From: Blepharisma japonicum
Lineage: Eukaryota > Ciliophora > Heterotrichea > Heterotrichida > Blepharismidae
Length of the DNA stretch: 64,000 nucleotides
Direction of reading: 5' to 3'
Assembly: GCA_949751835.1 (NCBI GenBank)
Contig: CATKHK010000016.1
Span: 434,001-498,000 of the forward strand
This document shows, one piece after another, positions 1-64,000 of the stretch (within the stretch, counting starts at the first letter, position 1; every line of letters begins with the position of its first letter). The notes under the pieces were generated by a model. That model saw only the letters and a list, made by a program, of their open reading frames with translations. It was not told where the DNA came from and did no database searches. Made by a program: the position numbers and the translations under genes.

Positions 1-2941
1 GCTCTCATTATCCTTGAAAAAACTCTTGCTTTGAGGAAGAATTTTTAGAATTTTGCCTCAGAGCCGAACTATTTGATGAGCTTTTTAAGCATCAGTATGA
101 TATAAAATTCCTTATGAGACTAGAAAAATTAGAAGGTTGAAAAAAGCTTGATAAAAAATTTTGCATTTCTTTAAACCAAATTATTGGCTTAATTTACACA
201 AATAACTGCTCAATACCAAAAATCTACCCCACAATTAAAAATATGAATGATAAATTTGATATTTTGAGAGGCGATTATAAAGAAATTTCAAAGAATACTG
301 AAACAAATAGGACATTTTATAGAAGCCTTAGTGACAAAAGTGAATTTGAAAACTCTGATTATCTGTTTACAAATAATAAAAAAACACAAATAGATATGAA
401 TTCAGTTATAAAAAGAAATATAAAAGGAAATTATAATGAAGATATTAATGGAATACTTATAATCAGTGGCCGCAGGGAAAATATTGGCATTATTTTGTAT
501 GCGAATCTAAATGCAGCAAAAATATTAAGAGAAACCACTTATAGTATTATTGATTCTGATATAAATAAATATATTCCTCATCCTTTCAATACTAATCATA
601 AAGCAAAAATCGAGAATTTTATAAAACACAGCACCTCATCAGATATTGAACACTCAAATGAAACATATCTGAGACGAAAATCTGGATTTTTAATCGAAAT
701 AAGCCTTACTCTTACTTGTGCATCTCTAAACAAGCATCCATTTTTTCTTTTCCTATTTAAAGAAATTAACGAAAACCATCCTAAATGTCTGCTAGACGAA
801 AGAGGTCTAATTATTGGATTTAGTGAAAATTTTCCTTTTATATTAAATTTACCCTCCAAATCACTCATAAATAAATCAATATTTGATTTTAATATCCAAA
901 TAGAAAGAAAAGGTAGCATTATCGAAAATAATCTTGATGAAGAAATTAATAAAGAAATAGAGATTTTCCAAGATAATGATTTTATTAGATTATTTTTTGA
1001 TGGAAAATCTTTTCCTTGCCAATTTTATAAAAAAAGAAACTGCAATAACTTTTTGAATATTCTGATAGTTTTAAAAGAAGAAAATAAGGGAAAAGAGATT
1101 TTGCAGAATTTTGATTCTTTTTTGTATGATAAAAGCTTGCATTTGGATTTTATTTCAAATAAGATAAATCAGGGAAGATTTAAACATGATAAAGTCAGCT
1201 TTTTCGATGACGTAAAGCAGAGCACAGATATGAATGAAGTAAAATCAAAAAATATCAGTGAATATAATAATATTAATTATACAGAAAATGATGCTACAAA
1301 TAAGCTTGCCAATACTTCACAGTCTTGGTATTTATCAAAATATCCTGATAACGATACTTATTGGTGGAAACTGTATATTTCAAAATCAAAAGACAATTTT
1401 CTATATACAAATGATTACTTTTTTTATGTATCATAATATTATTAGCTACTAGCGGCACAATCTTAGGCTATGCTCTTTCAGAAACTAATAAAGCGAATAA
1501 TATAAATGCTCTAACAAAAACTGGGCTTATTATTGATACAATGATTTCTATATCTGGCCATGCAGTAAGAATGGATATTTCGACTTATAATAATGCAACA
1601 GTTATGACGATAACGCAAGGCTATGCAAAAATAAATAATTTTACAAATAACTTAAAATTAATGACCAAAGATATGCTGACTGAACTCCCTTCATGGAATT
1701 ATTGCCCATGATTTACATTTTATAGAGATGAAGAAATTCCTATGTGAGATACAATAGGGAAATATAAAATTGTCATGAAGAATTTTGTTGATATAATACA
1801 AACATATGAAGAAATTGCAACTGATTTTTTACATAGAATTTCTCACAATGAATCTTATGCAGATGACCTAAACTTTTTGATATTAAATAGCATGGGAATT
1901 CTGGCACATAAAACTGATTATATTTTAAATATTTTAACGTCTTGTGAGCATTACAGAACTCAGCAATTAACTGATGCTATTACATGACTTGTTGTGGTTG
2001 CTAACATTATTCTTGGCTTTTGTGCTTTTGTGCTTATTTGTATTATTTTTATTATTTGTTATACTCTTAAAAAATTTTATTTTGAAATGACTCTAAAAAT
2101 AAAAAAATCATATGGAGATGTTCACAATAAGTTAATAACAAGATTAAGTGATACTTATGGATATGATTATGAGATCATGAAAGATTTGCCTAGATCTTTA
2201 GAGACCAGTAAATGGTTTGAAAATGACTATTTAAGACTGCTATCAAAAATTTCCATTTATTTTTTAATCACATTTGGATTTTATTTGGTATTTTATTTTT
2301 ACGCCTACAAAAATGGTGAAGATTATTTACTTTCCCGACCTGATGTAATTGCTTTATTAATCAAACGGCAAATTTTTGGAAGAATTATATCATTTTGGGC
2401 AAGAGTCTATGTATTTCAAGACACGCCTATAAGTATATATAGCAAGTTGAAAGAAGATTATTTCTTTTCTAATCCAGAGACTGAGTACTGAAAACTTGCT
2501 GGGTACTATAAGGATTGGAAACTCCCATTATTGAGTTATGATGTTCAAAAATTTTTTTCATCAGAATTACAAACAATGATGTTTGAAAAGCTCAATGTAG
2601 CTGATGCCTTTGCACAATATGGCGCTAGTGCATGCCAAGACGAGCAAATAACGGAAATGAATTATTTGTTTGGCAGCACAAGAAATATGAAAACATATTC
2701 TTCGATATTAGTGAGACTAGATAACATAAGAAATGTTTTAAATGTTATTAACAACCAAATGCTTTTAATGACTACTGATTACTCTACTCAACTTATTCAA
2801 GACAATTTTGAAGTATTGACATGATTAACTGTTGTTTATGTTGTTTTTTCGTTATTGATTTATTTTTTATTTTATCTGCCAAATATTTTAAAGGAAATGA
2901 AGAGGCTGGAAATATTGAAGAAGTTTTGCAAACTGATCTAA
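1..2941 (+). CDS. TmcB-like PAS membrane protein, copy 1 (5' end missing, one frame break)
   Basis: C-terminal part of a large membrane protein, the first of four tandem paralogues; the beginning lies outside the window. Reading starts in frame 3 (Ser-His-Tyr-Pro-Trp with TGA as Trp) and aligns along its length with the copy at 4456-8685. Visible parts are a PAS-like block near 440-770 containing YANLNAAKILRETTYSII, a membrane segment near 1425-1470, and C-terminal membrane segments near 1990-2060, 2250-2310 and 2820-2890. Near 1380-1386 one base is missing relative to copy 2, so the frame changes from 3 to 2; the rest is open, with TGA as Trp, to TAA at 2939. Architecture (N-terminal membrane region, PAS-like region, C-terminal membrane segments) resembles the TmcB/TmcC proteins that are abundant in ciliates; that family name is from recall. 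It may be a young pseudogene, or the break may be an assembly error. Confidence 0.6.
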
Positions 2942-4455
2942 TTTATAATATTTAGAGTCTCAGCAAAAGAATTCATTTTAAAATTTTGCAATCAAGATAT
3001 TGAGTAATAAGCTTTATAAAATAAATTAATAAGAACATATAAAGCTCCCATAAAAACATATCTCTAAGAGGAAGTTTAATTTTCCATATAGGGATTTTCT
3101 TATGTTTTTGTCTTCTGATTAAGGGGATTAGAAAAATTTTTTGCTAAGATTTTAATAATAATTATAAGAAGACAAAACATTTTAAAATGTAAGGAGAATT
3201 TTCCTTAAAACAGTCTCAGAGAGAGAAATCCATAACACTTTGAGAGTTCTGTATAAAAAAAGACTTTCTGGAGGTTTGGCTTACGTTTGGACATTTCAAA
3301 TTCTAGCGGTCATGAAAATCGACTGAATTCCAGATCAATCTTAACATAAACATAAGTAAGAAGATAATTAAAAGCTTAGCATTAAAATTAATTACATGTA
3401 AAAGAATTTCCGGCTAGCCCTAGAGTAACTATTTCCCTCCATATCTCCGTCGCTCACTCGATTCTAGTCCATATAGGACATTTTACTTTATTGCTCCTTC
3501 CAGACAAATCTTAGCACTTGCTGCATAAAAGTCAGAGAATTAGATAACCTTTGCATGCATTCCAGAAAATTCGAATTTTCTTATTGTTTGTCGACCAAGA
3601 TAGAAATCAAGAGCTAGAAGGCAAAGCTGGCTTCGCGCTAAGGAGCAGCTAAATGCATATTTAGCTTCTTAGGTAGTGTAGGCTTAAACTTACCCTTATC
3701 CTTTCCAGCTCGAAGTCCATCTTCCTACTAGGAAAGACCAATCTTGATGTGAGCTCGTACTGGCCAATTCAATGTACTGTTTTGATAAATTAGCCAAAAT
3801 CAAGCTGCACACATTATCAAGCTCCCTTCTCCATCCTCAAGAACTTTGGTGCTATGGGCTTCTGGCTATAAGGACTTGAGAAAAAGGGCTAATTGTCTAT
3901 ATCATTTTATATAAGGGAGGAAGTTAGCATATTATTGTTACCAACGATTAAATTTTCTTGAGTATAATTTCCATTTTTAATTATTTCTTCCATTTTGAAA
4001 ATAAAACTGCTTAAAATTTAAAAATAACTAAAGGAGAGAGTCAATATTCAGTTTTATTAGAAATCCTGGCTAGTTAGAAAATATAAGAAAAAGACTCTTA
4101 TATTATTTAAAAAATGAATTAAATTAATCATAACCAAATTACTTGAAAATTTCAACTAAAATTATTAAAAATGGTACCATTTTCTTTATAAAATTTTTCG
4201 AAGGTTTCCCACCTTCGGTTGAATAAATTAACTAATTGTTAATAAAGTAAAAATTGCCTATATCAAAATAAATAATTATTAAACTATTGGAAAAGGAAAA
4301 TTTAATAAGCCGAAATTAGCTAATTTACAACTATTTTTAATCTGCATCAACATTTTTATAATAAATACCTTAATTTTATATATCCACGCTTAATTTGGTT
4401 AAGAAATATGATTAAAATTTTAATTTATATAAAAAAATATTAGGTAACAGTAAAT
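2942..4455. other. Intergenic region with a less AT-rich island and hairpins
   Basis: No convincing ORF on either strand. About 3240-3930 is clearly less AT-rich than the flanks. It holds a strong imperfect hairpin at 3638-3672 (AGCTAAAT and ATTTAGCT around GCAT, with outer CTAAG/CTTAG pairing). An inverted repeat occupies 3102-3116 and 3167-3180. From about 3950 to 4455 the sequence is plain AT-rich DNA leading into the next gene. Confidence 0.5.
3102..3180. repeat. Imperfect inverted repeat
   Basis: The left arm ATGTTTTTGTCTTCT (3102-3116) and right arm AGAAGACAAAACAT (3167-3180) are reverse complements apart from one extra T. They flank about 50 bases of AT-rich DNA. Weaker complementarity may extend outward on both sides. 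It could be a miniature inverted-repeat element or a transcript hairpin; no target-site duplication was identified. Confidence 0.35.
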
Positions 4456-7400
4456 ATGATAGAAAAATTCCACTTGCAAAATACAGCTAAAGAATATAAT
4501 CAAGACCAAGATATTTCCTGAAGTATTGGCTATACTAAAGAAAATAACATCAAAGGTCAGTCAGCTCGTCAGAAAATTTTCCATTTTCTTCTCAAGCTTC
4601 ATAATCAGCGAGATTGCTCTGAAACTGCGGCATTAGAAGTTTCTTTATTTAAGCTCACAATTTTAAAAATGATCTTTTCCTTTCAGTTTGCAAGCATAGC
4701 CTGGTATCAGGCAAGCGATCGAAATTCCGTGGAAGAGTTTTGAAACATTGCCAGTTATCTGAGATTTGACAGCATTTTGTCAGATCTTGGCTTAATTGAA
4801 TACTATATATATATTGCTGCAGTAATCATATGGGGTTACTCTATATTTGTGCTAATTCTGTATATTTTATGAAGATTAAACCAACATGTTTCAAATATAA
4901 GTTGGAGACTTGAAAAAACCTTAAGAACTTTAATTTTTGAAGTTTGCCATATTCCTATCACATTTTCGCTTATAGTTTCAATAAAATATTTTTTATTTTA
5001 TTATGACAGAGACATGAAAGAATACCAAAATAGAAGGCTAAATTCCTCAATGATAAGCATTTTGCCATTATTTATTTTTACGGTGATTTTACTCATGGTT
5101 TTTAATTATATTTATGGAATATTTATTTATGAATATCGGCATGCCTACGCAAATAGCAATTTATTAGCAAAAGCGCATACGTATGCAACAAAGATTAAAA
5201 CAATTGGCATTGATCTCATTTTAATTTTTATCGCATTTAATGACCCTGATAACATAAATCATTTGAGAATTTTCATCTTCTTTATAGCTACATTTGTTAT
5301 CATTGTGCATGTTTATTATGCTCCATATTTCAATCAAGTTGCAAATTTCTTAGAAACTAGCAGTGCATTATTTGCAGCAATAACATCAGCTTCTTTAATT
5401 ATTGGGGATATTCAAAACAGTCAGTCTACTGGACTCGTATTATTTATCTTCTTAAATCCAGTTTTTATATGGTTTCTATACATAGTTACAAAATTCAGGT
5501 ATGCTAAATTATCTAAACAGGATTTAAATCAGAAATGCAGAAACGTTTATGAATTTGAAAGAATTATCAGATGCATGCTAATGAATAAAAAATCTGATAA
5601 AAATGAAGTTTTAGGTATTTTTGCCCAGGCTCATGAAAATCATCAATTAAATTCATCCAGAATGGCATCAATATGAGAAGCAGAGTATTGTCTATATGCA
5701 CTAAATGATACAAGATTAGCATCAATAAAGCTTGGTTCGCAATATCCTTGAAAAAATTCTTGCTTTGAGGAAGAGTTTTTAGAATTTTGCCTTAGAAGCC
5801 ATTTATTAAGCTCCCTTTATGAGAGTCACGATGATATAAAATTTCTTATTAGATTAGAAAAAAATGAAAGCTGAAAAAAACTTGACAAAAAATTTTGCAT
5901 CACTTTAAATGAAATTATCAAATTGGTTTATACAAGCCATTACTCAATATCAAAATTATATCCCACAATTAAATATATGAATGATAAATTCGATATTTTA
6001 AGAGATGATTATAAAGAAATTTCAAAAAATATTGAAGCAAATAGGGTGTTTTCTAAGAATCTTGGTGAAAACAGTGATATTAAATATTCGGAAAGTCCAT
6101 TTATGCAGAATGAAAACGGTCATTATGATGAAATTTCAGCTTTGAAAAGGAACAATAAAATAAATTATAATGAAGACACCAGTGGAGTGTTAATTATCAG
6201 TGGATATAAAGAAAATATTGGCAGCATCTTGTATGCAAACTTAAACGCTGCTAAAATTTTAAGAGAAACAACTTATGGCATTATTGGCTCTGACATAAAC
6301 GACTATATCCCTCACCCTTTCAACAATAATCATAAATCAGCTTTAGAAAATTTTATAACTTTCTGTACTTCTTCAGACATTAACCATTCAAGTGAAACCA
6401 TTTTAAAGCGAAAATATGGGTATTTAATAGAAATTAGCTTCACTCTGACTTGTGTATCTTTAAATAAATACCCATTTTTCCTTTTCATGTTTAAAGAGAT
6501 AAATCAAAATTTTCCTAAACTCCTTTTGGATGAATTAGGATTAATCATCGGATGTAGTGAAAATGTACCAATAATATTGAATTTAGAATCTGAATCACTT
6601 ATGAACAAATCAATATTCGATTTTAATGCTCAAATAGAAAGAAAAAGCAGTGTCATTGAAATTTACCTGGAAGAACTAATAAATACAGAAATTGATGCTT
6701 TACGTGATAAAGATTCTGTCAAACTGTTTTTCGGGGAAAAATCGTTTTATTGCAAATTTCATAAAAAGAAAAATTGCAATAAATTCCTTAATATTCTAAT
6801 GATTTTAAAAGAAGAAGAAGAAGAAAAAAAAAAAGTAAATGGAACTTTACAGAAATTTGAATCTTTTCTTAATGTTAATAGTCTAAATGTAGATTTTTCA
6901 ACAAAAAATAAAGATTCTAAGCGCGAAAAAGTTAGCTTTTATGATGACACAAATAGAAGCACTGAAATAAATGAAGAAAAAAGTCCTAGAAATTTATTAG
7001 AAAACCAAGCTCAAAAGGTAGAAGAAAATGCTGAATGCACCAAAAATCCTGTAAATACTTCATTATCTTGGTATTTATCAAAATATAGTGACAAAGATAA
7101 TTTGTGGTGGAAAAAATATATTGGAAAAATTAAAAACCAATTTTCTATATATAAATGAATGCTATTTTTGTGTATCCTCATATTACTAGCGACCAGCAGT
7201 GCAATTTTAGGCTATGCTCTTTCAGAAACTCAAAAAGCGAATAATATAAATGCTTTGACACAGACTGGGCTTATTATTGATACAATGATTGCTATATCTG
7301 GTCATGCAGTAAGAATGGATATTTCGACCTATAATAATGCAACAGCATTGACATTAAATCAAGGTTATGCAAAAATAAATAATTTTACAAATAACTTAAA

Positions 7401-8685
7401 ATTAATGACCAAAGATATGCTGACCCAACTGCCTTCGTGGGATTATTGCCCGTGGTTTACATTTTATAGAAAAGACGAAATTCCTATGTGAGAAACAATA
7501 GGGAAATACAGCATTGTTATGAAAAATTTGGTCGACATTATACAAACTTATGAAGAAATTGCAACTGAATTTTTGCATAGGATTTCTCATAATGAAACTT
7601 ACATTCATGAAATTAATTTTTTGATATTAAACAGTATGGGAATTCTATCACATAAATTGGATTTTATTTTGGACACTTTAACATCTTGTGAGCACTATAG
7701 AGCTCAGCAATTGACTGATACTATTACTTGGCTTGTTGTGATTGCTATCATTATTCTTGGTTTATGTATTTTTGCCATTGTTTGTCTTATTTTTTCTATT
7801 TGCTATACACTTAAAAAATTTTATGCAGAAATTAATCAAAAAATAAAAAAATCGTATGGAGATCTCCACAATAGGCTGGTATCAAGATTAAATGATGCTT
7901 ATGGATATGATTATGAGATTATGAAAGAGTTCCCTAGGTCTTCTCCAACCAGCAAATGGTTCGACAAAGATCGAGTTAGGCTTATTTCCAAAATTTCTAT
8001 TTATTTTTTAATTACATTTGCATTTTATTTAGTATTTTATTTTTACGCCTACAAAAATGGTGAAGATTATTTACTTTCTCGGCCAGATGCAATTGCTTTA
8101 TTAATAAGAAGACAAATTTTTGGAAGAATTATATCATTTTGGGCAAGAGTCTATGTATTTCAAGACACGTCAATAAGCATATACAATAAATTGCCAAAAA
8201 ATTACTTTTTTGCCAATCCAGTTACTGAGTATTGGAAAATTGCAATGTATTATAGAGACTGGAAGCTACCATTGCTAAGTCACAATGTTCAGAAATTTTT
8301 TTCAGCTGAATTGCATGAGATGATGTTTGAAAAACTCAATGTGACTGATACTTTTGCACAGTATGGGGTTAGTCCATGCCAAGACCAGCAAATGTATGAA
8401 ATGAATTATTTGTTTGGTATAAGCAGGAATATGAAGACATACTCATCTATATTAGTCAAATTAGACAATATAAGAAATGTCTTAAATACAGTTAATAACC
8501 AAATGCTTTTAATGATGACTGACTATTCTACTCAGCTTATACAAGACAATTTTGAAATATTGACATGATTAACTGTGGTTTATGCTGTATTTTCAATATT
8601 TATTTATTTTTTCTTCTATCTTCCCAATGCATCTAAGGAGATGAAAAGACTAGAAATATTGAAGAGATTTTGCAAGCTGATTTAG
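4456..8685 (+). CDS. TmcB-like PAS membrane protein, copy 2 (intact)
   Basis: Intact 1409-residue reading frame with no introns, using TGA as Trp at many sites and ending in TAG. The N-terminal region has several hydrophobic helices (residues about 70-370) and a conserved SWSIG motif near residue 23. A linker with Y-E-F-E-R follows, then a PAS-like region (about 573-685) with YANLNAAKILRETTYGII. Membrane segments lie near 902-925, 1093-1118 and 1182-1205, with a last one near 1371-1395. The layout suggests a membrane-anchored sensor with a cytosolic PAS domain, as in the TmcB/TmcC-like proteins of ciliates and Dictyostelium; ligand and output are unknown. It is most similar to copy 1. The start is the first ATG in frame, and its N-terminal region matches copies 3 and 4. 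Family assignment is moderate; the gene itself is secure. Confidence 0.8.
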
Positions 8686-8915
8686 ATAATTATTTATAAA
8701 TTTTTATATTTACTGATTTACTTTGTTAATTTAGTTGCAAATATTCACTTTCTCTTCCTATAATTTTATTCTCTATAAATTTAAAATAACAAATATTCAT
8801 ATAAAAATTATTGTGGCTTGATCTCAATTAGAGGCGAACAAAAAAAGTTATAATTGCTAATGGAAGATAATTTCTAAAAAATTGTCAATTTCATGTAATT
8901 TTCTAATAAAGTTAA

Positions 8916-11900
8916 ATGGTTCGGCTATTTGAATCAGAAGAGAAAATTAAGGGCATGATTTCAAATGAATCAAATATTATAGAAGAAAGTAGACTTTCTT
9001 GAAGCATCGGGAGGATCACTAAAAGGGAAAGAAACACATTAAGGTATATATTTTATGGTTTTCTTTATAAGCTTCAACACAGGGATAAAAGCAACAAGAA
9101 TAGCCAGCCATTTATGTCGCAATTAAAATTTTCAGGGTGAAAATTAATAATTTCTTTACAATTATCAAGCATTCCATGAATTCAATTTTTTTTTTATCAC
9201 AAAAACTCCGCATTTTTAGATATTTTCACCCTATTTCTGAATTTTTCAATTTTTATTATATGAATATATTTTTTGGATCTCCTAGCTATTTATTTTTTAC
9301 AAAAAACTAGTAAAATTATTTTGCTTTTATTAAGGACTGAAAAAATTTTGAGGATAATTATTTTTAGAGTTGGATATATTCCTATAGCTTACTCATTGGC
9401 AGTTACACTAAAATATTTATTTTTCTCCTCGAATTTGGAATATATTGAGCATCATAATTGAATATTAAATAAAAATTCAGATGATTTTATTGGTATATAC
9501 ATAATTACAGCATTTGTGCTAATTGTTTTTGCATGCTTTCAGGAATTTTATATTTATGAGTTTAGACATAGCCATTATCCAAATGAATTAATGTCCAAAG
9601 CACATTCAAAGTCTGAAAAAATCAAGCTTATAGGAATTCATATAATCCTACTCACAGTTATGCTATCTGAGACTTCAAATGTTTTTTATTTGAAGTTTAC
9701 TATTTTTGTAGTATCTTTTTATATTACCTGTATTTATATTTATTATATTCCTTATTTCAGACTTTCTTTTAATTTTTTAGAAGCATCAAGCACTTTAGCT
9801 GCAGCACTAATTTCTATTGAATTTATGATTGACGATGCACAAACTGGATTTTTCTTATTAATCTTCGTCAATCCATTTATTTTGTGATTTTTATATTTTA
9901 TATGCAAATATAGAGCTTCCCATATAAAACCTTTTTATTTGAAAAAACAAAACACAAACTTATATGGATTTGAAAGAGCCTATAGGAAAAATCTACTTGA
10001 TAAATGTTTTTCAGAAGACTTGCTAAATATTTTTGATTCAGCTTTAGGCAATTTAAAGCTCCAGCGCTCAAAAATGTTAGCAATATGAGAAGCTGATTAT
10101 TGTTTAAGCACCTTAAATGATTATAAATTAGCCTCAATAAAAATAAGCACTTGTTATTCGTTAGAAAATTGTAGTTTGGAAGAAGGATTTTTGGAATATT
10201 GTTTAAGAAAAGAAATCCTTAAAAATCTTTATAAAACTGATGAAGAAATCAAATTTTTGTTATGTTTAGAGAAGCTTGAGAATTGGAAAAAAGTTGACGA
10301 AGAGTTTTGCGTTGATTTAATTGATTCAATAAATCTAATTCATAAGCAGAAGTATGGAATTTCTACAACTTTTTCATCAATCCAAATGGTTTACCAAAAA
10401 TTTATACAAATGAAAAATACTCATAAAGAAATAAAATCAAATTTTCAAGGAATTTCTCTTTCAAATAATTTCTTTATAAAAGACAACTTTAAAAATATGA
10501 TGGTAGCAGAAAACAAATGAGGTTATAATTTAGATGATTTTCAAGAAAATAATGGAATGATTATTGCAAGTGGAATGAAAAAAAATATTGGTATAATTTT
10601 ATATGCAAATAGTAAAGCTTCGAGTATTTTGCGAGAGCCTACGACAAGTATAATCGATTCGGATATAAATGAATACATTCCGAAAAATTTTGATTTTGAT
10701 CATTCTAATTTAATGAAAAAGTACCTAAGAAATTGTTTTTCATCAGAAGTTAACCACCCTTATAATTCTGTCTTAAAAACAAAATCAGGGTTAGCAATTG
10801 AAATTAATATGTCTGTGAAATGACTATCTTTTGAAAAGCATCCATTTTTTCTTTTTCTGTTTCAAGAATGCTACAAAAGTTCTAAACGCCTAATAGATCA
10901 ACAATATGAATCAATTTGATGTGTAGATTATATCTCTCGAGTGCAAAGCTCTGAGAGCGAGAAACCTGCCCCAACAGATAATAATAATGAAAAAATTATG
11001 ATTAAAGAGGAAACTATTTTTAGACCAAGCAAAACAGAACTGCAGGATTCAAAAATAGTATCATCAAAGCATAAACTTGTTTATCCGAAACCTCCCCAAA
11101 AAGCTCCAAAAAATCTAAGCCAAGAGCACTCCTCATATCATTCGTCTTCTCTAGCCAATTCATTCTTATGAGAAAAATACCTACCCAAAATAAAAAAAGA
11201 GTATTTGCTCTATCGATTATTTTTATTTCTTTCTATCTTAACTATTGTTTGTACAAATGCTACTATTTTAGCTTACACTTTAACTGAAATAAGCAAGGCA
11301 AAAAATATTGATTCTTTGAAAGAAACTGGACTTATTTTTGATTCAATGATAGCTATATCTGCAAATGCAATGAAACTAGATTATTCGACTTACTCAAATG
11401 CTACAAGTTTAACTCGTGCCCAAGGTAATGATTTGATAAATAGCTTGCTTTTAAAATTAAAATTAATGACTAAAGACATGCTAAGCCAGGTTCCTTCTTG
11501 AAATTACTGCCCAAAATTTTCTTTTTATACAAAAAATGAAATTCCAATGTGGGAAACTACTGGAACTTATAGAATCGTTTATAAAAATTTAGTGGATATG
11601 ATATACGGATACGAAATTTTTGCCTCCGAATTTCTCAAAAATTATAATAATAATCTAACCTATGTAAATGAACTTAGTTACTTGCTTTTAAATAGTTATG
11701 GAATAATAGCTACTCGATCAAACTTTCTAATGGATACTTTAGTATCATGTGAAAAATATAGAGCAGAAAACTTGACTACAATAATATCATGATTAATTAC
11801 TGGTGCAAATATTATTCTCATTTTTTGTGCATGCATCATTATTTTTATTATTTTCAGAATCTGTTATAATTATCGTAGATTCTATGAGCAAGCTATCAAA

Positions 11901-12766
11901 AGACTTGTAACATCATATAAAAATCTACATAGCAAATTAGCAACTAGATTGATAAATACCCACAATTATGAACCTATAAATATCAATAATCTCTGAAGAT
12001 CTAAGCCACTTAAACGCTGGTATACAATGATTTTTTAAGGATTTTTTCTTCTGTTTCTATATATTTTCTTTTAACTTTTGCATTTTATATCGTTTTTTAT
12101 TTCTATGCTTATAAAAACGGCGAAAATTATCTACTGGAGCGATCTGATTTTGTATTGTTATTTATTAAGCGTCAATTATTTGGGAGAATACTTATGTTTT
12201 GGACAAGAGTTTATGTTTTCCAAGAAACGCCAATTAGTTTATCTAATAGACTAAAAGATTCTTATTTTTTCAATGAGCCTAAAAGTGAATATTTAGACCT
12301 TCTCCGATCTTATAACAAATTGCTAAAATTTCCTTTATTAGAAGAAAATATGCAAGAACTCATGTCAGAAAATTTGAAAAAAAATATCTTTGAGAAGATT
12401 GATACTATACCAATCCAAATAAATGGCTTAAAATATGCTGAGTATGGAGCTTCCCTGTGTCACGATGAGCAAATTTTTGAAAGTACTGAAATCTTAAGTT
12501 CAGAAAGAGATTTTAATAAATTTTCATTAGTACTCAAAAATATGGAAGTATTAAGAAGTGTATTGAATACCGTTAACTATAATATTATTGATATGGCAAC
12601 AGATCATTCAACGGAATTGGTTCAAGAAAATTTTAAGCTGCTAACAGAAATTACAATAATTTATGCCATATTCTCTATTTGCATTTATTTTGGATTTTAC
12701 CTCCCTCTGATTTCAAAAGAATTAAAAAGATTAGAAATACTAAAAAGATTTTGCAAATTGATATAG
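8916..12766 (+). CDS. TmcB-like PAS membrane protein, copy 3 (one frame break)
   Basis: Third tandem paralogue, closest to copy 4. ATG at 8916 is chosen because the sequence around it (AGTTAAATGG) matches the start region of copy 4, and the next conserved block is again SWSIG. Frame 0 stays open with TGA as Trp to about 12023. There one base is missing relative to copy 4, which creates TAA at 12036 in the old frame; frame 2 then continues collinearly to TAG at 12764. The PAS-like block is near 10548-10870 (YANSKASSILREPTTSII), and C-terminal membrane segments match copy 4. Like copy 1 it has lost continuity at a single site, so it may be a recent pseudogene or carry an assembly indel; if functional as written it would lack the last quarter. 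Confidence 0.6.
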
Positions 12767-14085
12767 ATTTTTAAATTCCAATAATAATGAGTATTAATTA
12801 TTCATTTTGTGATAATTTTTAAATAATTAATATTGATAAAAATTAGTATTGAATCTTTATTTCTAGTGATATGATATCTCAAATTTAAAATAAACGAGAA
12901 AAAATAATAAGGCTGATTTCTCATAATAAGTAAATATTAATTTCGGACCTGCAAGTACATGAAATAAATTTTTCAATTGATGGAAAAGAAATATGGGAGT
13001 AAATTTCATTATTTTAATAAGACTAGGCAATATAAGAAATGTCTTAAATACTGCCAATAATCAAGTTTTAAAATATTTAATTGATTGTCTGAACTATAGT
13101 GAAATTTTTATATTAATTTTTTTCTTTTATCTTTGAAATATAGCAAAGGTAAAGAGGCTAAAAATATTGAAGAAACCTTGCAAACTGACTTTGTTGCAAG
13201 TCATTTGATTGGAACACTTGGCATTCCCTTGTAATTTTTAGTTGAATTTTTTTCGCCGTAAGATATTTAGATAATTATCTTAGTAATTTTCTAATTTTTT
13301 TAATTTAATGAAATTTTCATTTTTATTAGAACGATCGTCAATTGAAATAAATATATAAATAATAAAAATTCTTAGATAATAAAAAATGATCATTTGATAA
13401 AAGGCATCTTCACTTTGCAGTTAAATTAAACAAGCCAAAAAATGCTTAAACTTCAGATAATAGTGGAATATTTAATAAAAAATGATAATCCTGCCATTTA
13501 TTAATCGAGGTTTTGAATTATCAAATAAAATTGCTAAGTTTATAAATGATTATCTATTTTCAAGCAAAAATATTCTTTGATTTAACCTAAATATTAAGGT
13601 AGAAACCTGGAATTGAGAAGAATCTGCTAAAGCATGGTAATTTTATATTTGAATAATCATTAAAGTTATCTAATAATAGCAAGTTGAATTAGCCATGGCT
13701 ATGCCACTTTTTAATTTTCAGTCTTTAAGGACAGCAAAAGGTTAGCTTAAACAGCAATTAGTGCGAATCTTTATCTAGAAAGGTAGATAGTAGTGCTGGA
13801 TAGGATATGAGTGCAAAAAATTTCACAAGAAGTATATAAATAATCTTACTCAATAATCATGAACCCTAAAGTTATTTTTTATTAATAGGGAACAACTGGA
13901 GAAAATATTTTTGCTTGTGATTAGTAATAATTTTTGACTATAAAATATATTGAAATGAATATATTGAGCAAAAAGCTTAAATTTTAAGTAGCATTTCAGG
14001 GAAAATAAATCATTTTCATAAACCCTTTCAAAATATTTCTGTTTGCCGATATGAATTATTTAATTTTCTAAATTTAATAAGTTAA
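12767..14085. other. Intergenic region holding a relic of the PAS gene family
   Basis: AT-rich spacer between copies 3 and 4. Apart from the relic at 13018-13200 I see no coding potential. A 12-nt palindrome TAGCCATGGCTA lies near 13690. Short ORFs on the minus strand here look like chance. Confidence 0.5.
13018..13200 (+). pseudogene. Relic of the 3' end of a TmcB-like PAS gene
   Basis: Degenerate match to the last part of the PAS-family genes. Positions 13028-13051 are identical over 24 nt to copy 2 (8466-8489, encoding N-I-R-N-V-L-N-T). The final segment, about 13143-13195, matches the terminal K-R-L-E-I-L-K-K-F-C-K-L region. The middle is deleted and the frame is not open. The match is to the copy 1/2 subtype, although the relic sits between the copy 3/4 subtype genes, so an additional A/B-type copy once stood here. 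Confidence 0.75.
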
Positions 14086-17000
14086 ATGGCTCATCCTTTT
14101 AACTCTGGTGAGAAAAATTCTGATTTGATTATGTGTGAATTCGATCAAATTGAGCAGAATCATATTTCTTGGAGTATCGGACGAATGGATAAAAGTGAAA
14201 GAAATACGTGCAGGTATATATTTTATGGCCTCCTTTATGACTTTCAAAGCAGAGATAAAAATAATGAAGCTGCCAAGCCATTTATGACTCAATTAAAATT
14301 TTCATTGTGGAAACTAATTATTGCTTTACAAATATCGAGTATTCCATGGATCCAAAATTTCTTTGACTACAAAAATTCTGCATTTTTAGATATTTTTAGC
14401 CTATTTCTCAGTTCTGCAATATTTATTGTATGGATATATTTTTTTATCCTTTTAGCTATTTACTTTTCGATAAAAAAGATAAAACATATTTTGCCATTTT
14501 TATGGAGGATTGAAACAATTTTAAGAGTAATTATTTTTAAGGCTGGATATATTCCTATAGCTTATTCATTAGCAGTTGCAATAAAAAGTTCACTTTATAC
14601 CAAAAATTCTGAGTTTAATAAATACAGCAATCAGATTTTAAATAAAAACTCATCTAATTTTATTGGCTTATGTATAGCCACAACGTTTTTGTTGGCTATT
14701 TTTGCATATTTTCATGAATGTTATGCTTATGAGTTTAGACATAGTCGTTTTCCAGATAAATTAATATCCAAGGCTCATTCAAAGTCTGAAAAAGCAAAGT
14801 TAATTGGTATCCATATAATCATCCTCACAATTATGATATCTGAAACTCCAAACATAATTTATTTGAATTTTACTATTATCATTATATCACTCTATATAGC
14901 CTGCGCTTATATTTATTATATTCCTTATTTTAAATTTTCTTTTAATGTTTTGGAAGCTTCAAGTGCTTTATTTCCAGCAGTACTTTCTATTGAATTTATG
15001 ATTTTTGAAAGACAGACTGGATTAATCCTATTAATCTTCATCAATCCTATAATCATATGATTTTTGCATTTGATATGCAAATATAGAGTTTCTCATATAA
15101 ATTTGTTTTTTTCGATCAAACAATACGCGGATGTTTATGAATTTGAAAGAGCTTATAGGAAAAGCCTACTCAATAAAAAAGATTCAGAAGGTATGCTGAT
15201 AATTTTTAATGAAGCTCATGATAATTTAAAGCTGAATAATTCAAAAATGCTAACTATATGAGAAGCTGATTATTGTTTAAATATTTTAAATGACTCAAAA
15301 TTAGCCTCCATAAAAATAAGTTCTTGGTTCCCATTAAAAAATTCTAATTTTGAAGAAGGATTTTTGGAATACTGTTTAAGAACAGAAATTATTGAAAATC
15401 TTTATAAAACTGATGAAGAGGCTAAGTTTTTGTTGTGCATAGAGAAGCTCGAGGATTGGAGAAAAATTGATAAAGAATTCTGCATTTATTTAAATGACTC
15501 AATAACTTTTATTCATAAGAAAAAATATGGGATTTCTGATGCATTTTCCTTAGTCCAAACGGTTTATCAAAAATTTATACAATTGAAAAATACCCAACCG
15601 AATTTCCCAAAAAGTTCAAATAATTTTTTTAAAAAAAATGAGTTTAATTATTTGATGGCAGCGGGAAACGAGCAGGATTATAATTTAGATGCTTTCGAAG
15701 AAAATAATGGAGTAATTATTGTAAGTGGAAGAAAAAATAATGTTGGTAAAATCTTTTATTCAAATACCAAAGCTTCAAGTATTTTGCGAGAACCTAGGGC
15801 AAGTATAATCAATTCTGATATAAATGAGTACATTCCAAAGCTTTTTAATTTTGATCATTGCGAATTAATGAAAAATTATTTAAAATGTTGCATTTCAGCC
15901 GAAATAAGGCACTCTTATGATTCTGTTTTGAAGACGAAATCAGGATTAATAATAGAAATCGACATGTCTGTGAAGTGTTTATCATTTGAAAAGCATCCAT
16001 TTTTTCTTTTCCTATTCAAAGAATCCTCTGAAAGTTCTAGATGAATTATGAATGAGAATTATAGAGCCATTGGATACTCAGGGTGCTACCCAAGCATGCT
16101 CACTCCAGAACATTCTAAATTTATATTAAAAGATAAAAATAGCGAAAAATTGATATTTAAAGAAGACACTCTTATTAAATCAAGCAGTAGAGAATTAATT
16201 GACTCACCAATAATCTCATCAAAGCTTAAACTTAATGATAATAAAATAAAACAGAAAAACTCAGAAAATTTAAGCCAAGAACAGTCTTCATATCAATCAT
16301 CTTCTCTGGCTAATGCATCCTTATGAGAAAAATATTTTCCAAAAATAAAAAAGCAATATATAATATATCGACGGTTTTTATTTCTATTTATTTTAACTAT
16401 TTTGTCAACAAATGCAATTATTTTAGTTTACACTTTAACTGAAATAAGCAAAGCTAAAAATATAGATTCCCTAAAAGAAACTGGGTTTATTTTAGATTCA
16501 ATGATAACTATATCTGCAAATGTAATGAAACTTGATTATTTGACTTACTCAAATGCCACAAATTTAACTATTGCCCAAGGTAATGATTTGATAAATGACT
16601 TGCTTTTAATATTAAAAGCAAAGACAAAAGATATGCTAAACCAGGTTCCTTCTTGAAATTACTGCCCACAATTTTCTTTTTATATAAAAAATGAAATTCC
16701 AATGTGGGAAACTACAGGAAAATATAAAATTGTTTATAAAAATTTAGTTGATATTGTATATGGATATGAATTTTATGCCTCTGAATTTCTCAAAAAATAT
16801 AATAACAATCTATTCTATTTTAATGAGTATGCCTATTTGATATTAAATAGTTATGGAGTTATAGCTCCTCGATCAAAATTAATAATTGATGCTTTGTCGT
16901 CATGTGAAAAATATAGAGCAGAAAACTTGACTAGAAGAATATCATGACTAATTATTGACGCAAATATTATCTTATTTTTTTGTGCTTGCTTCATTATTTT

Positions 17001-17922
17001 TATTATTTTCAGAATTTGTGAAAATTATTGCAGCTTCTATGAGCAAATTAACAAAAGACTTCAAACCTCATTTAAAAGTCTCCATAAGAAGTTAATAACG
17101 AGATTGCTAAATGTGCACAATTATGATCCTATAAGCATCGATAATTCATTTAGATCTGAGCCACTTAAACGCTGATACGACAATAACTTTTTAAGGATTT
17201 TTTCTTCAATCTCTATTTATTTTCTTTTAACCTTTACATTTTATATTATTTTTTATTTCTATGCTTATAAAAACGGTGAAAATTATTTACTTGCTCGACC
17301 TGATTTTATATCACTATTTATAAAGCAGCAATTATTTGGTAGATTACTTATGTTTTGAGCAAGAGTATACGTATTCCAAGACACACCAATGAGCTTGTCC
17401 AGTAGATTAAGCAACTTTTATTATTTTTATCAGCCTAAAAGCGAATACTTAAACCTTATTAGATCTTATAATAAATTGCTAAAGCTATCTTTATTGGAGA
17501 CAAAAACGCAAAAGCTAATGTCAGAAGATTTAAAAAAACTTATTTTTGAGAAGATTGATGCTGACTTAATCCAAAATAATACTTTAAATTGTAGTATATA
17601 TGGAGCTTCTTTATGTCAAAATGAGCAAATTTTTGATGGCAACGAATTATTTGATTCAGAAAGAGATTATGATAAATTTTTATCAATATTAAAAAATATG
17701 GAAACATTTAGATCTTTAATGGACACAGTTAACTATAAAATAATTGGCATGGCAACAGATCATTCAACAAAACTGATTCAAGAAAATTTTGAGCTATTAA
17801 CAGAGGTGACTATAATTTATGCCATTTTCTCTGTTATCATTTATTTTTGATTTTATCTCCCAATGATTTCAAATGAACTCAAAAGATTAGAAGTACTAAA
17901 AAGGTTTTGCAAATTGATATAG
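14086..17922 (+). CDS. TmcB-like PAS membrane protein, copy 4 (intact)
   Basis: Intact 1278-residue frame without introns; TGA is Trp throughout and TAG ends it. Multiple N-terminal membrane helices span residues about 65-325, with Y-E-F-R-H before the fourth. Then come a helical linker (Y-E-F-E-R-A-Y), a PAS-like region near 541-646 (YSNTKASSILREPRASII) and a Ser-rich stretch near 735-745. Membrane segments lie near 760-790, 955-980, 1041-1068 and 1242-1262. Probable membrane-bound sensory protein of the ciliate TmcB-like type. It is shorter than copy 2, mostly in the linkers. Copies 3 and 4 form one pair and copies 1 and 2 the other. Confidence 0.8.
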
Positions 17923-19740
<1,818 letters not shown>

Positions 19741-20255
19741 ACTATAATTATTCGTAATTTTTAGTTATTCTCAACAAATTTTTCAAATAAAATATTAAAT
19801 TAAGTTAAAAATAAATTTCCAGTTTTCATATTTGTTAAATTATTTTATTTTATTTGCTTTTTCTTATTGAAGCAAATTTATAAAATACTTCGTGGGCTTT
19901 TGAAATAGTTTTCTGATAAAATTCATTTATGATACCATTATGAATACTCTTTAAAAAGATTTGAGAAATTAGACTTATATTTATAATAGCTAAATATTCC
20001 TAAAATATCAGCGATTATTTGACTTAAAATTAATAGAAATATGTTTTGTAAATATTAAATATCTTTTATTCCAAAAAGTTTTAATTACTTCCAATTGCAT
20101 TTATTTAATAAGATTAATATTTTGGAGGTCCTTATTATAAGCCTCTATATTTTTAATAAAATTTTAATTTTCCTAAAAGTGCGATTTACACCCGATATTT
20201 TGATTTTAATTTTTTTCAGTATAATATAAGATGTTTACGTCAAGAAAATTAAAAT
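19741..20255. other. Intergenic spacer between beta-tubulin genes
   Basis: AT-rich, with no ORF, repeat or clear regulatory element seen. Confidence 0.4.
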
Positions 20256-21581
20256 ATGAGAGAAATTGTACACATCCAAGGAGGACAATGTGGGAATCAA
20301 ATTGGAACAAAATTTTGGGAAGTAATCTCAGAAGAGCACGGAATTGATATAACTGGCACTTATCATGGAGACTCAGACTTGCAACTTGAAAGAATTAACG
20401 TTTACTACAACGAAGCAACAGGTGGCCGATATGTGCCAAGAGCAGTTCTTTTTGACTTAGAGGTAGGGACGATTGACTCTATAAGGGCCGGAACCCTTGG
20501 CCAGATGTTCAAATCTGATAATTTAATATTTGGAAAATCTAGCGCTGGCAATAACTGAGCTAAAGGCCACTATACCGAAGGCTCTGAGCTTATAGATACA
20601 GTATTAGATGTCGTCAGAAAAGAATCGGAAGGATGTGATTGCTTACAAGGATTTCAAATTGCTCACTCTCTAGGAGGAGGCACTGGCTCAGGTATGGGAA
20701 CTTTATTAATTTCGAAGATTAAAGATGAGTATCCTGACAGAATTCTACAAACATTTTCAGTATTCCCAAGTTCAAAAGTCTCAGATATAGTTGTTGAGCC
20801 TTATAATGCCACTTTATCAGTTCATCAATTAATTGAAAACTCAGATACCGTTATGGTTATAGACAACGAAGCTTTATATGATATTTGTTTTAGAACTTTG
20901 AAATTATCTACACCCACTTATGGAGATTTAAATCATTTAGTAAGCACAGTTATGAGTGGAGTCACTTGCTCAATTCGGTTTCCAGGACAATTAAATGCTG
21001 ACTTAAGAAAAACTGCAATTAACTTAATTCCATTCCAAAGGCTTCACTTTCTCATGATCGGATTTGCCCCTTTAACTTCACGAGATAATCAACAGTATCA
21101 AAATTTCACAGTCCCAGAACTTACTCGGCAAATGTTTGATGCCAACAGTATGATGTGTGCTTGTGATCCTAAATATGGCCGATATCTTACAGCAGCTGCT
21201 CTATTTAGAGGGAAAATGTCAACTAAAGAAGTTGACGAATATTGACCTTACAGGTTAAAAAACATAAGATATTTTGTCGAATGAATTCCAAATGGAATGA
21301 TGACATCTATTTGTGATATTCCTCCTAAAGGAATTAATATTTCTGCTACGTATATAGCGAACTCAACTGCAGTACAGGGGATGTTTAAAAGAGTAGCTGA
21401 AAAATTCAATGCTATGTTTAGAAGAAAAGCTTTTTTGCATTGATATACAGGAGAAGGGATGGATGAAATGGAGTTCATTGAAGCTGAAAGTAATATGAAC
21501 GATCTCATCAGTGAATATCAACAATATCAAGATGCAACTTGTGATGATCTTAGTAATAAACATTATTACTTAGATTTTTAA
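20256..21581 (+). CDS. Divergent beta-tubulin without acidic tail
   Basis: Full-length open frame of 441 residues, collinear with the beta-tubulin upstream; TGA is Trp at several sites including 101, and TAA ends it. The MREI start, the GGGTGSG loop and most of the core are kept. Several normally invariant positions differ: Pro70 to Val in the E-P-G-T loop, Gln94 to Lys and Gly96 to Ser in the loop before Trp101, and Q-M-L-N-V-Q replaced by Y-W-P-Y-R-L near residue 330 with one residue lost. The acidic tail is replaced by [13 protein letters not shown], so the usual glutamylation and glycylation sites are absent. This resembles the beta-like tubulins of Tetrahymena, which also lack normal tails (recalled). 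It may be a specialised isotype or an early pseudogene; the intact frame favours function or recent origin. Confidence 0.85.
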
Positions 21582-21659
21582 TAATTTAGTATTATTTAAA
21601 TTTTTTTATAGAAATAACGTTCCTTTAAGAGCAAAAAATAAATTGTTGCTAGTTAGTCC

Positions 21660-21957
21660 AAGAAAGATTTTTCATAGAATGAATTCGAAACAGTATGACA
21701 ACCTCAATTTGTGATATCCCGCCTAAAGTACTTAAGATGGCAGCATCTTTTATAGAGAGCTCAACTGCTATTCAAGAGTAGCTCAACAATTTGTTGTTCT
21801 ACTCAGAAGAAAAGCTTTCCTGCATTGGTACACTGCGGAAGGTATGGATGAAATGGAGGTCACTGAAGCTGAAACAATATGAACAATCTTGTAAGTAAAT
21901 ACCAGCAATGCAAAGATGCAACTAGTGAAGATCAAATTACAATTAATCATCATTAAT
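21660..21957 (+). pseudogene. Beta-tubulin 3' fragment, decayed
   Basis: About 300 bases matching the last 100 codons of the two genes upstream. It includes the Ser-Ile-Cys-Asp-Ile-Pro-Pro-Lys block (about 21704-21728), A-F-L-H-W-Y (about 21813-21830) and the helix before the tail. It has an internal deletion, frame changes and a stop, and no 5' part. It is a relic of a third tandem beta-tubulin copy or of a partial duplication. Confidence 0.85.
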
Positions 21958-22046
21958 TATTTTAAACAATAATTTTATTAAATAAAATGATTTTGCTTTA
22001 AATCAGAAATTTTGGAATTATTATAAATTAAGAAATCTGAAAAAAT

Positions 22047-23403
22047 ATGATGGATGAAAAATTAGTAACAGGCCCTTTATCTCATGAAATTATTCTTGAA
22101 GAAATCGAGCCACCTATGCTTACGCATCAAGTATCGAACTACGAGAATTTAATACAGCAGCTCAGCAGCATGGGCTTTGACAGTCAACGAATAGAAGCAG
22201 CAGTCACCTACACAGGAGCTCAAAATATCGAAGATATCTGACCTTGTCTAATTAAAGGGGAAAGAGGCTGGGAGCATGATTTTATACGTAAAAAATAACA
22301 TAGCGAAAGATCCTCTTACGGATCTTTGTGAAATTTGCAATGAAAATAAAATCGAGCATATTTCTCATCAAGAAGAAATCATTTCAGATGTACAAGTGAA
22401 AATGGAAGAAGTAAAAGAAAGGCATGAGCTTTTTGCAACACATTGGTCAAGGGCTTATCATGAAGTCTCTGGAGAAGTTTGTGGAATTTGCTTTGAAAGA
22501 ATAAGAAATGAATGGAAACACCCAGAATGCGAAATACACATTTTTTGTGAAGACTGCATCAAAATGTACCTAAAAACCAAAATAAACGATTCCCAAGTCC
22601 TAAAAATCCCATGCCCAGGTGAAAACTGTAAAAATTTGTTCACCGATGAAATGATACAAGATATTATAGATCCTGACCTTTTCGAAAAATACAAAAAATT
22701 CAAATGAAGAGCTGAACTATTACTCGATCCTCAGATAAAATGATGCCCCACCCCTAACTGTGATGGCTTTATGAAAGGTTCTTCCAAAAAACCTCATTTA
22801 ATCTGTCCTATCTGCAGCTATGAAATTTGTTTTAAATGTGGAAATGCCTGACACAAAAAAAAGACCTGTGAAGAAATTGTTGATGAAGGCTATGAAACTT
22901 GGGCAAAGGGAAAAGAAATTCAGCTATGTCCTAAATGCAAGCATAGAATAGAAAAAATTGAAGGCTGCAATCACATGTCTTGCTCTATTTGTAGCTACCA
23001 ATGATGCTGGTTATGCCGAGGAGCATATTCTGCTTATCATTTTCGGTCCATGAATCCTTTTGGCTGCCCAAATTTGCAGGCTGGCTCGAATACTCGTGAA
23101 GATTGGCCATTGTGGAAAATCTATTTAAATCGTGTGAAAAATTTGGGAATATGGATCCTTATTATTATCTTTTTCCCTTTAATTCTGTTATTACTCCCAG
23201 CTGCTGAAGCTACAAGATCTAATAATAGAAACCTTAGAAATCGAGGAGTTTCTTTAGGCTGCAGAATTTTTATTTTATTTTTCCAGTTCATAGGTGTAGT
23301 TTTGATCACCCCAATTGGGGTGGCTTTAGCTATCCCCGTGCTACTGGTGTATGGAATATATATTGGAATTAGATTTATATGGAGAAAGTTAAAGTATCGC
23401 TAA
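22047..23403 (+). CDS. RBR-type E3 ubiquitin ligase with UBA-like domain and membrane tail
   Basis: 446 residues after removing one 16-nt intron (22288-22303). An N-terminal UBA-like segment (about 31-70, with L-S-S-M-G-F-D) comes first. RING1 follows at about 140-190 (C-G-I-C-F-E ... C-E-D-C), then the in-between-RING domain at about 228-269 (W-C-P-T-P-N-C ... C-F-K-C-G). RING2 at about 289-318 reads C-P-K-C ... E-G-C-N-H-M-S-C; Cys302 fits the catalytic thioester cysteine of RBR ligases. The C-terminal hundred residues hold two hydrophobic segments, so it is probably anchored in an internal membrane, as in RNF19/RNF144-type ligases. It would transfer ubiquitin from an E2 to substrates via the RING2 cysteine. 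Its stop lies 29 bp from the stop of the convergent RSP2-like gene. Confidence 0.92.
22288..22303 (+). other. 16-nt intron in the RBR ligase gene
   Basis: GTAAAAAATAACATAG. Unspliced, the upstream frame meets TAA inside it; removing 16 nt joins frame 0 to frame 1 and gives D-F-I-P-K-D-P-L-T-D-L-C-E-I-C. Confidence 0.9.
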
Positions 23404-23432
23404 TTATCAGATAAAGAAATTAAATATCTAAA

Positions 23433-25358
23433 TTATTCATCCCATCCAATATCTCCATCTTCATCAGGGATCACCTCAGGCGGGATTTCTACCACTTGGT
23501 TACTTTCTCTTTCATCAAATTCTGCTAAAAATTCAGCTTCATTAAATGGTGTTTTTTCTACCCCTTCTTCAAGATTTTCTTCATCTTTTTCATGTCTTTC
23601 TTTAGCATCTAATAGTGCATTTTTTCTTTTTTCTGCTAATTCTTCTGCGAGTTTTATGGCGTTTTCTCTTTCTTCTTGTTTATTATTGTAATCTCTTCTT
23701 CTGTTAGAAACGTCTTGAATTCTGACTTTAAGCAATTGGTCGAGAAATGAGTAAAGTAATGATAAAGGAAAAGAATAATGCTGGACGTCATCAAAAGAAA
23801 TACTACTTAAATCATTTTGCAGCTTTTTTGTCATAGCATATGCTGGAGGTTTTTGAGGTTTCGGACCACAAGGATTTATATGTTTTAAGGTATTCAGAAA
23901 ATTATCATTTAAAAACTTTTTCGCAAGTTTTCAGTTCAGCCTATTTGTACCAGGCTCCACAATTTGAGCTTTCGGAACTCCAAAATAGTAAAGGACAAGC
24001 TGGATGACTCTGGAATATTTAAGGACTTTGAACTCTTTATAAGAATAAAGCTGGTCAACTACATATTTTTCTAATAATCGCTCTCTATACAAGTTAAGCA
24101 AAACAATGGCAGTCTCAAGCTCTTTTGTTTCTTCAGAAGCCCCAGCATCAAGGTCTGCAAGTCTTTCATCAATAGCCACCCTTTCATTTTCTACCCATTC
24201 TCCTTGCTTATCTTGTAGATTTTGCAAGTCTAAATCATGCTGCTTCATATAGACATTTATGTCATGTCTTAGGCTTTCATCTTCAGCCCTTTCCCATTGG
24301 GATTTAAAAAATTCTACCCATTGTATGACGTAATTTCTTTTTTCTTCTGAAATTTCACAGTCTTTGCCCATAGTGTCGACACATAAAACAAGTTTTATGT
24401 CAGTTGTGACGTAAGGGGCTTCTTTTATGTCTTCCCAGACTTTTTCTTCTTCCTCTGGGTTTTCTTCGCCTTCTCTGTAGGTTTTGTTGTCTTCTGATTT
24501 TTTTTCTCTTTCTAATTCTTGGTCTGCTCTTCTTCGCCTACAATCTAAGGCATCATCAACCGCTGTATCAAAGCTGCTTTCAGATAAACAACTTCTATAT
24601 GTAAGTGGGGTCGCAAAATACGCTCCAAGCTTTGGGACATCAAAAAACTTGATTTTTGGGTTATTGACAACATCAGGGACGTATGCGAATTTTGCCTTTT
24701 TTTCAACAACTTTTTCATGATCTCCTTCTTCGCTTTCTGGCTTATCGACTTCAGCTTCTTCTTCTTTCCAGATGCTATAAGTGATTTCTCCTTCATCTTC
24801 TTTAAGAGTTTTATCTATCATAAATTCGTGGCCTGCTGAAGCAGCAATATATCGAATATGATCTTGAGCGGAATCATCAACATGAGCGAATTCTCCATCT
24901 AAATCTGTGATTGGCCTTTTTATTTTTTCTAAAAGTCCGATGTAAACGCCTGTGCATTCGAGCTCCTCTTTTAAATGGTTAGCGAATTCTGTTAAAAGAT
25001 CGTCAACATCTAAAGAGCTTTCTATTTTTGAACGAAAATCGTTTTCTTTTTGAAATTTTTTTGCTGCTTCTTCTGCTGATTTTTCTTGTTGTTTTATCAT
25101 TTCTTGGATGGCGTTTTCGTATTTTTGCTTTAAGCGGATGGTTTCTTCTGCTTTCTTTTTAGCAATTTCTTTGTTTTTAGTTAATGAAGCGTAATTAATC
25201 AGCCAATTGCCAAGGAAATGCAAAGGGTTACTTGGTTGATGTTTATAGAGCTGTCCTAAAGCTTTTGAGAGGACTTTACCAACGGCATCTGATTTTAGAT
25301 AAGCAACATCAGGGTGATCTCCAGGCTTTTTGAAGCGGTTACTCTGAGAATGTGCCAT
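23433..25358 (-). CDS. RSP2-like radial spoke protein (DPY30 + GAF)
   Basis: 641 residues, one exon, bridging a TGA (Trp) near 23931. The N-terminal DPY-30-type docking motif lies at about residues 18-57 (V-A-Y-L-K ... P-S-N-P-L-H-F-L-G-N-W-L). A coiled segment follows, then a GAF-like domain (about 110-370) interrupted by acidic and Lys-rich insertions. The C-terminal region is helical and charged. DPY30 followed by GAF is the architecture of radial spoke protein 2, a stalk component of ciliary radial spokes that docks spoke subunits and regulates dynein. Length is somewhat below the Chlamydomonas protein. The Dpy-30 part is clear; the RSP2 identity is inferred from architecture. Confidence 0.75.
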
Positions 25359-25457
25359 AATTAAATATAAGAAATCTTAAGCTATCAGTTCAGCATCTAA
25401 AAATCCTCATTAAAATTAATCTAATGCCTTATTTCTCAATCTATATTCAATTATTAC

Positions 25458-26645
25458 TTACAATAAACTTTTATTATTACGAAAATCTCTCCAAAATTTA
25501 ACAATCATTTGTGCAGCTAATATTTTTTTGACTGAGCCTAGCGTTTTTCTTAGCCTATATCCTCTCCAGCAAGACTGAATTTTAATAATCGCTAAGTCTG
25601 AGCTCATATAAATTTGATTACAATGAAGCTCATCAATGTCATCTAATATGTATTTTTGATACATATTAAGAAGATCTGACACAGTCTCTCCTTCATTTGT
25701 AAAAAGTTCCCAAATAGTACCTGATATCCCATCATTTAAACTGCGAAGTTGAAAATAAAAAGCATCGCTGGTGTAACCCCACCTGAAAATAGTTTCAAAT
25801 GACCATTGTCTTAAAAATTCCCTAGTTTCTTGACTAATAATAATAATTCCTATTGATTTTACGCCTAATTGTATCCTCTCTGGTATATCTCTTGACCTTC
25901 TTTGTCTAGCATTAAAAAATCTACATCCAAAAACTGACAATTTCATAGCTTCAAGAGTATAAGTTTTCTTTAAAAATAGTAAGGCTTTCTATATAAAAAT
26001 TACTGGCTCTCCCTGCTTATACTCGTCTAATAATCTTTTTTCTATATATTTAGACCCATGTTGCTCTAATAGTCTTTCTGAAAAAAAATCACGAATTCTT
26101 GGAAAAATAAATCCAGGCTTATGCTTTTCTGGATTAAAAGGACCAAATTCGATCTGCATTTCTATAGCGGCAAGAGTGACTGCAATATGTAAAGGTGCGT
26201 TAAAATAACCACTTATAATATTTTCTTTGGTTTGAATATAATATAAGTGTGTACTAAATTCATCAGCGTTTATGATATTTAACTCTCTGAACATTTTGCA
26301 TTTAAATACGATTTTTCTGTCTTTTTTATGCTTTTTTATGACATCAGAGATGTAATCATCATCTTTCAGCAGCTTTTCTTCTACGCGATTGCTGTGTGTG
26401 TAAACATCAAACATTCCAAAATTTTCAGAGTTTGTTATGCTCATCTTCTTTGACATTTGATCAATTAAATCAATTGCTCTTGTGCTGTGATCATAAGTTA
26501 ACGTCTTGAATTCATTATCCAGCAAATAAACTCTCAGATTAAGCGATTTTGGGCTATTTCTTTCAATATTAGAATAATTCGCACCATCTGCTTTATGCAC
26601 TTTTTCTTTAGGTAAATGAGTTCTTGAATTTCGTAGTTCTTCCAT
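25458..26645 (-). CDS. FERM-domain protein with C-terminal IQ motif
   Basis: 390 residues after splicing one 15-nt intron (25989-26003). Residues about 35-115 look like a FERM F1 lobe (ubiquitin-like, Y-D-H-S-T-R-A-I-D-L). Residues 120-260 match the F2 lobe with L-Y-Y-I-Q-T and A-L-L-F-L-K ... F-G-C-R-F-F across the splice junction, and then F3 (L-G-V-K-S-I-G-I-I-I-I-S). Near the end is an IQ motif (I-K-I-Q-S-C-W-R-G-Y-R). In other organisms this FERM type sits in the tail of MyTH4-FERM myosins, kinesins or talin; here it stands alone, without a motor. Likely a membrane-cytoskeleton adaptor that binds calmodulin. Confidence 0.75.
25989..26003 (-). other. 15-nt intron in the FERM gene
   Basis: On the minus strand GTAATTTTTATATAG. 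It contains the only in-frame stop (TAG); removal restores a continuous FERM domain. The intron sequence is identical to the one at 57203-57217. Confidence 0.92.
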
Positions 26646-26699
26646 TTAAATAATTAAAATAATTATTGCTAAGTTTTTTATATGCTTTCTATTACTTTC

Positions 26700-27203
26700 T
26701 TATGACGTTGGAGCCTGAATTTCATCTAACAGAATACTATGGTATTCTTTTTTGGCACTTTCTTGCTGCTCAGGAGTTAAATCATTTGTTAAGCCAAAAA
26801 CCTCTCTTATTTGTTCAGCATTTTTTCTATCAATCAATGTTGCGACCTTAGCCCCACATAAATTAACGAGAGGTGCGATATCTAGTAAATGTGCAGCACA
26901 CAGAAGATCATACAAATCTGGGATTTCAAGTTCAACAAATGCTGCATCCCATTCTGATACGACTTCTTTGAGAACTTTAGCTCTCAATGGTCTTTCTATT
27001 GATGCTGGGGCGTTATTTTTATATTTATTGAGATACTCTAATATTTTTGATAAGGTTTGTGCTGAAAAGTTGAGTTCTATAGCATCGTCTCCTTCAAGGT
27101 CACTTAGAACTCTAGAAAGCCCTACAGAGTCCTTAGGAATTCTGAATTCTGGACCGTTTCCTCCTTCACTTTTTAGGATGTAAACTTCTTGATCAACGTC
27201 CAT
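26700..27203 (-). CDS. SKP1: SKP1 (SCF ubiquitin ligase adaptor)
   Basis: 167 residues with the SKP1/POZ fold. An N-terminal BTB-like part covers residues about 6-75 (V-Y-I-L-K-S-E-G-G ... I-L-E-Y-L-N-K-Y). The C-terminal dimerisation and F-box-binding helices follow (L-Y-D-L-L-C-A-A-H-L-L-D-I ... I-R-E-V-F-G-L-T-N-D-L-T-P-E-Q). SKP1 links F-box proteins to cullin-1. Of the canonical ending, I-R-x-x-F and D-L-T-P-E-Q are kept, with a short extension. There are no introns. It lies 54 bp upstream of the FERM gene on the same strand. Confidence 0.93.
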   Translation of the reverse strand: MDVDQEVYILKSEGGNGPEFRIPKDSVGLSRVLSDLEGDDAIELNFSAQTLSKILEYLNKYKNNAPASIERPLRAKVLKEVVSEWDAAFVELEIPDLYDLLCAAHLLDIAPLVNLCGAKVATLIDRKNAEQIREVFGLTNDLTPEQQESAKKEYHSILLDEIQAPTS

Positions 27204-28690
27204 GATTAATGAATTAGAATTTTTCAGAAAATAACCTTAGTATAAATTCCAGATATCGATTAATTACAAAGCTACTGATATTGATAAAATAAATTAAATT
27301 AAAGCAGTCTGTCTCTAAGGATCAAATAGAAGCTACCCTATGCCGAGGTAGGAATGTTTGGCAAGTGGAAAATGACCAGTGCTGGTCAAAATAAATTTAC
27401 AAATTTGGTTCTTCTTCAACTATAAGCTCTATTAGCCCAGGCGACATAGTGTCGCATGTGTCTGGGGTTTTTTGGCCTATACTTTCCTTAAGAAACGAAC
27501 GTTGTGGAATAGGTTTTCCCAACTTCCTTAAGGATCACAATTTGTTATCTTCAAGCGGTTTAAGTATTATGAAGTTATATATTGGAGTCGCACGCGGATT
27601 CTCATCTATGCTAATAATGCATCCCATTTTTAATTATTATAACCATAACATGGTTTTGAATAATTAGGCCCTGAAAGATGGTAGTTGAGAATTTTATTTT
27701 TATAAAGATTAACAGTCAAAGTATTTTATGTAAAAATAAATAGATAAGCAAAAATTAATATTGTCGAAATAGAGTGAAAAGTAAAGAAGCAAGAGTAAAA
27801 AAATAAAATAAATTCTGGATGATTTACGGGTTGCTAATAAAAGCTTTAGTGATACTTAAAAGGCTAGATTTGGCAGTTCTACTTTTAGACGTTAACGTTA
27901 TGAAAATCTTGCAATAATGTGGATAGTTTAGAAATTAGCCATATTTTTTGAGATTTGAAAAATCTCAGAAAAGAGAGTGGAGCTAACAAAGCCGGAGGGT
28001 AAAGAGGCAAGCTGCAACTTTTACATAAATAATCTGTTATAAATCTCTAACAATAATTCTTTGAGGTGGGAAATATATTCACCGAATTATTTTTTTATCC
28101 ATTTAAATCAAATAATTAAAATAACAGTTATATTGATAGAAGGATTAATTTTCCATATTTAAGCATATATTTGTGTCTATCAATAATTTTAGATCGAATA
28201 ATTTTATTTTATAAAAGCTAAAGCAAAATTCTGATTATTTATTTTACTTCATATCAACTTTTGAGATATTTTGATTTTAAAATAAATAAACAATTATCCA
28301 ATTATATATAAATTATTTAAATTAATTTGGAATTGAAAATTACAATTCAAATAGCCAAAAATTTGGCTTTGTGACTGCAAGGCCATTTTAACTCAATTTA
28401 AAAAGAAATCTTTAAGAGTGACATAGGGAAAGGATAATGATTATAAGGTATTGAGTCTAGGTTGAGGCATTTTATTTCTGTAAAAACTGCACTCAATCTT
28501 TAAAAGAGATTTAGTCGGTATAATGCTAAAAGAAAAAGTTCAGTTTATAATATGAAATACTGAAGTAAAAGTTTAAGACTACAATTTTGTGTTGCTTTAA
28601 GAATGTTTAGATAAGCTGATTATTATGGCTTATTACTATTAAAAAAAAATAATTTAATTAGTAAGATACTCTCATCAAAACAAATAAATA
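27204..28690. other. Long non-coding region
   Basis: No credible protein gene; the 72-residue ORF at 27449-27667 has no conserved character. About 27300-27660 is less AT-rich and contains several hairpins (see the candidate RNA entry). From 27700 to 28690 the sequence is very AT-rich with only small palindromes, e.g. GAGATT/AATCTC at 27950-27966. Confidence 0.5.
27300..27475 (+). ncRNA. Candidate structured RNA ending in a T-run
   Basis: A compositionally distinct island. GACCAGTGCTGGTC at 27374-27387 forms a perfect hairpin. CCCAG (27436-27440) pairs with CTGGG (27462-27466) around a second perfect stem, GCGACA/TGTCGC (27441-27455). This is followed at once by six T residues (27468-27473), as at RNA polymerase III ends. 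No known RNA family (tRNA, 5S, U snRNA, SRP) is recognised and promoter boxes are not evident. Strand and boundaries are guesses. Confidence 0.3.
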
Positions 28691-29602
28691 TTAATGTATA
28701 ACAGTTTTTAAATAATATAAAGACCACTCAGGAAAGCATTTCATCGAACTACATCTTGCTTTTTCATAATCTTCTTTGTGATTATTACTCTGTAACTCAT
28801 TAGGAAGCTCAGAATTTATAAGCTCTCCATTTGCTTTACTATTATCAAGTTCTTTTAAGACACATAAATTTGTTGTAGAAATATCTTCATCATTCTTTTC
28901 AGTATGTGTGCCATTTACAGGGATCTCAACTTCCATACTTATCTGAATTTCGTCATTTTTTGGTTTTTCTTCACTATTTACCAATTGATCTGTTTTATTT
29001 TCATTTTCCACCTGCTTTTCTGCTTTTTTTTCTTCATTGTTTATCACATTATCTTCTTCATCCTCATCAAGCGAAATAATCTCAAACGGCACAAACTTAT
29101 CTTCATCATTCTTTTTTTTCTCTTCTGTATCCCCCTTTTTAGGCTCATTTTCATACCATTCTTCTTCCTCCAAAATATTAAATTTTCTTTTATTCCACGC
29201 TTCTTCTAGCATTTTCTGGATATATGCACTTGTGTCTATTAAATTATATCTTTTTCCATTAGTAGCCAAAGGGTTTAAAACATGCAGCCTTTTTATCAAT
29301 AAAATCAAAGAGTTTTTTTCTAAAATTAAATCTCAATGCAAAATATCAATAGAAACAGGCGAATCTGGAGGCTTCAGGGTGTCTGAAAATTTTACTTTTA
29401 TAGAATAATAGCCATCATGAGCAGTGTCTTTATTTAGAGAAACTTTAAAAGGAGTTGTACAAGGATCGTCATATTTTAAATCTTGGGTAAATAAAGGATT
29501 AAAATCTGGCAGAAAATTCAAAGGCTCTGGCTCGGTGTTGAGATGCTTGATTGTGATGTAGCGTTTAATAAGGGTTAATATTCGTGATTCTGTAGAAGCC
29601 AT
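28691..29602 (-). CDS. Hypothetical protein with acidic C-terminal half
   Basis: 303 residues, one exon, bridging a TGA (Trp) at 29333-29335. The first 150 residues look folded, with alternating hydrophobic pattern and Y-Y-S-I-K-V-K-F. From residue about 150 the chain is dominated by Glu, Asp, Lys and Asn and is probably disordered. I do not recognise a family. It lies 58 bp downstream of the small coiled-coil gene on the same strand. Confidence 0.75.
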
Positions 29603-29660
29603 TGCTTATTAAAATATAATTATTGGGAAATTCTTATAGCAGGGGGATTTTTAGCTAAAA

Positions 29661-30158
29661 TTATAATTTTCTATTAAATCTGCTTATTTTTTGGCTGAAA
29701 GATGGATTTTTTGAATAAATAGGAGAGTCTGCTGCAAACTTCCTTGCTTTTAATTGAGAATTTTGCAGCTTTAATTCTTGGTTTTCTTTGATTAATTTTT
29801 CAATATCCAAATTCTTAGACTCAATCTCACTTTTCAAGTTTTCTATTTCAAGCTTTTGGGAATTAATTACATTCAAATAATATTTTTCAGTTGCAGTCAT
29901 AGTAACTCTTATATGTACATCAGATTCTGGAACTTGCTTTCTTTGAAAAGGAATTTTATCAAGACTTTTACTGCGCTGGTGACTCGCAAATCATGAAAAT
30001 TTCTTGAGAGAGCTTGGCTGATGCTCAAGAACCATTGAAGAGGTTAAACTCACTGGCTGTGTTATATTATAAATTTTTGAGTCACCTTCTTTTCGTATGC
30101 AATATGACTGACTTCTTATACCGGAAGACGTTTGTGCTCTTGCAAGTGTGTAGCTCAT
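29661..30158 (-). CDS. Small coiled-coil protein
   Basis: 165 residues, one exon. It starts at MSYTLARAQTSSG and is continuous through a TGA (Trp). The N-terminal 85 residues are Ser- and Gln-rich and basic. Residues about 90-145 form a clear heptad coiled coil (K-L-E-I-E-N-L-K-S-E-I-E ... L-K-L-Q-N-S-Q-L-K). Function unknown. Confidence 0.65.
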
Positions 30159-30519
30159 TGAAATTTATTCATTTTAATTAAAAAACAATTAAAAACTCCA
30201 CTCATTTATTTATGCTATAAGATACTGGTAGAGCTGAGTGTATTTTAATAATTACCATGCAAATTTTATTATTGATTAGAAATTAAATTTTTAATAAAAT
30301 ATAATCTAATTACAATAAAGCTATAAAATGCCACCAAAGTAATAGATATTTATTAAAATATCATAGCTATACTCAATAACTAATAATTTCTGAAATAAAT
30401 CGAGTCTCTTTAATATTGATTATTGCTGTATAATATCTAACTTTTTATGCATAATAAAATGTTTTATTTAAATTAATATTTTATTGTTCCATAAAACACA
30501 ATAATTATAAATCTAATAG
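30159..30519. other. Intergenic spacer
   Basis: AT-rich, about 360 bases between two minus-strand genes; nothing recognised. Confidence 0.4.
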
Positions 30520-33165
30520 TTAATTTATCCTAATCCACAAATTATAGGCTAATTCTGAACTTTTAGCTTCCATCATACCTCCACAAATAGCGCAGCTGTC
30601 AGGATTTTGTTCTTGCATAGCATCTTGGCATTCATGACAAGGATAACAATTTCCAGACAGGCACATTTTTTCTCCTAGAAATACCAATTTTTGATTATTA
30701 CAATTTGGGCAAAAAATTTTATTTTCATTTTCTATAATCATATTTGCTTGATAAGAAACAGGAGTGTTGCATTTTGCACAAACGTCATTTCAGCACAGAG
30801 CCCAGCACATTCTGCATAAAAGTCCATGAGGATTATCCCCTGGCTTGCATTCAAATTCATAGAAATCTAAAATATGCCGAGTTTCAGTACAACTTTCACA
30901 CTTCTCTTTCCAGCTATCGATTCCCATAAACATTTTTGCATTGCATACATTGCATTCAATTTCAGCTTGGAAATTTTGAATTTCTCGCCGACGTGACACT
31001 ACATATTTTTCTAGACAAAAAAGACAAATGCATCTTTTGCAATTGGTGCATTGGTTTGCTTTTTCTAATTCTAGCTCTTTAAGGCAGCTTCTACATTCAA
31101 ATTTATCGTGGGCGCTTAAATACTCATCTCTTAGCTTAGAATATTCAGAAAATCCAGTTAAATCTTTAAGCTCGATTATGAAGTCATCACATTCTTGACA
31201 GAAAAAAGACTCAAATCTGTTAGGTGCTATAAGGGTAAAGATGCAGCCTGAGCAGTAATAGTGATTACATGGGGATTTCCAAATGCCTTGCTGCTTGTTA
31301 CAATAACAGCAGGTTTTCACAATTTCGTGAATAACCTCATCAGTGAGTTTGATAAATTCTAACTTATTTAATTCCAATTTTTCTAAAAATTCAGGCTTTA
31401 AATTATTTTTCATGAAATCGATTTGCGTTTGGATTTTATTGACGCTTGCCATGGTTTCTTTTGGGTTAAGCTTGACGTTTGAATCTTTTAACTTGTTATA
31501 AAGGGAAACAATATTTCTGTCATAGCTTTGTATAATTTGAGATTCTAGTTTTAAGGCAGATTCATATGATTTTAATTCTTCTTCTTTTATTTTGCTTTTT
31601 TCGTCAGCTTCTTTTTTATAAAAATATATATATCTTTGAGGGTTTTCTATTCTGCGGGGTTTATAGACTCCTGAATTTACATCATATCCATCTAAAAAGA
31701 CCATTTTTTTGCTATAGAGAACATAAAGCTTTACTTCAGGATTTGTTATCATAAAAAAGTTCAGGACTGGGCAAGAATTTTCTTTTATAGGCTCATAAGC
31801 TTCTTTTACTATCCCTTGGTCTGTGGACTTAAAAACTTTGATCTTTGTTCTTAAAGAGTTGGCGAATATTTTAAATAAAAAGTCATCAGGTGGTGAGTTT
31901 CCTTCAAAAATTGCGTTTATTATTTCTTTGATTGTGTTATCAATTATTTCGTCACCAAGAGCTTGATCAAATAATCCTTTTGCTTCAGCAGAAAATAAAT
32001 AATTTTGGTTGACAATAGCGATCCAGCCTCTTAGGATTTCTATATTTCCATCATTTTCTGATAGTTTTGATACTTCTTCGATATTTTTGCTTAGCAAATT
32101 TCTCATGCTGTTCATTATAAGTTCGTATTGCTGATTTTGATAAGTTTGGAAAGTGTCTTTTTTCTGGCTGATTTCATAAGAAATTTTGTTATTTTCTGCT
32201 TTTAATGCAGGAATCATAAAATAGTCATAATAAGCAACAGCTAAAGCTGTATTCATATTAAATATTGACCCAATACCCCTTACTTGTGAAAAGCTAAGCT
32301 GCAAGTATTCAAAATCTGCTTCATTCATTACATATGGCTTTAACAAAGAAATATCAGTCCTTTTAGAAATCCCATCTGATTTCACAGGAGTGATCTGTGG
32401 AAATTGAAGCAACTTTGGGATTGACCGATTATTAAGAGATGCTGAAGCATTTAAAATTTTATTCTGAGGCGTTTTGGCTTCTTCTTCTCTTTTTACTGAA
32501 TTATTGCTTTTAATTGAAGCTTGTCTGTGGTGGAAATTGCTCTGGACATCGACTTCTGTTTCGAAATCTGAATCCTCTTCTTCTTCTTCGTCCATAGGAT
32601 CTTCATATTGCTGAGGCTGAACAACTTGTCCTACTGGGAAAGATTTATATAGTGGATTAATTTCAGTTTTCCCTAGAGATATGTCAGGGAGGTCTTCTTC
32701 ATCTTCAGAAATAATATTCGGAGGGGGTTGAGTATTTGGGATTACTCGACTTAGAGGAGAAGAATTAGACATGTTGGGTGCAGGCTGAGGTTTTGAGAGT
32801 GGATATATATTAGGCAAGTTAAAAGAATTAGGGAAGGGTTGAGAAGGGTTAAATTGAGCATTGGGATAGCCGGAATTTTGGAATGGTGGAGGATTGAACT
32901 GAGCTGAATTGAAGTTTGAAGGATTTTGGTATGGTGGAGGAGGAGGAGGATATGAGCCTCCCATTTGCTGGTTATAGTAGGGATTTTGCCCTTGATAATA
33001 GGGTTGATTAATTTGGCCTGGAGGATAGTTTTGATATGGGTTGCTTGCGTTGCTGCTATTGAGATATTGAGAATTCTCCAACGATGGGGAAGGATCTGGC
33101 TCATCATATTTTCCCACCGGCTTTTGCTTCTTTGACGACTTTTTCTTTAAATCCTTCCTTTGCAT
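30520..33165 (-). CDS. Large RING / multi-zinc-finger protein with Pro-rich N-terminus
   Basis: 881 residues, one exon, bridging a TGA (Trp) near 30790. Residues 1-170 are rich in Pro, Asn, Gln and Tyr and likely disordered; an acidic stretch follows near 185-215. A folded region at about 280-530 (N-T-A-L-A-V-A-Y-Y-D ... F-A-N-S-L-R-T-K-I-K-V) faintly recalls otubain-type OTU domains but I cannot see a catalytic triad. After a coiled segment the last 240 residues hold at least five CxxC clusters. The first is a C3HC4-like RING (C-C-Y-C ... C-N-H-Y-Y-C-S-G-C ... C-Q-E-C). The last, after the TGA, ends C-A-I-C-G-G. Probably a ubiquitin ligase or a scaffold; substrate unknown. Confidence 0.8.
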
Positions 33166-33371
33166 ATTATTTTTATTTCTATAATTTTATATAAAATCAT
33201 AAAAAATTTATCAATTCTCTTCAAATTTAATTTTCTTTTGTTAAAAATAATCTTCAATATACGATTTTTCTTATAAAGTTTTAATTATTCCTGATCCTTA
33301 TTTTCACCATAATTCCATTTAAATCCTAAAATCTTAAACTTATTTGTGAAGTTTTTTAAAGCCATTTCATA

Positions 33372-35321
33372 ATGAATGAAATTGAAAAGTGGAGAGCCCA
33401 ACAGCAAAAAGAAAAAAAATACCAAAAAGAAATAGAGCCAAGAGATTCTTATAGAAATATTGCTCAATCAATTTTTAATGAAAAATCTGATTTTACAAAT
33501 TCACAGAAGAATTTAAGAGCTTCACAAGAACTAAAAAATCCTTATACCCGCTCATATATGCAAAACTATTTAAAGAGGCAAAAAGAGAAGTCAACTGAGG
33601 ACATATACCCGGACTATCAGAGAATTCCTGAATTTCTGAACGAATTTACACCTTCAAAACGCCCAGAAAGCCCAATTGATTATGTCCCACAAAAAGAGAG
33701 AGAAATTGATAAGGAATTTTTAAAGTCTACTTATCAAAATCTAAAAACAGACGCCTCAAGACTTATTCAAGAGCTGCAAAGGAAGCAGCAAGAAGAAGAC
33801 AGAGAGTTAAATGCACTATTGGCTCAGGAATACGAATCAAGCTCTGAACACCTTTTAGACGAAGAAAGTTCAGAAGAACTAGGATTTACTCTATCAAAAC
33901 CGCTAAATACAAAGCCTGAAGAAGTGTATACAGAGACTTTCTATGAGCTGGACGAGCAGCCAGTTAATGAAAATGCTTTAAGTTATGAGAAGTTTTCGTT
34001 TAAGAATATTGATAAAAAAAAGGAAAAAAAGCTGGAAATTGATAGAAATCAAGAAGTCAATTATTTCACTTTTGATCAAAAAGTGGAGCCACCTAAAAAG
34101 GTGGAGCCACTGAAAAAAGTGGAAGAAAAAATAGAAAAATTGAATAAAACAGAAGTGGAAAATAATGCTATAACAGAAAAACAATTGACTAAAACCCATA
34201 TGAAAAGTACAAGCTCTATACATTTGAGCACAAAATCAATTGACATTCAAGCAGATTTTCCAATAGAAGAACCTGAATACCCTCAGAAATCTAGTAGAGA
34301 GCCTTCAAGGCAAGAAACCCCTCGCGAAAGTCTGCCTTATTTTGGAGTTCAAGTTGTTCCAGTTTATCAATATATGCCTCCCCCAGTAATGATGCAATAC
34401 CCCTACCCTTATTATCCTCCTCAATTTATGCAACCTCCTCAATACATGAATTATCAGCCTCAGATGCCTCAGCCTCATATGTTTAGTAATCAAATTCTTC
34501 CTAACACTGCTTATGTAAACCAAGTAAAAGAGCAAAGTCCTCAAATAAACCGTGTCACAAGTAGCCAGAAGTTTGAATTTACAGAAACTGTCAAAAAATC
34601 AGCCCCAAAGCCACAAGTTTCTTCAGAAAAAAGGCCAAGTAGTGCTGCTGTGAAAAAACGTGAAGTTTTAAAATATGAAAAACCGATGACACCGATGCCA
34701 TTTTCACCAAGAGAGCCTGTCACAAAAAGATCTGTAACCCCACTCTCAAGATCTCCTTGTATTTCTCCTAAAACAGCTAGGCCTTCACTTGCAGAAAAGG
34801 CTTCATTAAATACTTCAAGAAGTTTTACTAAAACTCCAATAGAAGATGATATAAATGTGCCTGCAGAAGCTTGGGATATAAAATTTTCAGCTCCAAATAA
34901 ATCAACTGACAATAAGCAGGAAGAATTTCTGAAGCGTCTACAAAAGCGCAGCTTAACTAATAAAGTTACAAGTAAAAAAGAAACAAAAACCAAAGAAGAG
35001 CTCCAACAAATAAGAAAAGAGATGCTTAAGTCAAAAGTTGCGAAAAAGCCTCAAAATGAGATTATTGTAGAAGTAAACGTAAAAGAAAGCCCTAATAAAG
35101 GTCCAAATCCTGAACTGCTTAAAAGATTAGCAAGTGGAGAAAAACCAAAAGTTACAAGAGAAGAAATGAAAAGATTAACAGCAAAGCATTATTCGAAATT
35201 GCCTGAAGTGAAGAAAAAGCAGGAAGAAGATTTAAAAAGACAAGAATTGATATCGAGGCTGGAAAAAGCTAAAGCATATGATAAAAATAGACATATGCAA
35301 AGAAAGCTTAAAGATAATTAA
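33372..35321 (+). CDS. Hypothetical low-complexity charged protein
   Basis: 649 residues, one exon, divergent from the RING gene with 206 bp between starts. The N-terminal third is Glu/Lys/Gln-rich with coiled-coil potential (E-L-Q-R-K-Q-Q-E-E-D-R-E). The middle is Pro/Tyr/Met-rich (about 325-390). Then comes a basic Ser/Thr-Pro segment with many possible proline-directed phosphosites (about 430-485), and finally Lys-rich helices. This looks like a cytoskeleton-associated or scaffold protein, but no family is recognised. Confidence 0.75.
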   Translation: MNEIEKWRAQQQKEKKYQKEIEPRDSYRNIAQSIFNEKSDFTNSQKNLRASQELKNPYTRSYMQNYLKRQKEKSTEDIYPDYQRIPEFLNEFTPSKRPESPIDYVPQKEREIDKEFLKSTYQNLKTDASRLIQELQRKQQEEDRELNALLAQEYESSSEHLLDEESSEELGFTLSKPLNTKPEEVYTETFYELDEQPVNENALSYEKFSFKNIDKKKEKKLEIDRNQEVNYFTFDQKVEPPKKVEPLKKVEEKIEKLNKTEVENNAITEKQLTKTHMKSTSSIHLSTKSIDIQADFPIEEPEYPQKSSREPSRQETPRESLPYFGVQVVPVYQYMPPPVMMQYPYPYYPPQFMQPPQYMNYQPQMPQPHMFSNQILPNTAYVNQVKEQSPQINRVTSSQKFEFTETVKKSAPKPQVSSEKRPSSAAVKKREVLKYEKPMTPMPFSPREPVTKRSVTPLSRSPCISPKTARPSLAEKASLNTSRSFTKTPIEDDINVPAEAWDIKFSAPNKSTDNKQEEFLKRLQKRSLTNKVTSKKETKTKEELQQIRKEMLKSKVAKKPQNEIIVEVNVKESPNKGPNPELLKRLASGEKPKVTREEMKRLTAKHYSKLPEVKKKQEEDLKRQELISRLEKAKAYDKNRHMQRKLKDN

Positions 35322-35610
35322 ATATGTCTTAGTGTTTAATATGGAAATAGCGATTAGGAGAGGAAACTATACAGAGAAATATTGACATATTTTGGCCAAA
35401 AAATAAGTGAAACAATAAGATCTAGGAAGTATTAACTGTTTTTTTGTGTAAAAATAATAAAAATCTTTAAAGATATTTTTCTGTTATTTTAGGCTCTCAA
35501 ACTGATTTTAGCCATAAATTAAGCTTTAAGCTATAAGATTGAAATAAATTTCAATTTAATTTGCTGAGCAGAGATATCTTTACTAATTTGTTTTGAGTAG
35601 ACATTATATA

Positions 35611-38235
35611 ATGTCATTTGAAAAAGTCGATGCAAAAGATACTCTTTCAGAGTTTTCAAGCAAAAATAGTGTTCTGTTTAGCCTATTAAGCTTCCATAAT
35701 GATTTTCTTCACTTTGGCAGCTTATTTTCAAGGTAATTTTAACATAGCCAGCTAGCCTCAGACAATGAAAAAGCTTATAACTACTTTAAGGATTTTTTTA
35801 ATGGAGAAGATAGTTTAAAACTTTTAGAATTCATAGAAAACTCAATATTTGATAACAAAACATTGCAAATTTACTCAGAAATACTTATTAAGATAATATC
35901 AAAGTAATTTATAAAAAGGAAATGGAGTTTATTCCCTTATGATTTTAATTCAAGATTATGCAAAATAATCCAAAAAAGGATTTTTGATGATGCTAAAGAT
36001 ATTATTAAATTGAGAATGCTAAAAGAATGCTGGGCACAATTGATTGGAGAGATGTATTTTCATGAAAATAACGAAAATCTCTGAGAATTTATAATTGGAA
36101 CTTTGGATCTTTCTTATAAACACATAGATATAGGCATTGATATAATCAAATACATAATAAAGCGCCAAAATATCTTAGAAATGTTATGTATAAAAGATTT
36201 TCATAGAAAATTCTCTCAATTGATGCCTATTACATCCCCAATTACAAAAATAATAGAAAGCTTATTATCAAACAAAAGCCAAACTAGTGAGCTCGGAGAG
36301 ATTAGCTTTAAGATTTTTAAATCCGAAATATTACCATCTCTATTTATTAAACTTGTAAATACTCTAGAGACCCTTATAGATGATGCAACCAATAATGGTA
36401 ATAAAATTGAAATTATCCAGAAAATTGTATTTTTAGTAAATGATATTTTGGGGTTTGATGGAAAGTTGGTTTTTAAAAATGAAGAAATTGATGAAATTTA
36501 TTCAAGAAATATATTTTTGACATATTTCAAATTATTTGAAAACTTTTTAGCATTAAACAACCCTTTGGCTGCTGCAAATTGCTTGCAATTTATAGAGCTT
36601 AATCAGGAAAAGATATTTATAAACCTAAACCAAATTCTTGCTAGATATCACATTATAGAAATAATCAAAGGAATTACAGTGATCTTAAAAACAAAATTTG
36701 GCCTTGATCATGAAATTGTTTACAATTCTTTTATCAAACTTATATCTAAATTAGACCACAAAGAAATAGCCCATAATATTGATTTTTATATGGAAATCAG
36801 CAGCTTTACAATCAATGCTTTACAATCAAAAAATTGTTGACTTGATTTAATAATTTTTTGGAAAAATCTTTCAGAAAATGATTTCTTTATGGATGGGGTT
36901 TTAAAGCAAACTTCATGGGATATTTGAAAAATCTATGCAAAAATCATTTTAGATTTTGAAGATGAGGTAATATGGAGCCATGATGACGCAAAATCTGTAG
37001 TTGTGCTTAAAATTTCAAATGACTATTATCAGGAATTTGGAAGATGAATACTTAAGAATTATAATGTATTAATATCAACAGATATAGAGTATGAAAACTG
37101 CTCAAAGCTAATTAAACTGATTTATATTTGATGCTCTGTACTAAAAAATGACTATAAAAATTTATCCCACAAAAGCCCGGTCTCAATAGAGGTAAATTTT
37201 GATAAGTTTAGCATTCATCAAGAAATGCTTGAAAATGTTTTAAAGCTGATTTTGACAATAGGAAGCTTCAATAATATATTTTCTCATCCATTAATGCAGC
37301 CTTGTCTTTATTTCATAAAATGCTTTACTAAGCTCTACTGCAGTAGTTTCTGAAGCCAAACACTCAGCAGCTCATTTTTAGACATCATTTTAATCAAAAT
37401 TTATCAGGAATTCTTATGTTTTAAAGTTGATACACATCCTATTTGCCTTCAAATATTTACAAAATTAATCAAGCCTATCCACTATGTTTTAGAAAATAAA
37501 AATAGAGCGTTAGTATGTGGAATATTTTTGTTAAAAGAAATTCACGTTATAGAAATAATGAGACTTTATGCTCAATACATTTTAAAAAACTCAACAAAAA
37601 TCCCTAAAATCAGAACAGATTTTTCCTTTGCTATGGCAAATCTCTATAGTATTTCTAAAGAAAAAATTGATTTATTTTACTTATTGACACCTATTTCTAT
37701 TTTATCCGAGATTTCTACAGAAGAATTGAGTTATATTTATCAAGACTTAAAAGGAATTATTAGAGCTTTAAACAATTCAGAAGATTTTGAGATTTTTTTT
37801 GATTGATATTTTCTGAATGAAAATAGGATGACTCAAATAAATTCAGATATTTCACATAGTTTATTTACTATGCAATTTATTAAAGAATTTATAGGTAAAT
37901 TTATTATTTTTGTTGGTAATTTCGAAATTAATAAAACTCAGATTATTTTAGCATACGCAATAAAGCATTTGAATAATACCTTTACAGTCTTAGCAAACAG
38001 CGATTTTACAAATATGACAAAAGAAAAGTTAAATATTCTTGAAACTTCTATTGATATACTCAACGATATTATAAAATCCAAAATAAATCAGCCATACCAA
38101 AATTTGGATTTTATGGAAACAATAAATCTTACAAATATAGCAATAAACCATTATACAATTGAAATTCTGTGTACCAAACCTGAAGCATTCGAAAAATGCT
38201 GTGAATTTATAAAAAATGTAAAATTAAATAACTAA
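35611..38235 (+). CDS. Exportin/importin-like helical-repeat protein
   Basis: 864 residues after splicing two 15-nt introns (35733-35747 and 35904-35918), with TGA as Trp at many sites. The chain is almost wholly helical, with alternating hydrophobic helix pairs (for example I-I-E-I-I-K-G-I-T-V-I-L) of the kind seen in HEAT-repeat nuclear transport receptors. The N-terminal part recalls the exportin-7/exportin-4 group, but this is an impression only and the protein is shorter than those. The start ATG at 35611 is the first in frame; the intron positions support it. Its stop lies 31 bp from the stop of convergent AP-3 sigma. Confidence 0.55.
35733..35747 (+). other. 15-nt intron 1 of the helical-repeat gene
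   Basis: GTAATTTTAACATAG. It carries in-frame stops; removal joins L-F-S to S-Q-L-A-S-D-N-E-K. Confidence 0.88.
35904..35918 (+). other. 15-nt intron 2 of the helical-repeat gene
   Basis: GTAATTTATAAAAAG. It removes an in-frame TAA and joins I-I-S-K to K-W-S-L-F-P-Y-D. It is the only one of the seven introns ending AAG rather than TAG. Confidence 0.82.
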
Positions 38236-38266
38236 AAAAACAAAGTATTTCATTTGTAATTATTTA

Positions 38267-38731
38267 TTAAGACTTTCTTTCCAGTGCAATCATATTTTGT
38301 GAAATTTTCCAAATTTCTGAAATATTCGTCTCAATAACCATCCCTCCCATCACGAGCTCTTCAAGCAGTGCATAAGCCCTCTCCGGATGGAAAACCAAAT
38401 CAAGCTCGCATACATTTTCAAAAGCTTTATCTAAAACTTCAACAAAAACTTGTATTAAATCAAGGATCCCTAATTCATTTTCTGCTTCATCTACTACAAA
38501 AACTATATATAAAGTGGCATACAACCTAAAAATTACTTTGCAGCCTCTCCATAAATTGGATTCTTCGATAAAATTGCAGCTATATTCTCCTCGTTTTGTG
38601 CATTCTTTAAATAAATTCGCAATAATTTCGTTTTTCTTGTCGTGAGGCTAAATGGGCTTTACGATTTCTTCATAAAACTTCACAAGTCGATGTTTTCCTG
38701 CTGTGTTAAAAATGATGACGGCTTTTATCAT
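38267..38731 (-). CDS. AP3S: AP-3 complex sigma subunit
   Basis: 149 residues after splicing one 15-nt intron (38648-38662). The MIKAVIIFN start, the Y-A-T-L-Y-I-V-F block, E-L-G-I-L-D-L-I-Q-V-F-V-E, F-E-N-V-C-E-L-D-L and the V-M-G-G-M-V-I-E-T-N signature identify sigma-3 of the AP-3 adaptor. AP-3 sorts cargo from endosome or Golgi to lysosome-related organelles. The longin fold covers the whole protein and length is normal (about 150 after the start). The intron replaces part of the loop after K-F-Y. Confidence 0.95.
38648..38662 (-). other. 15-nt intron in AP-3 sigma
   Basis: GTAAAGCCCATTTAG on the minus strand, holding the only in-frame stop (TAG). Removal restores the conserved AP-3 sigma N-terminus. 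Confidence 0.93.
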
Positions 38732-39476
38732 TATTAAAATTAATTGAATGTAAAACTAAATTGTACGAAACTCTAATGATCAACCAAATAAACAAATAAA
38801 ATACGAAAACTTTAAAATTTTTGGAAACTTAGATAAAATATATACTTTAGAATTGCTGATTTGGTAGTTATTATTAAGACTATCTTTTTAGCTTGATTGT
38901 GGGTGCCTTTCTGGGCAGCACCTATTCTTTTATGGAAATTTGAATATAATTTCTTATCATCTTAAGACTTTTTACCAAAAATCGCTTGAAAAATAATTTT
39001 TTAAATTAAATATTTCCTCTTTCTGAAGATGCTTTAATAACCATCTTAAAATGACATTGAAATTATGATCTCAATCAAGATTTTGTTGTCTTCTAATTCT
39101 TTTGCTTAAAGTTAAATCATTCAAAATTGAAAAATAATTGATTAAAAGTCAAGAAAGAAAAGATAAAAGCTTTATACTTGTTTTCAACGGTTCGCATCAC
39201 TATAATCCCTACTTAAGTTTCCAAATTTGATATTTCTTTCTATTGATCAATTCTTCTTCATTTAGGAATGTCATTCTAATTTATGAATTAAAGCTCGGTG
39301 TTCTTTATTTTTGGTATCCCAAGGCAGTTTTAAAAAAAATAAATGTTTAAGGAATATTTTAATACTCCACAACCCAAATTTCCCCTCTAATTCGTATAAA
39401 TCCTTCTTATAACTTTCTAAATTTTTTTTAAATTCGCGAAAACTCTAAATAGGAATTAAAGCTCATACTTTAAAAA
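38732..39476. other. Intergenic region
   Basis: Divergent spacer between AP-3 sigma and the first Met-Gly-Cys gene. AT-rich; a short hairpin (GGTGC ... GCACC) lies near 38905. Nothing else is recognised. Confidence 0.4.
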
Positions 39477-39683
39477 ATGGGATGTACAGCAAACATTAAG
39501 AGTCGTCCAAGCACAGGTGATGAAGAAATATCAGAAGAAAAAGACACAAAGTTATCAGATTTTCCAAAAGCTGATTTAAGCTTAAGTTTGCCAGCGAAAG
39601 GCAAACATTTTAAAATCAGGGTTTTCAACCCTTCAACAAATGGATTAATTAGTGAACCTACTGTTGAGACCACAAACAGTTAA
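39477..39683 (+). CDS. Small Met-Gly-Cys protein 1 (predicted lipid-anchored)
   Basis: 68 residues starting MGCTANIK, a typical context for N-myristoylation at Gly2 and palmitoylation at Cys3. The middle is charged and Ser-rich. Residues about 43-56 (K-H-F-K-I-R-V-F-N-P) carry the motif shared with the next two genes: aromatic-x-I-R-[VI]-F-[NT]-P-x3-G-L. The last ten residues are Thr/Glu-rich. Probably a small peripheral membrane protein of unknown function. Coding status is supported by the motif shared with its neighbours. Confidence 0.7.
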   Translation: MGCTANIKSRPSTGDEEISEEKDTKLSDFPKADLSLSLPAKGKHFKIRVFNPSTNGLISEPTVETTNS

Positions 39684-40544
39684 TCATTAATTAGGTGTAA
39701 TTTAATCAAATAACCTAATTTCTTGATAATTTTTGTTGAAAAATAATTAATGGTTCTTCTTTAGAGATCTAACTATTTAATTGAAATTATGAGCAAAAAT
39801 TTGCATTTTGAATAAACTGAGGGTTTAAATTAATAAATTATGCAAAAGAAACGTTGTCGGCCGATATTTTTGATAATTTTGTGGAGGAAAATGAAATTAC
39901 GAAAAAGGGTTAATGAAAGAGATAAGAAGGATAGGAAGTAGGAAATGATGATAGGAAATATGGCAATAAGAGAAGATAAAGCTAAATATTTAAATCCTAA
40001 AAAATTTAAATTTTTGATTGATCGAGTTTCATATAACGTAAAATTAAATTTATCTTATGCTAATTTTTAAAAAGACATTATTTTAGTGTTTTTAAATTCA
40101 TTTAACAAAAAATTGAAAATGTAGCATTATCAAAGCAAGATTATTATAATTAAAATTTTATTCTTTATAATAAAAAAAATTCGTAATTAAGCCTTGATCA
40201 ATAAGAATAGCACCAATGAATTTGAAATAACATTTTGAATTATCATTTTTAATTTTTCGAAACTTATAATTATCTTTTCTTTTGAGTATATGATAAATAA
40301 TAGAATTTTATTATTAAGAATATTTATATCAATTCTAAATTCAAATAATAATAAGCGGGCCATTATAAAGCAATAAAAATTTATAGTATATTAATCTTTA
40401 CTTAATAAGTATTAGAAAGAAAAATTTAAAAGTAAAGCAAAAAAAACTCACAAAATAATCAAAATAACTTTATTTTCTTAAATTCATATAAAGTTATACA
40501 ATAATAGGCATTTTTGTTATCATAAAAATTTAAATTTTAGCAAA
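39684..40544. other. Intergenic region in the Met-Gly-Cys cluster
   Basis: About 860 AT-rich bases without an ORF or a clear repeat; nothing recognised. Confidence 0.4.
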
Positions 40545-40775
40545 ATGGGATGTGGAATTCACTCAAAACATAAGCAGAACAGCAACCAAAACACTTCTTT
40601 AAGCCTAGATATTACCGAAAAATCGCTAAACTGCAAGCAAGAAAAAGTAAGCTCAGTACTTTTTTCTGAAAAACGAAAAATCTACACAATTCGAGTGTTT
40701 ACTCCTGAAGAAGATGGACTTCATGAAGACCAAAACACTTTAGAGAACAATGTAAAAAGCACATGTATTATTTAA
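40545..40775 (+). CDS. Small Met-Gly-Cys protein 2 (predicted lipid-anchored)
   Basis: 76 residues starting MGCGIHSKHK (predicted N-myristoyl plus palmitoyl). It has a basic, Asn/Ser-rich first half, then S-E-K-R-K-I-Y-T-I-R-V-F-T-P and G-L, the same motif as in the flanking genes. It ends with C-I-I; this terminal Cys is three from the end and lacks the full CaaX form. Function unknown. Confidence 0.75.
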   Translation: MGCGIHSKHKQNSNQNTSLSLDITEKSLNCKQEKVSSVLFSEKRKIYTIRVFTPEEDGLHEDQNTLENNVKSTCII

Positions 40776-41164
40776 TATAACTAAAATCATGTATAAAACC
40801 TTAAATTTTATCTCACCTATGTCTTAATGTTGTGTGATAGTCGTTTTTTTATATAGTCTTGATGGATAATAGGGATGAAAAATTGTCGTTAGAGAAACAT
40901 AAATGATAAAAAATAATTTATAGGGGGAAAATATTCAGGACTAATTTTCAAAAAAATTAACTATCAAGGTTTTATAAGTTAAATAAAATTAATTGGCTTT
41001 GAAGTAAGAGAATGAATTTTTATTAACAATTAAAAATTATAAAGCCATATAGATTCTGTTTATAATTCTGATAAATTATAAATTTTATAAAAAAATAATT
41101 TAAACAAATTTCGAAGGCTGTCAAATTTATAATCCATAATCTTGGATAAATTATTAATTCAAAG
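40776..41164. other. Intergenic spacer
   Basis: AT-rich, nothing recognised; a minus-strand ORF overlapping the next gene is a shadow. Confidence 0.4.
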
Positions 41165-41404
41165 ATGGGTTGCGGAATGCCGAAGAATGCAAAGAAATTT
41201 TCAAAAAGCTGCATTGATTTGGACAGATATTGCGAGACTTCAAATGACTCAATTAGAAATTTAAGAGTTTCTCAAAAAGATTTAAAACTAAGCGAGAAAA
41301 GGAAGAAATATCAAATTCGAATTTTTACACCAGATAAAATGGGTTTGGCTGATGGTTCAGTGTCTTTACATCGTTCCTCATCAAATCAAGCTAAAAGTGT
41401 ATAG
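41165..41404 (+). CDS. Small Met-Gly-Cys protein 3 (predicted lipid-anchored)
   Basis: 79 residues starting MGCGMPKNAKKFSKSC: Gly2/Cys3 acylation context followed by a basic patch that would strengthen membrane binding. Residues about 50-63 (S-E-K-R-K-K-Y-Q-I-R-I-F-T-P ... G-L) repeat the family motif, closest to protein 2. The tail is Ser-rich. Function unknown. Confidence 0.75.
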   Translation: MGCGMPKNAKKFSKSCIDLDRYCETSNDSIRNLRVSQKDLKLSEKRKKYQIRIFTPDKMGLADGSVSLHRSSSNQAKSV

Positions 41405-41779
41405 CGCTGCAATAATTAACTAATTTTCAAATATTTTATCAAACCTTAAGCATTCCAATTTCCCAAAATTTCAAAAGGCTTCATAACTATCTTTTTCTTT
41501 CACAAAATTATATAATAACTGCCCTTACTGTCTTATACTTTGCTTATAATGTATAAATCCTTCAGGCTTAAGCAAACTAATGATATCGATTCTAGAAATG
41601 TATCAGTATATATTATATTTCTAAAGCCAAAATGTCACTTAATTACTATGAATGTCTTTTAATTATAAATCGCTGCAAAAATTTGCTTTTTTTCAAGATC
41701 ACATAAAATCAGTTTTTTTATTCATTATGTTTTATTCATTACTGAATTTTGTTTAAATAATAAACTAATTAACAATAAA
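41405..41779. other. Intergenic spacer
   Basis: AT-rich, nothing recognised. Confidence 0.4.
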
Positions 41780-42607
41780 ATGGGATGTGGTCAAATAAAG
41801 AAAGGAGATCCTTTTATATCCAATTTATCTGAATTGAGACCAAGAGTAATTCCTCAAGAAAATGCTGACGAAAGTGAGCCAGAAAATATAAATTGCCAAA
41901 AAATCTATCATATAGAAGATCTTAATAGTTCAATACTCAAAGAAAAAATGCGTGATGTTAGGGTAAAACACATTCATTATAATGCTTTTGATTTAAACAA
42001 CGAAATTTCTCTTGTTAAGCAAAAATATATTGGGTTAGCATCAGTAAGGGAATCTTTTTTTTCTCAATGCCATGCACAGTGTATAAAAGATTTTAAGGTA
42101 TCAGATGGGATTTTTATAATGCTACTAAGTATTTATGCTTCTGATCCATCAGCACTTGCCAGTATAAAACCTTCACAAAATCCACCGTACATAACTGTTA
42201 TTAAAGAACATCTAAGTCAAGACTCAAGAAATATAGTAGTCGCTTGGGAGCATTTAGCTGAAAAAATGAAAGAGCTAAAAGAAACTTATGCAGGAATTCC
42301 AATAATTCGAAAGAGAATGCAGCAAGCAAGACTTACACTAGAAAATTATTTAGTTGAAATTGATAATTCTGATCCACCTCGAGGTGAATTAGTCGCTTTA
42401 CAAATAAATCAAAATTTAGCTGAAGAAGGTATAACATATATAAATAAACTAGATGTAGAAACCGATAGGCTTCACGATGATATTAAAGATTTTATCAAAT
42501 CTAAATTCAATAAAGAAGAAGTTGCGAATTTAGGAAAAGAAGCAATTTTGCTTAGTGCATATACAGGAGACAAAATTTTGCATCATGTTGTAGCTCCACA
42601 AATATAA
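41780..42607 (+). CDS. Met-Gly-Cys helical protein (predicted lipid-anchored)
   Basis: 275 residues starting MGCGQIKKGD, the fourth Met-Gly-Cys start in a row on this strand. Unlike its small neighbours it has a long, mostly helical body. Residues about 80-200 look like a helical bundle (Y-I-G-L-A-S-V-R-E-S-F-F) with amphipathic helices toward the end (I-R-K-R-M-Q-Q-A-R-L-T-L-E-N-Y-L). The small-family aromatic-x-I-R motif is absent. It may be a membrane-curvature or scaffolding protein; no family is recognised. Confidence 0.75.
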   Translation: MGCGQIKKGDPFISNLSELRPRVIPQENADESEPENINCQKIYHIEDLNSSILKEKMRDVRVKHIHYNAFDLNNEISLVKQKYIGLASVRESFFSQCHAQCIKDFKVSDGIFIMLLSIYASDPSALASIKPSQNPPYITVIKEHLSQDSRNIVVAWEHLAEKMKELKETYAGIPIIRKRMQQARLTLENYLVEIDNSDPPRGELVALQINQNLAEEGITYINKLDVETDRLHDDIKDFIKSKFNKEEVANLGKEAILLSAYTGDKILHHVVAPQI

Positions 42608-42658
42608 AAGATTTTTCTGAAATTCATATCATGCATTAATATATTAAGTTAAAGAAAA

Positions 42659-43195
42659 ATGGTCCTCTTTTCAATGCACAATATCTTGGGCAGATTTCTT
42701 TCACCAATCTGTTTTGGAGCTTGCTTACTCGGAATTCTTCTAATTATAAACCAAGGCACTTCATTATTCATTGAACAACCGTTTACTTGCAGAGTCAGCA
42801 ATGCAAGAGTTGGCACATTCGCACAAAATCAAGGGACAGGATGGGATGAGGCTGAGATTACTTTTGATATATATTGCAATTTTACAGATATTTATAATTG
42901 GAGCGTAAAGTATGCTTATTATTGAATACAATTAGAATATTATGACTTGGATAGGAATGAGGTGACTTTTTGGGATGCCAATGCTGCGAGAAATGGAACA
43001 AGGCTAACAGGTTTAATATCAAAAGATCAAAAATGACAGTATGTGGCAAAATCCAAAAAGTACAGCCTCAAAGGAATTACAGCTGCTGTAAAACTAAGGG
43101 TTGAGGTCATTCCAATTTTCGGGTTTGTATATAATTTAGAGTGCTTGCCAACGGTAGTGACTTTTCCTGATAAGTATGAGTTTGCATTTGTTTAA
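42659..43195 (+). CDS. SPCS3: Signal peptidase complex subunit 3 (SPC22/23)
   Basis: 178 residues with TGA as Trp twice. One N-terminal membrane helix (about residues 12-32) is followed by a lumenal beta-rich domain. The conserved run F-D-I ... N-F-T-D-I-Y-N-W-S-V-K-Y, then N-E-V-T-F-W-D, K-Y-S-L-K-G, V-I-P-I-F-G and finally V-T-F-P-D-K-Y-E matches SPC3 of the ER signal peptidase, with N-x-T/S glycosylation sites. SPC3 is an essential partner of the catalytic subunit. The second Met (codon 6) is the likelier start by comparison with the family. The upstream gene ends 51 bp away. Confidence 0.88.
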
Positions 43196-43400
43196 TTTCA
43201 CTAAAGATGACACAAATTATTTGTTTTCAGGATTTTTATATAAATTTTAACTCATAACTGCACAACTAATAAAAATATATATAAAATTATAATTATTAAC
43301 ATTTATACGCATAAAAACCCTTCATTAGCTATAAAAACTTCTCAAAATCAGCAAAAATGTTTCTTCTTAATCCATATTGTAAGCTGGAGCAAATATTAAA

Positions 43401-45473
43401 ATGTGGAGAGCCTTGCTATTACTCTCTATAGGAGCTTTTGCAGTTTGCCCCAAGTATCAATGCCATACAGGAGGCATCGATGTCGGTCCTACATGTGCAT
43501 ACCCAACATCTACAAACGATATTATGATGCAATTGTGTGATGCTTCAAATCTAAATCCTGTATGCCAAGTGACACCACAAATCACCCACAATTTCACATG
43601 TCAACCATTTGATAATAGCCGCCCAATGGAGCTAAATTATCCAGGAGAATTTTGCCACTCCAACTCTCAGTGCCTTTCAGGATCTTGCATGAGCAACCAG
43701 TGCCAAGGCCAACCTTTAGGAGGAATGTGTGTTTCTCATGCAGATTGTAATGTAGGACTTTACTGCAACCAAGCCGGACATTGCATAAAGCAAGTAGGCA
43801 TTTCACAGTTCTGCAACTCCGATTGGGATTGCCAAAATAACTTAGCTTGCAATAGGACTCTTTACAATCCAGGCTTATGCGTTCCTTACTATTCAGTTCC
43901 CAATGGTGACGGTATAGGCATGTGTGTGACTGAACTATCAGAAGGTGTCTCAAATCTCTGCCAAAGCGGCTCATGCACCCAGCAAAAGCCAAATACAAAC
44001 GGAGAAGGATTCTGCCAGCCAAGCATCAAAACAGTTGGAAAATTCCCTTCAAAATGTGTTGGAGACTCTGACTGTATTGGCTCAAACTCTCCAAAATCCT
44101 CATTTACTGGGACTTGTGCATGCGGAATGAACCCTACAGGAGAAAGCTACTGCAATTCTTGGTCAGGAGATGAGCCTAACCAAATTGTCCAAGAAATTTG
44201 GATCCAACACGTAAACTCTGTAGGTATCGCTAACTGCCACACTATGAGAAGATTTTCGCAGTCCTGCTTATACCACACTATGACCCCTTCGCAAATGGCA
44301 AACTTCACTCAAAATGAATTGAAGTCATCAGACATTGCAAGATACCAAAACAATGATGTCTGTACCCAAGTTATTTTTAATAGAGATTACTATAGAGTCA
44401 CTCCACAGACCTTTATGTGCAAAGCTTATGGCTGTGATACCAAGAATCCATGGGCTACCGAGACTTGTTTAACTTATCAAGAGGGAAGCAATAAATACGC
44501 AGTCAAAGAGTGTGAAAATAAATTGTACTGCAATACCCAGGAAACCTTTGGACATGAGTGGATGAACTCTACTTGTGGACCTGCCCCAACACCGGCTCCA
44601 TTATATCCAGGCCAAATATGTAAGGTAAATACTGATTGCTTATCTGGAAAATGCGTCGGTGGAAAATGCAGAGGTGCAATTCAAAACGAACAATGCAATG
44701 ATGATTATGACTGCAACACTGGCTTATATTGCTACGCCATTAATTTTGTATTCCAATGTGTTCCTCAAATCCCAGTTGGACAGCAAGGCTGTGCTACAGA
44801 CTACGATTGCGTCACAAGCGCTGGTTGCAATGCAACTAAAGAATACCCTATTGGAGAATGCGTTGCTTATTTCTCAGTGCCTTTAGGAACTGAAGTGCCA
44901 TGCCCAGTATCTGGAAACAATTATTTATGTAGCTCAGGAACTTGCTACAACAATGGAAAAGATGATAGAGGTGTTTGTGTCCCAGCTCCAAAATCTGCCT
45001 CATTTGGAGCTCCATGTTCTAGCAGCAACGATTGTATGGGCTCAAACGCAAACGGTCAATCCTTTGTTGGACAATGCCAATGTGGCTATAACCCATTCGG
45101 AAATAAATATTGCAGTGCTTTTGCTGGAGATCCACCAGGTGTCCAATTCGTTAATAAAGTTTCTCCACTTTACAAGCTTTCTACCATCAATATGTGCCAT
45201 ACTTCGTTGAGATTTAACACTAACTGTTTAGATATGGTAGCAAGCATGACTGGAGCTAATGCAAATATTTATTATTCCGCCTTACTGAATTTCACAAATT
45301 TCCCAGCTTATATGGAAAATGACGAATGTGTAAGAACTGTGATTAATTCAGCATTTTGGTCAAGATTGCCACCTGGGCCTACACCTCCTCCTCCACCAGG
45401 ACCTGATAATGACGATAATAGCTCCGCAGCAATCCTTACTGTGATGATGAGCTTATTAGCCTTCTTCTTTTAA
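43401..45473 (+). CDS. Cysteine-rich surface protein with two repeated halves, probable GPI anchor
   Basis: 690 residues, one exon. A signal peptide occupies about residues 1-16 (MWRALLLLSIGAFAVC). Two homologous cysteine-rich halves follow, starting near residue 79 (Y-P-G-E-F-C ... C-L-S-G-S-C) and near 401 (Y-P-G-Q-I-C ... C-L-S-G-K-C). Each contains D-C-N-x-G-L-Y-C, N-x-x-C-N-x-T and a C-x-C-G module, then a less Cys-rich part. The C-terminus has a proline-rich stalk (PTPPPPPGP), a short polar segment (D-D-N-S-S-A-A) and a hydrophobic end, fitting a GPI-anchor signal. The cysteine spacing resembles Dickkopf/EB-type modules found in many ciliate surface proteins. Likely a cell-surface or secreted coat protein. 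Confidence 0.8.
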   Translation: MWRALLLLSIGAFAVCPKYQCHTGGIDVGPTCAYPTSTNDIMMQLCDASNLNPVCQVTPQITHNFTCQPFDNSRPMELNYPGEFCHSNSQCLSGSCMSNQCQGQPLGGMCVSHADCNVGLYCNQAGHCIKQVGISQFCNSDWDCQNNLACNRTLYNPGLCVPYYSVPNGDGIGMCVTELSEGVSNLCQSGSCTQQKPNTNGEGFCQPSIKTVGKFPSKCVGDSDCIGSNSPKSSFTGTCACGMNPTGESYCNSWSGDEPNQIVQEIWIQHVNSVGIANCHTMRRFSQSCLYHTMTPSQMANFTQNELKSSDIARYQNNDVCTQVIFNRDYYRVTPQTFMCKAYGCDTKNPWATETCLTYQEGSNKYAVKECENKLYCNTQETFGHEWMNSTCGPAPTPAPLYPGQICKVNTDCLSGKCVGGKCRGAIQNEQCNDDYDCNTGLYCYAINFVFQCVPQIPVGQQGCATDYDCVTSAGCNATKEYPIGECVAYFSVPLGTEVPCPVSGNNYLCSSGTCYNNGKDDRGVCVPAPKSASFGAPCSSSNDCMGSNANGQSFVGQCQCGYNPFGNKYCSAFAGDPPGVQFVNKVSPLYKLSTINMCHTSLRFNTNCLDMVASMTGANANIYYSALLNFTNFPAYMENDECVRTVINSAFWSRLPPGPTPPPPPGPDNDDNSSAAILTVMMSLLAFFF

Positions 45474-45751
45474 GTGCCTTAAGATTATGCATCCTTTCTT
45501 AAATCTTAATTAGAATTTTTAAATAAATTAAATTTTCTCTATAGAGATTCTGAACGCATAAATTTATTTACAAATTGTTGCCTTAAATTGAATAAGAAAA
45601 TAAAAGAAATTATTAAGTTTATTCTATAGATTTACTGCTAAAGGATTAATTAGGAAAATAACACTCTAACGTAAGAGCTCTGCGGATGAGAAACAAATTA
45701 TTCTCTATTTACCATTATTTTTTCCATTTTTTGGAATCCGATCAAAATATA

Positions 45752-46579
45752 ATGGGGTGCTGCTATTCAAGAGATGTAAATTTTATTTAGAAGATTCTGC
45801 AAGACACAGATATAGCAAAAAACAGCTTCATATCAGAAGCAAAGTATTTGAAGCTGCAAACTCTTGAAGAAGAAAATGATCCAAAGACAAATGATTTAAT
45901 CAATTATATCCAAGAGCTGGACAATTCTGACCAATGAGAATTAATTAAAGACGAAAATTGATATAAAGTAAGTAAACTCAAAGGAAGCAAATATAATTTA
46001 GAATACCCAATAAGCAAGCTTTGATTCCATCTAGAAGGAAGGGTCCCGCTCCGAATAATTTTAGACGAACTAAATACACCAGAAAAAAGGATGGCTTGAG
46101 ATAAAAATTTTAAAACCTATGAAATCATTGGAGGAGATTTTCCGAGAAATTACACAATTTATTATTTAATATCAGTGTTAGGGTACAAAGGAGACTATAT
46201 AGAAAAAAGAATTATCTCTATTTGGAATGATAAAGTAGTCGTTATCTCCTATTCGGTAGAAAATGAAAATAAACTCCCTATCAATGGTATCAATAGAGGA
46301 ACCACACACATCGGAGTCACCATAATTTCTTTATTAAACGAAAGAACAGAAATTACTATGTATAACCAATCAGAGCCAAATAGCACACTTGGGAAATTAT
46401 TCACAAATTTAGCAGTAGGAAAAATGGGGACTTGATGTAAAAAATATAAAAATGCAATTCAGAAAGCCAGAGGAGCACCGGTTCTTGAAATAGAAGAAGT
46501 GGAAGAGCAAGAAACAGATATCACGGCGTCTACATTTGATAATGAGCCTGAAATTACTGAAATTAATAGAATTACATAA
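45752..46579 (+). CDS. Met-Gly-Cys-Cys START-like lipid-binding protein
   Basis: 270 residues after splicing one 15-nt intron (45776-45790), with TGA as Trp at several sites. It starts MGCCYSRD, predicted to be myristoylated and doubly palmitoylated. The remainder resembles a START/Bet v1-fold domain: L-W-F-H-L-E-G-R-V, M-A-W-D-K-N-F-K-T-Y-E-I-I-G-G-D, then beta strands (V-V-V-I-S-Y-S-V) and a C-terminal helix (W-C-K-K-Y-K-N-A-I-Q-K-A-R). It could bind or move a lipid at a membrane. It is the fifth gene with a Met-Gly-Cys start in 7 kb. Its stop is 12 bp from the stop of the convergent minus-strand gene. Confidence 0.78.
45776..45790 (+). other. 15-nt intron in the START-like gene
   Basis: GTAAATTTTATTTAG, right after codon 8 (Asp), with an in-frame TAG. 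Removing it joins the MGCCYSRD start to the open frame that encodes the START-like domain. Confidence 0.88.
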
Positions 46580-46591
46580 ATTGATAAATTA

Positions 46592-47182
46592 TTAATGGCT
46601 TTTTGTCCTTGATATATGCCCTGGTTTAAGCGGAATTTTTTTGATCCGAACTGTCGTAAGTAGAAAATCGTTGAGTGAGTCTGCATGGGAATTTTTAATC
46701 AATTTTTTAGTGCTACAAATATGGTTTAGATACAAGTTTTTAGGAATTTTATGACGTTTTGGCATAGAAATTTTTGATAAAGAGGTGTCAATGTTTAAAA
46801 CTTCAAAAGAGTTGTAGATTTTTTTATTATTTTTGGTTAAATTCGTATCAGATTCTCTTCTACTAAAAATCCGTTTTATAGCTCTTCCTTCGGATTTAAA
46901 CTTTAGCTTGGATAATGAGTTTTCTCCTATATTAAGGTAAATAAATTTTTCTTTCGGTGTTATACAGGCTCTTTTGGAGGAGATTGATAATCTTGCCTTT
47001 GGGTGATTTGCAGCATAATTATCATGTATAGTTATAATTGGAATAAAACTATTAATCTTTTTAGTATCTTCGATAGGCTCATCAGAATTTTTAGTAATAG
47101 TGTTACAGGAGATTCCTACTTCAACTTTGTGAGGTTTTACTGCAGATGTTTTTGGTGTATTTATTAAAAGTAATTTCTTCAT
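46592..47182 (-). CDS. Hypothetical basic protein
   Basis: 196 residues, one exon, starting MKKLLLIN. Rich in Lys, Ser, Ile and Asn, with no clear domain; the middle has S-R-R-E-S-D-T-N. Convergent with the START-like gene, only 12 bp between stops. I cannot assign a function, and low complexity lowers confidence. Confidence 0.55.
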   Translation of the reverse strand: MKKLLLINTPKTSAVKPHKVEVGISCNTITKNSDEPIEDTKKINSFIPIITIHDNYAANHPKARLSISSKRACITPKEKFIYLNIGENSLSKLKFKSEGRAIKRIFSRRESDTNLTKNNKKIYNSFEVLNIDTSLSKISMPKRHKIPKNLYLNHICSTKKLIKNSHADSLNDFLLTTVRIKKIPLKPGHISRTKSH

Positions 47183-47374
47183 CAGCTTTAAATAATTGTT
47201 TTTTCAATATTTAATATCAATTGTATCAAATCCTAAAAGCAATTATAAACTAAAAATACTCTGCATCTATCAAAAAAATTTAATAAAATAAAATAAAGTT
47301 AGGTAAATTTACCATTATAATCTTTTATTAGTTGAATTTTATCTTATTCTCTTCATAATGAATAGTCTGCGTTG

Positions 47375-48499
47375 TTAATCTGCTACTATTCCTTCTTTCG
47401 TAATTAATTTATCAGAAAAAAGCGGATTTTTAGTTCCACATAGAATTTCATTGTTGCTATAAGAACTTGATGAAGAAGAGCCATCTACACTATCGCTATC
47501 ACTAGGATACTCCATTATTTCAAGCCTTTGTGATACTAGCAAATTACTATTCGGCAGATTCAGTGCAGGGACCAAGCTCGGCCTTTTTTTGGACTTATTT
47601 CTTTCCTTTTCCTTCTCGAACTTCATCAAAATTTCTGAAAAATTAGTAGAGCTCTGATTTCTTATAAAATCAATCAGCTCAGTCTGATAATTTTCCTTCC
47701 TTCTTAAATCATAAATTTCAAAATTTAAGTCTCTTATGACTTCTCCTTTTTTCTTTGTTTCTTCTAATAACAAATTTATATCGTAAACAGTTTTACTAGG
47801 GCCTATTTTAGTCTCTTTTAAGTTTCTTATATCTTGATTTAAAATGTCGATTTTTTCTGTCAATGAGATATTTTCATCAGACAGACATTTTAATTTTTGA
47901 CTTATAGAACTATTTTCCCTTTTATATAAAAGTAGCTTTGTCATAAGTTTTTTGTTATCTTTTTCAAGCTGAGGTATTCTTTCATCAGATTTTTCATTAT
48001 AAATTTCAATAAAGGTATTTTTCAAATATTTTAGGATTGATAAAATCGGCATGGCTTGCAGTAATTCTTCGAAAGCATCCACACATGACTTAAATTTTTC
48101 AGAGATCTTTTGATTATTTGATATAGAAGCATTTTTCAAACCGATTTTGAGCTTTTTTTTTATTTGATTTATAACCTCTAAATTTAGCATAAGATCAGTC
48201 TTAAATATAGTCTTTTTCATTTCTGAATCATTTGATTTTTTTAGGTTTTTGGACGAATTAAGGTTTATAAATGACTGGGAGTTTATAGGACTTAAATAAC
48301 AGCTACTGACCTCCCGGTGATGGTTGAGCTTGGGAGGGTGAATTTGTGTGAATTTTCTATAGTGTTTTTTAAGTTGGAATGGCGAGGGTGATCTCCTTAT
48401 ATTTAACTGTGTGTGGGAATAGGGAGAGGAAGTCAAGCTTGGAGCGTTTTTAATTGTGTGAAGACTGAATGATGGAAGTTCAGTGTCTTTTGGTAACAT
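47375..48499 (-). CDS. Coiled-coil family protein, member 1 (divergent)
   Basis: 374 residues, the most divergent of four tandem paralogues. The N-terminal part keeps the S-S-P-Y-S signature. The middle (about 95-270) is a coiled coil with L-S-D-E-N-I-S-L-T-E-K-I and E-E-T-K-K-K-G-E-V-I-R, matching the family block E-E-[TS]-K-[RK]-K-G-E. The C-terminus differs: instead of the V-P-[ED]-L-x-I ... R-x-D-S-F ending and final W-[LI]-R it has a Ser run and a different end. Probably a cytoskeletal or centriolar-type coiled-coil protein; no known family seen. Confidence 0.75.
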   Translation of the reverse strand: MLPKDTELPSFSLHTIKNAPSLTSSPYSHTQLNIRRSPSPFQLKKHYRKFTQIHPPKLNHHREVSSCYLSPINSQSFINLNSSKNLKKSNDSEMKKTIFKTDLMLNLEVINQIKKKLKIGLKNASISNNQKISEKFKSCVDAFEELLQAMPILSILKYLKNTFIEIYNEKSDERIPQLEKDNKKLMTKLLLYKRENSSISQKLKCLSDENISLTEKIDILNQDIRNLKETKIGPSKTVYDINLLLEETKKKGEVIRDLNFEIYDLRRKENYQTELIDFIRNQSSTNFSEILMKFEKEKERNKSKKRPSLVPALNLPNSNLLVSQRLEIMEYPSDSDSVDGSSSSSSYSNNEILCGTKNPLFSDKLITKEGIVAD

Positions 48500-48773
48500 T
48501 TTTTAATTAAAAAGAATAAAATAAAGTTTTTTTATATGATTATTTTATTGAGAGGAAGTATTGTGGAATAGAATTAATATTATTAAAGATAATAAATTTA
48601 GAATAGGAAGCTTCCTTTTTTTATCACCATAATAAATATGAAACTTCCATAATGATAAGCCATAGAAGCGTATAAATAAATTTTAATAATTCAGCTGTAA
48701 TATAATGAAAAAATTTTGGAATTAATTATAATTATCACTTTAATTCTTTAAAGATTACATTAAATTTAAAAAT

Positions 48774-49895
48774 CTAGATTCTAAGCCAAGAATTTTCCAA
48801 GTTTTCATTTGTCACAAAAAATTCTTGGAAAGAGTCTCTTCGAATTTTTTCAATTTTTAATTCAGGGACTGGAGAAAGTTTTGGCTTCATAAATTCGTCA
48901 GCTGCTGAGTTATTATTATCTGATATCTCTGAATCTGAGCTTTGTGCTCCATTTTCAGGTGGAAGAGTCGAAATTCTAAGCCTAAAGCCTAAATTTTTGT
49001 TTTTTTCTTTATCATTTTTCATAGATTCTACTGCAGCTTCTACATCAAACCCCTTCTTTTTAATAGCGTCAATAATATTTTGATTTTTTATTTCTTTTCT
49101 TCTTAATTGATGGATTTCTTCATTTAAAAGCTTTATTGCCTCTCCTTTCCTTTTAGTCTCTTCCATAAGAGAATTCATAAAGTACTGAGCCTTTGAATGC
49201 TGTGAGCTAAAATCTTTTAAACTATAAATTTCTTTTTTAAGCATCTCGACTTCTGCAGCAAGTTCAACATTTTCGTTGCTTAATTGTTTTAATTTTTTTT
49301 CTAAAATTGCTTTTTCTTTTTTAATTTTGGCTAATTTTTCTTCGGATTCTTTTTTGGAATTTTCTGAATCGTAATTTTGGAGGCTTGGTAGGTTAGCATT
49401 AAAACAGCTGATAATTCCATTTTTAATTTCACTTAAAATTTGAATAGTGGGTAAAATTTTCAATACTTCATCCAAGGTATCTAAATGGACATTTAATTGG
49501 GCTTTTTGTGATGAGCTGTTTTTAAGATTTTCCATATAATTATCACGGATTTTTTCAAAAATTTGAGAATTTAAAATAGCCTCGTTTGAGCCAGAATTTT
49601 CTTTGACCTTTTGAAACTTTGCTGACGATTTATAAATTTTTGCTACCGCTACTTTAAAAGTGGGGTTCTGAATCAATGGTAGAGGTGTTGAATCGGCTTC
49701 TTTGTCCTTTATTGAAGCTTTGGTTGATAAAAGGGATGAAGTTCTATTTAAACCTTGAGTGCTTTTTATACTAGTTAATTTTTTCCTGGACTGCAATCTT
49801 CGGGAATAAGGAGAGTTACTCAAATCGCTGAAAGATTGATTAGTCTTAGTCGAAAAACTGATAGGCTGTGTGTAAATTGGCTTAATCTCATTCAT
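48774..49895 (-). CDS. Coiled-coil family protein, member 2
   Basis: 373 residues. The start is set at MNEIKPIYTQ because paralogues begin MND; the 35-residue in-frame extension upstream has no counterpart in them. Ser/Arg-rich N-terminus with N-S-P-Y-S-R-R. Helical region with L-D-E-V-L-K-I-L-P-T-I-Q-I-L. Long coiled coil (L-S-N-E-N-V-E-L-A-A-E-V-E-M-L-K) ending in the conserved M-E-E-T-K-R-K-G-E-A-I-K block. Acidic linker, then V-P-E-L-K-I-E ... R-R-D-S-F and the terminal S-W-L-R-I. Confidence 0.8.
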   Translation of the reverse strand: MNEIKPIYTQPISFSTKTNQSFSDLSNSPYSRRLQSRKKLTSIKSTQGLNRTSSLLSTKASIKDKEADSTPLPLIQNPTFKVAVAKIYKSSAKFQKVKENSGSNEAILNSQIFEKIRDNYMENLKNSSSQKAQLNVHLDTLDEVLKILPTIQILSEIKNGIISCFNANLPSLQNYDSENSKKESEEKLAKIKKEKAILEKKLKQLSNENVELAAEVEMLKKEIYSLKDFSSQHSKAQYFMNSLMEETKRKGEAIKLLNEEIHQLRRKEIKNQNIIDAIKKKGFDVEAAVESMKNDKEKNKNLGFRLRISTLPPENGAQSSDSEISDNNNSAADEFMKPKLSPVPELKIEKIRRDSFQEFFVTNENLENSWLRI

Positions 49896-50061
49896 TATTA
49901 TTTTCGTATAGTTATAAATATGAAAAAAAAATGATGTTAAGATAATATATTTATTAATTTTCAAAAAATCTGCAAAATGGCTTGAATTTTTGATGAGCAA
50001 ATTTTAAGGCATAATGCTAAGTTTAAATATAAACATTAATTATATTAAATATTTAATAAAT

Positions 50062-51177
50062 TTATTCTCTGAGTCAAACATTATCTGCAATTTCTTTGTT
50101 TACATAAAGATCTAAAAAGGAATCGGATTTTATGCGAGTTATATCAAGCTCAGGAACCGGTGATGATTTTTTAGAATTTATATTTTCATTTTCGTTGTAA
50201 TCTCCTAATGATCTTTGCTTTTTTTTTGACGGAATTACTGTCAATTGTTTAGAGGGCTGTGGCCTTTTTGCATTTATTTTGGCATTTTCGTTCTCTTTTT
50301 CTTTTATAGAGCTTTTTTTTGAAAAATTATATGTTGTTCCTTTATTTCTTGCAAATTCTATCATTTTCAATAATTTTGCATCTTTTTTCCTCAATTCATA
50401 ATTTTCTGCATTTAGAATCTTGATTGTCTCTCCTTTTCTTTTAGATTCTTCCAATAGCATATTTAAATAATTTTGAGACTTCATCCCTTCTGTATTTCCA
50501 AGAAAAATATCGTTTTCTTTTTTAAGTTTTTCAATTTGATCTATCAGTTCAATATTTTCATTGCTAAGTATTTTAAGTTTTTTATCAAGCTCTACCTTAT
50601 CTTTTTTATATTCTTCAACCTTGATTTCTAGCAATTTTGCCTTTTTTTCTAACTCAATATTATCTAAAACGCAGCTTTCTTCTTTTAATATATTCCTCAG
50701 CCCATCTTTTATTTCTCTCAAAATCTGTAATCCAGGCAGGAAAAGAAGAACTTCTTCGAAAACTTCAAAATAAATTTTCAATACAAAAATTATAGGTTTT
50801 TCAGAAACAGCTTTTAATTTTTCCTTAAAATCTTTTAATAGTTTATCCAACTTTGTGCTGTCTAAAACAAGTTCCCAGGATATGTCTTTATTGTCTTTAG
50901 AGATTGGAGATAAAGATTGATTTATCATTGGGAGTCTAGCTACACTTGTACTCGATTTAAGTAGGGAGTTTTTTGTTCCAGTAATATTCTCTTTAGAGAC
51001 ATTTATTTGGTGACTAAGAGTTGTGATGGTCCTTTGTGGAGGAAGCTTTATTGGATTTAGCTTCTTCCTTATATTGAATACAGGTTTTAAGTAAGGTGAA
51101 GAAGTCAAATCAGTTAATGATTGGCTAAGTTTTGAGTACAATAAAGGTAGGGGTCGAGATTTTTTGGAATCATTCAT
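50062..51177 (-). CDS. Coiled-coil family protein, member 3
   Basis: 371 residues. A TGA (Trp) at 50074-50076 lies four codons before TAA, so the protein ends D-N-V-W-L-R-E, matching the W-[LI]-R end of members 2 and 4. Family blocks are present: T-S-S-P-Y-L-K, L-L-F-L-P-G-L-Q-I-L-R-E-I, L-S-N-E-N-I-E-L, E-E-S-K-R-K-G-E-T-I-K, and V-P-E-L-D-I-T-R-I-K-S-D-S-F. The 3' neighbour starts 166 bp away. Confidence 0.8.
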
Positions 51178-51588
51178 AATGATTATTTTATATTTAAATT
51201 GTTAATATTAATTTATATTAGAGAAGAATTTTATGGTTGTGAACGGACTCACGAAGTACTTTTCGAATACGGTTTAGCCAGTGAAACCTTGATTTATTAT
51301 GAAATTCATTATCCATATTTTAGGACTATTTTATAATATTGAGCATTAAGACCTTCAAGCAAGTGAGTAATAAATTCAACTATTAATTGAAAATTTATCA
51401 ATATCTCGGCTTTTTCCTTATACTTTATTAATATTAGATCATTTATAAATTATATTTTATAATTATAGTAATATTTTATTTATATTAAATGAATATAAAA
51501 GAATTTCTTTTTATTATACATTTTAATTTCAAAAATTTCAACTGCCAAATTTAAGTTTAAATTATTAATACCGTACATTAACTCGATT
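51178..51588. other. Intergenic spacer in the coiled-coil array
   Basis: Mostly AT-rich; a short less AT-rich patch near 51238-51290 has no recognised feature. Confidence 0.4.
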
Positions 51589-52713
51589 TTAGCGTCTTAT
51601 TCATGGCTGCTCCGAAACCTCATAGCTTTCATAAAGCTCCAAAAATGAATCGGACCGAACTCGTTTTATATCTAAATCAGGCACAAGCGATTTTTGCTTC
51701 ATATAGCATTTCTCTTCAATTGAATTATCGCTTTCATCTTCTGAAATATTTTCACTTGAAACTTTATTCTCTGATGACATTGTTAAAAATCTTAAAGGAA
51801 ACTTATCCTTTGAATCAGAATTTTCACTGTTTTTATTAAAATCATTTCTTGGCAGAGTTAAATAGGCTGAAATATTGATTCCTTGAGATTTCATTGTATT
51901 TAATGTTTTCAAAAATCTGGCTTCTTTTAATCTTAACTCATGGTTTTCGGTATTCAAAATTTTTATCATTTCGCCTTTTCTTTTGGTTTCTTCCATTAGA
52001 GAATTTAATATATGCTGTGATTTTGGTTGGTCATTTTGAAAGTCTTTTAAAAATTTTAGCTCATTTGACATTGTATCAATTTTTGCTAAGAGTTCCACAT
52101 TTTCGTTACTTAAAATAATTAATTTCTTCTCAAGCTCTAATTTGTTCTTTTTAAGCTGCTGAATAGAGCTTGCCTGGGCTTTTAATTTAAATTCGATTTT
52201 AGAGTCACCATTCGTAATTCCTGGTGGATCCTCGTCTATGATATTTTTGAGTCCCAATTTTATATCTTTTAGGATGCTTAAGGCTGGCATAGAAACCACA
52301 ATCTCGTCCAACGTTTCACAATATAAATTAACCAAAAATGTTTTTGTTCTAATTTCACAATTTTTCAATTTTTCTTCATAATTTACTCTGATTTTTTCCA
52401 AAATCGCTGGATTAATAAGGTTATCCCATAACAGTGCTTTATTTTTGGGTTTCTGGGAATTCATAGGTGATTTCCCATTAGAGACCTTTATAGGGCTTAA
52501 ATTAGATTTTGCCACCGGTGATATAGACTCTTTTTGTGCTAGTTTAGTGAGGGTAATTGTTCGCTTTAATTCTTGTGGAAGCTTAGTTATCGATAATTGG
52601 TTTCTCTTATGGTTCAGTCCTTTTGAATATGGTGACGAGTTAAGTTCACTGAAGGTCTGACTAAGTTTTGAGGTTGATAAAGATTGCAACATGAGGATTT
52701 TTTTATCATTCAT
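51589..52713 (-). CDS. Coiled-coil family protein, member 4
   Basis: 374 residues. The frame continues through a TGA (Trp) to end E-Q-P-W-I-R-R, consistent with members 2 and 3. It begins MNDKKILM, has N-S-S-P-Y-S-K-G and P-A-L-S-I-L-K-D-I, then a coiled coil (L-S-N-E-N-V-E-L-L-A-K-I-D) and M-E-E-T-K-R-K-G-E-M-I-K. It closes with V-P-D-L-D-I-K-R-V-R-S-D-S-F. Most 5' of the array on the minus strand. Confidence 0.8.
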
Positions 52714-53231
52714 TTTATAGAGCTTAATAATTATTAGTTATGAATGAAGCATTTGGGGAAATTTCAGCCTTTATTTCTTTACGATAAATATGAAACTTCA
52801 TTGAATGTTTAGATATATGCATATGTGAGTATAAGAGGAAAGAACAAGTAAATGATAAGATGAAGCAATAAATTTTCCAGAGAAAGAAAAAAATTGGACA
52901 ATTGGGGACAGAAAATTAGCTAATTTTGATAGATAAGGAGGGTTGAATACTATATGGCAAATTATTAATAAATCAATCTTATCTCGTAAAAATTAATAAA
53001 AATATTTATTATAAGAATGCTTTATACATTCTTTAGCAAAATCAGTTAGAATATCCTTTTATTTAATTGAAAATCTCCAAGAATAGCCTAAAATCCTTAT
53101 GTCAGAAGCCCCAACTTATATTAACTGCCTCATTATTCTATCATCTTTCTATTTTAAAAATCCCATCTCTCTGTTTTATCAAAATCTCTTAATTTTGTAT
53201 TACCTTTATTTAATTATGGCTAAAAACCAAA
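52714..53231. other. Intergenic spacer between the coiled-coil array and eIF4E
   Basis: Divergent spacer of about 520 AT-rich bases. A stray out-of-frame ATG at 53216 precedes the eIF4E start; nothing else recognised. Confidence 0.4.
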
Positions 53232-53789
53232 ATGTCACATGCAATAGCTAATAAAATGGGTCATGATTTAGAATACCCATGGGAGTTCTACGTAACACGC
53301 AACAAGAAAAAAACCAACAAGCAAAAAATCACCCTCAAAGCTTGGGAAGAAAGACTGAAAAAAATCAACACTTTTAAGACCGTGGAAGATTTTTGGCACG
53401 TATACAACAACATCAAAGTTCCCACAGATATCAAAGGCAGAGGGGATTATTTTCTATTTAGAGAGGGAATTTTGCCAGAGTGGGAAGACCCTCGTAATGC
53501 TCAAGGAGGAGCCTGGTCTTTTAAGACTGAGCACTTGGAAAAAATCAATGAGCAATGGCTAAATTCAGAGCTGGCTTTAATTGGGTGTCAATTCTTGGAC
53601 TTATCACCACACATTTGTGGAGCTGAACTTTCTGTCCGCATAAATAGGTTCAGAATTGCTATTTGGACAGATACAATTGAAGAGCGCTACATACAGGGTG
53701 TTGGACTTAAACTTAAAGATATCTTGGGAAGAGAAGCCACTTTAGAGTTTAGGAAACATTTTGACGAAAAAGTTTTATTTACTTTATAG
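53232..53789 (+). CDS. EIF4E: Eukaryotic translation initiation factor 4E
   Basis: 185 residues. Binds the m7G cap of mRNA and recruits eIF4G. It shows the eIF4E hallmarks: Y-P-W-E-F-Y (W17), cap-sandwich candidates W38 (K-A-W-E-E) and W84 followed by E85 (P-E-W-E-D), and T-V-E-D-F-W-H-V-Y-N, with a later basic region. The N-terminal extension before the core is very short. It is intronless and ends in TAG. Confidence 0.93.
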   Translation: MSHAIANKMGHDLEYPWEFYVTRNKKKTNKQKITLKAWEERLKKINTFKTVEDFWHVYNNIKVPTDIKGRGDYFLFREGILPEWEDPRNAQGGAWSFKTEHLEKINEQWLNSELALIGCQFLDLSPHICGAELSVRINRFRIAIWTDTIEERYIQGVGLKLKDILGREATLEFRKHFDEKVLFTL

Positions 53790-53899
53790 ATAATTAGAAT
53801 TCCTTATTAATTTCTCTAAAAAATTCAACATAAAAGCTTATTATTGGATTTCCTACAATCCTATGCAATTTTTGCCACGGATTTAAATATCATTAAAAA

Positions 53900-55036
53900 A
53901 TGGAAAGATCAACCAGGGCACCAAACACAAGTGTCGCACAAAATGTGTCGTCAGCGTCTGCAAGGAGACGTGTAGGCGACCTAAGTGACTCAATGAACCG
54001 CATGAGTATTGAAGAACGCAAAATAGGGAGTGGTAGCTTTACATATAATTGCGACAAAGTAATTGGGCAAGGCAGCTTTGGAAAAGTTTACCAAGCTGTA
54101 ATCGCAGAAACTGGGGAAACAGTTGCAATTAAAAAGGTTTTACAAGATCGGAGATATAAAAATCGTGAGCTCCAAATAATGAAAGAATTGAATCACCCAA
54201 ATGTTGTTACTCTCCGCCACGCCTTTTATACCTCAGGTGAAAGGCCTGATGAGCTGTATTTAAACGTAGTAATGGACTTTATTCCAGACACCTTATATAG
54301 AGTCACAAAACAATATAGCAGGATGAGGCAGCCTGTGCCTATTTTAGTAGTGAAATTATATGCTTATCAACTGATGAGAGGTTTGGCTTATCTTCATGCA
54401 GTAGGGGTTTGCCATCGTGATATTAAGCCTCAAAATGTGCTGGTGGATACAAATACGCATAAAATAAAGCTTTGTGATTTTGGCTCGGCTAAAAAACTGG
54501 TCCGTGGAGAGCCAAATGTTAGTTATATTTGCTCAAGATATTATAGAGCTCCTGAGCTAATTTTTGGGGCTACTGATTATACCCCAGCTATTGACGTATG
54601 AAGTGCTGGAGCTGTTGTAGCAGAATTAATATTGGGACAGCCTCTCTTTCCGGGAGAAAGTGGAGTCGACCAACTTGTAGAAATCATAAAAATCCTAGGA
54701 ACACCTACAAGAGAACAAATTTATGATATGAACCCAAGCTACACAGAAAATAAATTCCCTCAAATTAGGCAGCACCCTTGAAATAGAGTTTTTAAGCAAA
54801 GGACCCCACAGGATCTCATTGATTTTATCGCAAGCTTGTTAGTGTATTCTCCTCAAATAAGACCTAATGCTCTACAAAGCTTGGCCCATCCTTGTTTTGA
54901 TGTGCTGAGAGATCAAAATACTAGACTTCCTAATGGAGAAGAACTGCCTTGCTTATTTAATTGGACTGAAGAAGAATTAAGTGCAGGAAATCCTGAGTTG
55001 TTTAGTCAGTTAACTCCAGCTTGGTATCATGAATAA
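53900..55036 (+). CDS. GSK3: Glycogen synthase kinase 3 (Ser/Thr kinase)
   Basis: 378 residues, TGA read as Trp at residue 234 (D-V-W-S-A-G) and at a second site. Glycine loop G-Q-G-S-F-G-K-V (56-63), catalytic Lys78 (V-A-I-K), Glu90, H-R-D (172-174) and D-F-G (193-195) are all present. The activation loop [12 protein letters not shown] has the tyrosine (209) whose phosphorylation activates GSK-3. The hinge-side [10 protein letters not shown] and [15 protein letters not shown] are typical. GSK-3 regulates many pathways by phosphorylating primed substrates. Confidence 0.97.
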
Positions 55037-55166
55037 TTCTAAGAATTCTGTTTTTAATAAAAATCATAAGCTTATCCAAGAATTGAATCAAAATTTTGCC
55101 TAATTTTCTTTATTAATACAATCGCAGTTTGAATTTTTATGTTATTGAATTGCCATTTAATTTAAA

Positions 55167-55784
55167 ATGTGGAACCAAAAAGCATCATGCAAAATTACAC
55201 AAGAGCTAGACTTCGCCCGTGAGCATTTAATCCATCAATATAAACTTGGCAAAATCAAGTCAAGAATCGACAACAAGCCTCCTAGAAAAATGCCGCACGT
55301 TTTCAGCAAAGCAAAAAAAGGATTAAAAGAAGAAGAACGGCTCAATGAAATGCAGCATACAAATCATTTGCTTCTTCAGAAACTCTTATTAATTGATACA
55401 AAGCCAAGCCAAGCATCAACTCCTATATGTGCTTCGTTAAAATCTTTGAATAGAAAGAATAGAATTGAAGAACTGACCAAAATTAGTGAAGAAAACAGAA
55501 GAATTTTGAGGAAAATAAATACGGCTGGGTCACATTATAATGCAAGAAAGCTAGATCAAGACTATAGACAGCACGAGTATCTAGCTTACCAACTTTCTGA
55601 AAATGCTCGGAGAATTCCAAGCAGAACTTCATATACAATTAACGAGATCCTTGATGGGACTGGAATAATAAGCTCTGGGGTCAGAAGTAACAGGACTTTA
55701 AGACCAAACAGTGCATATCCAACCTCGAGAAGAGAAAATAAACTTACCAGGCCTCAGTCAGCAAATGACTTAGACGAGTTTTAA
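55167..55784 (+). CDS. CFAP97/Hemingway-like ciliary protein
   Basis: 205 residues. The central region (about 55-150) has the CFAP97 pattern: R-L-N-E-M-Q-H-T-N, then R-K-N-R-I-E-E-L-T-K-I-S-E-E-N-R-R-I-L-R-K-I and the Y-N-A-R-K-L-D-Q-D-Y-R-Q-H-E-Y-L ending. The C-terminus is basic and Ser-rich. Members are needed for axoneme assembly or sperm tail formation in animals. Assignment by pattern only. Confidence 0.62.
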   Translation: MWNQKASCKITQELDFAREHLIHQYKLGKIKSRIDNKPPRKMPHVFSKAKKGLKEEERLNEMQHTNHLLLQKLLLIDTKPSQASTPICASLKSLNRKNRIEELTKISEENRRILRKINTAGSHYNARKLDQDYRQHEYLAYQLSENARRIPSRTSYTINEILDGTGIISSGVRSNRTLRPNSAYPTSRRENKLTRPQSANDLDEF

Positions 55785-55833
55785 TAGACTTAATGACTAT
55801 TTTTAGATAATTAAATCAAATAGTTATGAAATA

Positions 55834-56379
55834 ATGGGCTTATTCTTATCTAGACTATGGAGGAAGCTTAGAAAGGATTATGAATATAAAATTGTCCTAG
55901 TAGGACTCGCAAATGCTGGCAAGACCACTATCCTTTACAAGCTGCGCCTAGGTGAAGTTGTAAGCGCTCACCCTACAATAGGCAGCAATGTGGAAGAAAT
56001 CAAGCAAGGAAACGTCAGACTTCAAGTGTGAGATCTAGGCGGCCAAGAGTCTTTAAGAGCCTCATGAAGTACGTATTTTGTGTCTACAGAAGCTGTAATT
56101 TTTGTAGTTGATAGTGCTGATGTTCATAATGCTTTATTGGCGAAGATGGAGCTTTTTAATTTGCTTTTGCATGCTGATTTAAGAGCTGCCCCAGTTTTGA
56201 TTTTAGCAAATAAGCAAGATTTACCAGTTGCAGCACCTCCTAATCAAATTTCAGAACTATTGGATTTAGTATCAATTAGAGATCACGAATGACATTTGCA
56301 AGCTAGCTCTGCAATAACTGGGCAAGGTCTTGAAGAAGGTATAGAGTGGTTATGTGATAAGCTGAGTAATAAACACTAA
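55834..56379 (+). CDS. ARL5-like small GTPase
   Basis: 181 residues with TGA as Trp in the V-W-D-L-G-G-Q switch II motif and elsewhere. It begins [10 protein letters not shown], nearly the ARL5 start, with Gly2 for myristoylation. P-loop G-L-A-N-A-G-K-T (24-31), switch [14 protein letters not shown], and S-S-A-I-T-G-Q-G all fit ARL5, a trans-Golgi regulator. The third P-loop residue is Ala where ARLs usually have Asp. Length agrees with ARL5. Confidence 0.9.
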
Positions 56380-56662
56380 TTAAAATATCTGGTAAATCAT
56401 CAAATTAATTTAATAAGTCTTTTATAGTATTATGTCTAAATAATGACTTACATTATTCATTTTCCTTCAAAGTTCTCCCCTTTGCTATCAAAATAAAAAG
56501 CTTAATTTCTCTTATTAAAGACGATTTTCATGAGGGAGCCTAAAAGTATAATTGTGCAGGCATAAAAAACAAAAAACAGTCAATCTATGCAAAAAGTCTA
56601 AAATGGCATAAATTATTTTGAAGTAGATGCATTATAGAAGAATTATATAAGTTTACATTAAT

Positions 56663-57349
56663 TTAATTAAAAAATGAACTAGGCTGCCTTTTATGGCCGC
56701 TTCTAGCCCTATTGAATTCACCGAGATCATTTTTCCTCAATAGACTATTTCTCATAAAATTTTCACATAGTGGCATCCTCTTATCCTTTTCTTTACAAAA
56801 AGATTCATTAATAAAAGATTTATTAGTCGCAGAGCTAAATGACGAATAAATTGTAGGATCAGCAAAAGACTCATCATATGTAATAAAATTTCTTTCATTC
56901 CCAAGCTTCTTTGTAGTTTGTTTTAAGTTTGTGCTTATGTCGCAAAATGAAACCCCTCGCTTGTGCTTTGAAGTTTGATTAGAATTTTTTTGAGTTAAGT
57001 AACTGTTTATGCGAGAAATCGCATGCTCTTTTTCTTTTGCAGTTAATTTTCGATGATTATCAACAATATTTCCATCATACATTTTCAGAAAAGAAGATAT
57101 TGGCATTATAAATTTCTTTGTAGAAAATATATAACGTTGAAAAATTTGTTGTACTTTCAATTTTTGCTCTTCTGGTTCTGGGATATTTATTAATAGGGAA
57201 TTCTATATAAAAATTACCATATTCTCTAGGTCGATTTCTCCTTGGCTATCAGGATCGATGAGTTTAAGTATGCTAAATAAAGGAGATATTTTTGAACTAC
57301 TTTTTGAGGGCTTTAAGCTTTGGGATCTTTGATGTTTATAACAATTCAT
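56663..57349 (-). CDS. EF-hand-like protein
   Basis: 223 residues after splicing a 15-nt intron (57203-57217). Residues about 25-45 hold one EF-hand-like loop (L-I-D-P-D-S-Q-G-E-I-D-L) whose twelfth position is Asn rather than the usual Glu, so calcium binding is uncertain. The rest is basic, Ser/Asn-rich (M-P-I-S-S-F-L-K-M, then low complexity). Function unknown. Confidence 0.7.
57203..57217 (-). other. 15-nt intron in the EF-hand-like gene
   Basis: GTAATTTTTATATAG on the minus strand, containing an in-frame TAG. Removal joins L-E-N-M to N-S-L-L-I-N-I. Identical to the intron at 25989-26003. Confidence 0.9.
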
Positions 57350-57576
57350 ATTCAGACTTAATTATTAACGGAATCTTCGAAAGCCAAGAGAAAATATGAA
57401 AAAATCATAAAAAACATTATTGCTTATAATATAAAACCAAGGCTTTTTAGCTTATTTATCAAGGAAAAGAGAAGTAAAATATTGACATTAGATTCGATTA
57501 TTTAATTAATATTATACTAAAAGGAATAAATCTCCTTAACTATTCATAATGTTGTAAATAAATAATTAATACTCTA

Positions 57577-57972
57577 ATGAATGAGCAGCAATGCGACATA
57601 AATCAGCCTCTAATTGAAGAAGCCAAAACAACTGACGGCAAATCAGAAAATTTAGAATCACTTACTCCTGAACCACAGCTAGAAACCCAAAGTGAAGCCA
57701 AAACAGAAGTATCTCATCATAATGAAGTAAAATTGCCTATACAAAATCACCAAAATGTGCAGCTTGTAATCTGCCCTAAATGCAAAAATGAGGTTACTAC
57801 AATTACAAAGCTCAAACCTGGACTTATATCATATTTGTGCTGCTGCGCTATGGTGTGCTTACTTATTCCATGCTGCTGCGTTCCTTTTATGTGCAGACCA
57901 TGCCTGGATACTTCTCATATATGTCCGAGGTGTAAAAAAGAAATTTATAGCTCAGGATTATTACCTATGTAA
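57577..57972 (+). CDS. LITAF-like membrane zinc-domain protein
   Basis: 131 residues. Acidic, Pro/Gln-rich N-terminus of about 60 residues, then a LITAF-type domain. It has C-P-K-C-K-N-E-V-T-T, a Cys-rich hydrophobic hairpin (L-C-C-C-A-M-V-C-L-L-I-P-C-C-C) and H-I-C-P-R-C-K-K-E. LITAF domains insert monotopically in endosomal membranes and bind zinc. Good family match. Confidence 0.85.
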   Translation: MNEQQCDINQPLIEEAKTTDGKSENLESLTPEPQLETQSEAKTEVSHHNEVKLPIQNHQNVQLVICPKCKNEVTTITKLKPGLISYLCCCAMVCLLIPCCCVPFMCRPCLDTSHICPRCKKEIYSSGLLPM

Positions 57973-58037
57973 AATTAAGGCTTTTATTGAATAATTCTTC
58001 AATTTAACAAAAAATGGTCAGGGAATCTTTCCGAGAC

Positions 58038-58664
58038 TTAATGCTGGATATTAGCTCTTCTTCTACAGCATTTAAATAAAAAATCGAAATAAGATTGTTT
58101 TGTAGGCTGCGGGTCTGGGATTAACTGTGGCTCTTGTATAGGCTGCTCTTTTGTAGCCTCTTGGACAGGCTCTTTTTTGCTCTCAAACGTCTTTTGTGCT
58201 ATTTTTTTGGTTTTTTCTTTATAAGCACTGATTTTTTTCTTCAGTTCTAGCTGTGCTTCGTATATACTGTTATCATTCGGCTCCAGATTCCTAGCTTCTT
58301 TTAAGTCTTTTCTCGCTTCATCATAATTTGCGAGCTCCATATTGGCTACCCCTCTTCTATACAGTGCTTTAGAATTCTCTGGTTCTAAGCTTAAAACATC
58401 TGAACAATGAATAATCACATTTTCATAAGAACTTTTCATTTTAAGGTAGCAAGCTGAAAGATTTAAAAGACAAGGGATTTTTATTTCTTTTACGTATTTC
58501 ATTGCGTCTTCTTCAGCGATTTTTGCATCTTTAAACAAATAATTTATAGCAAGAAGGGCTTTTGAGTAAGATTTGCTGGCATTTTCAATTTCCCCAAGCT
58601 TAAAAAGTCGATTTCCTTCATCTTTTTCTTGATAAGGGATAAGGAGTTTTTCTTCTTCTTCCAT
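58038..58664 (-). CDS. TPR-repeat protein
   Basis: 208 residues. Three TPR motifs at about residues 14-150, as in FKBP-type co-chaperones (K-D-E-G-N-R-L-F-K-L-G, L-L-N-L-S-A-C-Y-L-K, K-A-L-Y-R-R-G-V-A-N). A linker rich in Gln, Pro and Lys follows, with a short terminal C-C-R-R-R segment that might be acylated. Likely binds Hsp90/Hsp70 tails or is a scaffold. Confidence 0.8.
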   Translation of the reverse strand: MEEEEKLLIPYQEKDEGNRLFKLGEIENASKSYSKALLAINYLFKDAKIAEEDAMKYVKEIKIPCLLNLSACYLKMKSSYENVIIHCSDVLSLEPENSKALYRRGVANMELANYDEARKDLKEARNLEPNDNSIYEAQLELKKKISAYKEKTKKIAQKTFESKKEPVQEATKEQPIQEPQLIPDPQPTKQSYFDFLFKCCRRRANIQH

Positions 58665-58700
58665 AATAAAAAATAATTATATATTTAATTGTCAATTAGC

Positions 58701-59174
58701 TTAAAATGGAGCTTTACCTCTAGGTGGGGCTTTTTTAAACTTAAAAAACATCAAAAGTCCAAAAACCGCCTCAATCACTTGGAAAAATAATAAAATCGCA
58801 TTTGTTACGACATCAGCATTAAATCTGAATAAAAAATACACAAAAGTTTGTAGTGCTATATAAAAGATGCTGGCTAAAATAGCTGGGATCGATAAGGCAA
58901 GAAACCACAAAACAGCACTGACCCCTTCACTTTTATTAGCTATTGAGCCTATATGATTTTTACCTACGAAAATCCTAAAAAATTGTAAAACAGCAAAAAA
59001 ACACAGCCCGGCATATTCAGGAGCAATTGTATTATAAGGGTAAATCAAATAAGAGCCTTTGTATATATAAATCATAGTAGCTACTACAAAGTACCAAGCT
59101 GAATACAGTCAGTCAAAATACAGCAAAGTCTGTAAGGGAAGAATTGTCAGCGGCTTATTTGCAAGATTTATCAT
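58701..59174 (-). CDS. TMEM216: TMEM216-like ciliary transition-zone membrane protein
   Basis: 157 residues, ATG at 59174, continuous through a TGA (Trp). The P-L-T-I-L-P-L-Q-T-L-L-Y-F start, W-Y-F-V-V-A ... I-Y-K-G, and R-I-F-V-G-K-N with N-K after it match TMEM216/TMEM17. Four membrane helices are predicted. TMEM216 belongs to the MKS module of the transition zone at the base of cilia. Only 19 bp separate it from the upstream gene. Confidence 0.88.
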
Positions 59175-59193
59175 TTATTTTTAATTTAACCAA

Positions 59194-60882
59194 TTAATTC
59201 GTGCATGACTGGACTGGGAATAATAAATTTTCTTCTGTGTCATACTTATAAATAAAGAACTTCCTGATGAAAAACACTGATTTTTCATTGAAAACGTAGC
59301 TTGCAGGGCTCCATCAGTCCTCTTCAGACAAATCCTTTATATCTTCAATATTCTGAGGATTGAAAGGATCGATTTTTGTGATTTTTTTGCCGTGGAAAAT
59401 GATCAATTGATTCTCAATAGGAAACATAAAGCACCGGAGACTGTCTTGGATTTTTATTTTTAATTGCGAAAACCTATTTCCTGCGATATTATAAGCTTCA
59501 ATAGTTTCTGCACCTCCTGCTATATAAATATTTCCTTTAATAAATGCAGCTGAGCAGCTTTCTCTAGGACTATTTAAATTTGCGATTTTCTGCCAAGTTC
59601 TTTGAGAGACGTTTAATCTTTCGCATTCTTTTAGAGTCCCATTGTTAAAACCGCCAAAAACATATACAAATTCTCCAATATTCAGAATCGCATGATTAAA
59701 CCTAGGATTTTTCATAGCAGGGCCTATAGTAAGGTCTTGAGAAACCACATTGAAAATCCATGTAGACCGTTTTGGAGATATTTGTAAGCCTCCTGTGACC
59801 ACAATTAGCCCATCTGGAGTAATAGTCCAAGCGCTCCCATCAAGCCCTACATCGCGACTTTTTATATTAATTTTGGAAAATTCTTCAATAGAGGTATTAA
59901 AAGTCGTCAAAAATTTCACCCCAGGGATAAAGCAATATAGCATAGCAGAAATTATTTTTTTCCTAGAAACAGAGCTGCTTCTCTGCATTCTTGATTTTAT
60001 TTCTCTTTGTGTTTGGGCTGTTGACATCCTGGGAGCTTCGTATTCTGAGATTTCTCTTGAGGTCAAAGCGACATAATTTTCATCGTCTGAAAATTCAAAA
60101 GGATTTTGGGTTTTTGTCCTTTTTACGTCCCGAAAGCCCACTTTTGGGGTTGTTATTCTTGATTTTTGCTTGGGCATAGAAATTTGCGAGACTTTTTTAG
60201 ATGAAGTTGTGTCAATTATAGGCGATTTTGCTTGCTTTGGATCTGGTGCTGGGGTGTTAGAGTTGCTGCTACTTTTAAGCCCAACCTCAAAAATAAACTG
60301 GCTTACTATGGTATTTTTCATATCAGTTTGGCTGTAATCTACCCTTTTCTTGAGAATTTCGAACTTATTGACTTCTTCACAAGTCAAACAGCTTGTCAGT
60401 GCATTCGCAAGCTCATTGTACTGGTAATCTCCTTTTTTGATCATATCTAAAGCTTCAGTTATTTGTTTTTTCACAATCCCGCATTGGTTGATTACTTTTA
60501 AAGTCATATCTTCAGCTGCTGAGAGCAGATCTCGCTCTATCACTTTTACGATTTCTGTAATAAATTGAATGGAAAGATTTTGAAATTCGTCGACTGCTGA
60601 GATTTCTTTTTCCAAACGCGATTTTATATATGCTAAAACCTCTTGTTTTTGAGACGCCTGGGCTAAAATCTGTGCTTCAGTTGCACAGAGTTCTTGCCAA
60701 TTTTCAGCCATCAAAGAAGTCAATTGGCTTTCGCTCAGCGCGACTGGCTTATGACTAGAGCTTATATCTGAAATAATATGCCTTCCTACACAGCTGCTAC
60801 ACAGAATGGCCTGCTTGCAAAAGCAAATTAGCTCCCCAGGCCCATTGCAAATTTCACATGTTTTTGTATTCATCATAAACAT
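59194..60882 (-). CDS. B-box-like and kelch-repeat protein
   Basis: 562 residues, extended at its 3' end through a TGA (Trp) to TAA at 59194. N-terminal zinc-binding B-box-like segment (about 9-50: C-E-I-C-N ... C-F-C-K ... C-S-S-C-V-G-R-H ... S-S-H-K-P-V). Long helical region to about 200, a Ser/Lys-rich basic linker, and kelch-type blades from about 320 onward (V-V-T-G-G-L, Y-V-F-G-G-F-N, I-Y-I-A-G-G). The combination suggests a scaffold or substrate receptor. Met codons at 60882, 60876 and 60873 are all possible starts. Confidence 0.82.
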
Positions 60883-60885
60883 ATT

Positions 60886-61653
60886 TTATCCTATAATTAA
60901 ATTTCTTATTAATCCAGTCCTCATTTCCACCATACACTTCTTATGCAGATTTATCTGATAGCCTACTCCATCTAGCGTAAACGAAAAAATTCCTTCAGTG
61001 AAGCTCAAAATGTCTTCAATTTCTTTAATAATTGGCCTTGCAGTCTGATCATTAGCATACCACCAATATTTTTCTTTGGCAACTGCCGTTCTGCTTATAG
61101 GGTAAATCATTTTTTCTCCACTAGGGTCAGTTACAGTCATTAAGGTTTCTCTGAATAAAATTTCTGCTTGGCTGCCTGAGAAGTTAAACTTGCTTCGGAT
61201 GTTTCCGGAAATAAAATCCCGCTCAATTTCATCAGAGGTGGCCTCTGGGAATTCAATTTCAGAAGACTCCATGTGGTAAATCCATTTGCCTTGGAGTGTA
61301 CAGGTTTGAGAGTAAAATTCAGGTACAGAGGAAAGGTCTTGGGGCTCTGGATTTTGTCGCTCTTCAGGTTCTTCGGCGTCAAAAAGAATATCAGGGGCGT
61401 CTTCTTCTTTTTTACCTTGGGGAGGGGATTGGTGAGCTCTAGGAGGGACTGGTTTCTTGGGAGGAGAACTAGATGGCGGGGGTTGAAAGTTTGGAAGACT
61501 TGGAGCTGATGGTAATTCTGGGTAAAGAGAAAGAGAAGGAGCACTGGGAATTGGCATAGGTGGGGGTGGAGGAAGGGAGACTGGCTGGAATCCTGAAGCG
61601 GTAACAGTTATTGGCTCTTTTTGCTTATTTTTTTTGCTTGATGTGCTTCCCAT
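60886..61653 (-). CDS. Pro-rich protein with WWE-like C-terminal domains
   Basis: 255 residues, one exon. It begins MGSTSSKKNK (possible myristoylation). Residues about 25-100 are Pro-rich. Then come two successive WWE-like units: one with G-K-W-I-Y-H-M-E ... Y-P-I-S-R, the other with Y-W-W-Y-A-N-D-Q and ending Y-Q-I-N-L ... T-G-L-I-R. WWE domains recognise ADP-ribose on proteins or mediate ligase contacts. The stop TAA is only 3 nt upstream of the first ATG of the kelch gene. Confidence 0.65.
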   Translation of the reverse strand: MGSTSSKKNKQKEPITVTASGFQPVSLPPPPPMPIPSAPSLSLYPELPSAPSLPNFQPPPSSSPPKKPVPPRAHQSPPQGKKEEDAPDILFDAEEPEERQNPEPQDLSSVPEFYSQTCTLQGKWIYHMESSEIEFPEATSDEIERDFISGNIRSKFNFSGSQAEILFRETLMTVTDPSGEKMIYPISRTAVAKEKYWWYANDQTARPIIKEIEDILSFTEGIFSFTLDGVGYQINLHKKCMVEMRTGLIRNLIIG

Positions 61654-61787
61654 TTATAGATAAATAACTTTATTTTGTTTCTAAATATCTAAATGATAGA
61701 ATTTATAAATTAAAAATTTATCACAGGCAACAGATATTTATATTAATAATTGCAGATCTCACTTACATTGATCTAAAGATTGCCAAT

Positions 61788-62576
61788 ATGAAAAATGAGC
61801 TATCATGAAGATTATATTCGCTATCACATATCGATTTATCACGAAATTCAAACACCGTGAAGCTTGATCTCTCTAATAATGAAGATTTGTTTGACTTAGA
61901 GTTATTAAGATTTTTCCCAAATTTAAAAGAGCTCGATCTGTCATATTCCTATTATCTTTGCGATAATTATCAGGCAATCATATATGTTCCTAAGCTTGAA
62001 AGTTTAAATATACACAGCGCAGGCTTAACAACAGCAAAATATTTAGTCCCTCTGAAAAATCTCAAATATTTAAAGGCGACTTTTGCAAATATTGGAAAAG
62101 CTGTGGAACACCTTATTCAATTATCAAGCTTAGAAGATCTAGATATTCAAGGAGGAATAGAAGGCATAGAAGAGCTTGGATGTTTAACTTCTTTGAAAAA
62201 GCTGACTTTAAGAGGAGTGTTTAATAACTACGGAGAGACTGATGATTTTGATGCTCCTCCAATAGATTTTCTAGCCTCTTTGGTAAATTTAAGAGAACTG
62301 GACCTTTCGTTTAATGATTATATAAAATTCATTGAGCCGATTACGAGGCTGCCGAACTTGCAGTATCTTGATCTATCGTATAACAAAGGGATTCAAGATG
62401 TGCCTTTGCTTAGAAATTTAGTATCTTTGGTTACAGTGGATCTAAGATTATGTACACCGACGCTTGAAAATGATTTGTATTATTTAACAGAGCTTCCAAA
62501 TCTGAAAGAATTAAGGATTTTTTATTATATTACTCCTCCAAAGTTCAATGAGCAGGTTAAAGTTGTTATAGACTAA
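61788..62576 (+). CDS. Leucine-rich-repeat protein
   Basis: 262 residues, beginning at an ATG (MKNELSWRL) that extends the frame 23 codons upstream of a GTG-derived start. About eight LRRs follow in L-x-x-L-x-L-S-x-N style (K-L-D-L-S-N-N, F-P-N-L-K-E-L-D-L-S, L-R-E-L-D-L-S-F-N). Role in protein binding; no other domain. A TGA in the N-terminal part is Trp. Confidence 0.75.
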
Positions 62577-63257
62577 AAATATTTTGATAGTTTTTAAAGA
62601 TATGCTTATATAGTAACTTGAAGAGAAGACAAATGAGGGAGGGTGAGAACTGAGATTATGGATAATTAAGAAAATAGCGATTAATGAATCAATAGTTTAG
62701 TCTGGGAGATGATATTGGTTAGTTTAGTTATCTTAAAGTACTTTTTCATTTATACTTCTCCACGGCTATTCTAGGTTATTCATTAAAGACAAGCTCAGTT
62801 ATATCGGTGATAAATCTCTAAGATGTCCACAATGAAGTCTACCCGGCTAGAGGTATAATCTATATAACTATTTTTATAGCTTTGCATTTCTATTTTTCAT
62901 AAATTTATCAGTGCACCAATTTAGCTTTCGCATCTAAGTTAATTGTTTTGTAGTCATATTATAGCCTTCTATTTCTGGAATTGATAAGCTTGATAAGCTT
63001 TTGGAATTTTCTGGGGTTTTTGCCATTAGTAATTATAAAATGGGCTCTCTTCTCCATGAAATTAATAAATAGCATAAATAATCTTTAAAGTTAGGCAATT
63101 TGATGCAATATAGGTTTTCTTTACTAAAATCTTTATATAATAGAATTAAAATCTATGTTTGATGGGATGTGAGAGTTAATGTAGCAACCCAAACATTTTA
63201 TTTTAAAATCGATTTATAAAATTCAAATTTAAATAATAATATAATTATGTTTTCTAA
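62577..63257. other. Intergenic region
   Basis: About 680 bases between convergent genes. A direct duplication TTGATAAGC occurs near 62980-63000. No ORF or RNA recognised. Confidence 0.4.
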
Positions 63258-64000
63258 TTAAGCTTGTGATAGCTGGCACAGTTGATAGTAATAGCCACTT
63301 GTATTCTTTGACAACTCCTCATGAGTTCCTTTTTCCACTAAAATTCCTTTTTCAATCACAAGGATTTCATCGCAGTCTTTAATAGTCCTAAGCCTGTGAG
63401 CAATAGAAATGATTGTAAACTTTTCTTGTTTCAGCACTTCTTGTAGATTAGACTCTACAACAGTGTCTAAGGCGCTTGTTGCTTCATCTAAAACCAAAAT
63501 TTTTGGCTTCCTAATAAGAGCTCTCGCAATGGCAACTCTTTGTTTTTGTCCTCCACTTAGTTTGCTTCCTCTAAGTCCTACATCGCTATCTAGACCATAT
63601 TTCTCTAAGAGATCTCCTGCTTGCGCTTTTATTAAAGCTTCTCTGGCTTCTTCTTCAGTAGCCAGCTGATTGGCAAGTCTTAGATTGTACATCATGGTGC
63701 CTTTAAATAGAATAGGCTCTTGGCCGACCCAACAGACGTATTCTCTGAGATGCCTGATATTGTAGTTTTGAATCAAAATGTCGTCAATTTTGATAAGTCC
63801 TGCCCTTGGGTTATAAAACCTCAATAAAAGTTGAGCAATGGTGGATTTTCCTGAGCCTGTTGAGCCTGTTACGCCAAGAGTATGTCCTGCTGGAACTTCG
63901 AAACTGACATTTTTGAGAACTGAGTTAAGTCTGCCTTCATATTTAAAGCTGACTTTTTCGTATGTAACTTTTCCAGAAATTGGGTCTGTGACTCCATCTT
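63258..64000 (-). CDS. ABCB-type ABC transporter, C-terminal nucleotide-binding domain (5' part outside window)
   Basis: Partial: the gene continues beyond the right edge. Visible are the last 247 residues, with Walker A G-S-T-G-S-G-K-S-T, Q-loop W-V-G-Q-E-P, signature L-S-G-G-Q-K-Q-R, Walker B I-L-V-L-D-E-A-T-S-A-L-D, and H-loop I-S-I-A-H-R-L. It is an ABCB/MDR-class exporter NBD, ending shortly after the domain. All catalytic motifs are intact. Substrate unknown. Confidence 0.95.
   Translation of the reverse strand, partial: DGVTDPISGKVTYEKVSFKYEGRLNSVLKNVSFEVPAGHTLGVTGSTGSGKSTIAQLLLRFYNPRAGLIKIDDILIQNYNIRHLREYVCWVGQEPILFKGTMMYNLRLANQLATEEEAREALIKAQAGDLLEKYGLDSDVGLRGSKLSGGQKQRVAIARALIRKPKILVLDEATSALDTVVESNLQEVLKQEKFTIISIAHRLRTIKDCDEILVIEKGILVEKGTHEELSKNTSGYYYQLCQLSQA

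Follow-up and report, generated by a model that had tools for sequence, protein, structure and literature searches.

A co-duplicated tandem array of small Met-Gly-Cys proteins, predicted to be acyl-anchored, in a heterotrich-like ciliate genome

LAMTOR1 and CDC42SE1 are small, dually acylated adaptors in which a short acyl anchor is combined with a docking segment. The closest published layout that we found for the locus discussed here is the HASP/SHERP (cDNA16) locus of Leishmania, which is described as a set of small clustered genes with mutually related HASP products, HASPB being tethered through N-myristoylation and palmitoylation at its N-terminal SH4 domain (PMC5271408). Clusters of small acylated proteins are therefore not new in kind. 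Among alveolates, the apicomplexan IMC sub-compartment proteins (ISPs) are described as having predicted N-myristoylation and, in most of ISP1-3, a nearby CysCys motif (PMC3828762). For Blepharisma stoltei, 25,711 genes have been reported, with introns that are predominantly 15-16 bp long and UGA read as Trp (PMC9942806).

Here, we describe a group of genes in a window of 64,000 nucleotides (C16:434001-498000), set against a search of the whole genome of 45.19 Mb in 224 contigs. The initial annotation had pointed to five genes on one strand that begin with Met-Gly-Cys (MGC), with SPC3 and another protein between the fourth and the fifth, and had read them as a single membrane-targeted locus. 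All five starts were confirmed (genes 1-5, at 39477, 40545, 41165, 41780 and 45752; Table 1), the fifth with the proviso that it needs splicing and TGA read as Trp, and the two intervening genes were identified as a signal peptidase subunit and a large Cys-rich protein; a minus-strand gene, the sixth with an MGC start, had been overlooked. In-frame TGA, read as Trp, is found in both SPC3 and gene 5, and together with the 15-nt intron it is a feature of the window that fits a heterotrich ciliate. Our main reading, to which we assign a probability of roughly 60%, is that genes 1-3 form a tandem array with gene 4 as companion, that the block was co-duplicated, and that the products are acyl-anchored tethers or adaptors with a docking motif.

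Table 1. Positions of the MGC genes and their neighbours in the window.
Feature	Position	Strand	Remarks
Gene 1, small MGC protein 1, 68 aa (MGCTANIK...KHFKIRVFNPSTNGL...)	39477..39683	+	ORF; first of three tandem paralogs
Gene 2, small MGC protein 2, 76 aa (MGCGIHSK...KIYTIRVFTPEEDGL...)	40545..40775	+	ORF
Gene 3, small MGC protein 3, 79 aa (MGCGMPKN...KKYQIRIFTPDKMGL...)	41165..41404	+	ORF
Gene 4, MGCG protein 4, 275 aa (MGCGQIKK)	41780..42607	+	ORF
SPC3/SPC22 signal peptidase subunit	42659..43195	+	Pfam SPC22 PF04573, E 8.5e-19
Cys-rich protein, 690 aa	43401..45473	+	ORF; both termini hydrophobic by eye
Gene 5, MGCC START-domain protein, 270 aa spliced (MGCCYSRD...)	45752..46579	+	TGA = Trp
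Gene 5 intron, 15 nt GT..AG	45776..45790	+	Directly after codon 8; spliced frame open
Sixth MGC gene, 76 aa (MGCIISID)	27627-27397	-	ORF

Several other features of the window were noted by eye. At 114-17922 on the plus strand, a large protein rich in hydrophobic stretches is repeated in tandem, its copies having a common C-terminus (...LKRFCKLI); in some of them, stops or introns divide the protein between frames. Two tandem beta-tubulin-like genes, the second more diverged, lie at 18409-22000, where an antisense ORF (21768-21953) suggests a third C-terminal fragment. On the minus strand, four tandem coiled-coil-like paralogs of 371-374 aa (47375-52713) share a motif like LLEETKRKGE...LNxExxxLRxKE. 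A Pfam match of the Cys-rich protein to DUF7107 is sub-threshold (18.8 vs 24.6 bits), and an Rfam match to SNORD36 at 2533-2610, scoring 30.7 bits where the gathering score is 30 (E 0.68), lies inside an ORF and was set aside as probably due to chance.

Genes 1-3 have in common the MGC start and a C-terminal core, K-x-[YF]-x-I-R-[VI]-F-x-P-x-x-x-G-L. In genome-wide protein searches, gene 2 retrieved C14:66743 (E 2.1e-9), C14:65395 (E 4.1e-4) and gene 3 (E 0.0026), and gene 3 retrieved C14:65395 (E 1.3e-10), C14:66743 (E 8.9e-6), gene 2 (E 0.0014) and C14:66035 (E 0.0029). The sole match of gene 1 was its own copy at C14:67498 (48 of 68 aa identical over the alignment), and it is joined to genes 2 and 3 by alignment. 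Judged from these comparisons, the three genes are diverged tandem paralogs of one tiny ciliate protein, which is probably membrane-anchored. A structure model of the small protein, built from a shallow three-row alignment, has no fold (mean pLDDT 54) and would be in line with a disordered tail. Pfam was scanned with all 23 small members read in the genome (see below), in sets of 14 and 9: no family recurred in the first 14, and none of the other nine had a match at cut-off. A FlaG match of one small member (E 0.0022) was dismissed as isolated, and an Interfer-bind match of one small member as falling short of the cut-off (17.2 bits vs 21). A search of PDB sequences with 14 small members returned nothing below E 0.17, and no work on such a small MGC protein family was found among the titles and opening abstract lines of the literature retrieved.

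Gene 4 has one clear paralog genome-wide (C14:64954-64121, 73% identical), its only other match in the genome being on C46 at E 0.98. It has no recognised domain, in that no Pfam match exceeded the cut-off; one to AFG1_ATPase was dismissed at 15 bits against a cut-off of 27. When PDB sequences were searched with gene 4 and its copy, no match had an E lower than 0.22. As its single-sequence model, mostly helical, is of low confidence (mean pLDDT 57), and a Foldseek search of the PDB with this model produced no match at E <= 0.001 and weak helical matches beyond it (TolQ, BAR and others), no fold is claimed.

Counterparts of genes 1-4 lie on the minus strand of C14 in the same order (starts at 67498, 66743, 66077, 65395 and 64954), this copy of the cluster carrying one additional member of 54 aa. 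Synteny extends well beyond the cluster, with eight collinear and inverted gene pairs between 27.4-43.2 kb of the window and 84-58 kb of C14 (27397-43195; C14:58442-83945), among them SPC3 (paralog at C14:58960-58442, 45% identity) and the sixth MGC gene (C14:83682-83945, 81% identity across 78 aa). The block looks like an old segmental duplication, since the intervening genes differ. Nei-Gojobori estimates of dN/dS were 0.18/1.70, 0.53/1.75, 0.48/2.16 and 0.16/1.63 for the pairs of genes 1, 2, 3 and 4, that is, ratios of about 0.11, 0.30, 0.22 and 0.10, which are rough because dS is near saturation in all four pairs. For the three small pairs, pN (0.16-0.38) was lower than pS (0.67-0.71). We favour purifying selection, acting on the protein in genes 1-4, as the explanation of these substitution patterns. 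At 68-79 aa, and with neither a Pfam match above cut-off nor a confident model, the small ORFs look as non-coding stretches or ORFs arisen by chance in AT-rich intergenic DNA might look, but such an origin is hardly credible in view of the protein-level conservation across the duplicated block and of pN below pS in the three small pairs. Given their kept order on C14 and dN/dS of about 0.1-0.3, we take genes 1-4 to be real and conserved. The pair of the sixth MGC gene has a dS of 0.46, compared with at least 1.6 in the other duplicated pairs measured, perhaps as a result of gene conversion or extra constraint.

The pattern AAAATGGGNTGY occurs 219 times in the genome, against 31 times when read backwards; for the swapped Met-Cys-Gly pattern the figures are 72 and 20. 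MGC starts are thus scattered genome-wide, which had been named, if without clustering, as an outcome that would speak against the locus; yet they are clustered too. In the listed part of these places, the first 100 out of 219, there are two same-strand triples, on C16 and C14. When 219 starts were placed at random, 0.37% of 20,000 simulations contained one or more same-strand triples within 2.6 kb and none contained two or more; the span of 2.6 kb had been set with the data in view. On the sequence evidence, genes 1-4 are clustered beyond chance, through tandem and segmental duplication, so that the grouping arises by tandem duplication rather than by unrelated membrane proteins coming together.

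Gene 5 has a separate history. Its unspliced frame meets a stop after 12 codons; removal of GTAAATTTTATTTAG, directly after codon 8, yields the 270-aa protein, of which residues 57-215 match the Pfam START domain (PF01852, 25.2 bits vs a curated cut-off of 22). No PDB sequence match was found for it at E up to 1. As a genome query it returned 12 START matches on 12 contigs, itself included, and an MGCC start was seen in 11 of these, with none found in L036. An intron of 15 or 16 nt (GT..AG) directly follows codon 8 in six of ten START genes tested, gene 5 among them, and so the MGCC acylation-type start forms a mini-exon of its own in these six; in one of them, L029, the unspliced frame is open too. 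In the window (45752-45790) and among the START relatives L028-L033, the start of this kind, an 8-codon first exon before the 15-16-nt intron, reads MGCCxxR[DE]. We know of no acyl-anchored START family, and a literature search for one found no relevant paper. Gene 5 is probably a separate START lipid-binding protein, predicted to be acylated, and the MGCC-START family, several members of which have the 8-codon first exon, would be a second testable side result.

The position of gene 5 bears on the original proposal when that is read as one functional membrane-protein locus, in which all five genes were brought or kept together for co-expression. The five MGC genes do share a strand and span no more than 7.1 kb, and the order of genes 1-4 is preserved on C14; we nonetheless find the proposal very improbable. 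Gene 5 belongs to a dispersed family and has no START relative within C14:50001-84000, and SPC3 and the Cys-rich protein intervene between it and gene 4. If there are 190-600 MGC starts genome-wide, about 2-6% of points are expected to have one on the same strand no more than 5 kb away in either direction. This figure is low, yet the position of gene 5 falls within chance and calls for no special cause. Gene 5 is most likely a bystander, near genes 1-4 by chance. What stands of the single locus is the cluster of genes 1-4, whose order, orientation and MGC start are all kept on C14.

The classical rule for N-myristoylation, PS00008, asks for Gly at residue 2, a small residue (S, T, A, G, C or N) at residue 6 and any residue but Pro at residue 7. 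All five window genes and all 23 small members read begin with Met-Gly. Under the rule, genes 1 and 5 pass (two of the five), but genes 2, 3 and 4 fail, with His, Pro and Ile, respectively, at residue 6; the myristoylation context is weaker than was initially proposed for the five. The genome does contain an N-myristoyltransferase (NMT) gene (PF01233, 235.3 bits, C78:110022-110498). Among the small members, seven of 23 pass the rule, residue 6 being Pro in 13 and His in two. M1, G2 and C3 are invariant and the C-terminal motif is conserved in 14 aligned members, at identities to the first of only 20-39%, and 22 of the 23 have Lys or Arg within residues 4-16. Acylation of the small MGC proteins is plausible and a good guess. 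The Pro and His residues at position 6, and the small share of members that fit the rule, would suit a different view, in which the proteins are real, non-acylated and cytosolic, with MGC kept by ancestry or for another role of the Cys, such as metal binding or redox chemistry. We judge this view unlikely, though worth keeping in mind: G2 and C3 stay invariant despite the low identity of the 14 aligned members, MGC starts are enriched over MCG relative to their reversed patterns, and an NMT gene is present. The family would amount to a natural variant series for testing the tolerance of NMT to Pro at residue 6.

The search for similar clusters in this genome, suggested at the outset, turned up further tandem arrays besides the C14 copy. 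The pattern AAAATGGGNTGYGG occurs at 21 places, its reversed control at none, and around these places lie further MGCG proteins of 58-81 aa. Further protein searches yielded tandem arrays of nine on C26 and six on C45 (15 places, with E 7.0e-5 or better to one query), pairs on C5, C22 and C43, and singles on C6, C152 and C45:109 kb. The total is 31 places, mostly in tandem arrays, which fall into groups of 21 (C26, C45, C5, C22 and C6), seven (three on C16, four on C14) and three (C152 and C43). Of these, 23 were read, including 15 of the group of 21, and eight were located only; the MGC start in 23 of 23 read members is partly by construction, as several were found through the MGC pattern. 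By sequence, the two members on C43 lie close to C152 (E 8.2e-5 and 0.009), and a genome search with C152 returned itself and the two C43 copies only.

Members of the C45/C26 type usually have the start MGCG[IL]P-x-K, an acidic stretch ending in DTSL, a variable linker and the motif G-x-x-Y-x-I-x-[VI]...[TS]P-x-x-S. A profile of nine read C45/C26 members, without their first 12 residues, placed the six remaining members read in the group of 21 at ranks 1-6 among 1069 sequences (a set from which L058-510 and L023-393 had been removed), the fourth at about 1e-4, the fifth at about 2e-4 and the sixth, C22a, at E 0.03. C22a was returned by no genome search and is counted through its place beside C22b, its alignment and this sixth rank. 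The group of 21 thus appears mostly coherent without its first 12 residues. Matches at C113:9741 (E 0.089) and C14:572429 (E 0.6) lie inside long frames and were not counted as members.

Three further MGCG proteins of 59-63 aa (L010:2965-3150, L012:2785-2961 and L019:2885-3073) were left out because by eye they do not have the C-terminal motif; they carry an IEDLS/IEDIS-type motif near the end and are possibly a second microprotein family. In addition, L052 (C4:382001-387000) holds two tandem MGCC proteins, in open frames of 224 and 235 aa, which by eye are possibly kinase-related.

Whether the window/C14 group belongs to the larger group of 21 was approached with alignments lacking the first 12 residues. 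Their hhalign score, 20.8, exceeded the maximum of 13.4 in 300 column permutations (0 of 300 reached it), a lenient control in that permutation also disrupts local order; the hhalign probability was 21%. With hmmsearch, a profile of the larger group found two of the seven window/C14 members within its best 25 rows, at E 0.52 and 6.9, with shuffled sequences appearing from E 1.2, and the reverse direction gave a best E of 0.12-0.15, with one shuffle at 0.91; the search set included L058-510, a family ORF with another start, and L023-393, a duplicate of C152. The C45/C26 profile ranked gene 1 eighth and C152 ninth (E about 0.2), where the best shuffle also scored. These comparisons are suggestive of membership. 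They also leave considerable room, though at less than even odds, for the window/C14 array and the arrays on C5, C22, C26 and C45 being independent MGC microprotein families that converged on a short plan. Profile searches between the groups are weak (E 0.1-7), and window members used as genome queries never reached the C45/C26 arrays; against independence stand the hhalign score, under its lenient control, and C152, which looks intermediate and ranks above every shuffle with both two-way profiles, if not with the C45/C26 profile.

In our main reading, genes 1-3 belong to a small-protein family and stand as a tandem array in this heterotrich-like ciliate genome. Each combines an unvarying MGC start and a linker that differs between members with a conserved strand-like motif at the C-terminus, [KG]-x-x-[YF]-x-I-x-[VI]...P; close to the start, Lys or Arg is present in most relatives. 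Gene 4 is a bigger MGCG protein kept next to the array, and segmental duplication copied the four genes as one block. Gly2 may be myristoylated by the NMT encoded on C78 and Cys3 S-acylated, and the acylated end may pin a mostly disordered tail to the membrane, the C-terminal motif being a candidate docking peptide for a common partner. With such docking, the proteins would serve as membrane tethers or adaptors, and tandem duplication would be the source of their diversity. A bolder proposal, which we regard as speculative and rather doubtful, is a heterotrich-specific superfamily of at least 30 interchangeable acyl-anchored micro-adaptors. Expanded in paired tandem arrays and diversified in the linker, it would use a non-classical MGCG-x-P-x-K anchor and a shared C-terminal docking strand for bringing one partner to different membrane sites. 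Proteins of fewer than 80 residues are easily missed by annotation, and about 31 tiny MGC proteins, Pfam-less in our scans, would be a sizeable, lineage-specific enlargement of the probably membrane-associated proteome of a heterotrich, one of a group of ciliates known for cortical patterning and regeneration.

How, then, does the locus compare with known systems? The small MGC proteins resemble LAMTOR1 and CDC42SE1 in design only. The family of gene 5 is distinguished from START proteins (PF01852) by the MGCC start of 11 of its 12 genes and, in six of ten tested, by the intron that directly follows codon 8. The apicomplexan ISP1-4, which are alveolate proteins as well, are similar in their predicted N-myristoylation, with a CysCys motif close by in most of ISP1-3 (PMC3828762). 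The Pfam matches of the window genes and of the 23 small members, taken up to E 1, include no family named for ISPs. ISPs are also longer than the small proteins and have a folded domain. With HASP proteins the likeness is one of description, the proteins reported here differing in their variable linker and MGC starts; in layout, and in layout only, the locus is similar to HASP/SHERP as that locus is described, with clustered, related genes whose products carry acylation-type N-termini.
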